A DNA stretch of 64,000 nucleotides. Source: Cristatella mucedo. Lineage: Eukaryota; Bryozoa; Phylactolaemata; Cristatellidae. This document shows, one piece after another, positions 1 to 64,000 of the stretch. The notes beneath the pieces were generated by a model. It saw only the letters and a list, made by a program, of their open reading frames with translations. It made no database searches and had not been told where the DNA came from. The DNA lies in NCBI GenBank assembly GCA_009760855.2, contig WPIO01000016.1, positions 6,366,001 to 6,430,000 on the forward strand, written 5' to 3'. A program made the position numbers and the translations under genes. Within the stretch, counting starts at the first letter, position 1; each line of letters opens with the position of its first letter.

Positions 1-1722
<1,722 letters not shown>

Positions 1723-1875
1723 CTTTTGTATAGCGGCACTGGTGTTGCCTTTTCGGCGATCACTACCGCTTGCCTTGGCAATAAAGTATCGCCCACCGCA
1801 GGATTCGAACACACAACCTCAGGACCGAGGTCAAGAAAAGCAACCGCCTTACCCAGTGGGCCATCACGGCTCACC
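1723..1875 (-). mobile_element. tRNA-derived SINE-1
   Basis: Read on the minus strand, it starts with GCCGTGATGG and an A-box-like segment. A B-box follows (TTCGAATCC, here slightly altered), then a non-tRNA body with GATAGCCG-like sequence and an end in TATACAAAAGA. The same layout is seen at 11150-11298, 25036-25190, 52385-52535 and 56792-56947. Confidence 0.75.
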
Positions 1876-3459
1876 AGTTGCACTTTGTGCATCTGTTCTT
1901 GTACGTATGCTTTTTTTCTTTTAAGTGTTTGAAGCTGCCACTTACACACCTCGGCAACAACCCCGGCTGCAGGTGAGTTGGTAGCAGCGAGTGGGTGTGG
2001 AGGCCATATACTGCAACCGTGTACGTAATACTAAAGCTTAGTGGCCACACCATTTACAAATCAAAGGCTTGTGGAACTCGGCTTGCAGAAGCAAACCATA
2101 CAAAAGATAACAAACTGATCTTGACCAGAACTTATTTTTAGCACCCATGTACAACGTAGCATATTCCCAAGCAATCTCTGCTGTTGATAATTAATAAGTG
2201 TAACTTGCATATTTGCAGCACTTGTTTTTAATCCTTAGCATACTATAATGATTTATGGCATTGCATTCAGCAATTTTATTCGGTTATTGAATGCAGTTTT
2301 GAATCTGGTGATCATGCTAAGGTTTATGAATTCCACCAAGTAAAGGGTCTGCTGAAGTAGAACGAAACGATACTCCGAAATAGAAAGCTGTGTGAGAGCC
2401 ATTGATGTCAGGAGCGAAAACGTGGACAGTTATAGTCCGACGTCTGCGTGAAGTCCGACTACAAGTAAGTCTTTTATTTTTACGCGTTGGCTAAACATTA
2501 AATAGTAAATACTTAAGTTTGGCTGAATCAACAACCTCATAAATATAGCGCCAAAAGAGACCAAGGACTTGCGTACTATGCAAATATCTATATTCGAATG
2601 CACAAAAACTAACGAATAGCAATAATCGCCCGAGTGCCGATACTTTCAAGCAGCGTGTGGACTGACAATTAAAGCTACAGTCAAATACGCATATTTAATC
2701 TTAATTAGTGATAGTTTTTGAGCTTCCCTTCGAGCTTATTTCTTAGATATATTTAGAGATATTTCTTCGTTGAGGATGCTTCATTCTGGTGGTAGGCCGT
2801 TTGCCGCCAATTCTGTTGTTCGGCCTGAGACGATGGCGACGCCATAGTTGGTTGCAAATCGACTGGGTAGGTGAGTTGTTTAATTTAATTTCGGCAGATG
2901 GACCGCAGTAATGCAGATGTGCTCAGCCTGTTGGCCCTGACATTCCCTCAACTGAAGATGGTGAGATCGACTGTGCTATCAGCCAGTCTGCCGATCGGCC
3001 ATCGGCTCCGACCGTTGCCGAACTGATAGCTACTTATAGCGCAGGAAAGGCAAAGTCGCTGTGAATTCCATTTTCAGCAATTTGCAGAGCTCTTACTGAA
3101 GTCTAGGCGTCCCAGTTGTCCCACTGGTTGGCATCAAGGTTTCGGAGTTTTGGAGGTTCAAATCTCGCTGGTGGTAGAATTGTTCGCCGATAGGTCACGT
3201 TCATGATTATAAGGTGTGCCTCCAAGCCTAATGTGAGACTTGTGGCAAGATTACCAACCAAAGGGCGAACTTGGAGTTTTGACACTAGGCCACTTCGGGT
3301 TGCGAAATGCAGAGCTCGCCTGTGCGTGGAGCCACAGGAATTACGGTTTTCAGAATTATAAGAAAAGACGTACCTACCCGTTGAGCCTTTTGGTAGGGAT
3401 GTGTGTACGTACTCGATCGAATCTGCAGTAGAGACCGCGAGGCCAACTGTTTCCTGTTG
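1876..3459. other. Intergenic, nothing recognised
   Basis: An AT-richer stretch. The open frames are short and have no recognisable domain. No RNA gene or repeat family was identified. Confidence 0.45.
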
Positions 3460-3910
3460 CGGTGCCTCCTGCGGAGCCCCTCTTCATCTGGGTCTGCAAT
3501 AGCGTTAGACTTGGACAGGCGAGGGACCTAAAAGTGAGCGACACAATCTTGGAAGTCGATACGACGCTGCTCGATGGGGATCCCGTGCAGGTCAAACGAG
3601 AAGTTGTGTATTGTGGTAACTGCTGCTACGTTCGCAACGCAGAAGCCCTAGCAGCAAAGTTTTTCGCGAATTGTAAGCCTCATATTTGTAGTCCAGGTTC
3701 CTTCGAGTATCGAGTTCTGAAGTCGAGACGGGACATCGCATTCCGTGTGCCAGCTTAGCAGCTGTATCCTGGTCCCAGCAGGCCAGAGTTTTTGCAATAT
3801 TAAGCAAGCTGGAAGTATGCAGACTTGACTACGGAGCTGATCCGGTCGGTTAGTGAAAAGTCATTTCGGAATAAGATGCCCATATTGCGTGCAGATCCTG
3901 CAGGAAATAA
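3460..3910 (-). mobile_element. Old LINE-B reverse transcriptase relic
   Basis: Aligns by eye to the minus-strand C-terminal reverse transcriptase region of LINE-B copies at 19640-20880 and 25337-26593. Shared stretches include the CTAAAAGTGAG block and the segments around GGTCGGTTAGTGAAAAGTC. It has many substitutions and indels and no useful open frame, so it is an old dead copy. Confidence 0.55.
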
Positions 3911-4487
3911 CTGGCCGAGTCTATTTCTAATGCTAAGTGAGTAGAGAGCGCCCCGAGAGCAGGCGCCAAGGGCTTTCTTATCTAGAAGTTCTCGCCATCT
4001 CATCTGGCTTGGTATCGCAGTTCCGGTTGTGCTTTTAACTGGTGGTGACTTCTGCGAAATAAATACCCCAAGCGGAAGTAACAGAGCTAGGCGGGTTGTA
4101 TTCATGTCCAGAAAGGTTGCATAAGCACGTAGCTTGGGCAAGTGGATTAAGGTTCGTATTCCCCCTCACGCTCCAGGTACAGTGAATTAAAACATACTCG
4201 AGCAATGAGGAAGCTGCAAATACTGTTGTGCAATCGCGACTCGTTGGTCAGGAGGTGGGCATAAGCAATTTAGGTTAGAGTAACCGGATAGCAGCCATCC
4301 TAGCTCTTGGATGACGTCAGACCGGAAAGGGCTTGCCGGCCTTCAACCGCAAGCTGTAACCTTTCACCCAGACGCGGTGGATCCGGTCGACGAGTGCATC
4401 TAGCGGTGTAACGAGCGTATTTACCGGTGAACCTCCGAGGCCAGAGGAGCCCAACTTCGCGAAGGGGCCCGCCTGCAGTTAGCAGCC

Positions 4488-4608
4488 ATGTTCGGTCCTA
4501 CTCTAATCGTCTGCTTGTTGTGCGGCTGCTTGTGGCTGGCAGACTCGTTCGAAGTACCCACGCCACAGATCAGCGTTCTGAGACCTCGTGGAATACGCTT
4601 CCAGATTG
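4488..4608 (+). CDS. Receptor exon 1: signal peptide and CBM39 start
   Basis: Forty codons plus one base, ending at a strong GTGAGT donor. The N-terminus MFGPTLIVCLLCGCLWLADS has a hydrophobic core typical of a signal peptide. The following VPTPQISVLRPRGIRFQI matches the first beta-strands of CBM39 domains, which open with a Pro-rich stretch and a Gly-(hydrophobic)-x-(hydrophobic) strand. The start was chosen because it gives a signal peptide and keeps frame with exon 2. Confidence 0.8.
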
Positions 4609-5266
4609 GTGAGTATCGCCGCTTTGCCTCGGATCCTCCGCGGGTCATTGGACGTCCTGGCTAGCAGCCGCCTCTGCTGCGGCAACACCTTGAATGGATA
4701 ACTCGGGCCGAACGCTCAGCCTTAAAATGTCGAAAGTCGCGAAGCAAGTTGAGCATATGACCTTAAATGCTGACACACATGCACAACGATCGTGCACGAC
4801 CGACGAAGCCCTACATTGAAAGCGAGCTGAGTCTACCGGAAACTCGCTCCCGCCGAGCCTCAAGAGTCGGCCACTGGCGCCAAATCTGCCCAATCTCTCA
4901 CAGCCATCGTGATTAAAGAAATGAGGCCAGGCGCGTCGATCGTGCTGCAGCTTGCACCTTTTAGACTGCGCCTGTGTAGGCATCCTGGCTTGTCCAGGAT
5001 GCTCGGGACGTGCACCTGGCTTGAGTGCGAAACTGGAGCTCGAGGAACAGGAGGTAGCAAACGAAGGTCCACTTCTTCGTACGATCTCCGCATAGTAGCA
5101 TAAGCACTGGCCTGGCGTAGCGATTCCAGGTGCTTGCACGATAAAAACCGGAAACGATCGGTTCCAAGGTCGTAGAAAGTAGCGAGAAACCGCCGGAGGC
5201 TCAAGAGAGCGAGTGAGACGTGGAGAGAGCAGAAGACGTGGAGAAAATGGGAGACGGGGAGGGAGC

Positions 5267-5319
<53 letters not shown>

Positions 5320-8300
5320 AGGAGGGAGAGAGAGAAATCAGAATGAAAAAGAGAGCAAGATGGCGAAGGGAAAGAAGGCAGAGTAAGAGCATAGTTGCAG
5401 TAAGCCCTAATACCCTCCTGAAGTGGGCCGACTCGATCTTTCCTGTGTCGATCGATGTAGATAAGAGACTCGGTGATAATGAGGCACACGATAGCTCGAA
5501 AATCGCCAGTTGGTCTTTTGGAGAACGAGCCTCCAGCTTTGTTTTGTGTTTTCTAAGCTTCTAGAGACAATTCGCAGTCTACACTACCCTAGCCCCGGAT
5601 GTTCTGTTACCTCATCGCAGACGCCAGGCACACGAGCCCAGCGGGTAACTGCAGGAGGCCGTATGTTCCAAGGCCTATCAGGGTGCTGCTCAAGGGCATT
5701 TGTCTCAAAAGACCTCGAGATCTCAAAAGCTGATTTGTGGATATTTCAACGCATGTTTAAGGACGCATGTGTTCAAAAACACAATCTAAATACTGGTGTG
5801 GTACACCAAATCCAAACGCCAAATATGACGACAGCACGCAGCTAGAAAGTGTGTCAATCTATCGACACAGGTGTGGGTAGAGACTGTCGGGCAAGAAACG
5901 AGCGCTCTCGGCCAAACATCATAATACGCAGAGAGCAGAGAGCAGAGAAGCTGGCATGGAAGAGAAACGCTCACAAAGAGAGTAGAGAAGCAGGAGAAGA
6001 AGCGATGCGCTCACGAAGGGCAGAGAATGACGTTGGGTGCTCATTTGGCCTAGGGGTCAAGGTGCTCGCCTATAACGACCGACGTCAAGGTCAAGCTCAT
6101 CTTTACGACCGTCGTCGTGGGCTCGAGCCCTGTGGCTTATGTGAAGCACCTGGATAGAAATTCAGTCATTTTTACGACGCCATAAAAATGAATTATATGC
6201 TATTTATATTGCATTCTGGATGCCCGGTGAAGCCTGTTCCAACAAAAACTGAAATGAAAGCGAACGACAAATCGACAGAGGAAGACGGCGGCGCTTTCGT
6301 ATTTAGGATTCAACTGTGCTCGCTTCTTTCCTGCTTCAAAAATTCTTGTTTGGTTTTGATTTTATAATTTTATAATGTCGTGCTTCTGAGAGCGAGCGCT
6401 CGAGCTCGGCCGACGCTCGACGCGTTAGCGACGCACGACTGACTCGCGGTCCTTCCTGCTCTTATTGACTTCCGGTCTCGCCTGCACAAAGGCCAGAGCA
6501 AGGCTCGGACGCGGCAGCGGAGGAGAAGCTTCGCAGGTCACGTAGGATGCGCCGACTCCGTTCGTGCGCTCGGGCCAGTCGCACTGGCATTCTCATCGAT
6601 CGTCGCGAGACGGACTCGAAGAAGCCTGCTTCGCTTACTAACTGTCACTACAAAACTTTCCTTTCGCTGTAACCATATATTCATGTCGCCCTCTCTAGCG
6701 TACGAGTGTCGCTCAGGGCGCACTAGTCGAGCAGAGAATGAAAATATGCAGGCCGTTATCATCTTCAGTCAACCCTAGTTGTCTGCTGCTTCCGGTCAGT
6801 TCGTCAGAGTGAGGCAGAGAGCTTGGTACGGGCCACTGTGCTACGAACTGCCGCTCCTGCTACATGGAACCTGCACTTAGCGGCGAGAGTCTCGTGCCGG
6901 CTTTACAAGCTGAATGGAGTGCGTACGAATTCGCCGCGAAGAGTCCAGGCGCGAAGCTTCGGACTTTCCCCTACGAACGTTTGTGCCAAAGTTGCACTTC
7001 GCGCTCAAACCAGTTTGAGCGAGAAAGTCGCCGAGATTGTTTTCGCCACACTGGTAAAAGTCCGGAGATGCGAGCTAACAAAGGCTGTCGGAGAGTTCGT
7101 CCCCATCCGTCAACTACGTCAGCGTTCGCGGCGGGACGGCCTCAGCGAGGCCGTCCCGCGGCGGTGGCCTTCGTTTAAGACAAGGGCCTTCGAGCGAAAG
7201 ATCGCGTGTGGGAGCTCAGGCTAGTGAAAAGTCGGCGTCATAATTGAGCCAAATTAATAATAATAATAATAATAAAAATAATACCTTTGTTCTAGAGCCA
7301 TCCGAGAACTCAACCTGTTTCTAGGCACTTGAAAGCTCGGCGGAGTAAAGTGGCTTAACCTGCCGCTTACCTAGTGACGTAGCCTAGCGGCGTAGACTAG
7401 CGCCCAATGCCGTTCGGTGCGCGTCTACGCACAATAAGCAGGCCGCCACGAAACGAGCGCTTCAGGAGCTGACCTACTTATCATTACTCAAGGGGGTTGT
7501 GAGTCCGCGGCGTGAATTGGAAAGCGAGACACACACATTGGGGATCAATCGCCGGCGAACAGCGCCGCCCTCCTCCCTCGCTTTCAGAGAAATGAGTCCG
7601 GCAACTAGCGGCGACGGCGTCGAAGCGCGGAGCCTAAGATGAAGAAGAGGCGTCTAGCGAGCGTCGCCCTATCATTATATAAATAGCTGGGACAATGGGG
7701 TTGACAACCCAGCCAATATCGATCACCTCAGCGACCTCTGCGTCCCCTTGCTCATAGCTCGAGAACGATGCTCTTCAGCCACTTCTTTTGTTCCCACGGA
7801 AACCGTCCGGCAAATCTGGGATGGCTGGCGGTGACAGCGACCTTGGGCAAGCGTTGCCCTATTCTCAACGTGCAGGAGCTAAAGGTTGATACTCCAGGAA
7901 ATATCAATCACCTCATTGCCCTACTACGATGCATGCTGACCCTGTGCATGTCACCCCTAACCATATTATTCATTTCGTTTGTTTTTCAAGCATGATTTTA
8001 CTTACCATTCAATTGCATTTCACTTTACAGCAAATGTAAAGCGCCTAGAAAGAGATTAAGTTCTCTGAGGGCGCTTTATCAAGTGAATTATTATTATTAT
8101 TATCATTATGGCTGCGTCCTCTTGCTCTAGGACAGAAGTGTTTCCTGCTGAGCAATTCTCATGCGCTCTAAAATTGAGTCAGGCTGGCGCTATGCTACAG
8201 TAATGTATTTCCGTCTGTAACTCCACAAAGCCATAAAGACTATGTGGGTGTTACGCAAGAGAGTTTTGTATAGCGCACTCACAGACTGAGCGGCTTTCGG

Positions 8301-11300
8301 TACGCATTCGGTAGACAACAAACTTCGTCTCATGCAACAAAGAGAAAGGGGGAAGCATAGCATAGTCAGGAGAGCAGTTGAGGTAGTGAGTAGCATAGAA
8401 GTAGCAGCTCAGTACCGCTGAAAAGGATGAGCCATAGTCGGCAGCAGGAGAGTAGTTGTCGTTGCGTAAGAATTGTGGAAGCGAGTTCTGTAGTGTAGGA
8501 CCAGCAGAGCTAAAGCTTCTGTCGCCAACGGTCTTTAAGCGGAGGAATGGAGCAGCTAATTTATTATCCATACAGGACCCGAGGGCACGAGGAGGCTGAA
8601 ACTGGAGCAGCAGTTCAGCTAGGTACGAAGGAGCCAAGCCGTGGCGGGCCTTGTGGGTCAGCGTAAGAACTTTGGTCTGTATGCATTGATCAACCGCCAG
8701 CTATCCTAGCTCTTTTAGCACGGGTCGTGGGTTTGATAGCCGAGCTGTTGATAGGGCGAACGCAGGATGCAGGAAGGTTCTCACTGACCTGCCGAAGAAG
8801 GCCCGCCGGTAGGTATCGACTAATGGCGACACCGCACATTATGCTAAGCAGGTCCTGTTTTGTGTTAGAGGTTAATAATGGTTCCTGGGTTATGTAATCA
8901 TTAAGAGCCGAAAGCGTCATTATCCATGGTTTAGAGAGTGATGGGCGGTTGTAAGCTTTGGCCGATGCCGAGCACTCTCTAGCTGTAGAATATGCAGCTC
9001 CGCATTAGGGACGTGTACTTGTTAGCTATCAAGTTCAAGGGCGTTCTGGATAGCCGTAGTGGTTTGCTACTGTTGCCGAACCTGCGTGCATCGAGACGGC
9101 TTTCGCGGTTGGCTAGCCGTGCTTATAGAGGTCAGCTCTAGTGGAGGTCAAGGTCTAATGGAGGCCACCTGTCAAGCATCAACACGGATTGGCACTTGTT
9201 GCTTCTGCTCTGTTTACTGCAGAGGACGTGTTCAGCAGCTGCGGCAGCTTGTTCGTAACGCTAAATGCGACCGACGTCTGTTGCTGTAGGTCAAATTCCG
9301 GGCGTGAAGTTGATGGCGTACCATTACAGCGTCAACATCCCAGTGCCGGGGACGCAGGCCGGCCAACACAACTACGACGTTTCTCCTGTTGGTGAGCGTC
9401 TGCTGGCTCTGCTATCGGTAGCCGCTTCTTGGCTCCTGATATCCATCCCCTGTTCGTCTTTGACCGCTAACGCGATCGCTGCAGGTGGCAACTTCACTCA
9501 CGAGAATCGTCTCGTACCTGTGAACGACGGCGATACGGTGCACTACTGGGTGTATGCTATTTTTAATAATGGCCAGTCAGAACTCGGCTATCACTTACTC
9601 GACCAAGAGTGGACATACTCTCAGCCGCCGGCCAGTATTCCTACGCCTGCTACGCTGCTGCCACCCACTTACGGCACTCACAGACCTGTTTCATCACGTC
9701 CCACGGACGAGACCAACGCACGCCCTGGTAAGTCAAAGGGCCTTTTCAACCGTCAGGACTTGTTATTGTCGTCGTTATATTTATTAATATTCGCGCTTTT
9801 GCTCCTTGTTGCATCGTGCTATAAGAAATTGGCTGCTGCTGAACTCAGTGTCGCAGCCTCGGCTCTTACCGGTTACCCTGTAAGAAAGATCTACTCATTA
9901 AGTAGCCTCATTCAAACTAGCGAAAAGGAGTCTGGTCTGTGAACCACACTTTTATTATGCAAGGAACGCTCGGCTGCTGATGCTACATGCTTGCATGCGT
10001 GCGAATTTCGGAGCTACTAGCCAATTTTTCAATGACATTATTCGATAGACGTCACTGCAAACGGGTGTGCTGACGTAAAGAGTGCTTATTCAGCAAGCGT
10101 GTCGCAGATGCTACCGCCTTGCCGATCGAAAGTGAATACACAGCTTGCAATGAGCCAGAAGCGGATCTCTCCCAGAAACGAGGACGCGGGAGTAATTAGT
10201 CGAGCAAGACCGAGAGATGCAAGGGCTGGTTTGCAGATTATCGCTCTATCGCGTCTTTGCCAGCCCATCGAGACTTCGCGTGCGAGGCCTAGAGGTCAGT
10301 GCCATCGAGCGCATCCACTGGTGCGGCGGCGCCATCGACTGGCTCGGTGTCGATTTACTGATCGTCAGGGCAAGGAATTTAATGCAGCACGGCGTCGCTG
10401 CTCCAGTCCTTTTCGCAATGAGCCGCCTCGCACACGCAGGCATGTTCGCGAACGGCTTACTGAGAAAGCGACCGGGATGTGTGCTGCGGTAGTTTGATAT
10501 GTTGAAATCGCTCCTCTGCCAATGTAAACGAGCCGCCACAGCGAGCCCCGCATACAAGTCGAACTGCACCGGCTTTCGGCTCTTCTCTTTCGCTGACCCG
10601 CCAGTGACCTCCTGTGAGGGCGGCGATGTCTCTGGAAAGACTGCTGGGCCGGCAGAAGCTTCGGAGTGCCACATGTTTTCGAAAAGTTACAAATTCATGC
10701 TCTCGCCTTACTAGTTAGCTGGATTTACCGTGCGTGTAGTCCGAGCAACGCGGCGGCATGTCGTCAGCGTTGTTCTTGCTGGGCTACTGGGTTTAGTCTC
10801 TTTGTTGCCCTAAGGAGTCCGACGACCTCTCGTCCGACGACCTCTCGTCATCTCTCATCCTCTCGCTTGGTCGCTCTGGCTCGCGGCTAGTGTTGCTCAG
10901 AAATTGAAAAGTCACCTTCCAAACTGGCCCGAACAGCAAAACTCTTGCAATGTCTTCGATAATTGTTTGTGCGGCTGATTATAAAGTAACCTTTTACTAG
11001 ATGACCACACCAGCTCCAAGGTCAAGTATGCCTACTTTCAGTTACGCACAGTTGCAAAAAATCGGGCCTGCTCAGACAAGGACTCAGCAGTTTAGCAGGT
11101 CCAAGCGTTTGAGAATCCCATCTAAAAAAATACTAGCTGAGTTAACGGCCTCTTTTGTATAGCGACCGAAGAGCCTTTACGGCTATCACCACCGCTTTCA
11201 GCGACGCTAAAGAACCGACCACCATAGGATTCGAACCCACGCCGTTGGGACCGAGGTCGTGAAAAGCAACCGCCTTAACTAATGCGCCATCGCGGCCCAG

Positions 11301-13429
11301 ACTCTTGTTACACACTACTCCCCCCTCCCGTCTTCCGGCGCGTGCAATTAGACGCTTACGGTTTCTGCAAAACTCTGCAGCCAGGCAAGAACGCTCCGCG
11401 ATATTTTTGGTGGCTGGCAGCTGCTGCCGGCACAGGTGCAGCCATAAAGGCGAAGCTCGCTTGAGTCGCTTTGAGTCGCGTCTGGCCAGTCGCGGCGTCC
11501 TCTGAACCGCTCCTTGGCGAGACGTTCTGACGCGAGCTGATTTAAATCCGCTCAAGGGACGCACTTGCGGAGGCCGAAAGCTTGAAGAACTGTTGACAAT
11601 TTCTCTAGACTCTGCCTCTGGTGTCACCTCGACCGCTGCCGCCGATGGCGAAAATGTGTCGGCAGCTGCGCCAGCGCCTGACAGCGGTGGCCTGACGGCG
11701 ATACTACTATCGAGCATGACCGCGGTCTCCGTGGCCGCGCTTGTAGCCGTACTGGCCGTGTTCTTCGTACGGAGGTAAGCGCTTTACACCGAGGTCGATG
11801 ACCTCATGTCGATGCTCGCATTTTAAAATGCACGACAGATTCCAAGGCGACCCCCCCTTGGAGACTGGGAGCCACGTGATCGATTTTTAGCCCGAAACTT
11901 TCGCCGACGTGCTTGCGCGTTTCCAATACGCCTTTGGCTGGCTCGCGATTTCAAGCATTCTCTTTATTCCTGCGTTGGTGTCTCACGCGGAGGGGGGGAC
12001 TCGCTGCTGCTGTACGGCCATTTTGACCGTTGACCTCGACCTTTGAGCCAGAAGTCGTATCCGTCGGCTGAGAATACTCGCTGTAGCAGGTTTCTAATTA
12101 TTAATTAGCAAATAAATTAATAAATATTAAAACAATAGCTGCTCATAAATCTAGCGCTCCGAGTTTCAGTACCTGCAAGGATGAACACGTGGTAGCCGGA
12201 TTCGCAGGTTTGTGAAGCGGAGCCTAAGAAAGCTGTTTCCGTAGAATAGCTGTTGCTGCTAGTAACCACCGGTGGCTGTCATCCCGTGTGTGCTGTCTGC
12301 TGAGGAGAGATCAGCGTCGCCGAATGCGAGGGCGACAAGCGAGTTGATATCTAACCTGCGAAAGCTGGCAAAGCCAATTTGCAAGAGTCCTCTATCCACT
12401 CTAGCCAGTGGCCGACGACGCTCAGTTTAGCAGACCCGTCGGCTACAAGAGTCAGGTGTACAGCTGTACACGTGTTTTCAACACACGTGCCGCGGCTCGA
12501 AGCTTGCAGCCCGACGCTTATTACATAACTTGACTTCCTGCCTGAAATCCTCGCGCGAATTCACTGCGACTGAATTCTACGCGACTGAAGCAAGTATGCT
12601 GCCTTGACCTTGGACTCGAGCATAGCTGGTCCCTCCTTAGTCATTATTATTCTGGAGCCGCAAATACTGGCTATCTCGGCGGTCATAATCTGCCCGACGA
12701 AGCACGCCGAAGCACGCTGCAGCTGCCGAGGCCGCTCGGCGAGCTGCGATACGAGTGGGCGCTCTTCAAGCTATCGGCGGCGGCGGCGAGCCCGTCGTCG
12801 CTTTCTCGTCTTCTAGAGCGAAACGCTCGGCGAAGTCGAAGCATTCGCCGAGAGATCCGCCGAGGCCAAGGCCTTCTCTGCCCGAGCGGCCGACGGCGTT
12901 TGCGCAGCCCTGGTCAACGAGTCCGGTCTACGAGGATGGTTCGGGCTACGAGGATCCGGATAGTTTGTTCGTTTCGAGCGGCGCTCGCCGAGAGGCGGCT
13001 GACAGAGCGGCGGCTTGGCACCCATCCATTCACCCTCTACTGAAAGGGACGAGACCGAATGCTCCGACGCTGGCGCCTCACGAGTACCTAGGACTGGTGA
13101 TGTCAGGGAAGGTGGTCGACGGTGGCTACATCTCACCGATTTCGGAGGCGAGAGCGTCAGCGGAGGCGAGAGCGTCAGCGGAGGCGAGAGCGTCAGCGGC
13201 GCCCCACGAGTACCTAGGATTGGTGATGTCAGCGAAGGTAGTCGACGGTGGCTACATCTCACCGATTGCGGAGGTGAGAGAGAGCGCCGGAGGCGGCCTC
13301 GCGCGGCCCGACCCGATGCCTCTTTCCTTCGAAGCAGTGACCAACGGGCGAGCACGCGACCCGTACCCGTATTCGCACTTCTGGGCACAAGCTCCACTCC
13401 GGGGCCGTCCTATACGCTGTAACTGCTAA
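4488..13429 (+). CDS. CBM39 beta-glucan-recognition receptor, single-pass
   Basis: Predicted 414-residue type I membrane receptor. Exons: 4488-4608, 9290-9391, 9485-9727, 11609-11774 and 12817-13429. All junctions are GT-AG and phase-compatible (1,1,1,2), and the sum, 1245 nt, is a multiple of three. Order: signal peptide (about 1-20), CBM39 domain (about 22-119, with HYSVNIP, DTVHYWVYA and YHLLDQEWTY), Pro/Thr/Ser/Ala stalk (120-183), membrane span (184-209) followed by basic RRAKR, and a cytoplasmic tail (211-414). The tail carries YEDG, YEDP, two YLGL and two YISP motifs. Known family members, the insect GNBP/beta-GRP proteins, are mostly secreted and carry a GH16-like C-terminal domain; here that domain is absent. 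Inference: it binds beta-1,3-glucan outside the cell and signals, or is internalised, through tail tyrosines. The exact 3' end is uncertain (see findings). No promoter was identified. Confidence 0.75.
5271..5335. repeat. (GA)n microsatellite
   Basis: An imperfect GA tract with GGA interruptions, in receptor intron 1. Confidence 0.95.
6046..6170 (+). mobile_element. tRNA-derived SINE-2
   Basis: An A-box-like GGCCTAGGGGTCAAGGTGC is followed by a B-box-like GGGCTCGAGCCC. It matches the copy at 46837-46975 and is distinct from SINE-1. Confidence 0.6.
7131..7159. repeat. Perfect short hairpin
   Basis: A 13-bp arm, GCGGGACGGCCTC, and its exact reverse complement are separated by three bases (AGC). 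Confidence 0.9.
7250..7337 (-). mobile_element. Degenerate LINE-B 3' tail
   Basis: (TAA)n is followed by a diverged version of the minus-strand tail (GAGAACTCAA, TTTCTAGGCACTT), seen in clearer form at 31776-31860. Confidence 0.55.
7922..8107 (+). mobile_element. LINE-B 3' end
   Basis: A well-preserved 3' end containing CATGCTGACCCTGTGCATG, AAATGTAAAGCGCCTAGAAA and the stem-forming GTTCTCTGAGGGCGCTTTAT, ending in (ATT)n. It is truncated at its 5' end, as is usual for target-primed retrotransposition. Confidence 0.85.
8190..8925 (-). mobile_element. Rearranged LINE-A fragment
   Basis: The minus strand at 8251-8690 encodes the C-terminal end of the LINE-A reverse transcriptase ([20 protein letters not shown]). 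It is joined at about 8695 to sequence matching 5'-proximal ORF sequence near 27280-27395 (SENLPASCVRPINSSAIKPT). The middle of the element is missing, so this is an internally deleted or chimeric copy. Confidence 0.7.
9290..9391 (+). CDS. Receptor exon 2: CBM39 middle
   Basis: Acceptor TTGCTGTAG, donor GTGAGC, phase 1 to 1. It encodes QIPGVKLMAYHYSVNIPVP then a Gly/Gln-rich turn, corresponding to the central strands of CBM39, where a Gly-(hydrophobic)-x-(hydrophobic)-(aromatic)-His/Tyr pattern is conserved. The next intron is 93 nt, a multiple of three with no stop, so its retention would add 31 residues in frame. The domain alignment favours removal. Confidence 0.85.
9485..9727 (+). CDS. 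Receptor exon 3: CBM39 end and stalk
   Basis: Acceptor GATCGCTGCAG, donor GTAAGT, phase 1 to 1. Residues 75-119 finish CBM39 with NDGDTVHYWVYAI and LGYHLLDQEWTY. The pattern of an acidic/Gly turn before (hydrophobic)-x-Y-W and a terminal Gln-x-Trp is a family hallmark. Residues 120-155 form a Pro/Thr/Ser-rich stalk that could carry O-glycans. Confidence 0.87.
9728..11608 (+). other. Receptor intron 3
   Basis: It contains a SINE-1 copy at 11150-11298. Directly after the exon 3 donor the frame stays open to a stop at 9940-9942 and encodes a hydrophobic run (see findings). The region 9943-11149 shows nothing recognisable. Confidence 0.65.
11150..11298 (-). mobile_element. tRNA-derived SINE-1
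   Basis: The minus strand contains a B-box GGGTTCGAATCC, then the body (CGGTCGC near the end) and a terminal TATACAAAAGAGG. It lies in receptor intron 3. Confidence 0.8.
11609..11774 (+). CDS. Receptor exon 4: stalk and membrane span
   Basis: Acceptor ACAATTTCTCTAG, donor GTAAGC, phase 1 to 2. Residues 157-183 continue the Ala/Ser/Pro stalk. Residues 184-209 (starting LTAILLSSM, ending AVFFV) are an uninterrupted hydrophobic helix of about 25 residues. The basic residues that follow place the C-terminus in the cytoplasm, given the N-terminal signal peptide. Confidence 0.8.
11775..12816 (+). other. Receptor intron 4
   Basis: No mobile element or other gene was recognised. It ends in a strong polypyrimidine tract and acceptor (GCTTTCTCGTCTTCTAG). 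Confidence 0.65.
12817..13429 (+). CDS. Receptor exon 5: tyrosine-rich cytoplasmic tail
   Basis: It begins in phase 2, completing an Arg codon, after a strong acceptor. The tail opens basic and proline-rich (RDPPRPRPSLPERP, a possible SH3 ligand). Next come Y249 (YEDG) and Y255 (YEDP), then two copies of a 23-residue block at 297-319 and 339-361, each with YLGL and YISP. Three tandem EARASA hexapeptides separate the blocks. YxxL can act as a hemITAM-like or an AP-2 endocytic signal; YxxP sites suit Crk/Nck-type SH2 domains. Those roles are inferred. The frame ends at TAA 13427-13429, but a GTGAGA donor at 13274 could shorten the tail. Confidence 0.68.
13073..13267 (+). repeat. Duplicated coding block with 18-bp triplication
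   Basis: A 69-bp block at 13073-13141 recurs at 13199-13267 with only a few differences. Between them lie three 18-bp units (13145-13198) encoding EARASA. The period is 126 bp, so the duplication is in frame. Confidence 0.95.
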
Positions 13430-13611
13430 TCGTGCTTCCGTGGAAGTGATAAGCAGAAAGTGATAAGCTCGTTGTGTATTCGTTGCAGTAGCTTGAGACG
13501 CTCGAGAGAGAACGCTCGAGAGCTGCTCTGACGGTGACATCGTCGCTGGATTCGAACGATATTTTCGCATTGGCCGAAGTGCCGAAGGTACTTGCAGGCT
13601 TGCTCATCATT

Positions 13612-13634
13612 CGCCGCCGCCGCCGCCGCCGCCG
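13612..13634. repeat. (CCG)n tract
   Basis: A short CCG trinucleotide run downstream of the receptor gene. Confidence 0.9.
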
Positions 13635-13754
13635 TGCTCTGCACGATCCGAAGCAGCGGCAGCGGCTGCGCTTCGTTGCCGCTTCTGAGGTGCTGCCCCT
13701 GATGACATTGACCTTCACGAATTTCGCGGAATCCGCCCGATCGACCGAGCTGTA

Positions 13755-15410
13755 ACTCCACAAAGTCATAAAGACCACGTGGGTGTTACGCAGGAGAGTT
13801 TTGTATAGCGAACTCACAGCCTAAGCGGCTTTCGGTACGCATTCGGTAGCCAACAGACTTCGTCTCACGCAACAAAGAGAAAGTGGGAAGCATAGCAGAG
13901 TCAGGAGGGCAGTTGAGGTAGTGAGTAGCATGGAAGTAGCAGTTCAGTACCACAGAAAAGGATGATCAATAGTCGGCAGCAGGAAAGTAGCTGTCGTTGC
14001 GTAAGAATTGTGGAAGCGAGTTCCACAGTCTAGGACCTGCAGAGCTAAAGCTTCTGTCGCCAACGGTCTTTAAGCGGAGGAATGGGACAGCTAATTTATT
14101 GTCCACACAGGACCTGAGGGCACGAACAGGCTGAAACTGGTGCAGCAGTTCAGCTAGGTACAAAGGAGCCAAGCCGTGGCGGGCCTTGTGGGTCAGCGTA
14201 AGAACTTTGGTCTGTATCCTTTGCTCAACCGGCAACCATCCTAGCTCTTTCAGCAATGGAGACACGTGCTCCAACCGCTGGGACTTGAATACCAGCCTTG
14301 CAGCCATATTCACAGTCCGCTGTAGTGGCATAATAGCTTTCTTTGGTAGCCCAGCCAAAAGGGAATTACAATAATCAAGCCGAGACAGAACTAAAGAGCT
14401 ATTTAAATTTTTTACAAGCCTCTGTGGGAGACAGCTCCTAATCTTGGATAGGGATCGGATGTGATGGCTAGCTGTAGAGGCAGTCTTCTGAATGAAGCTT
14501 TTGAATTCGAGGCAGCTGTCGAACACGACACCTAAATTACGAGCACGTGGTAAAGGTCGCACAATAGCATCACCTATTAGAACAGCAAAGCCTTTTAATC
14601 CAGCCACACGTTTAGGGTGTCCTATGAGCAGCAGTTCGGTTTTATTGTCATTTAATTTCAGGAAGTTTTCCGACATCCAGGATCGAATATCGGCAAGGCA
14701 AGCATTCAATTTCTCAGTTGCTGCAGCAGATTCCGACGGTTTAAATGATAAATACAACTGGGTATCGTCAGCATAGAAGTGATATCCTATTCCATGGGCC
14801 GTAATCACTTTTCCCAGAGGTTGTGTATAAATGGAGAACAGCAAGGGACCGAGTATAGACCCTTGAGGGACTCCACAGGTGACCCTTCTCGTGTCTGAGA
14901 CCTGACCCCCACACGACACGGATTGAACTCGATCAGACTATTATGATTTAAACCATGCCAGTGCTTCGTCTGCCAGACCGATCGTTGTTCTCAATCGTTC
15001 AAGCATAACTTCGTGATCAATGGTGTCGAAGGCAGCAGACAGATCTAGCAGAGCTCGGGCAGTGACATTCCCGTCGTCGTTGCCACGTAGAATGTCATTG
15101 TTAACACGTAGGAGAGCAGTTTCAGTAGAGTGCTGCCTCTTGAACCCTGATTGAAATGTTTCTGACATTCCATTAATTTCAATATGTTCAACTAGCTGCT
15201 TAGCAACAATTTTTTCAAGAATCTTTGATAAGAACGGAAGAAGGGAAACTGGCCGATAGTTTGCAAGGACCTCTGTGTCTAATCCAGGCTTTTTAAGAGT
15301 AGGTCTAACGATTGCCGATTTGAAGGACTTGGGGACGACCCCTTTCCCCAAAGAAGCATTAAAAATCGAATGCAGAGCTCGCTGCTGCACAAACTCGTCC
15401 AACAGCCCGT
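13755..15410 (-). mobile_element. LINE-A, 5'-truncated, dead
   Basis: CR1/L2-type non-LTR retrotransposon. The minus strand encodes most of a reverse transcriptase in order: [56 protein letters not shown], the catalytic YADD box at about 14767-14790, and a C-terminal thumb region. Two consecutive stops (14938-14943) break the frame where the copy at about 23560 has Tyr-Leu. The endonuclease and 5' part are missing. A 3' UTR precedes position 13755 on the minus strand. Confidence 0.88.
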
Positions 15411-15814
15411 CCGAGCAATGGGTCTGACGCATCGACCCGTGCAGGCGGTCGGTCGTTGAGCGCATTCGCGCGAGCGTCTTCCTGATCCTTCTGGGAAATT
15501 CTCGACGTTTTTCGGTGCCTAGTCTGTACTCAGAGGGCGCCGAGGCTCGAGAATTATATCCGATTTCAAGAGATCTCACAGCTCCAGCTCCAGCCACTTC
15601 GCTCGCTTCCCTTCGAATGCTGCTCGCGCCTTGTGCTCTGCTGGCGGGAATGTCGTCGAAGGCTTCGTGTGTCGTTTACGAAGCGAACATGCACCGGATG
15701 GACTCCGATTTAGTCCATGCGAATATAAATAATTCACCGGACAGATTTTTTGTATCTCTTGTGAAGCGGAGCGCATGTCTTACGGCGTCACTTCTGATAG
15801 TGTTAACGCTAAAC

Positions 15815-15874
15815 GAACTTGTGCTAAACAAACTTGTGCTACACAAACTTGTGCTAAGCAAACATGTGCTACTG
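15815..15874. repeat. 15-bp tandem repeat, 4 units
   Basis: Four copies of a unit close to AAACTTGTGCTAAAC, diverging slightly. Confidence 0.85.
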
Positions 15875-15876
15875 CA

Positions 15877-16973
15877 CTAGGATTCGCCGGACGAACAGCC
15901 GGTACAGCTCAACTTGTGAGGTCACTGCTTTTTACGTGTCCGGCTATGCAAGCGGATGGCTAAACCCTCAGAAGCTGGTCGGCAGTTGAACCACAAACAG
16001 AAGGTAGCTCCCTAAGACACAATTCTTTGAGGTTGCCGGAGTAACTTAATCTTCAGCTCGGACCGGATGCGAACCGCAAGCTCAGGTCAGGCTTTGAGTT
16101 CGCTATAGGGATCCTGTGGTCCGACCCATTTAGTCCTTGTGGCTTCGTCGTTTGACTCTTTTTTTAATCTAGTTAATGGCTTAGCTAGAGAAATTTGTGG
16201 CACTGTATTTTGAGCTCTAAAATTCAGTAAAAATAATGATGAAAGCGCGAACTATTGTAAAGAGAACTAATCTTGCTTCAAAAACCGTATAAGAGCACTC
16301 GCACAGGTATGTGTACATACATGCATCCCTTCCTACATACATACACTGCTTATACAATATATGCACATGTACATACACATACATTCAGTATATAAACACA
16401 AGTTGACATTCGTAAATTGCATATATGTTATAAATATGTACACATGTTAGCCATAATTATAATGAGATCGGCCTAGCAGCGCATGCAGCCCACGGTAGCG
16501 TTCCATGTCTTGTTCTGCATCGATGCTACTTCCTGGTTGCAAAGGAGGGCTTTCTCCTTGCTTCTATTCCTAGTAAGCCAAAATGATCAAATAATAATAC
16601 TATAATCAACACGCATTTCAAAAATACAAAAAAAATCGTCGCAATGCACTTACAGATGAAGCAATCGATGACAAAATACGATTTTGCTTGACTTTGCCGT
16701 TATAGTGCTACCGAAAGAGGCAGAGACAGCTCGACCCGTCGAGCCACGAAAGTGGCATAATTCAAGGTCATGATACCACGAAAGGTCAAGGCGTCGAGTA
16801 CTGAGGGGTAGGGCTGCTACAGATAACGAACGTAACACGAATGATTCGGAGGATATCGAGGAAAAATGTTTCGTCGCACGAAAGTTTAGCGGACGCTAAA
16901 GCATTGTGGGATGTGCTCCTGCTTGTGCTCTGGCTTGAGCAGCTCCACGAGGGATTCCTGTAGGAACGTGCAC
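15877..16973. other. Intergenic, nothing recognised
   Basis: Contains a TACA/CATA-rich low-complexity stretch at about 16310-16440. No gene or known element was recognised. Confidence 0.5.
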
Positions 16974-17050
16974 AATAATAATAAATTTAATATAGTGCCC
17001 TCGGAGAACTTGATATCTTTCTAGGCACTTTACATTTGCAGCAAATGAAT
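16974..17050 (-). mobile_element. LINE-B 3' tail fragment
   Basis: (AATA)n is followed by GTGCCCTCGGAGAACTTGAT and CTAGGCACTTTACATTTGC, the minus-strand LINE-B tail. Confidence 0.75.
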
Positions 17051-17261
17051 ATACTAAGGAGCTCGAGTGAGAGACAATGATAAGCCACAGGGAAGTCATC
17101 CAGAATGTCATGAAGCCATAGATACACGATCCGAAAATGAAGCTGTCGACCATCAACCATCTCCCTAACCACTCTGTCAGGTCAGCGGCCAACATAGCGA
17201 TTCATTTGGCGATTGTTCTTCTAGTTTCTTTGCAGACGAGAACAGCGAGTCTATATTCCCC

Positions 17262-17407
17262 TAACCATGTTATTCATTTTGTTTGTTTATCAAGCATGAT
17301 ATTACTCACCATTCAATTGCATTTCCCTTTGCAGCAAATGTAAAGCGCCTAGAGAGAGATTGAGTTCTCTGAGGGCGCTTTATCAAGTGCATTATTATTA
17401 TTATACC
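17262..17407 (+). mobile_element. LINE-B 3' end
   Basis: Near-consensus tail from CCTAACCATGTTATTCATT through GAGGGCGCTTTATCAAGTGC to (ATT)n. Confidence 0.85.
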
Positions 17408-18721
17408 TACGGTACGTATACCCGGTGGACTCTTTCCACCGAAATATCCTGCTTTAGCTTAATGTCCACCTGCAAGACTGGTCTAAGATGACTACTACAC
17501 ATCTAGGTCCCATACTTAATACCTTCCCGAGATACCCGTATTTTCTACCATTCACAACTAACGTAATACATACGCCTTAAGGCTCAGGTCTTGTCTCTGC
17601 ATCCGTCGAAGAGGCTTTGTCAGGCTACTAAGTAAGACTAGATCAGCAAGACTAGCATAGACTAAGACTAGCACTTGATCAGGAGAACGTCACGCTGGGA
17701 CTTCACATTCCGGCTTCCCTATTCGGCCGCTCAAATCAGACACTGGACCGAGCGAGTGATGGTACACCAGCGAAACTACTAAATCCAAACTACGAACCGT
17801 GCAAGAAAATTACAGTATGGTTTTATAGCTAATAAGTCCACGGAGTCAGCACAGTTGTTCGCGTATATAGCGACCTTCTCAGGACTGGCGACTTCCGGCG
17901 TACAATTTCCCTGCTAGCTAGATTTTCTTGATCTCACAGCAGCAGCGTTCTCCTCGAGAGCTCCTCCATTATCTCTTCTGCGTGTCACTGATTCTGGACG
18001 CACACTAGTTTAGCTCCTATATCTGTGTAGGCGTGGCCGAACGTAGAAGCAAAAGGCACAAGGTCGGCATTTGAAGTACACTGTATAGGGTAATCCCCAA
18101 TGATCCATGTTGGGTCCACACTTCGCTTTATAATTATTTATGCTCTCATTCTTGCAGATGAAATTGCCAACAAGGAAAATCGTATTGTGGCTTGTCGTTT
18201 TTTGCAAAGGACACACAAGAGATAGGACGCACACAAGGACACAACTGTCTGTACACGTGCGTCTCCCTCTGCCAGCCAGCAGGTTTAATTCTATCAACGT
18301 CCCTTGCAGCATCCATTGCTGATATTGGCACTTAAATCGCAGCATACTTCTCAAATTAAGTTGCGATACAGACCAGATTTCTGATAATATTCTGAAGTAG
18401 GGAATCTTAACCCTCAAAATGGGCTCAGCCAGCATGTATGCTAGGGAATCGGCAGGAATGTGTCCTACTCTAATGTGACCTATCGCTGGCTGGGCGTATC
18501 AGCTCCGCTGCCATGTGTGGCGACGTAAAGCTACGTAAAATTGCACAAAATCTGGGATTGCTTAGACATGGACATGAAAGCCATGCTGTTCCATGTATTT
18601 TTATGCACTCAGTCAAGATTTCTATAATTTCCTGCGTAACTATGCAGCACTAGTGGACGAATAAACTGTCACTGGTAGCAGGCAGAGCGTAGTGTGTTTC
18701 GCAACATCAGTACACGTTTAA
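17408..18721. other. Intergenic, unclassified ORF only
   Basis: A minus-strand open frame at 18010-18435 (141 residues, Cys-rich near its C-terminus) was examined. No family was recognised, and its neighbouring frame also shows partial coding-like sequence. It may be a frameshifted transposon remnant; function unknown. Confidence 0.35.
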
Positions 18722-18797
18722 TTAGTAAATATAATGCGTCTAGAAAAAAGATTTGAGTTCTCTGAGAGCGCTTTATCAGATTTATTATTATTATTTA
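18722..18797 (+). mobile_element. LINE-B 3' tail fragment
   Basis: Diverged tail with GAGTTCTCTGAGAGCGCTTTATCA followed by (ATT)n. Confidence 0.7.
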
Positions 18798-19579
18798 ATT
18801 GCAGAGGAGCGCTTTCTCCGTACTTTGCATTGTAAGGAAATGCCCTTGCCCGACGTCTTGAAATTTTGCGTGTATTCTACACACACATTTTTGGGTAGCA
18901 TGCAATCAATATTATAGTTACTCGCCAAGAATCTCTGGTCATTCTGCGGCCGATTGGGAAAGATTTTGCCATAGGCCGGAGCAACAGCAGAGCAAGGCCA
19001 GAGAATGTGTGTCCAATTTTTTGAAATTTTATTGGTCGCGTGGCAAGAATGATTAGAAGGATCTCAGTTACGCCGAAAGAAAATCTGGCTTCCGGATGTG
19101 GATGAACTTACGTGCGCGAGCCGGCTCGCGCTGAGAGCAGCTCTGACAGAGAAAAAGGTGAAAAAGAATTCGAAGGAGCGAGTGCGGAGGCGACACTAGA
19201 CGCGCTAACAATGATTAGATGGGATACCCGAGCTTTCTGACGTAAAATTATGCCCTTACGTTCTTCACCTCGCTGTTCCTTTGTCTAAGAAAGGATGTGT
19301 TCATTCGTCTATAGAGGTAAACACAGGATTCAGGGTACAAAGGCAGTTGTCGCTAGAAACCGCTATTTATCGATGTGTGCCTCAGGGATAATCTTATACT
19401 AATAATGATCAGAGCAATAGTAAAATAGCTGTCTCATACTCTAAGAAAAAATAATTTATTTGTATAGGCACTTTACACGTTTCCTACGACGAATGAATGG
19501 TATCTTGTGGCAGTTACAAGAGTGCGATTATCTTTGCTTTTATTTATATTCTTTATCGTGACGCGATTCCACCCATGTT
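18798..19579. other. Intergenic, nothing recognised
   Basis: No coding or repeat structure was recognised, apart from a weak LINE-tail-like stretch near 19445-19490. Confidence 0.4.
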
Positions 19580-20880
19580 CATGGTGGGCCCTGAATATTG
19601 ACTGCACCTAGAAATGTCAGCCGTTCCCAGCGGAGCCAAGGATTGCTCCTTCAAAGAAGCATTTTGACAAGCGAGTTCGTTCCAGGCTTTGGGAGCAAAC
19701 GAACTAAAGGCACGGTCTCCAAAGGGTTTGATATTTGTACGAGTTATAGGTAAACCATTAGATTCCAAAAAAAAGGTGATACGATGCTTAGCGTGGTGGG
19801 GGAGTAGATCTGATAGGTAGACTGGAGCCAAATAATGAAGTGACCTAAAAGTGAGTGACAGAACCTTGAAGTCAATGCGTTGCCTGACTGGGAGCCAGTG
19901 CAGGTCAGCGAGAAGAGTTGAGATGTGGCAAGTGCAACACTCACGACAGACAAGCCTAGCTGCAAAGTTTTGCACCAGCTGCAAGTACCTGATTGCACAT
20001 GCCGGTAGACCAGCAAGCAGTGAATTACATAAGTCAAGACTGGATGTCAGAAATGCATGGACCAACTTGAATGTGACATCCCTATCTAAACGAACCCGAA
20101 TTTATTTTAGCAACGTTATGTGGCTAAAAGTAAGCTGCCTTGACTGTGGAGCTGATGTAATCGTCTAATGAGAGGTCACTTTGGAACAGGACGCCTAGAT
20201 ATCATGCAGATTCAACAGAAGATATGCTGGCAGAGCCGGTTGTGAGAGTTAACCTTTCCAATTTCTGAGTCGCGTTTGGTTTGACCATAGCCAGTAAGTT
20301 AGTTTTATCATCATTCAATTCAAGAACGTTTGCTGCCATTCATGTACAGATTTCATCAATAATGCGGAAAGGGAGTCGAGAGAGAATTTTACGTGCTGAA
20401 GAGCTGGGAAGGATCAAAGCAAAGGGACAACGGACTGTTATCTGCATAGAAGTGAAAGCCTAGATTGTGTCTGACAATCACATCGGCAAAAGGGTGAGTA
20501 TACACCATGAAAAGAACGGGACCTAGCACAGACCCTTGCGGTACCCCATATTTCAGAGGTTCCTCGGGTTATCTTTGTCAATTCACATCAATACTCTGGA
20601 GTATCTCACGGAGACAGGACCTGAACCATTGCAATGCAGTGTCAGTGATGCCCAGGCGAAATGAGAGGCGCTCAAGAAGGATTTGGTGATCGATAGTATC
20701 GAAAGATCTAGCATGACATTACTCACCATTCAGTTACATTTTTCTTTGCAGCAAATGTAAAGCGCCTAGAAAGAGATTAAGTTCTCCGAGGGTGCCTTAT
20801 CAAGTGCATTATTATTATTATTATTATTATTAAAGCTGCCGAAAGATCGAGTGAATCCAGCAGAGATAATCTACTTAATC
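19580..20880 (-). mobile_element. LINE-B reverse transcriptase fragment
   Basis: The minus strand encodes the second half of the LINE-B reverse transcriptase, including [20 protein letters not shown] and LLADLHWLPVRQRIDFKVLS, with frame breaks upstream. At 20700-20833 it is interrupted by a plus-strand LINE-B 3' end, so it is older than that insertion. Confidence 0.85.
20700..20833 (+). mobile_element. LINE-B 3' end nested in older copy
   Basis: A plus-strand tail ending in (ATT)n splits the minus-strand LINE-B frame. Reading across, GTATCGAAAG on the left resumes as AAAGCTGCCG on the right, giving a candidate AAAG target-site duplication. Confidence 0.8.
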
Positions 20881-20883
20881 CGA

Positions 20884-22098
20884 GGTACCTCTGAAATATG
20901 GAGTACCTCTGGGCTCCGTGCTCGGTCCGGTTATTTTAACGGATTTATTGCCGATTAGATTGCCGATTAGATTGCCAAGCACAATCTAGGCTTTCACTTC
21001 TATGCGGATGACAACTCAGATGTACCTTTCTTTTATCCCTCCCAGTCCTCCAGCACCTCAAATTCTCTCAACTCCCTTGCTGCGTGTATTGATGATAACC
21101 GCACATGGATTGCAGCAAATTTTCTAAAATTAAATGATGATAAAGCTAACTTACTAGTTAAGGGCAAATCAAGCGTGGTTCAGAAATGGGAAAGGTTAAC
21201 GCTAAAAATCGGCTCTGCCAGCATTTCTTCTTTCGAATTTGCACGAAATCTAGGTGTCCTGTTCCAGAGTGACCTTCCATTAGACGACCTCATTAGCTCT
21301 ACAATCAAGTCTGCCTGCTTTCAGCGGCATAACATTGCTGAAATTCGGGCTTGTTTAGATAGGAAACCACATCTAAGTTGGTCCCTGCATTGCTGATATC
21401 CCGTCTTGACTTCTGTAACTCACTTCTTGCTGGTCTACCGGCAAGTGCAATCAGGTGATGACAGCTGTTGCAAAACTTTGCAGCTAGGCTTGTCTGTTGT
21501 CAGCATTGCACTTGCCACATCACATCACCTCTCGCTGACCTGAACTGGCTCCCAGTCAGGCAACGCATTGACTTCAAGGTTCTGTCACTCACTTATAGGT
21601 CACTTCATTATTTGGCTCCAGTCTACCTATCAGATCTACTCCACCGCCAGGTGAATAATCGTACAACCCGCTGTTCTGACTCAAATCCTTTAGCCATAGC
21701 TCGTCCGATCCTCAAATCCTTTGGAGACCGGACATTGAGTTCGTATTCTCCCAAAGCCTGGAACTCACTCCCAACTTGCGCCATAACATCCCTGACTTTA
21801 CCACATTTAAAAAGAAATTAATAACGCACCTATTTATGACAGCATATAGTGGTTCTATGTGATTTTTCTTTTATATGCTTATGCGTGCTGACACTGCATG
21901 CTGCCACTATCCATACTTGCATGCTGACCCTGTGCATGTCACCCATAACCGTGTTATTAATATTGTTTATTGAGCATGCTGCCACTAATCATTCGATCGT
22001 GCTTTCTTTGTAACAAATGTAAAGTGCCTAGAGAAAGATCGAGTTCTCTAAGGGCTCTGCATCAAATGTATTATTATTATTACTACTATTATTACTCC
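20884..22098 (+). mobile_element. LINE-B fragment, inverted to its neighbour
   Basis: The plus strand encodes a frameshifted reverse transcriptase from just before the palm box (a degraded YADD region near 21000) through ANFLKLNDDKANLLVKGKSS and NWLPVRQRIDFKVLSLTYRS, then the 3' UTR and (ATT)n tail. It lies head to head with the minus-strand copy at 19580-20880. Confidence 0.85.
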
Positions 22099-22339
22099 AG
22101 TCTTTGGGAGCGTACAAACCAAGGGCACGGTCTACTGAAGCTCCTTCCAGATAGAAGCACATGAATCACTCTAAAAATTAGAACCAATTGGTGTACATAT
22201 TTTTTTCCAGCCTGAATCTTCGCTCAGATGAATCGACTCTCTCGCTGCCCAGACAGAGCTCGTCTGGAAATAAAAGCCCTCCAGCACTACGCCATTGGTT
22301 GACATCGAGTGCAAAGTTCGGCGAATGTAACGTAATGAA

Positions 22340-24876
22340 TCTCCATCTGTAACTCCACAAAGTCATAAAGACCATGTGGGTGTTACGCAGGAGAGTTTTT
22401 TATAATACACTCACAGCCTAAGCGGCTTTCGGTACGCATTCGGTAGCCAACAGACTTCGTCTCACGCAACAAAGAGAAAGTGGGAAGCATAGCACAGTTA
22501 GGAGAGCAGTTGAGGTAGTGAGTAGCATAGAAGTAGCAGTTCAGGACCGCTGAAAAAGATGTGCCATAGTCGGCAGCAGGAAAGTAGTTGTCGTTGCGTA
22601 AGAATTGTGGAAGCGAGTTCTGTAGTGTAGGACCAGCAGAGCTAAAGCTTCTGTCGCCAACGGTCTTTAAGCGGAGGAATGGAGCAGCTAATTTATTATC
22701 CATACAGGACCTGAGGGCACGAGGAGGCTGAAACTGGTGCAGCAGTTCAGCTAGGTACGAAGGAGCCAAGCCGTGGCGGGCCTTGTGGGTCAGCGTAAGA
22801 ACTTTGCTCTGTATCCGTTGCTCAACCGGCATCCATCTTAGCTCTTTTAGCAAAGGAGACACGTGATCAAACCTTTGGGACTCGAAGACTAGCCTTGCAG
22901 CCATACTCATAGTCAGCTGCAGTGGCCTAGTGTGCAGTGGCCTATAGTGGCCTATAGCTTTCTTTGGTAGCCCAGCCAAAAGGGAATTACAATAATCAAG
23001 GTGAGACAGAACTAAGGAGCTAGTTAAATTTTTTACAAGCAACTGTGAGAGACAGCTCCTGATCTTGGATAGGGATCGGATGTGATGGCTAGCTGCAGAA
23101 GCATTCTTCTGAATGAAGCTTTTAAAATTGAGGCAGCTGTCGAAAACGACACCTAAATTTTGAGCACGTGGTGATGCTCGCACAACAGCATCACCTATTA
23201 GAAGAGCCAAGCCTTTTAATCCAGCCACACGCTTAGGGTGTCCTATGAGTAGCAGTTCGGTTTTATCATCATTTAATTTCAGGAAGTTTTCCGACATCCA
23301 GGATCGAATGTCGGCAAGGCAAGTATTCAGCTTCTCAGCTCAGCTGCAGCAGATTCCGACGGTTTGAATGACAAATGCAACTGAGTATCACCAGCATAAA
23401 AGTGATATCCCATTCCTTGGGCCGTAATCACTTTGACCAGAGGTTGTGTATAAATGGAGAACAGCAAGGGACCGAGTACAGAGCGTTGAGGGGCTCCACA
23501 GGTGACCCTTCTCGTGTCTGAGACCTGACCCACACACGACACGGATTGAACCCGGTCAGACAAGTACGATTTAAACCACGCCAGTGCTTCGTCTGCCAGA
23601 CCGATCGTTGTTCAATCAGAACATCGTGATCAATGGTGTTGTAGGCAGCAGACAGATCTAGCAGAGCTCGGGCAGTGACATTCCCGTCGTCGCTGCCACG
23701 TAGAATGTCATTGTTTACACGGAGGAGAGCAGTTTCAATGGAGTACTGCCTCTTGAACCCTGATTGAAATGTTTCTTGACAAATTTATTATTTTCAATAT
23801 GCTCAACTAGCTGCTTAGCAAAAATTTTTCAAGAGTTTTTGACAAGAAAGGAAGAAGGGAAACTGGGCGATAGTTTACAAGAACCTCTGTATCTAATCCA
23901 GGTTTTTAAGTATGGGTCGAAGGATTGCCTATTTGAAGGACTTGGGGATGACCCCTTTTTCATGAGAAGCATTAAAAATAAAACCTTGGTTATTGCAGGA
24001 CTAAGTTGGTCTGCCAGTGAAGACCACAGAGATGAAGGTATAGGGTCTTCAGGAGACGAGCTCTTTTTGCTAGACCTTATTAAGGTAGCCACATCGCATG
24101 TAGAAACCTCCGAGAACCTTTTAAGGAAAGTCACAGGTTGCGGAACCGCGATTGCTTAAGTCGGAGGGGTTTAATGGAGGCACGAATGTGCACAATTTTT
24201 TCAGTAAAGAAGGCTGACAACTTTTCAGCTGAGCCCTTAATATCTGGGGAGTCAGACCTGACAGCATTGGCCAGTAAATGGTTTACTGTCTTATAAATCT
24301 GTTTAGGGTCCGACTTGCAGGAATTCAGCTTTCGGATGAAAAAAGAAGCCCTGGTTTTTATAAGCTTTCGGGTGTAAATTCAAAGGAAGTCTTTGAAATT
24401 GACTAGATCTGCATCAGACCCCGATTTATTGAAACGCTGTTCAAGCCTGCGCTTAACCGGCGCATCTTGAGGAGTTTTTTTGTAAATTGAAAGGAATCTC
24501 CCCGACTTTGAACACTATAAATATAATGAACGGGATAAAATGATAAAATGAACGGGAGCGTGCTTATCAAGAGCACTCCTGAGTGTCATGTTCATCGCAT
24601 CAGTGAGGTTATCGAGGCTGCCGGTCGAGTTTGAATGCAGATCAAGAAAACCTGCGTCACAAACAGATTTCAAAAACTTGTCTATGTCAATGCTTTGTAA
24701 GTTACGTCGTTTGACAAGTTCGACGTTACTCTGTACGTACAAGGGAGCAGGAACAGTAAACGAGACCGAACAATGATCTGAGAGGGTCAGTGGGCACACC
24801 ACAAGGTCAGTGGGGAGGACAACCTTAGTGATCACGAGATCTAAAATGTGGCCACCGACGTGGATGGTATGATTGA
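22340..24876 (-). mobile_element. LINE-A, longer copy, dead
   Basis: The minus strand carries, from 5' to 3': the end of the endonuclease region (24515-24835, with LTLSDHCSVSFTVPAPLY), a degraded linker, a reverse transcriptase with VPQ-like and YADD-region sequence (23327-23563, where YADD reads YAGD), and a long C-terminal frame (22383-23297). A duplicated AGCTC at about 23336 and a CAGTGGCCTA stutter at about 22925 disturb the sequence. The YAGD change removes a catalytic aspartate. Confidence 0.87.
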
Positions 24877-24877
24877 T

Positions 24878-27405
24878 GATAATAATAATAATAATGCACT
24901 TGATAAAACGCCCTCAGAGAACCTAATCTCTCTCTAGGCGCTTTAAATTTGCTGCAAAGGGAAATGCAATTGAATGGCGAGTAATATCATGCTTGATAAA
25001 CAAACAAAATGAAATGTGTGCTTGCTGATTAAACAGCCTCTTTTTGTATAGCGACAGAAGAGCCTTTACGGCTATCACCACCGCTAGCAGTGGCGATAAA
25101 GAATCGCCCACCGCAGGAATCGAACCCACGACCTCGGGAGCGAGGTCATGAAAGCAACCACCTTACCTAGTGTGACATCACGGCTGGTTAGGGGTGACAT
25201 GCACAGGGTCAGCATGCAAATGTGGTTAGAGGCAGCATGCACAGTGTCAGCCGCGTAAGTACATGAAGGACGAATCACAGGGACCTACTAAATGCTGTCC
25301 TAAATAGGTCTGTTTTTAAGTTCTTTTTAAATGTGGTCAAGTCAGGGGATGTTCTGACGCAAGTCGGGAGCGAGTTCCAGGCTTTGGGAGCATACGAATT
25401 AAATGCACGGTGTCCAGAGGATTTGAAGTTTGTAAGAGATATTTATAGACTGTTTGATTCCGAAAAGCGGGTGGTACGATGCTTGGCCTGATGGGGGAGT
25501 ATATCTGAGAGATAGGCTGGAGCCATAGAATAAAGTGACCTAAAAGTGAGTGACAAAACTTTGAAGTGAATCCGATGCTTGACTGGTAGCCAGTGCAGGT
25601 CGGCCAGAAGTGGTGTAATGTGGCAACTGCGACGCTCACGACAGACAAGCCTAGCTGCGGAGCTTTGCACCAGCCTCAATCGCCTGATCGCACATGTTGG
25701 TAGGACAGTAAGCAGTGAGTTGCAGAAGTCGAGACGGGATGTCACGAATGCATGGACCAACTTGGACGTGGTATCCTTATCTAAACAAGCCCGAATTTTA
25801 GCAATGCTATGAAGCTGAAAATAGGCAGATTTGACTGTGGAGCTGATATGGTCGTCTAACGAGAGGTCGCTTGGGAATATGACACCAAGATTCCGAGCTG
25901 ATTCGACAGGAGATATGCTGGCAGAGGCAATTTTGAGCGTCAGCCTTTCCAATTTGTGAATTACACTGGGTTTGCCCATAACTAGTAAGTTGGTTTTATC
26001 ATCGTTTAGTTTTAGAAAATTCGCTGCCATCCATGTGCGGATGTCATCAATATACGCAGCAAGGGAGATGAGAGAATTCGAGGTGCTCGAAGGCTGGGAG
26101 GGATCAAAGCAAAGGTACAACTGAGTGTCATCCGCATAGAAGTGAAAGCCTAGATTGTGCATGGCAATCACATCAGCAAGAGGGAGAGTATAAACCGTGA
26201 AAAGAACCGGACCTAGCACTGAGCCCTGAGGTAAGCCATATTTCAGAGGTACCTCAGATGATTTTTGTCCATTCACGTCAATACTCTGGAGTCTCCCACT
26301 GAGATAGGACCTGAACCACTGCTCTCAGTGATGCCCTGGCGAGATGAGAGGCGCTCTAGAAGAACTCTGTGATCGATGGTATCAAAAGCTGCCGAAATAT
26401 TGAGCAAACCAAGCAGAGACACTCTACCCATGTCTGAATTCCTAAGTAGGTCGTTGTATACCCTAAGCAATGCTGACTCTGTGGAGTGATTAGCTCGGAA
26501 GCCAGACTGGAACTTACTAGCAAGGTGTGAGGTTTCAATATATGAGTTCAGCTGGTTTCCCAACGACCCGTTTAACGTGTCGGACCAAACCAAAATTCTC
26601 TAGACGGTCAAGAAATGAGCGGACCTGGCTGGTTTGTTAGGTTTGTCAACGTGAATATTGAAGTCTCCTACAATCAGTAACAGCCTGTCACACACAAACA
26701 TTTTAGCGAGGAACTCTGAAAATTCCTCTATAAACAAATTTAGACAGCCAGAAGAAGGCCGGTATATCACAACAGTGAGAGACATTGTCTTTGATGAGGA
26801 CCTGATTGTAACCGTGTCAAACGATGGCCCATACGAGAAACTGCACATTTTATAGCCAAACGATTCGCGAACAACAATTGCAACCCCGCCACCAACCTTG
26901 TCAGGACGCATGGACTGATAGAATGAGAACCCGGGTGGGGTGGTCTCAGAAATACATCTACTTGAACAAGGCGTAATCCAAGTTTCGGTTAGCAGAAATG
27001 CATCTAGCTTCTTCTGGACCACCTGATCACGGATAAGTAACCCCTTGGATTTTAGCGAGCGGACATGTAGTAGGCGGAATTTAAGAGGCTGTCCAACAAC
27101 TGGGCAACGGCGATGAAGTGGCTTGTATTCACGTCGGCGTGTATCCGGCCTGGCGAACGCGGGCTCTTCGAATTTGAATTGGACCTTAGTAACGGCCGCC
27201 GGTCGACGTTTCACGACGTGCTGGGCTACGGCGGGTGGGCTACCGCCGCAACAAGTACTATTCAGTGCTTTAAGCTTACGAGTCGTAGGCTTGATAGCCG
27301 AGCTGTTGATAGGGTGAACGCAGGATGCAGGAAGGTTCTCACTGACCCGTTCGAAGAAGGCCCGCCGGTAGGTATCGACTAATGGCGACATCGCACCTCA
27401 TGAGT
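24878..27405 (-). mobile_element. LINE-B with endonuclease, internally deleted
   Basis: This is the copy with the most complete 5' end. The minus strand at 26600-27391 encodes an endonuclease/exonuclease/phosphatase-fold domain (FRLLHVRSLKSKG, LLTETWITP, GGGVAIVVRES, LLIVGDFNIHVD). It ends abruptly at about 26597 and is followed directly by reverse transcriptase (FQSGFRANHSTESALL, YGLPQGSVLGPVLF, YADD at 26101-26160). The section between endonuclease and reverse transcriptase is therefore deleted. A SINE-1 is inserted in the 3' UTR. Confidence 0.88.
25036..25190 (-). mobile_element. SINE-1 inserted in LINE-B 3' UTR
   Basis: The minus strand has GCCGTGATG, B-box GGGTTCGATTCC, the body, and TATACAAAAAGAGGC. 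It separates two parts of the LINE-B tail that are contiguous elsewhere (compare 1-106), so it inserted after that LINE. Confidence 0.88.
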
Positions 27406-27497
27406 GCCGGTTGGCCGCTCGAGGCCGTTATCGGCGTGCTTGTCACATGTCGCGTGCTTCCTCATGGCGATGTCCGCCAATGAATGAGCGAGCAAAA

Positions 27498-27600
27498 TAG
27501 AGCGCCTAGGAAGAGATTGAGAAGAAGTGAGAGGAAGAGATTGAGCTCTCTGGAGGCGCTTCATCAAGTGTTTTATTCCTATTATTATATTGTTATTCTT
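27498..27600 (+). mobile_element. LINE-B tail with internal duplication
   Basis: AGCGCCTAGGAAGAGATTGAG is followed by a second GAGGAAGAGATTGAG, then CTCTGGAGGCGCTTCATCAAG and an AT-rich end. It is abutted by ATATGTTAT-type low-complexity sequence (27590-27725). Confidence 0.7.
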
Positions 27601-27725
27601 ATGTATTATATGTTATGTTATATGTAATGTTATATGTTATGTTACATGTTATATATTATATGTTATATTGTTATTGTTATATATATATATATATATATTA
27701 TTATATTATATTATTCTATTATAAC
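27590..27725. repeat. AT-rich low-complexity (TTATATG)n/(TA)n
   Basis: Irregular repeats of TTATATGTTATG-like units and a (TA)n run. Confidence 0.85.
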
Positions 27726-27954
27726 TGTAATGAACGTTGAGATCCCATGAAGTTGAATGCTGACGCAGAGCCGCTCACGCGCTGCGCTAGCTTTCCTTTA
27801 CAGCTGCACCACGGGAACGAATCCCGGGTTTTTCGTCTCTCCCGAGACGCTCGCGTCGAGTCTGAGCGTGAGCCGCTAACATGCGCCACCCGACACGCCC
27901 GAGTGTTGATTGCTCCGCCCCTGGGTGTTAGTTAGCCCAGCAGGGCGGGCGGGC

Positions 27955-28060
27955 GGGGGTGGTGCAAGGTGCTGGCACTTCAAGACCATAGCCCTTTCCG
28001 GTTCGAACCCTGCGGGCGGCGGACGATCATTCTTTGCCCACTGCACGCAGGAGTGATGGC
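27955..28060 (+). mobile_element. Possible tRNA-derived SINE
   Basis: GTGCAAGGTGCTGGC resembles an A box, and CCGGTTCGAACCCTGCGGG is a near-perfect B box. No anticodon stem fold consistent with a functional tRNA was seen. Confidence 0.45.
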
Positions 28061-28094
28061 CGCCGAGAATCTTCTGCCTCTACGAGTACAAGGC

Positions 28095-28542
28095 TGTTCA
28101 ATCAGCCTCGACACTCAAATCCTTTGGAGATAACCAATACCTCGTACAAACCTCAAATCCTTTGGAGACCGTGCATTTAGTTCGTTTGCTCCCAATGCCT
28201 GGAACTCGCTCCCGACCTGCGTCAGAACATTGCCTGACTTGACCACATTTAAAAAGAACGTAAAAACACCTATTTAGTTCAGCATTTAGTGGGTCTTTGT
28301 GATTCGTCCTTCACGTGCTTATGCGTGCTGACACTGTGCATGCTGCCACTAACCACATTTGCATGCTGACCCTGTGCATGTCACCCCTAATCATGTTATT
28401 CATGTTGTTTGTTTATCAAGCATGATGTTACTCACCATTCAATTGCATTTACCTTTTCAGGAAATGTAAAGCGCCTAGAGAAAGATTAGGTTCTCCGAGG
28501 GCGCTGTATAAAGTGCATTATTATTATTATTATTATTATTAC
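28095..28542 (+). mobile_element. LINE-B 3' fragment
   Basis: Encodes the last reverse transcriptase residues (SFGDRAF-like and PDLTTFKKN-like in broken frames) and a complete 3' UTR ending in (ATT)n. The segment ACTCAAATCCTTTGGAGA occurs twice at its start. Confidence 0.8.
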
Positions 28543-28594
28543 AGACACTGGCTTTACTCTGGGGCAGCTCTATAGTGGGCCTGGTGGCTGCTTC

Positions 28595-28685
28595 ATGGAA
28601 GTCCTTTGCAGCAAATGCAAAGCGCCTCGACAGAGATTGCGTTCTCTGAGATCGCTTTATCAAGTGTTTTATTACCAGTATTAGT
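28595..28685 (+). mobile_element. LINE-B tail fragment
   Basis: A second tail directly downstream of 28095-28542: CTTTGCAGCAAATGCAAAGCGC through GATCGCTTTATCAAGTG. Confidence 0.75.
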
Positions 28686-28689
28686 CTTA

Positions 28690-31600
28690 TTCTTGTTACG
28701 AGTTCGGTAGCCACTGTCGTGTGCGCCTGCTGCTTCTGCCTTCGAAAGTAGGGCAGCGCCCGGCTGCTAATATATGCCTCATCTGCGGCCAATGGTTTCG
28801 CCATTGACGCAGCGAAGCCTGCTCTCCGCACCTGTGGCCAATAGTTAAGTCATCGCCGCAGCGAAGGGTCAGGCCTAATGTACGTTACATTCGCCGAAGT
28901 AGCGGCTGCGATTCGTCGAGCTCTCATGCATGTACGCGTTGAGAGAAATAAAGAGAGAGAGAGTGTCTCGCTTACCGCCCACGTCCGCTCTCCGCGTCTA
29001 CGTGAGACTCTCCACTGGAGCCGCCGCCGCCGCAGCCGGAGCCGCTGTAATACAGCACCGCCCGGAAAAGGGCTTTCGAGCCTTGTAGTGGGCGTGGCCG
29101 AAGGGCAATGGCGGAGCCAAGATGGAGGGAAGGGAGGGAGCATTCCCCCTAAAGATGGGGAACGACCCACGCCCTGCACCCTTTTCCCACGCCCCCGACA
29201 GTAACCGAGAACAAAACTAGGCTCTGCTTCCACTCGACGAGCAAACGCCGAGTTCGTGACGATTAAGCACTGCGAGTGCGCCCAACAACGCAGCCTCATT
29301 ACTTGCGGGCCTTGCCGCCGCCGCCCCACCCACATGAAAATGCAGCAGACCTCAGTATTTCTCACCTTCCCGCAGATGAAAATCCTCCGGGCTCTACCTC
29401 TGGGCCCAGGGATAGGTTTTGGCCACGAGTGGGCGGCCTTGGTTTAGGTTTGGGGAGGGACAGCCCAGACTCGCTCCTTAAATGCCCGGACGTAGCACGC
29501 TACTATCGAGAGAAACTGTCGAGATGTCGAGCAGTTAGTAGTGAGCAGCAAAAGTCATGGAGGGCTGAACCTCTAGCTCACCGTCCCGCTCGTCCGTTCA
29601 GCTGAACCCGGGGACGGACGCGGAGGTGAATCATTTATTATTCACCCACTACCTTAGCGGATGTATCGTCTTGGCTGTTCAAACGCACCCGTATCGCGTG
29701 CGTCGCCTAATTGCCGGTTTTTATTGTCCAACGGAGTCCAGCGGAGTCCAGTGGATCGTCTGCAAAGCTTGGCAGCAGCGAAACGTGGGCCTGAGCTTGC
29801 GCCAGCTACTCTCGCTCGCGTTTCCCCGCTCGCACTGCTGAGACAGTGCGTGCGTGAGGCCGCGTGGCTTGTCTCAGTTTAAGGCGTCGCTTGAAGCGCA
29901 AGGAAATTCCCGCAAAGCACCCTGGGATTGGAGCAAGCTGGCGCTTCCACGATGGCGAGATGGTCGGTTCAATTCAGCCTCATTTACGTGTGCAGCGGCA
30001 GAAGAGCCTCTACGGCTATCGCTACCGCTTGCAGCGAGTAATAAAGGATCGCTCATTGCAGCACTCAAAACCGCGCCGCCTAGCGGCTGCGACGCGCGAG
30101 CGCCTCGCTCTTCACCCAGGAACTGTTAGCTTACCGCACACGCGTCAGAGGTCGTTTCCGCAGTTGAATGCACGCGCGAAGGCGCGGTAACTTTGCGGTC
30201 AAGATACTCTGGACGCTATCTAATATTTATTTTACTATTTATTAAATATTTAAATAATATTAATTTCAATAATAAAAAAAATTATGTAGCGCGCTAAGAG
30301 AACCGAATCTCTAACTAGTTTTTACACAACCTGAAAAGGAAGCGTGCTAATGGGTCAGTAGGCTAATTAAGGAAGAGGCGGATGTGGGGGGGCGATGGGT
30401 GGGTGGGGGAGCGTCATCACTCGAGTCAGTCGGAGCGGCCGTTGAAGTGGCCATTGAGACCCTGAGCGTGTAGAAAGAGATTCAGTTCTCTCAGGTTGTC
30501 ATTCAAATGTCTTATTATTCTTATTACAAACAAACTGATAATTATCAATATAGTTATTACGATGAATTATTATAACCAATAGTAAGCCCTTCCGTGAAAT
30601 TCTTGCACTTCGTCAATGCACGTTCTCCGAGCACGCTACGTTCTGTCGGTGGATCGGAGCCCTCAATTGTCAGTTGGGCGAATACCCACGAGAAGACCCT
30701 GCCCAACCACGCCCACCCATCGCCCAGGCATTCGGTCGCCGAACCACCCACACTCACACCCATATCCGCACCCTCTCACCCGCACCCATACCCACCCGCA
30801 TGCGCAGATCGCCTTGTCCTCGCCAGAGACGCTGTCTCGGATCTCACACGCAGGCAGACGCCTCTCGCCATCAGCCGCCGCCGCCGCCGGCTTCTTCCTC
30901 AGCTCACGTCGTTTAATCTCGTGGTGGCGTCGACGTTCGTCGCGACCCGGAGGCATTTGGCTATTTTGATTTGAACTTTGAACGCCCGTCGTCCGGATCC
31001 CGATTTCTGACGCCCAAATCTGGCGGACCCGCCGACAGACGAATCTCGGCCGACAACAGCGCCGTTGACTTATCGAGATGACTGCGGGGGTATACTGCGG
31101 GCGTTCGAACTCCTAAAGGCATCGTTCAGTGGGACTTTTATAAGGCAGGCCAATTCTCACCCACGCCCACCCATAAGATCGCAGTCGCCACCCACGCCCA
31201 CTCAGTACCCATGGGTCTGGGTGGGTGCAGGCGTGGGTGGGAGTGTGAGCGAGTACGCAGTTAAGGGCGAGTGCTGTGGATATTAGCTACGTTAGAGCAA
31301 AGATTTGCGCGAGCACTGCTCAATCGCGTCTCTCGCAGTCGGAATCTGCGCTCGCTGTGTCTGACTCTCAGCAGCAGCTCGCTCGGCAGCCACTGACCTG
31401 CTGACCTCTGAATGACCTGTCGGCGTTGGGTGAACTTCGCCGCACTGAGAGGCGAACGTACCGCGGAGGTCATTCGCTGAGGTCATTCGCTGAGGTCATT
31501 CGCGCGTCCGCGGACTGCATTCCGCGCGTCGGGATAGATTCTCGGCCTATCGTAGACGTCTCTCGTATAAGAAAAAGTATCGTAGTCGCCGAGCTGTGAC

Positions 31601-31774
31601 CTCGTGCAAGGACACCGCGCCAGCCACGACGGGAAGCACGTGACCGAAACGCAAATGTGGCCGACCGCGAATGCAATATGTAGATACGCGGCGCTGCAAA
31701 AGCGACACGAACTATATGAGGACTGAGCCAAGTTGACTAAGCGTTACAAACCTGCTTCATTAAAGTACTCATAA
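28690..31774. other. GC-rich intergenic, C-rich tracts
   Basis: No gene was recognised. It holds weak LINE-tail relics (about 30280-30330 minus, 30455-30520 plus), a SINE-1 fragment at 30000-30062 (minus), a G-rich run at 30385-30410, CACCCA-rich stretches at 30690-30795 and 31155-31245, and a triplicated GAGGTCATTCGCT unit near 31465-31505. Confidence 0.5.
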
Positions 31775-31775
31775 T

Positions 31776-31860
31776 GTAATAATAATGAAAAAAATAATGC
31801 ACTTGATAAAGCGCCCTCAGAGAACTCAATCTCTTTCCAGGCGCTTTACATTTGCTGGTC
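31776..31860 (-). mobile_element. LINE-B 3' tail
   Basis: ATAATGCACTTGATAAAGCGCCCTC, then CTCAATCTCTTTCCAGGCGC and TTTACATTTGC: near-consensus minus-strand tail. Confidence 0.82.
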
Positions 31861-33092
31861 ATTAGAAACTTACTTCGCGCCGCAGTTACTTCTCGCTAGA
31901 AGCCTGGCACGCTTATCAGCTCACAGCTTAGCTTTCCATTGACGCTGAAAAAGAACTGCTCGCGGCAGACATGTTCCCGCTTGCGATCCTACTCCGTGTC
32001 AGAGTCCCCAGGTCAGTCAGTCCTCACTGCACGCGCTCGAGCCTTCTGCTTGGTGCTATGATCCGTGCCTGCCCTGATTCGCTCGGACCGATCTGACGGA
32101 CGATTGTTGCTCAACAATCGCCTCTCCATCTTCCTCCTCCTCCTCCTCCTCCTCCCAAGTGTTGCCTCAGCGCTGCCTGATGCGGCGAGCTCTCGATCAG
32201 ATATAAGAGGCTCGCTGTGCCATACGCTGCCGCGCTTCAACTCGAGCGTGCCGGCAGCGGAAGTCCAGAGGGCGGAAGTCGCTCCTACCTCCCGCAGCCG
32301 CTCCCCCTCGTCCTCTTCCTTCCGCATGCGCGCGGCTCGCGAGTCCGGAGACGCCGCCGCCACCGCCGTCGTCGCTCGTGCAGCGCTCGCGCCCGAGCGA
32401 ATTAATGGCGCACAACGCGAGTCGCCAGCAGTCGAACGAACGTGGTGCTAAGCGCACCGGAAGGACGCCGCCGAGGCGCGCCGCGAACTCGTTGTAGCTT
32501 GTACCGCGGACTTTAGCGCATTGTCAACTCGCCATCGCGCGGATCGCGGCTTTTTTCGCCGTGGCGAGCGCGGTACGACGGGAAGCAGCTGCCGGTGGTC
32601 GTACAAGAGACGCGGGATTCGAGAGGCTCTGCTGTCCGCCTGCCGCTGGCGTTCCTGTCACTAAGCGCGGCGGTAGCGGCTGCCGATTCGCTGCTGAGCG
32701 CATCGCTCCGCGGGCGCGAAATTCACCAACGCTGCCACCACGAGGAATGGCGTTCGTGCGATTGAATGCACGCTCGCAGCGAACAGCGAGAGAGGACGGC
32801 TCAAGGCTCACTCGCTCGAGAGAGAGAGATGACGCTAGGAAGTGGGCGGATCTTTAAATGGCGCCGGCTCCGAAGCGAGGCGGAAGTGTGCTAGTCGTCG
32901 TCATCGCTTGCGCTCGTGCCCGCGCAGGCTTTCGTTGTATCACCTTGCTATAAGTGGGCCTCTAAAGCCTTTCGGCAAATGTTTGCGCCGCCATAAAAGC
33001 CACTTTAATCGCTAAGCTTATCGATGTCTGCAGCGAGCGCTATCTTCGGTCGGTCGCCGTTCCTGCATCCGCCTCTGCCTCCACCTCCGCCT

Positions 33093-33132
<40 letters not shown>
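33093..33132. repeat. (CCG)n tract
   Basis: About 13 CCG units. Confidence 0.95.
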
Positions 33133-33630
33133 TGCCGCTCGCTGTCACTCGAGTGCGTGGCAGGCACGCTTTTAGCTCTATTTAGCCCGAGTGCGGGCTT
33201 TGAACGAGCTACTCTTTTGATGTTTACTTTCCACGGCGCCCAGACAATTCCCCGAACAATGGTCTCATTATTATTCATGACCTCGCCCTGAGCAAACGCT
33301 GTAATAAAAGAGACGACAGCGGTGGGCAATCTGCCGCGTCGCACTCGCTCGTCCGCCACCTACGCGTCGCCTTCACGGCTGTCGCCATCTCAGCAGATAA
33401 GGACGCAAAAGGTAAACACTAGCGGATAGACGCCGCAAAATTGGAGGTCGAACGCCAAACGAGCCGTCGCCCGCCCCCTTTTTCCGCAGCAGCGAAGCAG
33501 GCGCGATCGCGGTAGGCCGTCGATCTACGGACGAGTTTAGGTAGCATTCAGGGTCGCAGCCCGTCAGTCGTCGTGGTCGCCGTCTGCCAGAGCGCTTCGC
33601 AGCCAGGTAAGGAAGGTCGCAGGAAGGTCG

Positions 33631-33665
33631 CGCCTTCTCTCGAGCGTCTGCCTCGAGAGAAGGCG
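33631..33665. repeat. Perfect short hairpin
   Basis: Arms CGCCTTCTCTCGAG and CTCGAGAGAAGGCG are exact complements with a 7-nt loop. Confidence 0.92.
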
Positions 33666-34044
33666 GCGAGGGCAGCGCACGCTTCCACCCCGCCGTGGCA
33701 GCGGCGAGTCTCAGAGGATTGCGGCCGTGCGCCGTTTAGCGCACCGCGACGAATCGAGTTCGGCGGCGGAGGCGCACTTCCGCTCTTGCGGCGCGAGGGC
33801 AGAGCGGAAGTGCTCGGCGCGCTCCTCGTTGCGACGATCGCTGGCGAGAGAATCGGCGCCGCACCGCCGCGCGGCGGCGCAGGCTGCACGGCGCCGGCGG
33901 TCAGCGAAAGCGCATCCAGTAGAAGGCGACTAGGTAGCTAGGCGACCGGTGGGCTCCTAACGCCGGTCGCTGTCACTGCTCGCTCGCGGTGCTCTGCGAA
34001 GCCCGTGGCCGGCCAGTGCGCGCCGCCGCCACCGCTCGCATTTT

Positions 34045-34046
<2 letters not shown>

Positions 34047-34106
<60 letters not shown>
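34047..34106. repeat. (CGG)n tract
   Basis: About 20 uninterrupted CGG units. Confidence 0.97.
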
Positions 34107-34730
34107 ACCGAGCTGGCTCGAGACCGCAATGGTGGCCGTGGTGATCGCTTCCGCAGGACGCAGCGTCGCTGCTGCCGCCTTCGCTGAATGGCGCAGCTGC
34201 CGTCTTCGAGAGCGGTAGAGCTTCGAAAATTCTCTCTCTCTCATTCTCTCTTTTTCTGATTTGAACAGTGCAGCAAGCGGCGCTCGAACGCCTTTCTTCT
34301 AGCCGCGCTGAGGCCTGTGGCTGTCGTCTGCTGCTGTCGTCTGCTGCTGCTGTGACCCTCATTTTACTCGCCGTCCTCGGCGCCTCGAAGCCTAGACAGC
34401 CAAGCCACGATTTAGCCTGCTCTCACGGCCTTTCTCGGTCCATCGCGCTCGTGCTGCTACGAGCGTTTTGCATACGCAAACGGGTGGTTGCGAAGTGCAA
34501 TGAGTGACGTACACGAGCGAAGCCGCGCCCACCCACGATGCTGTCTGCCGCGCAGGTCGCTGTTAAAAGATTGCGGCGGCGATTTGATCGTCGCTCAAAA
34601 TGTAAAAAAAACGTCCGCCTTATCGCTCGGGCGCGCTCAGGCGGCGCACTCCGAATTCGCGGGGTCCCCGTTGGTGCCGGCCAAGCGTGGAGTCACGAGG
34701 CCACTTTTAAAACCTTTTTTTCCGCCCCTG

Positions 34731-34850
34731 TTCAGACGTAACAGCTTCAGACGTAACAGCTTCAGACGTAACAGCTTCAGACGTAACAGCTTCAGACGTA
34801 ACAGCTTCAGACGTAACAGCTTCAGACGTAACAGCTTCAGACGCAACGGA
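34731..34850. repeat. 15-bp tandem repeat, about 8 units
   Basis: The unit TTCAGACGTAACAGC is repeated almost without change. In one frame it reads SFRRN repeatedly, but no gene context supports translation. Confidence 0.96.
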
Positions 34851-35900
34851 GCAGCTCGATAGCGCTGGCACCGCAGCGGTGCCGCCGCTGCCGCCGTCGA
34901 ACAGTCTAGGGGCAGGAGTGCTGTCTGTCTGTGGGGCGGGCGAGAATCCTTTCGCGTCATATCCGTCTGGAGCTTCCGGCTTCCGCTCTGGCTTCCGTAG
35001 CAGCTCTTCTGCTAGACTTCCCAGGGGCCTGCACGCAACAGTTTGTTATCGAGTGATGAAAAAAATCGTCCTCGATCCTCGTCCCCGTAAAACGCTACTA
35101 ATAGTCGAATTTATCGTCGGCTGCTGCCAAGCCTGTCCTTGACCCCGTTGGTAAAGGCGAGCGTCTGCTGAGCTTGACGCTCTGGCGTCCCGTGAAACAA
35201 AGCGTTTCTCGGAACGCGTCGCAGACACCTCTGCTTAGAGACGCAACGATTGCCCTTTACCTTTGCGGCGACTCAGCTGACGTCGCTGCCCGTTCTACGC
35301 GGTCTTCGTTGCAACGGCAGCTTCGCGCCAGCAATCTGCAAACCTATTTACCAGAGTAGGCTGGACCAATCTTTTGAACGCGGTCCCTTGGCGGCAGTGA
35401 CTAATATGTGACAGCTTGCCTTGAAAATGCTCACGCTGCGTCCACGTTGCACAGTGCACTTGCTATGTAAAAACCACATCTATGCTTACAAATAAACCGA
35501 TCCGGAAGTTTCTGCAATGCAGAGCTTATTCCGTTTCTTATTCGTTGCTCGCGTTAGACGAATGGTAGGCGCATCGCGCATCCGGTTCTGCCGACGCATG
35601 AAGAAACTCCTCGATGAGAACCCGAAAGAAACTCGACATGCGCGCGAAGCTTCCCGGTGCGCAGGCAGCAGCGCGGGCGCCCTCAGCGAGCGCACCCGGC
35701 AAGACGCACGGATACCCTAGCGCCGGAGACGCCTGCTGTGACATGTACATCTTGAAGTGCGGTTTACTTTCGTTGGCAATGCAGAAGTGCGCGCTCGGAA
35801 ATGCACGCGCGAGAAACGCACGACCAATCTCAAGGCTCCGTACGTTTTCTTGCGCAGCCGTGTGAGCGAGAGCGATATATATAGATATATAGATAGATAA

Positions 35901-35902
<2 letters not shown>

Positions 35903-35984
<82 letters not shown>
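35903..35984. repeat. (AG)n microsatellite
   Basis: About 41 AG units, preceded by a GATA/TATA-rich stretch. Confidence 0.98.
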
Positions 35985-35986
<2 letters not shown>

Positions 35987-37312
35987 CCACTGGCACGCGT
36001 TCCATTTCTCTTCCTTCGCTGAATGCGCATCCAGGTGCGGCTGCCATCGACTCTATTCATTCAGGCGGTCTGCGCAGCTTCCTAATCGTCCCGATCGCTA
36101 AATGATACTTCGCGAGCTGCCAGGTCTCGCGCGCCGCAGAGCCGCCGCGAGGCGAGGCGAGGCGAGGGGCGCAGCAGATCGCCGTCTCTCAACGGAGGTG
36201 CGGTCGCCTCGCTCGGCTACACAAAAGTCCCGATGCCGGCGCGGGCAGCCGCGCGCGCTGGCCTCCACGACTGCCGCGCGCGCGGTCGGCCGCGCCGTAC
36301 CGCTCAGTACCGGGGCGTTCGGTGCGCGGTCAGCGACCGAGAGATCGCACGTCCGGCGCACAACGGTCAGCGCCAAACCGGAATTGAGATGCCAGTCGCT
36401 TTTTCGGTACACGCGGCCGCCAGAGGTCGCTGGGTCGCAGCGAACAGTCAGACGCAGCATCTGCTACAAAATTGCTACGTCTCGGTCCTCCGGACACGCA
36501 GGGAAGTTGGTTGAGTGGCTGCCGCAACAGCCCCGCCCCTCACAGAAAGACCCGGCGGACGAGGCGCGGCTCAGGTGCCGTCAGCAGCGCCCGAGCCGCG
36601 GTCCTGCGCCGTATGGATGGCCGGCCTCTGGCGGGTTGGAACTCGCCGCCTGCCCCGGCGGAAGCCGGCTTACGCCTCCGCATCTACGCCGAGCGGCAAA
36701 GGGCAGTGAGCGTCAAGCGAATGGCGCGAATAGTGATTTAATGCGGACTTAATGCGCGTTCTATTTCGAGTCGACTCGCGGAGCTGACGAATGGCCGGAC
36801 GACGTTGCGCCGCAGCCAGGCTACGCGTCGCGAACTGCGTGCGTGACAGATATCCGTCGTGGCGAGTCGCACCGCAGCTGCGGCGCGTTTTAGCGCATTT
36901 TCCAACTGACGTAAAGCTCGACCTTCACTTGCCAGCCGAGTTCGCACCCACGCCCGGGTCACCATTCTCCGTCGCGCTATCGAACCTCCAGGCACTTCGC
37001 CTCCGCATTGATGTGCAAAGCTTGGCTCCGGGCCTCTGACCGAGTGAGTAATTGATGCGGGAAGCAGTGAGCGGCGCACATACCTCAGGCAGGCCTTATC
37101 GCCGTTCGAGGAACTTGTGAGATCAATCTAGCCGGAAGATGGCGCTTCGGAGGCGGCTTATCTGTGCCCGCCCGCCCACGAGTATGCGCCGCGCTGGAAG
37201 ATGTACCAAGCCGCAAGATTGATATATCTATCTCACTAATTTATTTCGAGACTCTCGGCGTTTTACGACCGACGATTGGTCAAATAATAGACCGACGGCG
37301 GCGTTAGCTTTC

Positions 37313-37450
37313 CCCTAACCATGTTATTCATTTTGTTTGTTTTTCAAGCATGATTTTACTTACTTACTATTCTATTGCGTATCACTTTGCAGCAGATGTA
37401 AAGCGCCTAGAGAGAGATTGAGTTCTCTGAGGGCGCTTTATCAAGTGCAA

Positions 37451-37490
<40 letters not shown>

Positions 37491-37491
37491 G
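37313..37491 (+). mobile_element. LINE-B 3' end
   Basis: Near-consensus tail ending in a long (ATT)n run. It shares the AAGCATGATTTTACTTAC variant with the fragment at 1-106. Confidence 0.85.
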
Positions 37492-39561
37492 CTCTTGGCA
37501 ATTGTCGCCTTCGCAACTTGGGCATTTGAACCGCGAGTGCCGCAGACGCCGCGCAGCCATGCAGCTTGTTCCGCCTTTTCACCGCTTGTCACTGCACGAT
37601 GGCGCCGGCGTAGCGCTCCGAGGCTGCAAAGCGAAAAGTTAGGTCAGCCGATCAAAGGTAGCCTGACTCAGTTTATATCGACTTTTAAGCGCCTCGACGA
37701 CTATGATCAGCGCTTGCTGTGGGCAATAAAGGATTTAGCCTGCTGCTGCTGCTGCCGCAGGACTCGAGCCCGCGATCGCGATCTGAAGCTCGCGAAACGC
37801 GCGCGCGCGGGCGGATATTCTTCGCAGGCATCTGCGACTGAGGCGTCCGCGAACTCTTTTAACGGCTCACGTGCAGCTCGCGCGACGCCCTACATGATTT
37901 GCAATGGGTGCCGACAGAGGCTTTTTGCAGAGCGACGAAACGCGAGCGATCCTTACACACGCTGGCGTTACATTGAAGAAAGCTGCTGGCGCTGCGCTTT
38001 TAGTGGATCGTTGCTAAATGCGCATAACTTGGCTGCTGCTGCGAATTAGTGGATACATTTTAAGGTTGCCCGATTTTAGTTAGCCAAGGTCGTTAACCAA
38101 AAGTGATTGAACACGGTATCGATCCTGATATTTTCAGCCAAGGTCAAGGTCAATGTTACTCACAAGTCAATTAATCGGTTAACCATTACGTCTGAGGTTT
38201 TCCCCGATTCTTCGTCACCATTTTTGGTGCGAACGCGTGTGCGGTCCGTAGAGCTTTGATGGATATGCAATTGCAAAGCCGTAGCACCGCACGTAAGCGC
38301 CGCGTCCTGGACGCTAGCCTGATAGGCTGAAGCTGGTTTGCCGCGTGACGTAGCCTCAGGGAACGTAAGCTACAGATCTCTCCGTGACAGTGGCTCCTGC
38401 CGATCGTACAGGACAGGCGGGAATTTCTAGAGAAATTATGAGCGCCGAATGTCATTAGTCGTTCAACGAGCCACGTTTCAAATGAAATAAGGATAGCAGC
38501 TACCCTGCGGGTAATACGTCGCACGCTGGCTGACCAAGTAAGCCGAGCTTCGAGGCAGCGCAGGCCGCACGATGTTGTCAATGTGCTTGTTGTCCACCGG
38601 AGACACGCTAACATTAATATATTAATATTAATAGTAATACTAATACAAATTTCTTTGCATCCTGAGAGAACTTCATCTATATTCAGGCTCATTATAACTC
38701 GCTGCAAGAGAAGCAATAGCCAATGGTTGATTAGATGCAAGGTATTGTGCTTAATCAGACGTGCAGAAGCACGCAATTATCATCTTAAAGCAAAGCGCAT
38801 GCAAAGCGCACAAAAGACTCGTTCATCCTGGTCGCTGGTTAGTGAGTCTCGCAGCTAGCAACTCTCACCATGCACATTTAAGGAAAGCGTAAAGGAAAAA
38901 TGCGGGTCCAGTGGGTTGCTATAAACAAGCGTGCTTCAAGAAAACGTCACTGCCCGCCGCTGCGATGGTGCGTTCGGGTGCCGCAGCGCGACTCTGCGAG
39001 CGCTCGCGCCAACCCAGCGCTTCCGCTTGACTTCCACCAGTGCCGCGGAAGCCAAGGCACGCTCATCAATCGGGCCGCTGTTGGTTAAGCGAGTGGAAAC
39101 CTCGGACGGGCGCTGCTGACAGCGAGCCGACTCTTCGGGTTTCGAAGAGCGAGCTGCCGGCGCGATCTGAGCTCGAGCCGGCGCCTTTACCGTTCCGTCT
39201 TCGCTCCGCTGCAGCGTGGCTTTCGGCCGCTCTTGCAGCGCAGCTTTCTCTCCTCCCCTCCTGGAGAGCATCTCCTGCGCTCTATCGGGCGATCGAATCG
39301 TCGCGCAGAGCAGACTGACCGCGTCTTGGCCACCCCTCTCTGCCTCATCTCGCAACGCACTGCCGGCTTTTCGTGCGGCCTCACTGAGAGTTTCTTCTTC
39401 AAATAAATGGAACGAAAGCGTCGACTGCTCGTCTACTTCGCGACCGCGGGCGTGCCGCGCGAGGCGTCGGATAGAGTGCGACTTACGATTGCGCGTCGCT
39501 ATTGGCGGCGAGCGAGAAAGATAGAGCGCGCGGCGACTAATACAATGCAGGAATCGTCGAG
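37492..39561. other. Region upstream of GAPR-1-like gene 1
   Basis: Contains a probable SINE-1 fragment at about 37700-37800 and no recognisable exon. The promoter of gene 1 should lie here, but no clear TATA box or other element was identified. Confidence 0.4.
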
Positions 39562-39793
39562 ATGGGCAAGGGAGACTTCGCCAAGGAGTGCCTAAAAGCG
39601 CACAATGGCTACCGGAAGCTGCACGGAGTGCCCAAGCTGAAGCTCTCGTCTGACCTGAGCAAGCACGCGCAGAAGTGGGCGGAACACCTGGTGGAGGTGG
39701 GGTCGCTGTCGCACAACGACTCGCTGTACAATGGCGACCGGTTGGGTGAGAATGTGGCCATGAAATGGTCCTCCGTGGAGCAGGATTACAAAG
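39562..39793 (+). CDS. GAPR-1-like 1, exon 1
   Basis: 77 codons plus one base, donor GTAGGC. It covers the segments that genes 2 and 3 split over two exons after the HNAYR motif, so this gene lacks that intron. It holds tetrad residues H51 and E63. Confidence 0.87.
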
Positions 39794-41326
39794 GTAGGCA
39801 CCGCCGCGCTGCGACGGACGCCTCCGCCCAGCTCAGGCGCGCGCCACGTCGCCGAATGGTACAGGCCTCTCGCAATGTGGCTAACGGCTTCTACGTTTAA
39901 GCCGAAGAATTTGTGCAGCAGTGGTACAGCGAGGTCAAGGACTACGATTTCTCATCGTCGAGTCAGACACTGAAGACTGGTAAGACATTCTGCACCTGAC
40001 ACTAAATGCTTTAACACATTACGCTTCCCTAAGTATTCCAGGTTTACTTTTTTTAATAGGATCGCGAAAATACAGTGCTACGTTAATTTGCTAAATCGCT
40101 TTTCCGCTTTTTATTCAATCAATACATTTAGGAATCAAGAGCTTTTCTTCAGCAATTTCCTTAAATGCAGCTAAAACTCCGATGCGTAGTAGCACCTAGA
40201 CACAGCTGCGCACTCGCGACATAATTTTGCTGAAGCTTCAGCCGGAAACGCAGCGAGGACTGTGAGGACTCGATAAGCACGCGTCCCCTCCCCCGTAAAT
40301 CGTGGTAAAACAGTCGCGAACGCGGCTGAGTTTTACGCAAGAAATCCCGAACGACCTCCATAATTCCCGATAGAAAGGGGACGGCCATTCTCGATAGCTG
40401 CTTCATCGTTTTTCCTTTGAAGTTCCGTGAAGCTTATTGGTCTCACAGAATAGTCGCAGTAGGCCGCCGAGATTACTTCAATTTAAGTGAGAACGAGAAA
40501 AAACGCACGCCGACTTAGGTAGAACTTAGGTCTTGGCGCAGCGGCGCGGCGCGGTGGCGCTCGCCCTCGCGCTCGATGACCCGAGGGTAGCCGGTTCGAG
40601 TTCCGCAGCGGGCACTTTCTGTATTGCTGCGCGCCGCCTGCAGCCGAGCGGGCGCGCAGAGGCTCTCCTTCCGCTTAATGAATGAGGCTTACGGATCAGC
40701 CGCCGACACGCGTGCTCGGATGTTGCTTCGCGGATTCTACTAAGCCGAGAATTTGGGCGAGGTGCGAGCGTTCTAGCGGAGACCCGCTAGAATGCGCTTT
40801 TCGGCAGTAGTGCTCAGGTTGAACCCCCGATAGGTCGATCCGCGAGAGCGGAGCGATATGCTTTGAATAGTGCGCTCCGCGCTCCGTCAAATTTCAATGC
40901 TTCGCAGGATAAGAGACGATTGCTCCGCCCGCGACTCCGAGTCTCGTAGGCGTTTCTTCGAATTTCTTCTCTTTAGGTCACTTTAGTCAGGTGGTCTGGA
41001 AGAGCAGCGCAGAGCTCGGCGTCGGCATGGCCAAGAAAGATGGCCGCTGGATCGTCGTCGCCAACTACAAGCCAGCTGGCAACTTTGTCGGTCACTACAA
41101 AGACAACGTCTTTCCCGCTTCTTCAAAGCCTGCAGGAGCAGCGCACAAGGACGGAAGCAGCAGCGACAGCGACAGTGACGACAATCGAGGCGCCAAAGGT
41201 CAGCGTCATCTGATCGCCTTTGTCAGCTTGCGCTTTCACCCCGAACCTCGCTCGACAGACGCCAAGCTAACCGCGGCGCTCGCACGGATCTCCGCACGCG
41301 CGCTCACCCTCGTCGACGCGGGCTGA
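39562..41326 (+). CDS. GAPR-1-like CAP-domain protein 1
   Basis: CAP superfamily protein of the Golgi-associated GAPR-1/GLIPR2 type, which has no signal peptide and associates with membranes through lipid and self-interaction. Exons: 39562-39793, 39902-39979 and 40977 to 41198 or 41326. The start MGKGDFAKECLKAHNGYR mirrors the short Met-Gly-Lys start of known GAPR-1 proteins. The CAP cavity tetrad is intact: H51, E63 (in LGENVA), E88 (in WYSEV) and H105 (in GHFSQVVW). After the domain (about 4-150) comes an acidic Ser/Asp-rich extension. It ends either at the stop at 41326 (219 residues) or by splicing at a GT at 41199. An acceptor ATGCAG just upstream of the ATG leaves room for a further 5' exon. 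Confidence 0.85.
39902..39979 (+). CDS. GAPR-1-like 1, exon 2
   Basis: Exactly 78 nt, phase 1 to 1, the same size and phase as the matching exon of gene 2 (52100-52177). It encodes EEFVQQWYSEVKDYDF with the third tetrad residue (Glu), then a Ser-rich loop. Confidence 0.87.
40530..40640 (+). mobile_element. Possible tRNA-derived SINE
   Basis: GGCGCAGCGGCGCGGCGCGG resembles an A-box region, and CCGGTTCGAGTTCCGCAGCGG is a B-box region. It lies in intron 2 of gene 1. No functional tRNA fold was confirmed. Confidence 0.45.
40813..40917 (+). repeat. 105-bp dispersed repeat, copy 1
   Basis: Contains ATAGGTCGATCCGCGAGAGCG and GTGCGCTCCGCGCTCCGTC. It recurs at 43850-43955 in the same orientation with scattered differences. 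This copy ends about 60 nt before exon 3 of gene 1. Confidence 0.88.
40977..41326 (+). CDS. GAPR-1-like 1, exon 3
   Basis: Strong acceptor TTCTTCTCTTTAG. It encodes GHFSQVVWKSSAELGVGMA and WIVVANYKPAGN, the last strands of the CAP fold, then PASSKPAGAAHKDG and SSSDSDSDD. The frame stays open to a stop at 41324-41326. A GT at 41199 would end the exon at 41198 in phase 1, which fits the acceptor at 46099 of gene 2. Confidence 0.75.
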
Positions 41327-41669
41327 CGGGTAATCGACCCACTGCGGTCAGAGGTCAGCGGTCGCGCAAAAGTCAGCATAGCTGGCGCTCCGGTGAGCGC
41401 GAGAGCGGCGGTGGCGGCTGCGCGCTGTCGGCTCTCGTCGGTCAAACGTGCGGTCGTCTCATCGCGACGCGCGTCTCGCGCGTCGTGGCTGCGGCGCGGC
41501 GATAATTGCGCCGCCGGGTCCGTTAAAGCGCCGCCGTAGAAGCGCAGCTTTTTCTTAAATTAATTTCAGCGCTCACTCGCTTACGAATACAGCCGGCCGT
41601 AGAAAGAAGTCTCCATTGTCAATACTCAATCGCCGCCAGCAAAGGCCGAGCGCAGCGAGTCGCATTGCT

Positions 41670-41716
41670 GCGGAGCGCCTTCTCAGAGAGCGCAGCTCTC
41701 TGAGAAGGCGCTCCGC
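41670..41716. repeat. Perfect 22-bp hairpin
   Basis: The left arm GCGGAGCGCCTTCTCAGAGAGC and the right arm are exact reverse complements with a 3-nt loop (GCA). No poly-T follows and it is not positioned as a known RNA. Confidence 0.95.
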
Positions 41717-43849
41717 TGTGGACGCTCAACGCTTGCATCTCCAAGTCCAAAAGACCGCAATCAAAGTGTGCAAATCCGATTCCGCAGGCTTTCGCGAATT
41801 TCTATTGTTTATCTCGGCGGCCTGACAGCTCTGCAAATGCGCTGCAGTTACAAGCGTGGGGGTGTGGCCTCCACTTCCGGTCAGAACTAGACCGCAAGCG
41901 AAGCACTCGCGACGGCTCCGGCCTCAGCCGACGCTCGGCGAATGCTCGGCAACGCACGAACCTTATAGTAGCGACGACTAGCGACGTATGGCGTTCATAC
42001 CTAAACGTGACCAGTTCGTATCCACAACGTTGATAAGTCTATTTGACAGCAGCGGAGTGTTGCAGGCGTTCAACCGCGGCCACGACATACACCAACGGCT
42101 CCGCGGCCTAGAGCTCTAATCGGCTCAAATGCCGCGGCCAACTCCGGAAACACAACTCGCTGCTCGTCCCGTGGAATCGGGTTTTAAGGGGGCCTCGACG
42201 GCCATGAACAGTCGCACACTCCGCTCATGGCCGTCGCAACTCGGGGACGGCGAAGAAGGCGAGCGTCAGTAATATAAATAAATCATAATCTGGCTGGCAC
42301 GGCTCGCGCCGCCGTTTCGCCCCTACGCGCGCGCATCGCCCAGGTCGTGGAGGTCGCGGTAGTCGAGGAGGTCGCGCAACGTGTGGGCGCAGTGCGGTGC
42401 GGAGCTTTAGGCGAGAGAGCTTTAGGCGCGACCTTCTTGCTGCCTTGACCTCTCGTTCCGAGACCTTTCACTCTGAGCTCTGCTACTTCCGGCGATGACG
42501 GCGACGGCTGACTCCATCGCCTTGCAAATCCGACGCCATCGCCGGCCTCTGCTCGCTGAATAGAGCTTGCCGGTGTCACGAACGAAGCTTATAGCGGGCG
42601 GTCCAAGCCGAAGGTCAAGGTCGCTCACAGCTTCGGATCGGGCTCGCGTATTTTGCGCGTCTCTCCCAGCGACTCGCTGATTGGCCGCTCCAGAGTTTAG
42701 GCGGTTGTTGTACTTTTTTTACGACACTCGGTCGACGCCCGCGCACAGCTCGCGGAGAACGCCAGCTGCGTCGCTTCGGAAGGCGAGCCTGAACGTCCGC
42801 TTGCCGTCAGCTGGTGGGAGGCCGTCCTGCTGCTGCTGCTGCTGGAAATCTGGCTGCTCTTTCTTAACGTAGAAAAAGAGGGGTGAACGAGACGAGGCGG
42901 AATGTTATTATTATTATAAAATATATTATCATTACGAGATGCGAAAGGTGGAAGATAGACATTCGCGGGCGGCGGCGGCGGCGTCTCCTTTGATCTCCGC
43001 TCGCCGCTCGCTGCCGTCGGAGGCAGATGCAAATGCTTGTGTCCGTGTCTCGGCGCTGCGATGCTGAGCGGAGCGGTCATCTCACTCAGTTGTTTGTCTG
43101 TCTTTCGTTCTCTGCGATAGATTCGCGCGCTGTGAGCGCCGTCTACGCACGCTGCTCTCTATTTGATCCGTTCGCGATTCGGTCATGGCCGTGGCTCGTA
43201 TCACGATGTAACGAGGTTCTAGAAATTCTACCGCCATCTTTAGCTACTGCGAGCACCGACATTAAGATAAGCTACCGAGCCTTGCAAATCCACGGGGCAG
43301 TGAAAAGAAAAAAACCCGCTGTCTAATTGGCTGCGTGTCCTTCTTTCTTTCGCTTTGCAGGGGTGGCACTTCAGCTCAGTGCTGCAAATCAAAGCGCTTA
43401 GTTGAGAGAGTCCGCCACATTAAACTATGGCCCCTTATTTGCCCGAGGCAGCAGTTTTTGAAAAAAAAGTCAAGCTTCTTGGCAGTAATCGGGGAATTAT
43501 TTATTGACAGCGACAGGCGAGTGATGGCGAGTGGGTTCAACTTTCATGAGACATTGAGCGACCTTGCTTGAGATAAGTCACGAGAGAGGGCGGCAACCCC
43601 CCTGACCGACCTGTACAGCGGGTTTTCTTCGAACCACACCACTGGGTGGTCCTTCTGTCCAGGATAGCGTGCGGATTTCAAAACTGCCCACTCCCGCTAG
43701 TGAAAGCTTTCGAGCGAAAAAGTATTGAATGCCGGAATTGTGTACAGCCGCAGTGGCAAGAGCGTCAATGCCATAACTACTTGCCAACGTTTCCGCACTG
43801 TCGCGACCAAAAGCGTCGTCGTTCTTTTATTTTTCACTAGCAGCGGCGA

Positions 43850-43955
43850 TCAGGTCGAACCGCTGATAGGTCGATCCGCGAGAGCGAAGCGATATACTTC
43901 AAATAGTGCGCTCCGCGCTCCGTCCAGTCTCAACGCTGCGCAGGATGTGAGAGAG
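43850..43955 (+). repeat. 105-bp dispersed repeat, copy 2
   Basis: Matches 40813-40917: CAGGTCGAACCGCTGATAGG then TCGATCCGCGAGAGCG and GCGCTCCGCGCTCCGTC. Confidence 0.88.
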
Positions 43956-44301
43956 CCATAGCAGCAGGATCGCCGGCCGTCGCCCTGAATGTCGGTCGGT
44001 TGGTCGGTCGGTCGAAAGTTCTCAGCGACTGTGAGTGCTCGCGGTAGCTCGCCGGAGACAGGCCAGGGGGATGGACTCTTAGAAAAGCTGCGCGCGCTCA
44101 AGTTGAGGGGTACGACGGACGAACCACGAGGAGCTCTCAGAACCTCAAGTCGCGACTGCCGCGCTCAGCGCTGGAAAGCTACTAGTGAAGCCTCAACAGC
44201 GATTCCATTAATTAGACACCGTATTTGCATTCCGCCAGAGCGCAGGCGAGATTACGGAGAGCCAGCCAGTGGCGCTGTCCGGTGGCCCGTCTGACCTAGC
44301 A

Positions 44302-44342
44302 GACAACGGACAGCTGCTCCGAAGGAGCTGCGGTCCGTTGTC
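44302..44342. repeat. Imperfect hairpin
   Basis: AGACAACGGAC pairs with GTCCGTTGTCT, and CTCC/GGAG close a GAA loop, with a mismatched middle. Confidence 0.8.
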
Positions 44343-45854
44343 TTGGCCGCAAGGCTATTCTTTGAACGCGGCGAAAGTAACTTTCAGTTGCACCGAGAGT
44401 GCAAATGCAAATGCTCTGTGGCAAGAAATAATATCTTGGAACCCTCTATCCCGCTTTGCAGTGCTAAACCCTCTTCGCCTTTGTTTTCCAGCAGTTGCAG
44501 CCTCTCAATTTGCAACCTCTTAGCGCGCTCCGCAGCCGTTTGTCCGCAGCCCCTTCGGCCGCAGCTCCGTTTCATTGCTCCGATTTATTAATAATCGGAA
44601 GGCTAAAATATTGCTCATAATTTTATATCGCGAGTGAAACGGGAACATTTCAAAAGGCCGCCATTACCGAGCCTACAGCATCGTCGTCAATCGTTACTTT
44701 CTAGCTAGCTGCGCTGAAAAAGCAACCGGTTTTGCGAACGTCGGTACAGCTAGTGAATATAAGTACTCATAAAATATCTCAACAAGTACTTGCGCGTATC
44801 TACGTTTAGTGTTCATGCGCGCTTCGCGCGCTAGCGCTCAAGTGGCTACCGAAATGAAGGTGCGGGTACTGACCAACCGACGCGCGTTGAAAACATCAAG
44901 TGAATCCTTGGCAGGTTGTCTCCAGCGACCGGTATTTCCTCTGCCTTTTCTCTATTAGGTCAATTTTAACGCCAGGATAAGTTGTCTTCGGATGAAACGC
45001 TCCTCTTGAAGGGGAGAGCTGATTTATGTCCCGCATTCGGCGAAGCACCACGTGCCCGCCGTGTAGAATTCAGCAGCGCGCTCGGTCCACCGCCGTTGTT
45101 TCGCTAGCGAGCAGCGCAGCTAAGCCCGCAAGCACCGCCGTAGCGCTCAAGGGCTCGCGACGAGCCAAAACATCCTTGAACTCGCACAGCGCCAAACATG
45201 GCGCCGCTGTCGATGAGGGACCGTCGAGCTGCCGTCGCGCCGAACCGGCAAACGAAGCGACAGGCGAGGGCCGAGGACGCACAGCGTAGTCCACGAAAAG
45301 TGGAGACAACCCACACAGCCTCCGCGGCCGCCTCGAGTGGGACGCCGACGGGTGGCTAGAATATTCCGCAGGCCTCCGTACGACCAGCCGCGCCGCGAGA
45401 GCGCGTCTCGACGGCTTGGGACATTGAATCGGAGACCTATGTTCTAGGCGCGTGCCTCCTACCCGCTCAGCGAATTCCAGGGGCAGCTGTATAAAATCGA
45501 CGCCTCAACAGCGCTGACTCGCGCCGACATAGGCGGTAGCAGCCCCCTTTTGAGCCGAGCGTATCGACGTACAATCTGCCTGGGTGCGGAGCGCCGCTTA
45601 AGCGTCGAATTGCGCGTTGCATTTCGCGACGTCATCGCGTACGCAGCAATGAACCACAGCGTAGGCAATTATGCCACGTCTGACGCTTGGCGGCGCGCCA
45701 GTACTTTCCCCGCGCCACCGCCGCCGGGTATCGGGGATTAGTCGTCGCGACCTTGGCAGGACGCGCGCAGCCAGCGTGACCGCGGCGCCGGCCCCCGCAA
45801 TTTTACACCGCGCGGCGTGAACGCGTTCGCCCGTTCGCTGGCTCATTACGCGGC

Positions 45855-45858
45855 ATGG
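45855..45858 (+). CDS. GAPR-1-like 2, 4-nt coding exon 1
   Basis: ATGG followed by donor GTAAGC. The surrounding CTCATTACGCGGCATGGG resembles the start of gene 3 (CTCATTCGCGGCATGGG), which supports it as a true shared first exon. Confidence 0.68.
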
Positions 45859-48398
45859 GTAAGCGGCTTCGGCGGCGCGGCGTGGCGATAGCGCCGTCCT
45901 GTCTGCGAGGTATCGAGGCCGCGGCACCGGTGGCTTCGATAGCGCGGGTGCGATTCTGCAGGCCGAGGGGGCGGCGGCGTCTGCTGCCAGTGCGGCGGCG
46001 GCAGCGGCGGCGGCAGCTGCGCGTGTCTCCGTTCGCTCGTCGCGCTGTGCGCCGCCGCCGAAGCCGGTGACGGAGCGCTCTTGCGCGCTCTGCTCGCAGG
46101 CGCACAGACCTCCAAGCCCAAGGATGGGGCGGGCTCGGCCGGGCCGCGGCAGCCGTCGGCGACCGTTGGCGGTCGGTCGGAGAGGGTGCAAACGTCGACC
46201 ACCACTACGACGAGCAGCACAGGTGCGTCGCCGCCGCCGCCTCCGGTCGGCGTTGCGGCGGCGCGTGCGTTCGCTGACGGCCTCTGCGCCAGCCAATTCG
46301 ACCGGCGCTCGTCCGTCGGCGGCAAGCGCGTCGCTCGGCGGGACTCGGAGTGCCGGGGGAGCGTCGTGGCGGCGGCGCACCGTACGAATGAAGCGCGCCG
46401 GCCGCCGCCGCCGCGCGGGAGAGGAATCTGCTGCTGCCGGGTGCGCGCGAGCCGAGCGTCTCGAGCGGCGCGAGGCGTCTCGAGACGCTGACGGGTGAGC
46501 GCGGAGCGACTCTTGCCCGTCGGCGAAAGCAGACGGGCTCGAAAGGAGCTGGAAATCGTCCTCTTCCCGGCAAAGAGCGGTCTGCGAGCGGGCGAGCCGG
46601 GCTGTGGGCGGTAGCCGCGCCTGGCGCTCCTGGCCGGAGCAAGCGAGGTGGCGGATGCACGCATGGCCGAGCGCGGCCGGCGCCGCCGCGCGCGTACGCG
46701 GGGCGCGGCGGTCGGGGCCAGCGCCGACGGGTCAGGCGCGCCAGCGGCGGGTCTAAACGGGCGAAGAGCTGCCTGAAAGTGAGAAGCTACGGCGGTCAAG
46801 ATGGCGGGCTTTGCTCGGGCTTCGCTCAAACGCCAAGCTGGCTTGGTCCAGCGGTTTAAAGTGCTCGCCCCGACCGAGGTCTGGCTGAGGTCGTGGGCTC
46901 AGCCCCGCGGTATACGTGAAGGGCCTGAAAAGAGATGGAATTCTCTTGTGGCGCTGTCTGCGCAAATGAATTATAATTATATAAAGACCACGGAAAAGGG
47001 CGATTCGGAGAGAGGTAGCCCAACACGCGCGCGCACACGCGCCAGCCCACGCCCAGAGAAGGAGTAAGAGAGACTGTGCGCGTGGTTCTTCGTCGGACCG
47101 CAGACACAGAAATAGCGTATATTGTGGCGCATTGGCCAAGGAGCTGCAAGTAAAAGCGGCTCGGACCAGTTTTGTGGCAGCGATTCGCGGCTCCATGGGA
47201 GATCGCACATCAGAAAACCCTGAGCAGCCAGTTCCGGCTGCTCATAAAGAGCTGTGCCAAAATAGGATGCACAGTGACCGGCATGCTCCCACATCCTCGG
47301 TGATTATCTTGAAAAAATTTAAGGAGACGATGGGAGGCTTACCCGGAGGAGCAAGGCACGCTCTCTCGTCAGGGTACGCTGGACTGTGAACGTCGTTACC
47401 GAGGGTTACAGCAAAATGAAAGCATGATGCGGACTATGTTAAGAGGACTTCTTCTTCGAGAAAGCGATTTGCAGTCGTGACACAGTCGTCGCTCGTTTAT
47501 CGCGTTTAATCCGTTCCAGACTCTACCGCGATAAGTACATTTACGAGAAGTAGGATTCTTTATTTATAAATCGAGTATTTTCGCAGTCAAGAGCATAGAC
47601 AACCTGTTCATGACCCTCTAAATATCGGTTGTAACATCATTAGAGCCCTCTAGATAGATATGAAATAAAACCACTTTGGTTACCACTACAATCATATTAC
47701 CCAATATATTAGACAAATTAAGAGAGAATAAGACATATTAGACGCTATAAATTATCATATTATTATTTTACACTAGGATAGTCAATTAGTGGACAGCGAG
47801 CTATGATTGGCTTGGTTTCACCTCACCCGATTTTTTGGAAATATGTTCTTGCCCACACGCACAAGAAGGGGTCAAGCGGCTGCGTGTGGCGTTGGAGAAT
47901 TTGCGGAGTTGCTCGAATACGCAGGCCTACAGTCCATACGTACAACAATTTTGATTGTAAATGTAATGCAGATGTGTGCCGCGGCCGCGGCCGCTGCTTG
48001 GGTTGATGGCTGGGCTCTCCAGCTGTGAGACCAGCGGCAGACCGGAAGTAGCACTGAACGCGCTCCGAACGCGCGCCCTTGCAGGAGTTGTCAAGAAGAC
48101 CACGGTCACGACCAAGACGATAACGTACCCGGATGGAACGGTCAAGACTGAGACTGAGGAGAAGACGGAGGAGATCCCTCCCGGTGCCGCTGACGTTAAG
48201 ACGACGCAGGTCGGTAGTGCAGCGCCCGCTCCATCGCCGACGTCTGCGCCGCCTCCTCCTCCGCAGCCCTGCCGCCGCCGCCTCACCGACGCGCCGCGTC
48301 GGAAAAGCCAAGAGAAAATGACCCGGAAAAAGTGCTCTCTCCCAGCGGCTCTGCCGCACGTCGACGCAGCAGCGCACTCCGACAGGGAAGGCTGTCGA

Positions 48399-48472
<74 letters not shown>

Positions 48473-51400
48473 AAGCTGCCGCGAGCCAGAGACCGACAGC
48501 TTCCGCTGCCCATTCAGTCGTCGTGCATTCTTTCATTGATGCTGCATCGATGCCGAGGCCAAGGGAGCCCACTGAGCGAGCCAGCTAACTAGTTATGGGC
48601 AAACCCAAAGGCGATGCAAGCATATCGAGTGCTGAATCTGCACGAAATCTAGCTGTCCTGTTCCAAAGTGACCTTTCATTAGACGACCACATCAGCTCCA
48701 CAGGCAAGTCTGCATACTTTCAGCTACACGACATTGTCATAGTTCGGGTTTACTTGACCTGTGATACTTACATCTAAATGGGTCCATGCAGTCGTGACAT
48801 TCTGTCTCGAATTCTGTAACTCACTGCTTGCTGGTCTACCGGCTTGCACAGTCAGGCGCTTGCAATTGGTGCAAAACTCTGCTGCTAGGCTTGTATGTCG
48901 TGAGCGTCGCAGTTGCCACATCTCACCACTTCTCGACGACCTGCACGGATTCCCAGCCAAGCAACGCATCAAATTCATAGTTCTGTCACTCACGTTTAGG
49001 TCCCTCCATTATTTAGCTCCAGCATATCTATCAGATCTACTCCCCCACCCCATCGTACCACCCTCTTTTCTTAATATAGCTGTTTAGCGACTCATCTTAA
49101 CAACTTCAAATCCTTTGGAGACCGTGCCTTTAGTTCGTATACTCCCAAAGCCGGAAACTCACTCCCGACTTGCGCCACGATATATCCTGACTTAACCACA
49201 TTAAAAAAGAAACTAAAAACGCACGTACTTATGACAGCATTTAGTGGTTCCCTGTGATTCGTCCTTTATTTCCTTATGCGTGCTGACATTGTGCATGCTG
49301 CCGATAACTACACTTGCATACTGACCCATACTAACCATGTTATTCCTGTTGTTTATTAAGCATGCTAATACAATCATGCTTCAATCATGCCATTCAATCA
49401 TGCTTCCTTTGCAGCAAATGTAAAGTACCTAGAAAGAGATTGAGTTTTCTGATGGCGCTATATCGTCGTATCATTATTATTTATATCGCCAGCAAATCAG
49501 CTGCTCAGAGTCTTCAAGCAATCTTAAAAACATGCTATACAACAAACTTTATTTTCTATAATCATGGACATATTTAGTAAAAATACCCAACCGAAATCGG
49601 AAACTGTGCTGTTGCACTTCTTTACAAGCAGAGCTGATCTCGCATTTTCAATTTAATTAAACACTGATCCGTGAAGTACTGGCAGGGTTATGGAACTTAC
49701 GGTGCACGGAGCTACACTCAAAATGAAGCTGCGTACAAGTCACAAGCTTGCATCTCAACAAGCTGCACACATGTAGTGTGACCTACAAAGGTTCCACAAG
49801 TTGGAAAACTAGTCGCAAATCACGCAGAGATCAGTAAAATTATTATTTGTTGATATGCTGCTCGCGGTTTAAATCCAGCTTAGACTTGGTTTGCTCTATT
49901 AACATATTTCTTTTACGTGAAAACTGTCAGAACTTCTCTAACGCGTTTATCTTTTGAAAGGTACCATAAGCAAAAATTCCAATTTCATAAGGTATTTTTC
50001 AAAATTCCGCCTTTAAGAGCGAAATGTCAAGAGTTTATCTGTCCAATTTACGCAATGTGCTCAAGTGTTCTTGAATAATTGAATGGTAAAGTACTCTGTA
50101 GCGTCGTGGCGGGTTGCGGTACTGCTACGGCGAGCCTTCTTTTGCATAACAAGTAAAGTGCTTAATAGAGATTGAGTTCTCCTAGGGCGCTGAAGAGATG
50201 AATTATTGTCACTATTGTGATAAACCAATCGGGTGTACGAGGCTCAATCTAATAACGCTGGTATACCGTAGGCGCACGTTTCTAGAGTGCATTTACTCAA
50301 TCACCACGTCGTTCCGTTTGTGCGTTCTTTCGAGAGTCTTCTTTGTAGCAACACTTTCTCCGCCGAATCCCAGCTGCGCAGCGGCGAAGCTGGGATTCGG
50401 CGTTCCACCGTCTCGACAGCACTCGAGAAACTCACGGTCGACGCGTGCTCGAAAACAGCACCGCTTAATCTGCAGCCGTCGTTTGTTCGAGCTTTGGGCC
50501 GCAGTCCATCGTTCGGTGGATGGAATGTGTCAGAGCAACAAAGCACGTTTCTGTCCAGCGCAGTGACTCATCGGCGCCGGACTCCGGCGAGACTCCGGCG
50601 AGGGATGCGGCGCCGACGCCTGGGAGCTACGCTTGCACTTCGTGACTCGACGGCTCTGCCGCTTGACTTAGCGTCCCTGCGCCGCTGCGACGTCCGGCGA
50701 GGGATCTGGCGCCGACGCCTGGGAACTACGCTTGCACTTCGTGACTCGACGGCTCTGCCGCTTGACTTAGCGTCCCTGCGCCGCTGCGACTTCCGGCGAG
50801 GGATCTGGCGCCGACGCTTGGGAGCTACGCTTGCACTTCGTGACTCGACGGCTCTGCCGCTTGACTTAGCGTCCCTGCGCCGCTGCGACTTAGAGCCGCC
50901 GGCCTACTTCTCCTTGTAGTCTCGATTGGCCGACATGAAGCTGAGCGCCGCAGGTACCCGGCCGGACAGCGCCGGCAAGGCAGCAGCAGCGGCCGGGCAG
51001 AAGGCCCAAACGCCGCAGCAGTTCGCCGACGGCGCTCTGCTCGCGCACAACGCTTACAGGTAGCTTCCGCCGCCGAGCCGTGGTCGCAGCCGTCGCCGCC
51101 TTCCGAGCGGCTGCCGCCTGTTCGGCGGGTACGGGTGGGGAAGGGGTGAAGGGGCGACCCTAGGCGGCGGTGCTAGGAGCGGCGCTTTTCGGCGACGGAG
51201 ACACGGAGGCCACGGAGCGCTCTTTCGCTGCGCGGGCTGGTGGTGCGTCTCCGCTCGGTCGGTCGGTCGGTCGTCCGACGGCGCCTGCGGCCGCGCGCCT
51301 TTTAGGAAGAAGCACGGCGCTGCGCCGCTCGCCTTGGCCAAGGACCTGTCGGAGTACGCTCAGAAGTGGGCCGAGCACCTGGCCAAGATGGGAACCCTGC

Positions 51401-53453
51401 AGCACAGCGAGGCGAAGATCAAGGGCGAGAGCATCGGCGAGAACGTCGCCTCCAAGTGGAGCTCGGGCGCGGCCGACTACACGGGTGAATGAGCGCGCCT
51501 CGCTGTCGCTGCTGAGCCGCAGCGGAGGCGGCCTTTCGGCTTCGTCGTCGGTCGACGTGCCGGCGCTTGGATGGATGCGAAGAGCTGACGAAGCTCCGAC
51601 GAGCGAGACGTCCAGGCGAGAGCTTCGGCCTCAGCGCTTAGTGCGACGCCTCGGCCCTGCCGCAGCCCTGCCGCAGCCCTGCCGCAGCCCTGCCGCAGCC
51701 CTGCCGCAGCCCTGCCGCAGCCCTGCCGCAGCCCTGCCGCAGCCCTGCCGCAGCCCTGCCGCAGCCCTGCCGCAGCCCTGCCGCAGCCCTGCCGCAGCCC
51801 TGCCGCAGCCCTGCCGCAGCCCTGCCGCAGCCGCAGCCCTGCCGCAGCCCTGCCGCAGCCCTGCCGCAGCCCTGCCGCAGCCCTGCCGCAGCCCTGCCGC
51901 AGCCCTGCCGCAGCCCTGCCGCAGCCCTGCCGCAGCCCTGCCGCAGCCCTGCCGCAGCCCTGCCGCAGCCCTGCCGCAGCCCTGCCGCAGCCCTGCCGCA
52001 GCCCTGCCGCAGCCCTGCCGCAGCCCTGCCGCAGCCCTGCCGCAGCCCTGCCGCAGCCCTGCCGCAGCCCTGCCCCAGCAAAAGCCGGTCACGCTTCAGG
52101 CCAAGAGGTCACCGATCAGTGGTACAGTGAGGAAAGCCAGTACGACTACAGCGGAAGGAGCAACGCTGGAGCTAGCGGTAAGCTCGGCGTCGGCGGTGGC
52201 GGCGGCGGATGGATATGGATAATTTATGGGCGCTATATAAATGAATTATATATATATATTTTTAATTATATGGAAAAGCGCCGGCGGCGGCGGATGGCAT
52301 GCCCACCCTTCCCCCCCCCCCCGATAGCCGACCGCTGATCAGCCAAGTAAAAGTTAAACTAAAGTAGAGGCGGGCTGATTCAACAGCCTACGTAGCTGGA
52401 GAACAGCCTCAACGGCTATCGTCACTGCTGGCAGCGGGCGATGCAGAATTGTCTGCAGCAGCAGCAGCAGCAGCAGGACTCGAACCCATGACCCAAGACC
52501 CAGGGGTCGAGTGGGACGAGCGCTCCACGCGGGCTTGCTTGCAGTCTACCGTCTGTCTATTCTAACATCGGTAAATAACGTGTGCGTATGCGCTGTCTCG
52601 CCAGAGAAGCGTGCTTCCGCTGGCGAGGGCAACAGTCTGGGCTGGATGAGGTAATCTCACGTACTTCCCCGTCCAAGCTCCCCAGCACTAAATACCGACA
52701 CAGCAGCGAATACTGAAATAGGCCACGCTCACTAAGAGTGCGTCTTTATGGCTCCGAGGGTGAACACCTGACCTAATCGATCCCGCGTTCTCGTGGCGCG
52801 AGAATCGCTATTTAACCAGTCCTGAGCGTGCGAAGTGCGAAGTTTAGACACGGCGACTCCAGCTGGTGCTCTTAAAGGCACGGCGAAAAACCGCACCCGC
52901 GCATGCCGCGGCCGTCCGCACGCTACAGATACCCGCTGCCGCTGAGATCAGCTCAGCTCCTACAAACTACACGGGGCAGATCAGTTCGTAGCGATTGGCG
53001 GTGGCCTGTACTCGTATTGCTGGAGTCGCTGTGTGGCCTTCTCGCCATCGGCCTCAGCCAATAGGGTTCTCGCTATCTTTTTCGCTAGCTTTGGCGCTTG
53101 TTATCTGTTCAGTCTCGCTACTTTTTCTAAGCTTAGCCCGATCTTTTGCAGAATTCGTGATGCTTTAATAAGACTCAGTTTCGCCGCGTGTTCGTCGGTG
53201 GCACGCTCCCGAATCCTCTAACGCTGCGTGGCGCCGCTTCGCGACTGTGGCACCAGCGTTGCTCACTCACCGCGAGGTTTCCTCTTTCTCGTTTCCCTTG
53301 GCAGGTCACTTTACGCAGGTCGTCTGGAAAGGAAGTCGAGAGCTGGGCATTGGAAAAGCAGCCAATGCCAAGGGACAGGTGTTTGTCGTGGCCAATTATA
53401 GACCTGCCGGAAATTACCTGGGCCAGTTTAAGGACAACGTGAGTCGTAACTGA
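45855..53453 (+). CDS. GAPR-1-like CAP-domain protein 2, N-myristoylation motif
   Basis: Seven-exon gene: 45855-45858, 46100-46222, 48085-48209, 50920-51059, 51306-51484, 52100-52177 and 53305-53453; 798 nt, 265 residues. The N-terminus is MGAQTSKPK, a textbook N-myristoylation signal (Gly2, Ser6, Lys7). A long linker follows: Thr/Ser-rich (residues 33-42), then a Lys/Thr/Glu segment with ITYPDGTVKTETEE. The CAP domain (about 117-261) has HNAYR and the full tetrad H164, E176 (IGENVA), E201 (WYSEE) and H218 (GHFTQVVW). It ends shortly after the last strand (FKDNVSRN). Known GAPR-1 is myristoylated, cytosolic-facing and Golgi-associated; the same location is inferred here. A phase-compatible alternative for the exon 3/4 junction (48213 to 50954) gives 255 residues. 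ATTAAA at 53576 may be the polyadenylation signal. Confidence 0.8.
46100..46222 (+). CDS. GAPR-1-like 2, exon 2 (linker)
   Basis: Acceptor GCTCTGCTCGCAG, donor GTGCGT, phase 1 to 1. It encodes AQTSKPKDGAGSAGPRQP then a run of Thr and Ser. Joining ATGG to it creates Met-Gly-Ala-Gln-Thr-Ser-Lys. Confidence 0.7.
46837..46975 (+). mobile_element. tRNA-derived SINE-2 with LINE-like tail
   Basis: An A-box-like TGGTCCAGCGGTTTAAAGTGC is followed by a B-box-like GGGCTCAGCCCC, and then GAGATGGAATTCTCTTGTGGC, which resembles the LINE-B tail GAGATTGAGTTCTCTGAGGGC. It lies in intron 2 of gene 2. Confidence 0.65.
48085..48209 (+). CDS. GAPR-1-like 2, exon 3 (linker)
   Basis: Acceptor GCGCGCCCTTGCAG. It encodes VVKKTTVTTKTITYPDG and a Glu/Lys/Thr stretch ending near KTTQ. 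The donor is either CAG/GTCGGT at 48210 (phase 0, used here) or GTCG/GTAGTG at 48214 (phase 1). Confidence 0.72.
48399..48472. repeat. (CGG)n tract
   Basis: About 24 uninterrupted units, in intron 3 of gene 2. Confidence 0.97.
48594..49484 (+). mobile_element. LINE-B fragment
   Basis: The plus strand encodes, with one frame break, [40 protein letters not shown] and CHISPLLDDLHGFPAKQRIK, then the 3' UTR and (ATT) end. It is inserted in intron 3 of gene 2. Confidence 0.87.
50155..50215 (+). mobile_element. LINE-tail-like fragment
   Basis: AGTAAAGTGCTTAATAGAGATTG then AGTTCTCCTAGGGCGCTGAA: a diverged LINE-B or SINE-2 tail. Confidence 0.6.
50361..50402. repeat. Perfect 15-bp hairpin
   Basis: CGCCGAATCCCAGCT and AGCTGGGATTCGGCG are separated by 12 nt. 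Confidence 0.93.
50597..50893 (+). repeat. Three 99-bp tandem repeats, open in frame
   Basis: Units start at 50597, 50696 and 50795 and differ at only a few positions. The frame reads a 33-residue unit containing LALRDSTALPLDLASLRRCD three times without a stop. The array ends 27 nt before exon 4 of gene 2. Whether it is ever translated is unknown. Confidence 0.95.
50920..51059 (+). CDS. GAPR-1-like 2, exon 4
   Basis: Chosen acceptor CTTCTCCTTGTAG (strong pyrimidine tract, phase 0). It encodes an Ala-rich lead, then QKAQTPQQFADGALLAHNAYR, the start of CAP. An alternative start after GCCGCAG at 50954 is phase 1. The matching exon of gene 3 shares QTPQQFA-like and HNAYR sequence. Confidence 0.78.
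51306..51484 (+). CDS. GAPR-1-like 2, exon 5
   Basis: 179 nt, phase 2 to 1, the same length and phase as gene 3 exon 3. It encodes KKHGAAPLALAKDLSEYAQK, QHSEAKIKGESIGENVA and a Trp-Ser-Ser motif, with tetrad residues H164 and E176. Confidence 0.88.
51655..52078. repeat. 11-bp minisatellite, 38 units
   Basis: The unit CCCTGCCGCAG is repeated 38 times with one extra CCGCAG near 51830. It fills most of intron 5 of gene 2 and ends 21 nt before exon 6. Confidence 0.98.
52100..52177 (+). CDS. GAPR-1-like 2, exon 6
   Basis: 78 nt, acceptor TCACGCTTCAG, donor GTAAGC, phase 1 to 1. It encodes QEVTDQWYSEESQYDYSG with the tetrad Glu, and a Gly/Ser/Asn loop. Confidence 0.88.
52385..52535 (-). mobile_element. 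SINE-1 with (CAG)n expansion
   Basis: The minus strand has a B-box GGGTTCGAGTCC and the SINE-1 body. A (GCA)n run of about 7 units interrupts it near 52455-52475. Confidence 0.7.
52843..52954 (+). repeat. 112-bp repeat, copy 1
   Basis: Starts TTTAGACACGGCGACTCC and contains CCGCACCCGCGCATGCCGCG. Copy 2 is at 53991-54102, with about five to six differences. Confidence 0.93.
53305..53453 (+). CDS. GAPR-1-like 2, exon 7 (terminal)
   Basis: Acceptor CGTTTCCCTTGGCAG. It encodes GHFTQVVWKGSRELGIG and FVVANYRPAGNYLGQFKD, then VSRN and stop TGA at 53451-53453. A GTGAGT at 53439 overlaps the Val-Ser codons and could be a donor (phase 0), but the protein already ends where GAPR-1 proteins normally end. 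Confidence 0.85.
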
Positions 53454-53839
53454 CAGAGCGGAAGGTGGACAAATGGATGGCCTCCGTTGCCAGTGAGCCA
53501 CCAGCTGCGAGGCAAAACCGCAAGCAGTGGGACGGAGCCACCGCCGCCAGACGCGGCGTGACGCGCGCTGCGAGTATTAAAGCCGTCGGCAGTGTAAGCG
53601 GACCCACCAGTTTCGGTAGTCCGTCGGAAGCGTTTACTATAGCCCCCGCAAATATGCTAATTTGATAACGCCGACTAAAGACTGTACGCGCTAGCTGAGT
53701 GACTCGCTTGCTCATTAAACGTAGCGCACGTTTATTAATCTCGACGTTGATCGCTATCCAGGAGTGTCGTCTCTTTCTCTCTCACGGGATTCTCGGCGCT
53801 GCACGAGCTAATGCACGCGAAGCCCTCGCAGCCTCAGGG

Positions 53840-53884
53840 CGCCAGAAGCTAGTCGGCTCGACGAGCTTCTGGCGACTCGCTCTC
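53840..53884. repeat. Short hairpin
   Basis: CGCCAGAAGCT and AGCTTCTGGCG are separated by 23 nt. Confidence 0.85.
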
Positions 53885-53990
53885 GACGGACGCCGCGACC
53901 CGGCGTCTCGCGCTGAATGGCGACTAGTCGAGGACGCTGTGACGCCGCTATGGGGCTCGTGCTTTTGAATTGAGGTTATTTTCTAGTAAA

Positions 53991-54102
53991 TTTAGACACG
54001 GCAACTCCAGCTGGTGCTCTTAAAGGGTCGGCGAAAAACCGCACCCGCGCATGCCGCGGCCGTCCGCACGCTACAGCTACCCGCAGCCGCTGAGATCAGC
54101 TC
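53991..54102 (+). repeat. 112-bp repeat, copy 2
   Basis: Matches 52843-52954 closely and in the same orientation, on the other side of exon 7 of gene 2. Confidence 0.93.
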
Positions 54103-54203
54103 CGTCAAATAATACGATAAAGCTAAGGTGACTCATTAAATGGCCAAATTTATATGTTGACAGAAGCTCCTTAGTCGCCCGAGCTTTCTTATCGGAGCTG
54201 GCC

Positions 54204-54207
<4 letters not shown>

Positions 54208-54240
<33 letters not shown>
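54208..54240. repeat. (TA)n tract
   Basis: About 15 TA units. Confidence 0.95.
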
Positions 54241-54242
<2 letters not shown>

Positions 54243-54319
54243 TATACAGTCGAAGTCGTCGAATGTGCAAAAGTTGCACCGGAAAAAAGGAGAACTGCGA
54301 AGTTTTTGATGACATAAGC

Positions 54320-54600
54320 CGACCTGCACTGGCTACCAGTCAAGCAACGGATTGACTTCAAGGTTTTCTCGCTCACTTTTAGGTCCCTTCATTCTTTGGC
54401 TCCAGCCTATCTCTCAGATATACTACCCCCCCCCCAGGTCAAGCATCGTACCACCCGCTTTTCGGAATCCAAAAGTCTACCAATACCTCGTACAAACCTC
54501 AAATCCTTTGGCGACCGTGCATTTAGTTCGTACGCTCCCAAAGCCAGGAACTCCCTCCCGACTTGCGTCAGAACATTCTCTGACTTGACCACCCGGGGTC
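54320..54600 (+). mobile_element. LINE-B reverse transcriptase fragment
   Basis: Encodes, in broken frames, the C-terminal segment (ACCTGCACTGGCTACCAGTC, AAATCCTTTGGCGACCGTGC) seen in other LINE-B copies. It lacks the 3' tail. Confidence 0.8.
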
Positions 54601-55944
54601 AGAATCTCCCTGTATCGTTTTGCGTGTTCCTATGTCACGTATACGGAAATTGCTGCTGATTGGCTAGACGGCGCTGACCGCAGGAGAAGTGAGCCGCGCC
54701 GCAAATTTTAGATGCAAGTGTGAGTGAAAATCTGCGCTACTTAAGGTGAAATTAAAAATTAAATTAAAGAAAATAATATGCACTTCAATTCAATCCAAAT
54801 ACAATGCATGTCAGCAGGGCGAGCGTAACTGCGAGGCGAGCGGACGCGCAGATTCCCCTTCGAGAGCAGTTACCGTTTTTTGGGATTTCTACGGGTGCAG
54901 GCTATTTATCGAGTACAATTGAACGTACTCATCCTGCTAAGCTCTCCGAGTATCCTCTGAAGCTCAACACGACATAAAACTGCCGGGTCATGTGAGAGCC
55001 CTATTAATGCAGTCACCAAGAGTTTTCTTAAATTACTTTGAGCGCTTAATCGCTTGCGAATATAGCCGCTCATGAAAACGAATTGAGGATTTTAATAATC
55101 CAACGTCACTAGCAAGGGCACAGAGGGAGTCGTATTTTTACGACAGAGCTTCTATTATAAGGCGCAGAGACCTTCCAGAAACTCTGACAGCTGACGCCGT
55201 TCTCGTGCGTCGGTCTAGCAGAACGCAGGCTCGCACGAGTAAATTCGTCTCATCCACCTTGGCGTCGCGGAAGCTCTGGCGAACACGCGCTGTCGCGCCA
55301 CCAAGGACCGGCACGCTGCGGTCAACCGACGGGCGGACATGGAGTGGTAAAAGCTAATGCGGCGTGACTTCTCGGGGCGCATGACGTCATCGCGCGATCT
55401 GCTTTGTAATGACGACCGGGCTCGCTCTATGCTCCATGCTCGAGCGCTAGTCAGAGCACTCGGCGGCTCGCTACTTGCTGCTCGGCACTCTGCGCTGAAA
55501 TGTGGAAATCAAGAGCAAAGTCTAGCAAATTAATTTAATGAAACGCAATAACAAATATCAATTCACTTGCAAGCCTATTCAATCTTTTGTTATAAATTAT
55601 TAACTCACCGAATGGCACCTCTGTTCATTTACGTGTCCGAAACCTTGCTGCTTCTGGCCGCTGAAGCGTGCGGTGCTCATAAATGGGTTTGGCTGCGAGT
55701 ACGACTAGTGTGTCGGTGGCCCCTAGGAATCAGACAAATATCTGTTATACCTACTCAGATGGCTATTGCATTGAGGCGGCGCCCAGGCTAGATTTGATTT
55801 GAGTATACACTGTACGCGGTCCGATATATGAACGCGCACATATATATCTAGCTTAAGCATTGATGCGTCGATTTAATCTGACGATGAAAATGTCAAGTCC
55901 ACCCCATTCGTGTAACGTAAAGTAAAATGGAGCTTCTACTTTTT

Positions 55945-56385
55945 GACCTATGATGCACCAATTTCAGCCTCATCGTGCCCTCGGTTCCTGTGAGAACAAT
56001 AGATTAGCTGCTCCATTCGTCCGCTTAAAGACCGTTAGAGGCAGAAGCTTTAGCTCTGCAGGTCCTAGACTGTGGAACTCGCTTCCACAATTCTTACGCA
56101 ACGACAACTACTCTCCTGGTGCCGATTCATCCTTTTCAGCGATCCTGAGCTGCTACTTCCATGCTACTCACTACCTCAACTGCAATCCTGGCTGTGCTAT
56201 GCTTCCCACTTTCTCTTTGTTGCGTGAGACGAAGTCTGTTGGCTACCGAATGCATACCGAAAGCCTCTAAGGCTGTGAGTGCGCTATGCAAAACTCTCCT
56301 GCGTAACACCCACATGGTCTTTTTGGCTTTGTGGAGTTACCGACGGAGATACATTCATTACATTACGTAACACTACTATACGTTA
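55945..56385 (+). mobile_element. LINE-A 3' fragment
   Basis: The plus strand at 55950-56270 encodes [39 protein letters not shown] and the LINE-A C-terminus. The 3' UTR follows, ending with TTTGTGGAGTTAC and a short ATTCATTACATT tail. Confidence 0.85.
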
Positions 56386-56791
56386 GCGACCAAGAATAAA
56401 GAAATATTTCCTCGCACCGCTGGCCTGGAAGTAACAATTGTATGCCAAGTTTCGTCATGCATTAATAATGCAATTGCCGTCATGCAGCAATAAATATAAA
56501 AATGCAATTAAAATTAAATTAGTAATAAATCTACATATCATGGTTGGCCAGAGTCTAAATATGTTTGCCTTAATCGACGCCTGGCGGCATTGATAACCAA
56601 CATATGGGACAGTCCTAGTGGGACATTGCCTTCAAAGAATCGCACACAACCCGAGCATCTAAATAAAAAATAGGCTAACATTATTAGGCTATATTAACTC
56701 TTCCTATATAGCTATACCATTTCGAAATATATTTAAAAGCTGGCATACATTATTATTAAGTGATTTGAGTTATACTATGTATTCAATGTCG
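56386..56791. other. AT-rich intergenic, nothing recognised
   Basis: No gene or element was recognised. Confidence 0.45.
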
Positions 56792-56947
56792 GTGAGCCGT
56801 GATGGCATACTAGGTAAGGCTGTTGCTTCCACGACGTCGTTACGAGGTCGTGGGTTCGAATCATGCGGCGGGCGATCCTATGTCGCGCCGCTGCAAGCGA
56901 TGGTGATAGCCGTAAAGTCTCTCCTGTCGCTATAAAAAGAGGCTTCT
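56792..56947 (+). mobile_element. tRNA-derived SINE-1
   Basis: The best-preserved plus-strand copy: GTGAGCCGTGATGGCATACTAGG, B-box GTGGGTTCGAATCAT, GGTGATAGCCGTAAAG and TCGCTATAAAAAGAGGC. Confidence 0.83.
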
Positions 56948-57146
56948 AAATCTGCTAGTACTTGTTATCCATTTTTTTATAAAAAAATACTCTGACTATG
57001 AATATATTTTTAAGCCCGCATTCCTTTAAATTAGTTTTTGCACCCATTCGTCGGTGCCCGCTTTTGACCTGCACGCTGATGTCTTTGAATGCTTTTGTCG
57101 TTCGGCGCGCCTTTTCATCCAGAGAACTTGCATCGGGTCACCCAAT

Positions 57147-57148
<2 letters not shown>

Positions 57149-57236
<88 letters not shown>
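57149..57236. repeat. (AG)n microsatellite
   Basis: About 44 AG units. Confidence 0.98.
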
Positions 57237-57238
<2 letters not shown>

Positions 57239-57259
57239 AGACCTAAAAAGTTATTTGCA

Positions 57260-57545
57260 GCAGAGCCTCGAAGTCGATGTCGAGCCTTGAAGTCGATGCG
57301 CTGCTGCGTGGGTGGGAAGCGAGCGTAGCCGCAGTGACAAGTAGACGTCACGTGGCAGTTGCAACGCATTCTCGGCAGATGAAGATCCAACGCCGCGGAG
57401 TGGCGATCCAACTGTGGACAGCCAGGAAGAACTGCCGAGTAGCGAGGTACGGAAGTCAAGTAATGACGCCAGAAATACGTGGACCAGCTTGGAGCATCCT
57501 CGCGTGGGCCGATGTTCGATTTTATGCTACATTACTCGGCTGAAA
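57260..57545 (-). mobile_element. Old GC-shifted LINE-B relic
   Basis: The minus-strand LINE-B order is still visible: CTTGAAGTCGATGCG, GTGGCAGTTGCAACGC, GGAAGTCAAGTAATGACGCC and GTGGACCAGCTTGGA. Many substitutions toward G/C suggest an old copy. Confidence 0.55.
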
Positions 57546-58405
57546 GCTGGCAGACTTGACTGTCGAGCTCTGAAATTTTTGTTTGAGTGAAAGACCATTT
57601 CGCGCTGAATTGAAACCTTTCGTTCCAACTCGTCACAGCTGATTAGAGAAAAAGTAGAGAATAGCGACTTGGCATAGAGCCGCGGGTGATCGCGAGCGTC
57701 GGTCTGCTAAGCGCGTTTCTGATGTCTCACAGCGCCGCGATTGACGGACGCGCGGGTGAAAAATCGCGTTGTCTTTCCTGCAAATCTTTTCGATGCCAAA
57801 CCACCGACAGAGAGCGAGTGCGAAATTAACCTATGCGCGACAATACTGCGCCGCGCGCGCGTGCGCCGCACCTTCAAATCTCAGCACTGGTGAGCCAGGT
57901 GAGCGTCAAAGCGTGCGATGCGCGATCGCGTGCTTCCCTTGCAGCGTCTGCAATGCAGCGCCCAGACCCAGAAATCAAGTTTTCTCCGAGGGCGCGATGC
58001 GCACGTATTATTATTATCATTGCCATGTTGCTGTTATTATCATTGAAGAAAAATGGCAGCGGCGTCGCTAGACGCCGCCCAGCTGAGCGGTAGTCAAGAC
58101 GTCAGCGACGACCGACGTGTCGCTGCGGCTGACGGGGCTGACGCGAGCCGGGCTTCGTCCAAGGAGGCTCGACTTGAGCGCAGGTCGAATGCGCAGCGAG
58201 AGTGCACGGCGCTCCGACGATTGAGGCACCGCTCGGATGAGCTCGCGGGATCGCCGCCGCGACTCTGCCGCCGGAGCGCCGCCGCTGCCGCCGCCGCCGT
58301 GGCAAGCGCCGGAAGCGCTGCCAGGAAGAGATTCCATCGCGATTCGTCAACGGAATGACTCGCATTGACGATTCGCGCTCGCACTTTTTCGCGCAGACAT
58401 CGCGA

Positions 58406-58456
<51 letters not shown>

Positions 58457-58677
58457 GAAATCAAACTAGCTGCGGGCTTGGCGCGGCGGCCCGCGTCTTG
58501 CTCCGGAAGTGCCGACGCGCGCGCAGCGAGGATGCGAGAGGAAGCGCGAGGCGGACGAAGTTGGCGGCGCGCGCTGCGGCTGCTTTCAGACCGGGCGTCC
58601 GGCAAAAGCGCGGCCACGGCAGACTCGGCAGCGTGACTTGCAGCAGCACGCGCGATCCGCGGTCGCAAACGATCAGC
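57546..58677. other. GC-rich intergenic
   Basis: No supported gene. The long overlapping frames come from the (CCG)n run and high G+C. A possible tail relic lies at about 57980-58025. Confidence 0.45.
58406..58456. repeat. (CCG)n tract
   Basis: About 17 CCG units. Confidence 0.97.
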
Positions 58678-58727
58678 AGAGGGCGCTTTATCAAGTGCAT
58701 TATTATTATTATTATTATTTTTATTAA
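58678..58727 (+). mobile_element. LINE-B extreme 3' tail
   Basis: GAGGGCGCTTTATCAAGTGC then (ATT)n: only the last 50 nt of the element. Confidence 0.78.
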
Positions 58728-59099
58728 GCCTCGTCCCCGGCCGAGCCGTAACAGCGCTCGTGGGCTCGCTATACATTACAACGTCCGAGCTTCGTTATAG
58801 TGCCAAGCAAACTTAGCGTCGCCAGCCGCAGGGCTCATCGAGCCACTGTCGCGCCGCATTCGTTTAGAGGAGCGGTAGACGAGCATCCGAGAAGGCGCAG
58901 CGAAACGACTCCCCAACGAGTGGAGACAATTGCTTTCCAGCAGTGCGTGGCGATTAGGCGACAAGAGGGAGTCCTACGAATAACTGGGCCGCACTGCGAA
59001 ACACTGCGATACAGCGGCCATTACCACAATAAACGTAAGAACACAGCGGTTCTGATTTCAAAGGATACAGATTGATGCTATCTGTTCACCCAATAAATT

Positions 59100-60950
59100 A
59101 CATGCAATTGCGCTCGCGCGTTCTCGAGATTTCACCTAAAATGGCCCCGGGCAAGCCAGCCTCTCTACGCAGTCGAACGGCGACGCAGCTGCCATTTGCA
59201 AAAGAAACTTTGCTCAACTAAGGATTTTGATTGAATATGATTGAAAACAGTATGCTAAGTTCACCCACTCAATCTCAAACATTCTAACCGCAATAAAGCT
59301 GGCGTTTCACAAAAGCTACGCAGACGACTGCGAGCATTTTGGTTAGCATTTCAGGAAACGGTGGCACGGGTTCGCCCTCAGTCTTTTGCGCAATTGTGCA
59401 TTCCCGCTCTACTGCAATGGCCTCCAATGGCCCGGGCCACCGTGCAAATTTGAGCTGCGATACAACTGCCATTTTCATAATAAGGTTCGTGCTAATCCAA
59501 TTTTGACTCCGCATTATTGAAAGCACTGTTCCGAGTTAATTAAGCCAATCTTAACTGCATAGCGCAAGGGCGTTCTCGGGCTTTGGCCTCGAATGGCCCG
59601 AACCGGCCCGCCTCCGTACGTAATCAAACTGCGGTACAGTTTCCATTTCCCTATTAAACGCTGAGAAACTTCAGTTTTGATTTCATTTATAGCAAACAGT
59701 CATTCGGGTCTACCAATCAAATTTCACGCTATATCCTATGACCATTCTATGCAATGGCCTCCAACGGGCTGCTTGCCCGCTCTGCATTTTGGAGCTGCGA
59801 GTGAGCTGCTATTCTAGCAATAGGCGTCGTGACACTTCGGTTTTGATTGCTTATCATGGAAAACGATGTTTCGCATTAACCCATCATTGTTCCTTCATAT
59901 CTGATGGCCTGGGTCATTGGTCGTGAGGCCATAGCATCAGCACACCCCCGCCCAATGTCGTGAACTTAGGTTGGCTAACTCGAAACACTATTTTCTATAA
60001 TGAGGAATCAAAACCACAGTTTTATTATGGCAATGGATGCGGTATAACAGCACTTAGGTTAAATAGGGAGGCTGGCAGGCCCAGACCACCGGAGAGGTCA
60101 TAGCGGCACGAGAGCGGCCACACGCTATGCCGTGAAATTAAATTTGATTTTTAAACCAGGAACACTGTTTTCTATAACGCGGCATCAAAATCGAAGTTGC
60201 ACGTCGTCTATTGCGGAAATGGCAGCTGCATCGCCGTTAGAATGTGCAGGGAGGCTGGCTGGCTGGCCCGTGCCATCGGAGGCCAGCGAATGAGAAAGCG
60301 CAAGTGCAATCGCATGCAACTTCACGGCTAAACTTGGCGTGCTGTTTTCTACCCTTTGAAATCAAAACCGCAGTTTCGCGAAGCATTTTTTGCGAAAACG
60401 ACAGCTTTATTTCCGTTCAAATTTGTCGGGCTGCCTTTTGGGCCGGGCCATCGAAGGCCATAGTACGAACAAGCGACAGTGCAATCGCATGAAATCTGGT
60501 GGGTAAAAGTGGAACACTACGGTTTATAATGCGGTATCAAAGTAGCAGCTCTGCGAAGCGTTTTCGTGGAAACGGCAGCTCTCTGGCAGATGCAAGCTTT
60601 GGGCTGCTATTCGAGCCGGGCCAGCGAAGGCCTCAGCTTGAAAAAATGCGACAGCACGATCCCGCGAACTTTGCTAGGTACTCTTGGCATACTGTTCTTT
60701 ACAATCTGATATCAAAACCGAATTTTCAATAAGTCTCCTTTGGAGACGGAAGCTGCATCGGAGTTCAGATGCGTAAATAGGCTGGCTTGCGGCCCGGGCG
60801 GTGGCGCGAGAGAGCGCTAGAGCGAAGCTGCATGCAAGTTCGTCGGCGAACTTGGCAAACCGTTCTGTGTAAGCTGTACTCAAAGTCGCAGTTTCGTGAC
60901 GTTTACTGCGAAAATGGCCAGCTGTCTCGCAGTCAGTCATTCGTAGATCC
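59100..60950. repeat. Mirror-symmetric ~175-bp satellite array
   Basis: Degenerate monomers share a TTTTGATT core, a CAGCTGC block and a GGCCCGGGCCA block. In the left arm the core (TTTTGA) occurs at 59224, 59501, 59675 and 59841. In the right arm its reverse complement (ATCAAAA) occurs at about 60008, 60186, 60360, 60535, 60710 and 60880. Spacing is mostly 166-178 nt. Orientation flips near 59960. No protein coding was recognised. Confidence 0.8.
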
Positions 60951-61827
60951 GAGGAGAGACGAGAATATTCCGTCGGCCGCTGCACGACCGAAGCGCAGCG
61001 GAAGCGTGGTGGCCATTCGCGACGTCAGACGATCGAGCGCTCGCTGTCGCCTTGCGCGCGCTATTTGATTAAACCGACGCTATCGCCGCCACCGCCACCG
61101 CCGTCCTGAGGAGAGCGGTTGCGCTTCGCTCATAAATACAAAAAAGAGCGTCTCTCGACGGCTTCGGAGATTGAACCGGCGGCTCAGTCGCTCGCTTCCT
61201 CATCGCTCAGCGTACTCGACGGACTGCGTCATAAAGTGAAAGCCTCAGCGCGCCGGCTGTAGCTTGACGCCCCCCCGCGGCAGGCGAGCGACAGTGCGGA
61301 AACAATGAATGTCTGAGAAGACTGCTCATTTCGGCACGCAGCCAGACTGCTCGCGACCGTCCTCTCTTGCGCCCGCGTTCTCACAGTGCCCCTTCTCTGC
61401 AGGCCGCAACGCACCCTCAATCCAAACATAAACTCATTAACCCACAATCCTCAATAAACAATAAAAAACTCAATAATCCATAAAATCGCGATAGACCATA
61501 ACCACACCGATATTGATGAGCCTTTCAGGAAAGCCGGGGCAGGGAGGCGTGGCCATCGGCCAAACGGCCTTTGCCGGCTAGCCCTTACCCGGCGAGCCCC
61601 TCCATTATGCGGCGATCTAGCCTGCTTCCTGGAAGAGCCTGCTGCACGCCATTTGATCTCAAAATGATTAGTCAGACGAGAACTAACCGGCGCTCGCGCG
61701 CTCCGCGAAGTGCATTTGGCCGACAACTGCGCTGCGGCGAGCAGGCACTTCCGGCGCGAACTGCCAACGCCGACTTTGGCTCATCGCAGCGGTTGGCCTG
61801 TCCGCTGGTCGCGCGCTCATTCGCGGC
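60951..61827. other. Upstream of GAPR-1-like gene 3
   Basis: The stretch at about 60960-61230 shares blocks with 45340-45500 upstream of gene 2 (GAATATTCCG, CGTCTC-CGACGGCTT, a CTCAGCG-rich end). This may be an old repeat or retained 5' flank of the duplicated gene. No exon was recognised. Confidence 0.4.
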
Positions 61828-63710
<1,883 letters not shown>

Positions 63711-64000
63711 GTGCGTTGGCTCGCTCGCGCTCACGAAGCGCTCGGCTCGCGCTCACGCGAACTTTCCCGGCGTCAAGCAGCGGCGGTGGCGCCGCGCTGC
63801 GCCTCGAAGTCGTCGCCGGATCGGGCGGCCGCTTGCTGCGGCAGCAGCAGCGTCTCGCGACAGTATCCGGTCGGCAGGAAGTCACCGCTGTGACCTTTGA
63901 GCTGGCTGCTGCTGCTGCTGCTCGGCGACGCTTCGCGTGCGGCGCGACCTGCAGCAGCTGCGGCGCGTCAGAGAGAGACGGCGACGGCGACGGGCCGCTC

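Follow-up and report, generated by a model that had tools for sequence, protein, structure and literature searches.

The gene described here places a CBM39 domain on a predicted single-pass membrane protein with a tyrosine-bearing tail. It lies on contig C77 of the Cristatella mucedo genome, in a stretch of 64,000 nucleotides that was analysed as a whole (the window). Its layout of signal peptide, CBM39, stalk, membrane span and long tail, which an earlier note had read from the letters of the DNA, is confirmed by Pfam, by hydropathy and by comparison with a paralog of the same genome.

Structure of the gene and of its paralog

The earlier note had joined five exons into a frame of 414 residues, and this join holds. 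In the window DNA the exons have GT-AG ends and matching phases (1, 1, 1 and 2), and together they form a continuous frame of 414 codons plus the stop, without internal stop. The features are the following:

4488..4608, + strand: exon 1, 121 nt; codes for the signal peptide and the first part of CBM39; phase-1 donor; exon 1 of the paralog aligns
9290..9391, + strand: exon 2, 102 nt; CBM39; phase 1-1
9485..9727, + strand: exon 3, 243 nt; last part of CBM39, ending near 9624, then the stalk rich in Pro, Thr and Ser; phase 1-1
11609..11774, + strand: exon 4, 166 nt; end of stalk and transmembrane span; phase 1 in, 2 out
11692..11769, + strand: predicted transmembrane span, residues about 184-209 (hydropathy)
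12817..13429, + strand: exon 5, 613 nt; basic stop-transfer and cytoplasmic tail, including the stop codon
12947..12961, + strand: YEDPD, a YxxP motif conserved in the paralog (paralog alignment, shuffle test)
13073..13150, + strand: tail repeat unit 1, with HEYLGL (YxxL) and GGYISP (YxxP)
13199..13276, + strand: tail repeat unit 2, with HEYLGL and GGYISP; 6 codons differ from unit 1, 3 of the 6 synonymously

A second gene, on contig C36 (L029), is built from the same five-exon chain with the same phases and encodes a protein of 329 residues. Its exons measure 124, 102, 231, 166 and 367 nt, against 121, 102, 243, 166 and 613 nt in the window gene; the acceptor of its exon 5 was picked in this analysis to suit the tail frame. 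The BLASTP alignment of the two proteins starts in the signal peptide and reaches into the tail (130/285 identical residues, 46%, E 9e-66), and the C36 protein repeats the span, the basic stop-transfer and the tail motifs of the window protein. Because two genes carry the same exon chain, an accidental join of exons is unlikely. When the genome was searched with the C36 protein, the transmembrane exon of the window gene was matched only at E 0.05 and its tail exon was not recovered; in the search with the window protein, neither the transmembrane exon nor the tail exon of C36 was among the matches listed.

The start of exon 5 is uncertain, since 8 of the 13 listed acceptor candidates keep the tail frame. 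The acceptor at 12817 is favoured by the alignment with the C36 paralog; the alternatives at 12964 and 12979 are in frame but lose YEDPD. Intron 1 is 4.7 kb long and contains a fragment that, judged by eye, resembles a reverse transcriptase.

A glucan-binding type of ectodomain

The Pfam scan of the joined protein places CBM39 (PF15886) at residues 23-121 with an E-value of 4.9e-19 and 68.5 bits, the gathering cut-off being 25; the same domain of the C36 paralog reaches 63.4 bits against this cut-off. CBM39 is the sole Pfam family above cut-off in the window protein, the matches below it including CBM_56 (E 0.075) and Cadherin_C_2 (E 0.26). Among solved structures, the N-domains of GNBP3 (3ie4, E 2.3e-11) and of beta-GRP (2kha, E 1.2e-10) come closest. 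The glucan-contacting tryptophan of insect CBM39 domains is given as Trp76/77 (PMC6272582) and, in the mapping made here from these published insect positions, it corresponds to W96 of the window protein, a tryptophan kept in 12/12 aligned CBM39 sequences. The remaining two positions of the GNBP3 aromatic triad are occupied by H94 and Y98 in the window protein and by H and N in C36. The insect domains are described as binding structured beta-1,3-glucan and as self-associating on it (PMC7915573). The most likely ligand of the CBM39 ectodomain is the beta-1,3-glucan of microbes such as fungi or algae.

The joining of the CBM39 exons to a GH16 domain had been named by the earlier note as one result that, if seen in transcripts, would overturn its reading. 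Exons of a C507 gene of the same genome were therefore used as GH16 probes at a threshold of E ≤ 0.01, and they gave zero matches in 74 kb comprising the window and 10 kb upstream, and zero matches in 10 kb at C36. The same probes match GH16 exons at both C507 CBM39 genes and in three sets at C222, with the EIDxxE pattern present in 5/5. No GH16 exon was thus detected near the window gene in this DNA-level search, and a mis-joined GNBP is therefore not supported at that level. The C507 GH16 pieces match solved laminarinases (E 4.9e-19) and fall below the Pfam GH16 cut-off (20.1 against 22 bits). A genome-wide search with PF00722 returned 0 GH16 matches, a count that is misleading because the GH16 exons are split; the C507 exon probes did find them.

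Membrane span and orientation

Hydropathy predicts the membrane span at residues about 184-209, in agreement with the earlier note; the top 19-residue segment is 191-209, with a mean of 2.47, and it is followed by the basic stretch RRAKRSAKSK. The N-terminal signal peptide and the basic cytosolic side together argue for a type I orientation, in which the 203 residues C-terminal to the span would form the cytoplasmic tail.

A phase-constrained scan for transmembrane exons was carried out downstream of the CBM39 exons over up to 25 kb per gene, with shorter stretches at C36 (7.7 kb), at the C676 genes (24.9 and 16.5 kb) and at one C507 gene (14.7 kb). In the window gene it returned two candidates, which are two acceptors of one exon, the modelled exon 4, and at C36 a single candidate, the modelled transmembrane exon. 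The four other CBM39 genes gave 0, 0, 0 and 1 candidates, the last being a Cys/Val repeat, so that no matching transmembrane exon was found at the C676 or C507 genes in the stretches covered. A relaxed version of the scan does not discriminate (4 candidates in the window gene and 1 at C36, against 1, 1, 1 and 4 at the four other genes), and its candidates are unconvincing at every locus.

Tyrosine motifs of the tail

The long tail with YxxL and YxxP motifs reported earlier is indeed present in the window protein, with two YxxL sites (Y301 and Y343) and three YxxP sites (Y255, Y315 and Y357). The tail contains 8 tyrosines, against 3 in C36, and 3 YxxP motifs against 2. The HEYLGL site, of YxxL type, reads HEFCPL in the paralog, whereas two YxxP contexts, YEDPD and GGY[IF][ST]P, are shared by both genes, that is, by two genes of one genome. 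The scores of these two contexts were jointly reached in 3 of 5000 shuffles and the best single score in 15 of 5000; YEDPD, a 5-mer common to both tails, does not reach significance on its own, some 5-mer being shared in 743 of 5000 shuffles. For the tails of the window protein and C36 taken whole, the score of the local alignment was reached by 1 of 2000 shuffles. The best whole-tail alignment pairs other stretches, and YEDPD is not aligned in it.

The tail repeats consist of two 78-nt units. Read in the proposed frame, 3 of the 6 codon differences between them are synonymous, compared with 1 of 5 and 1 of 6 for the other two frames; this favours the proposed frame, although it is a small point.

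CBM39 architectures in the genome

Searches of the 572 Mb assembly (688 contigs), with the CBM39 family as one query and the two receptor proteins as others, give at least 12 CBM39 genes: the window gene on C77, one on C36, two on C676, two on C507 and six on C222. A match on C118 (E 0.5) and weak matches that the C36 protein gave on further contigs were left out of this count. Contig C688 of the same assembly is mitochondrial (21 kb, of which 20 kb were covered); its COX1 reads through under table 5, and its gene order has a block in common with that of the chiton Katharina, so that a lophotrochozoan is likely. Three architectures are found, in which CBM39 is combined with GH16, with G8/CEMIP, or with a membrane span and tail. 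In both C676 genes, the CBM39 exons precede further exons that are conserved from one gene to the other, and pieces of these match G8 in one gene (E 5.8e-26) and the CEMIP beta-helix in the other (E 3.9e-25). A small tree built from 12 CBM39 sequences, partial ones included, joins the two receptors (0.931) and groups them with the C676 pair (0.834). The C676 genes, their closest CBM39 relatives in this tree, also have a Pro/Thr-rich stalk; they differ from the receptors by the G8 and CEMIP beta-helix exons that follow CBM39.

In three C222 genes, exon 3 continues into the start of GH16 and has a phase-0 donor candidate, and in the two receptor genes it ends within the stalk, at a donor of phase 1. 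The phase is no clean divider, since a phase-1 donor candidate also lies shortly after CBM39 in both GH16 genes of C507. The three architectures suggest that CBM39 is a module that has been moved between partner domains.

Proposed mechanism and alternatives

The model we propose, to which we give an even chance, is that of a type I CBM39 glucan receptor signalling through phosphorylated YxxP motifs and CRK-type adaptors to the cytoskeleton. The membrane-tethered CBM39 would cluster on the surface of the glucan polymer and thereby bring the tails together, and a SRC- or ABL-family kinase would then phosphorylate the YxxP tyrosines of the clustered receptor. The phosphorylated motifs would recruit CRK-type SH2 adaptors, which would act on the cytoskeleton and so bring about, for example, adhesion or engulfment. 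What the analysis establishes is the domain, the predicted span, the tail, a paralog of like layout and the conservation of the YxxP motifs between the two genes; from these we infer the expression of the receptor, its topology, ligand, phosphorylation and adaptor, and the cellular outcome. It is the conserved YxxP motifs that point to CRK-type adaptors and therefore to the cytoskeleton. Indeed, phosphorylated YxxP is a target of the CRK SH2 domain, and this recognition is reported to predate animals (PMC5043372). Furthermore, the transmembrane receptors DCBLD1 and DCBLD2 bind CRKL via YxxP (PMC6029619). These scaffolding receptors resemble the window protein in their intracellular YxxP motifs and differ from it in their ectodomain, which is of discoidin/CUB/LCCL type instead of CBM39. 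The small number of YxxP motifs (3 and 2 in the window and C36 proteins, respectively) and the Pro-rich tails count against this model, as do the poor recovery of the transmembrane and tail exons of either gene by the protein of the other in the genome searches, the His at a flanking position of the GNBP3 aromatic triad, and the lack of AATAAA downstream of the stop.

The main rival is a plain capture or endocytic role, in which the product, a glucan-binding protein anchored in the membrane, would serve in capture, adhesion or endocytosis and would not signal through phosphotyrosine. In this case YLGL, present twice in the window tail, would presumably act as a YxxPhi endocytic sorting signal. 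Both tails are largely Ala/Pro/Arg-rich, and the GH16 or G8/CEMIP domains of other CBM39 genes are apparently degradative partners, which also fits such a role. The conservation of the YxxP contexts, set against the HEFCPL of the paralog at the YLGL site, speaks for the signalling receptor, and we consider plain capture rather unlikely. The same replacement weighs on the idea of the earlier note, a Dectin-1-like hemITAM receptor acting via SYK, which we regard as improbable. A membrane protein with a glucan-binding type of ectodomain stands from that idea, and two YxxL sites are present in the window tail; the comparison with a hemITAM is not supported by the paralog, in which the YxxL is not conserved. 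The tyrosine of a hemITAM is preceded by an acidic run, and no such run is seen in APHEYLGL. The predicted type I orientation of the window protein also differs from that of Dectin-1, which is type II (PMC8882614).

An error in the gene model, with exons 4 and 5 belonging to another gene or the locus being decayed, is very improbable. The reverse-transcriptase-like fragment of intron 1 would be in keeping with it, as would the absence of AATAAA from 13430-15000, downstream of the stop, where the closest variant is CATAAA at 13767. The recurrence of the exon chain at C36, the open joined frame and the unmatched GH16 probes in the window all argue for the model as drawn.

Relation to known glucan-binding proteins

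The window protein shares its N-terminal CBM39 and signal peptide with the GNBP/beta-GRP family (Drosophila GNBP3, the beta-GRPs of Bombyx and Plodia). It differs from these soluble secreted proteins in that no GH16-like domain was found in it, its place being taken by the predicted span, with basic residues after it, and the cytoplasmic tail. Drosophila GNBP1 reportedly also occurs in a GPI-anchored form, so that membrane attachment of a GNBP-type protein is not new as such; the new feature would be a span plus tail on a GNBP-type CBM39 protein. In reviews, the beta-GRP/GNBP3 of invertebrates is presented as soluble in the hemolymph and as acting via extracellular cascades (PMC7915573, PMC6272582). 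Among the titles and openings of abstracts listed in searches of the CBM39 literature, none describes a membrane CBM39 receptor, which is weak evidence of absence. The likeness to Dectin-1 (CLEC7A) lies in a membrane protein with a glucan-binding type of ectodomain and tail tyrosines, but the domains are unrelated: the window protein has no C-type lectin-like domain above the Pfam cut-off, and its tail is long, with YxxP motifs, and has a YxxL not conserved in the paralog.

In conclusion, the transfer of a CBM39 exon module onto a transmembrane exon and a CRK-type YxxP tail may have given rise to a class of beta-glucan receptors of the animal cell surface that has not been described before, a tentative proposal whose chances we put slightly short of even. 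Through such a receptor, with CBM39 at the membrane and a conserved tyrosine tail, contact with glucan would be coupled directly to the cell interior. If so, fungal or algal glucan would be sensed at the cell membrane independently of vertebrate Dectin-1, with signalling of the engulfment type and not of the SYK type, and this receptor would stand beside Dectin-1 as an independent counterpart open to testing.

CBM39 genes elsewhere in the assembly

On contig C222, six CBM39 genes are clustered at 3.61-3.69 Mb (stretches L009-L015), and GH16 exons with the EIDxxE motif come after three of the six. For the copies at 3675492 and 3671253, the DNA up to the following gene gave no GH16 match; the former copy contains an in-frame TAA, and the copy at 3614522 lies mostly beyond the stretch examined. 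On contig C676, at about 1.35-1.42 Mb (stretches L021-L027), two genes present the order CBM39 exons, stalk and conserved exons, with matches to G8 and the CEMIP beta-helix among the conserved exons. Such a gene would apparently encode a hyaluronidase-type protein bearing a glucan-binding module.

Mitochondrial contig C688 (stretches L030, L032 and L033) is 21 kb long, with reading frames repeated around 11.6-15 kb. A diverged and partial COX1 copy is found on contig C166 (stretch L031) and looks like a nuclear insertion.

Other frames in the window

The window also contains reverse-transcriptase-like frames and three CAP (cysteine-rich secretory protein)-like frames, the latter possibly forming a tandem array.

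Reverse-transcriptase-like and CAP-like frames of the window
8254-8700, -, reverse-transcriptase-like fragment inside intron 1 of the CBM39 gene (translation, by eye)
13969-14937, -, reverse-transcriptase-like (above the Pfam RVT_1 cut-off)
14944-15675, -, reverse-transcriptase-like (translation, by eye)
22386-23339, -, reverse-transcriptase-like (translation, by eye)
25446-26324, -, reverse-transcriptase-like (translation, by eye)
40913-41323, +, CAP-like (17.3 bits, below the Pfam cut-off of 21.1 bits)
51064-51489, +, CAP-like (typed piece above the Pfam cut-off)
63308-64000, +, CAP-like (typed piece above the Pfam cut-off)

Repeats in the tail of the predicted receptor

The tail exon of the predicted receptor in the window carries a duplicated 78-nt unit (13073-13276), and in the interval between the two units the sequence shows an 18-nt repeat in almost three copies. 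Because of these repeats, the number of tyrosines in the receptor tail may vary among individuals.
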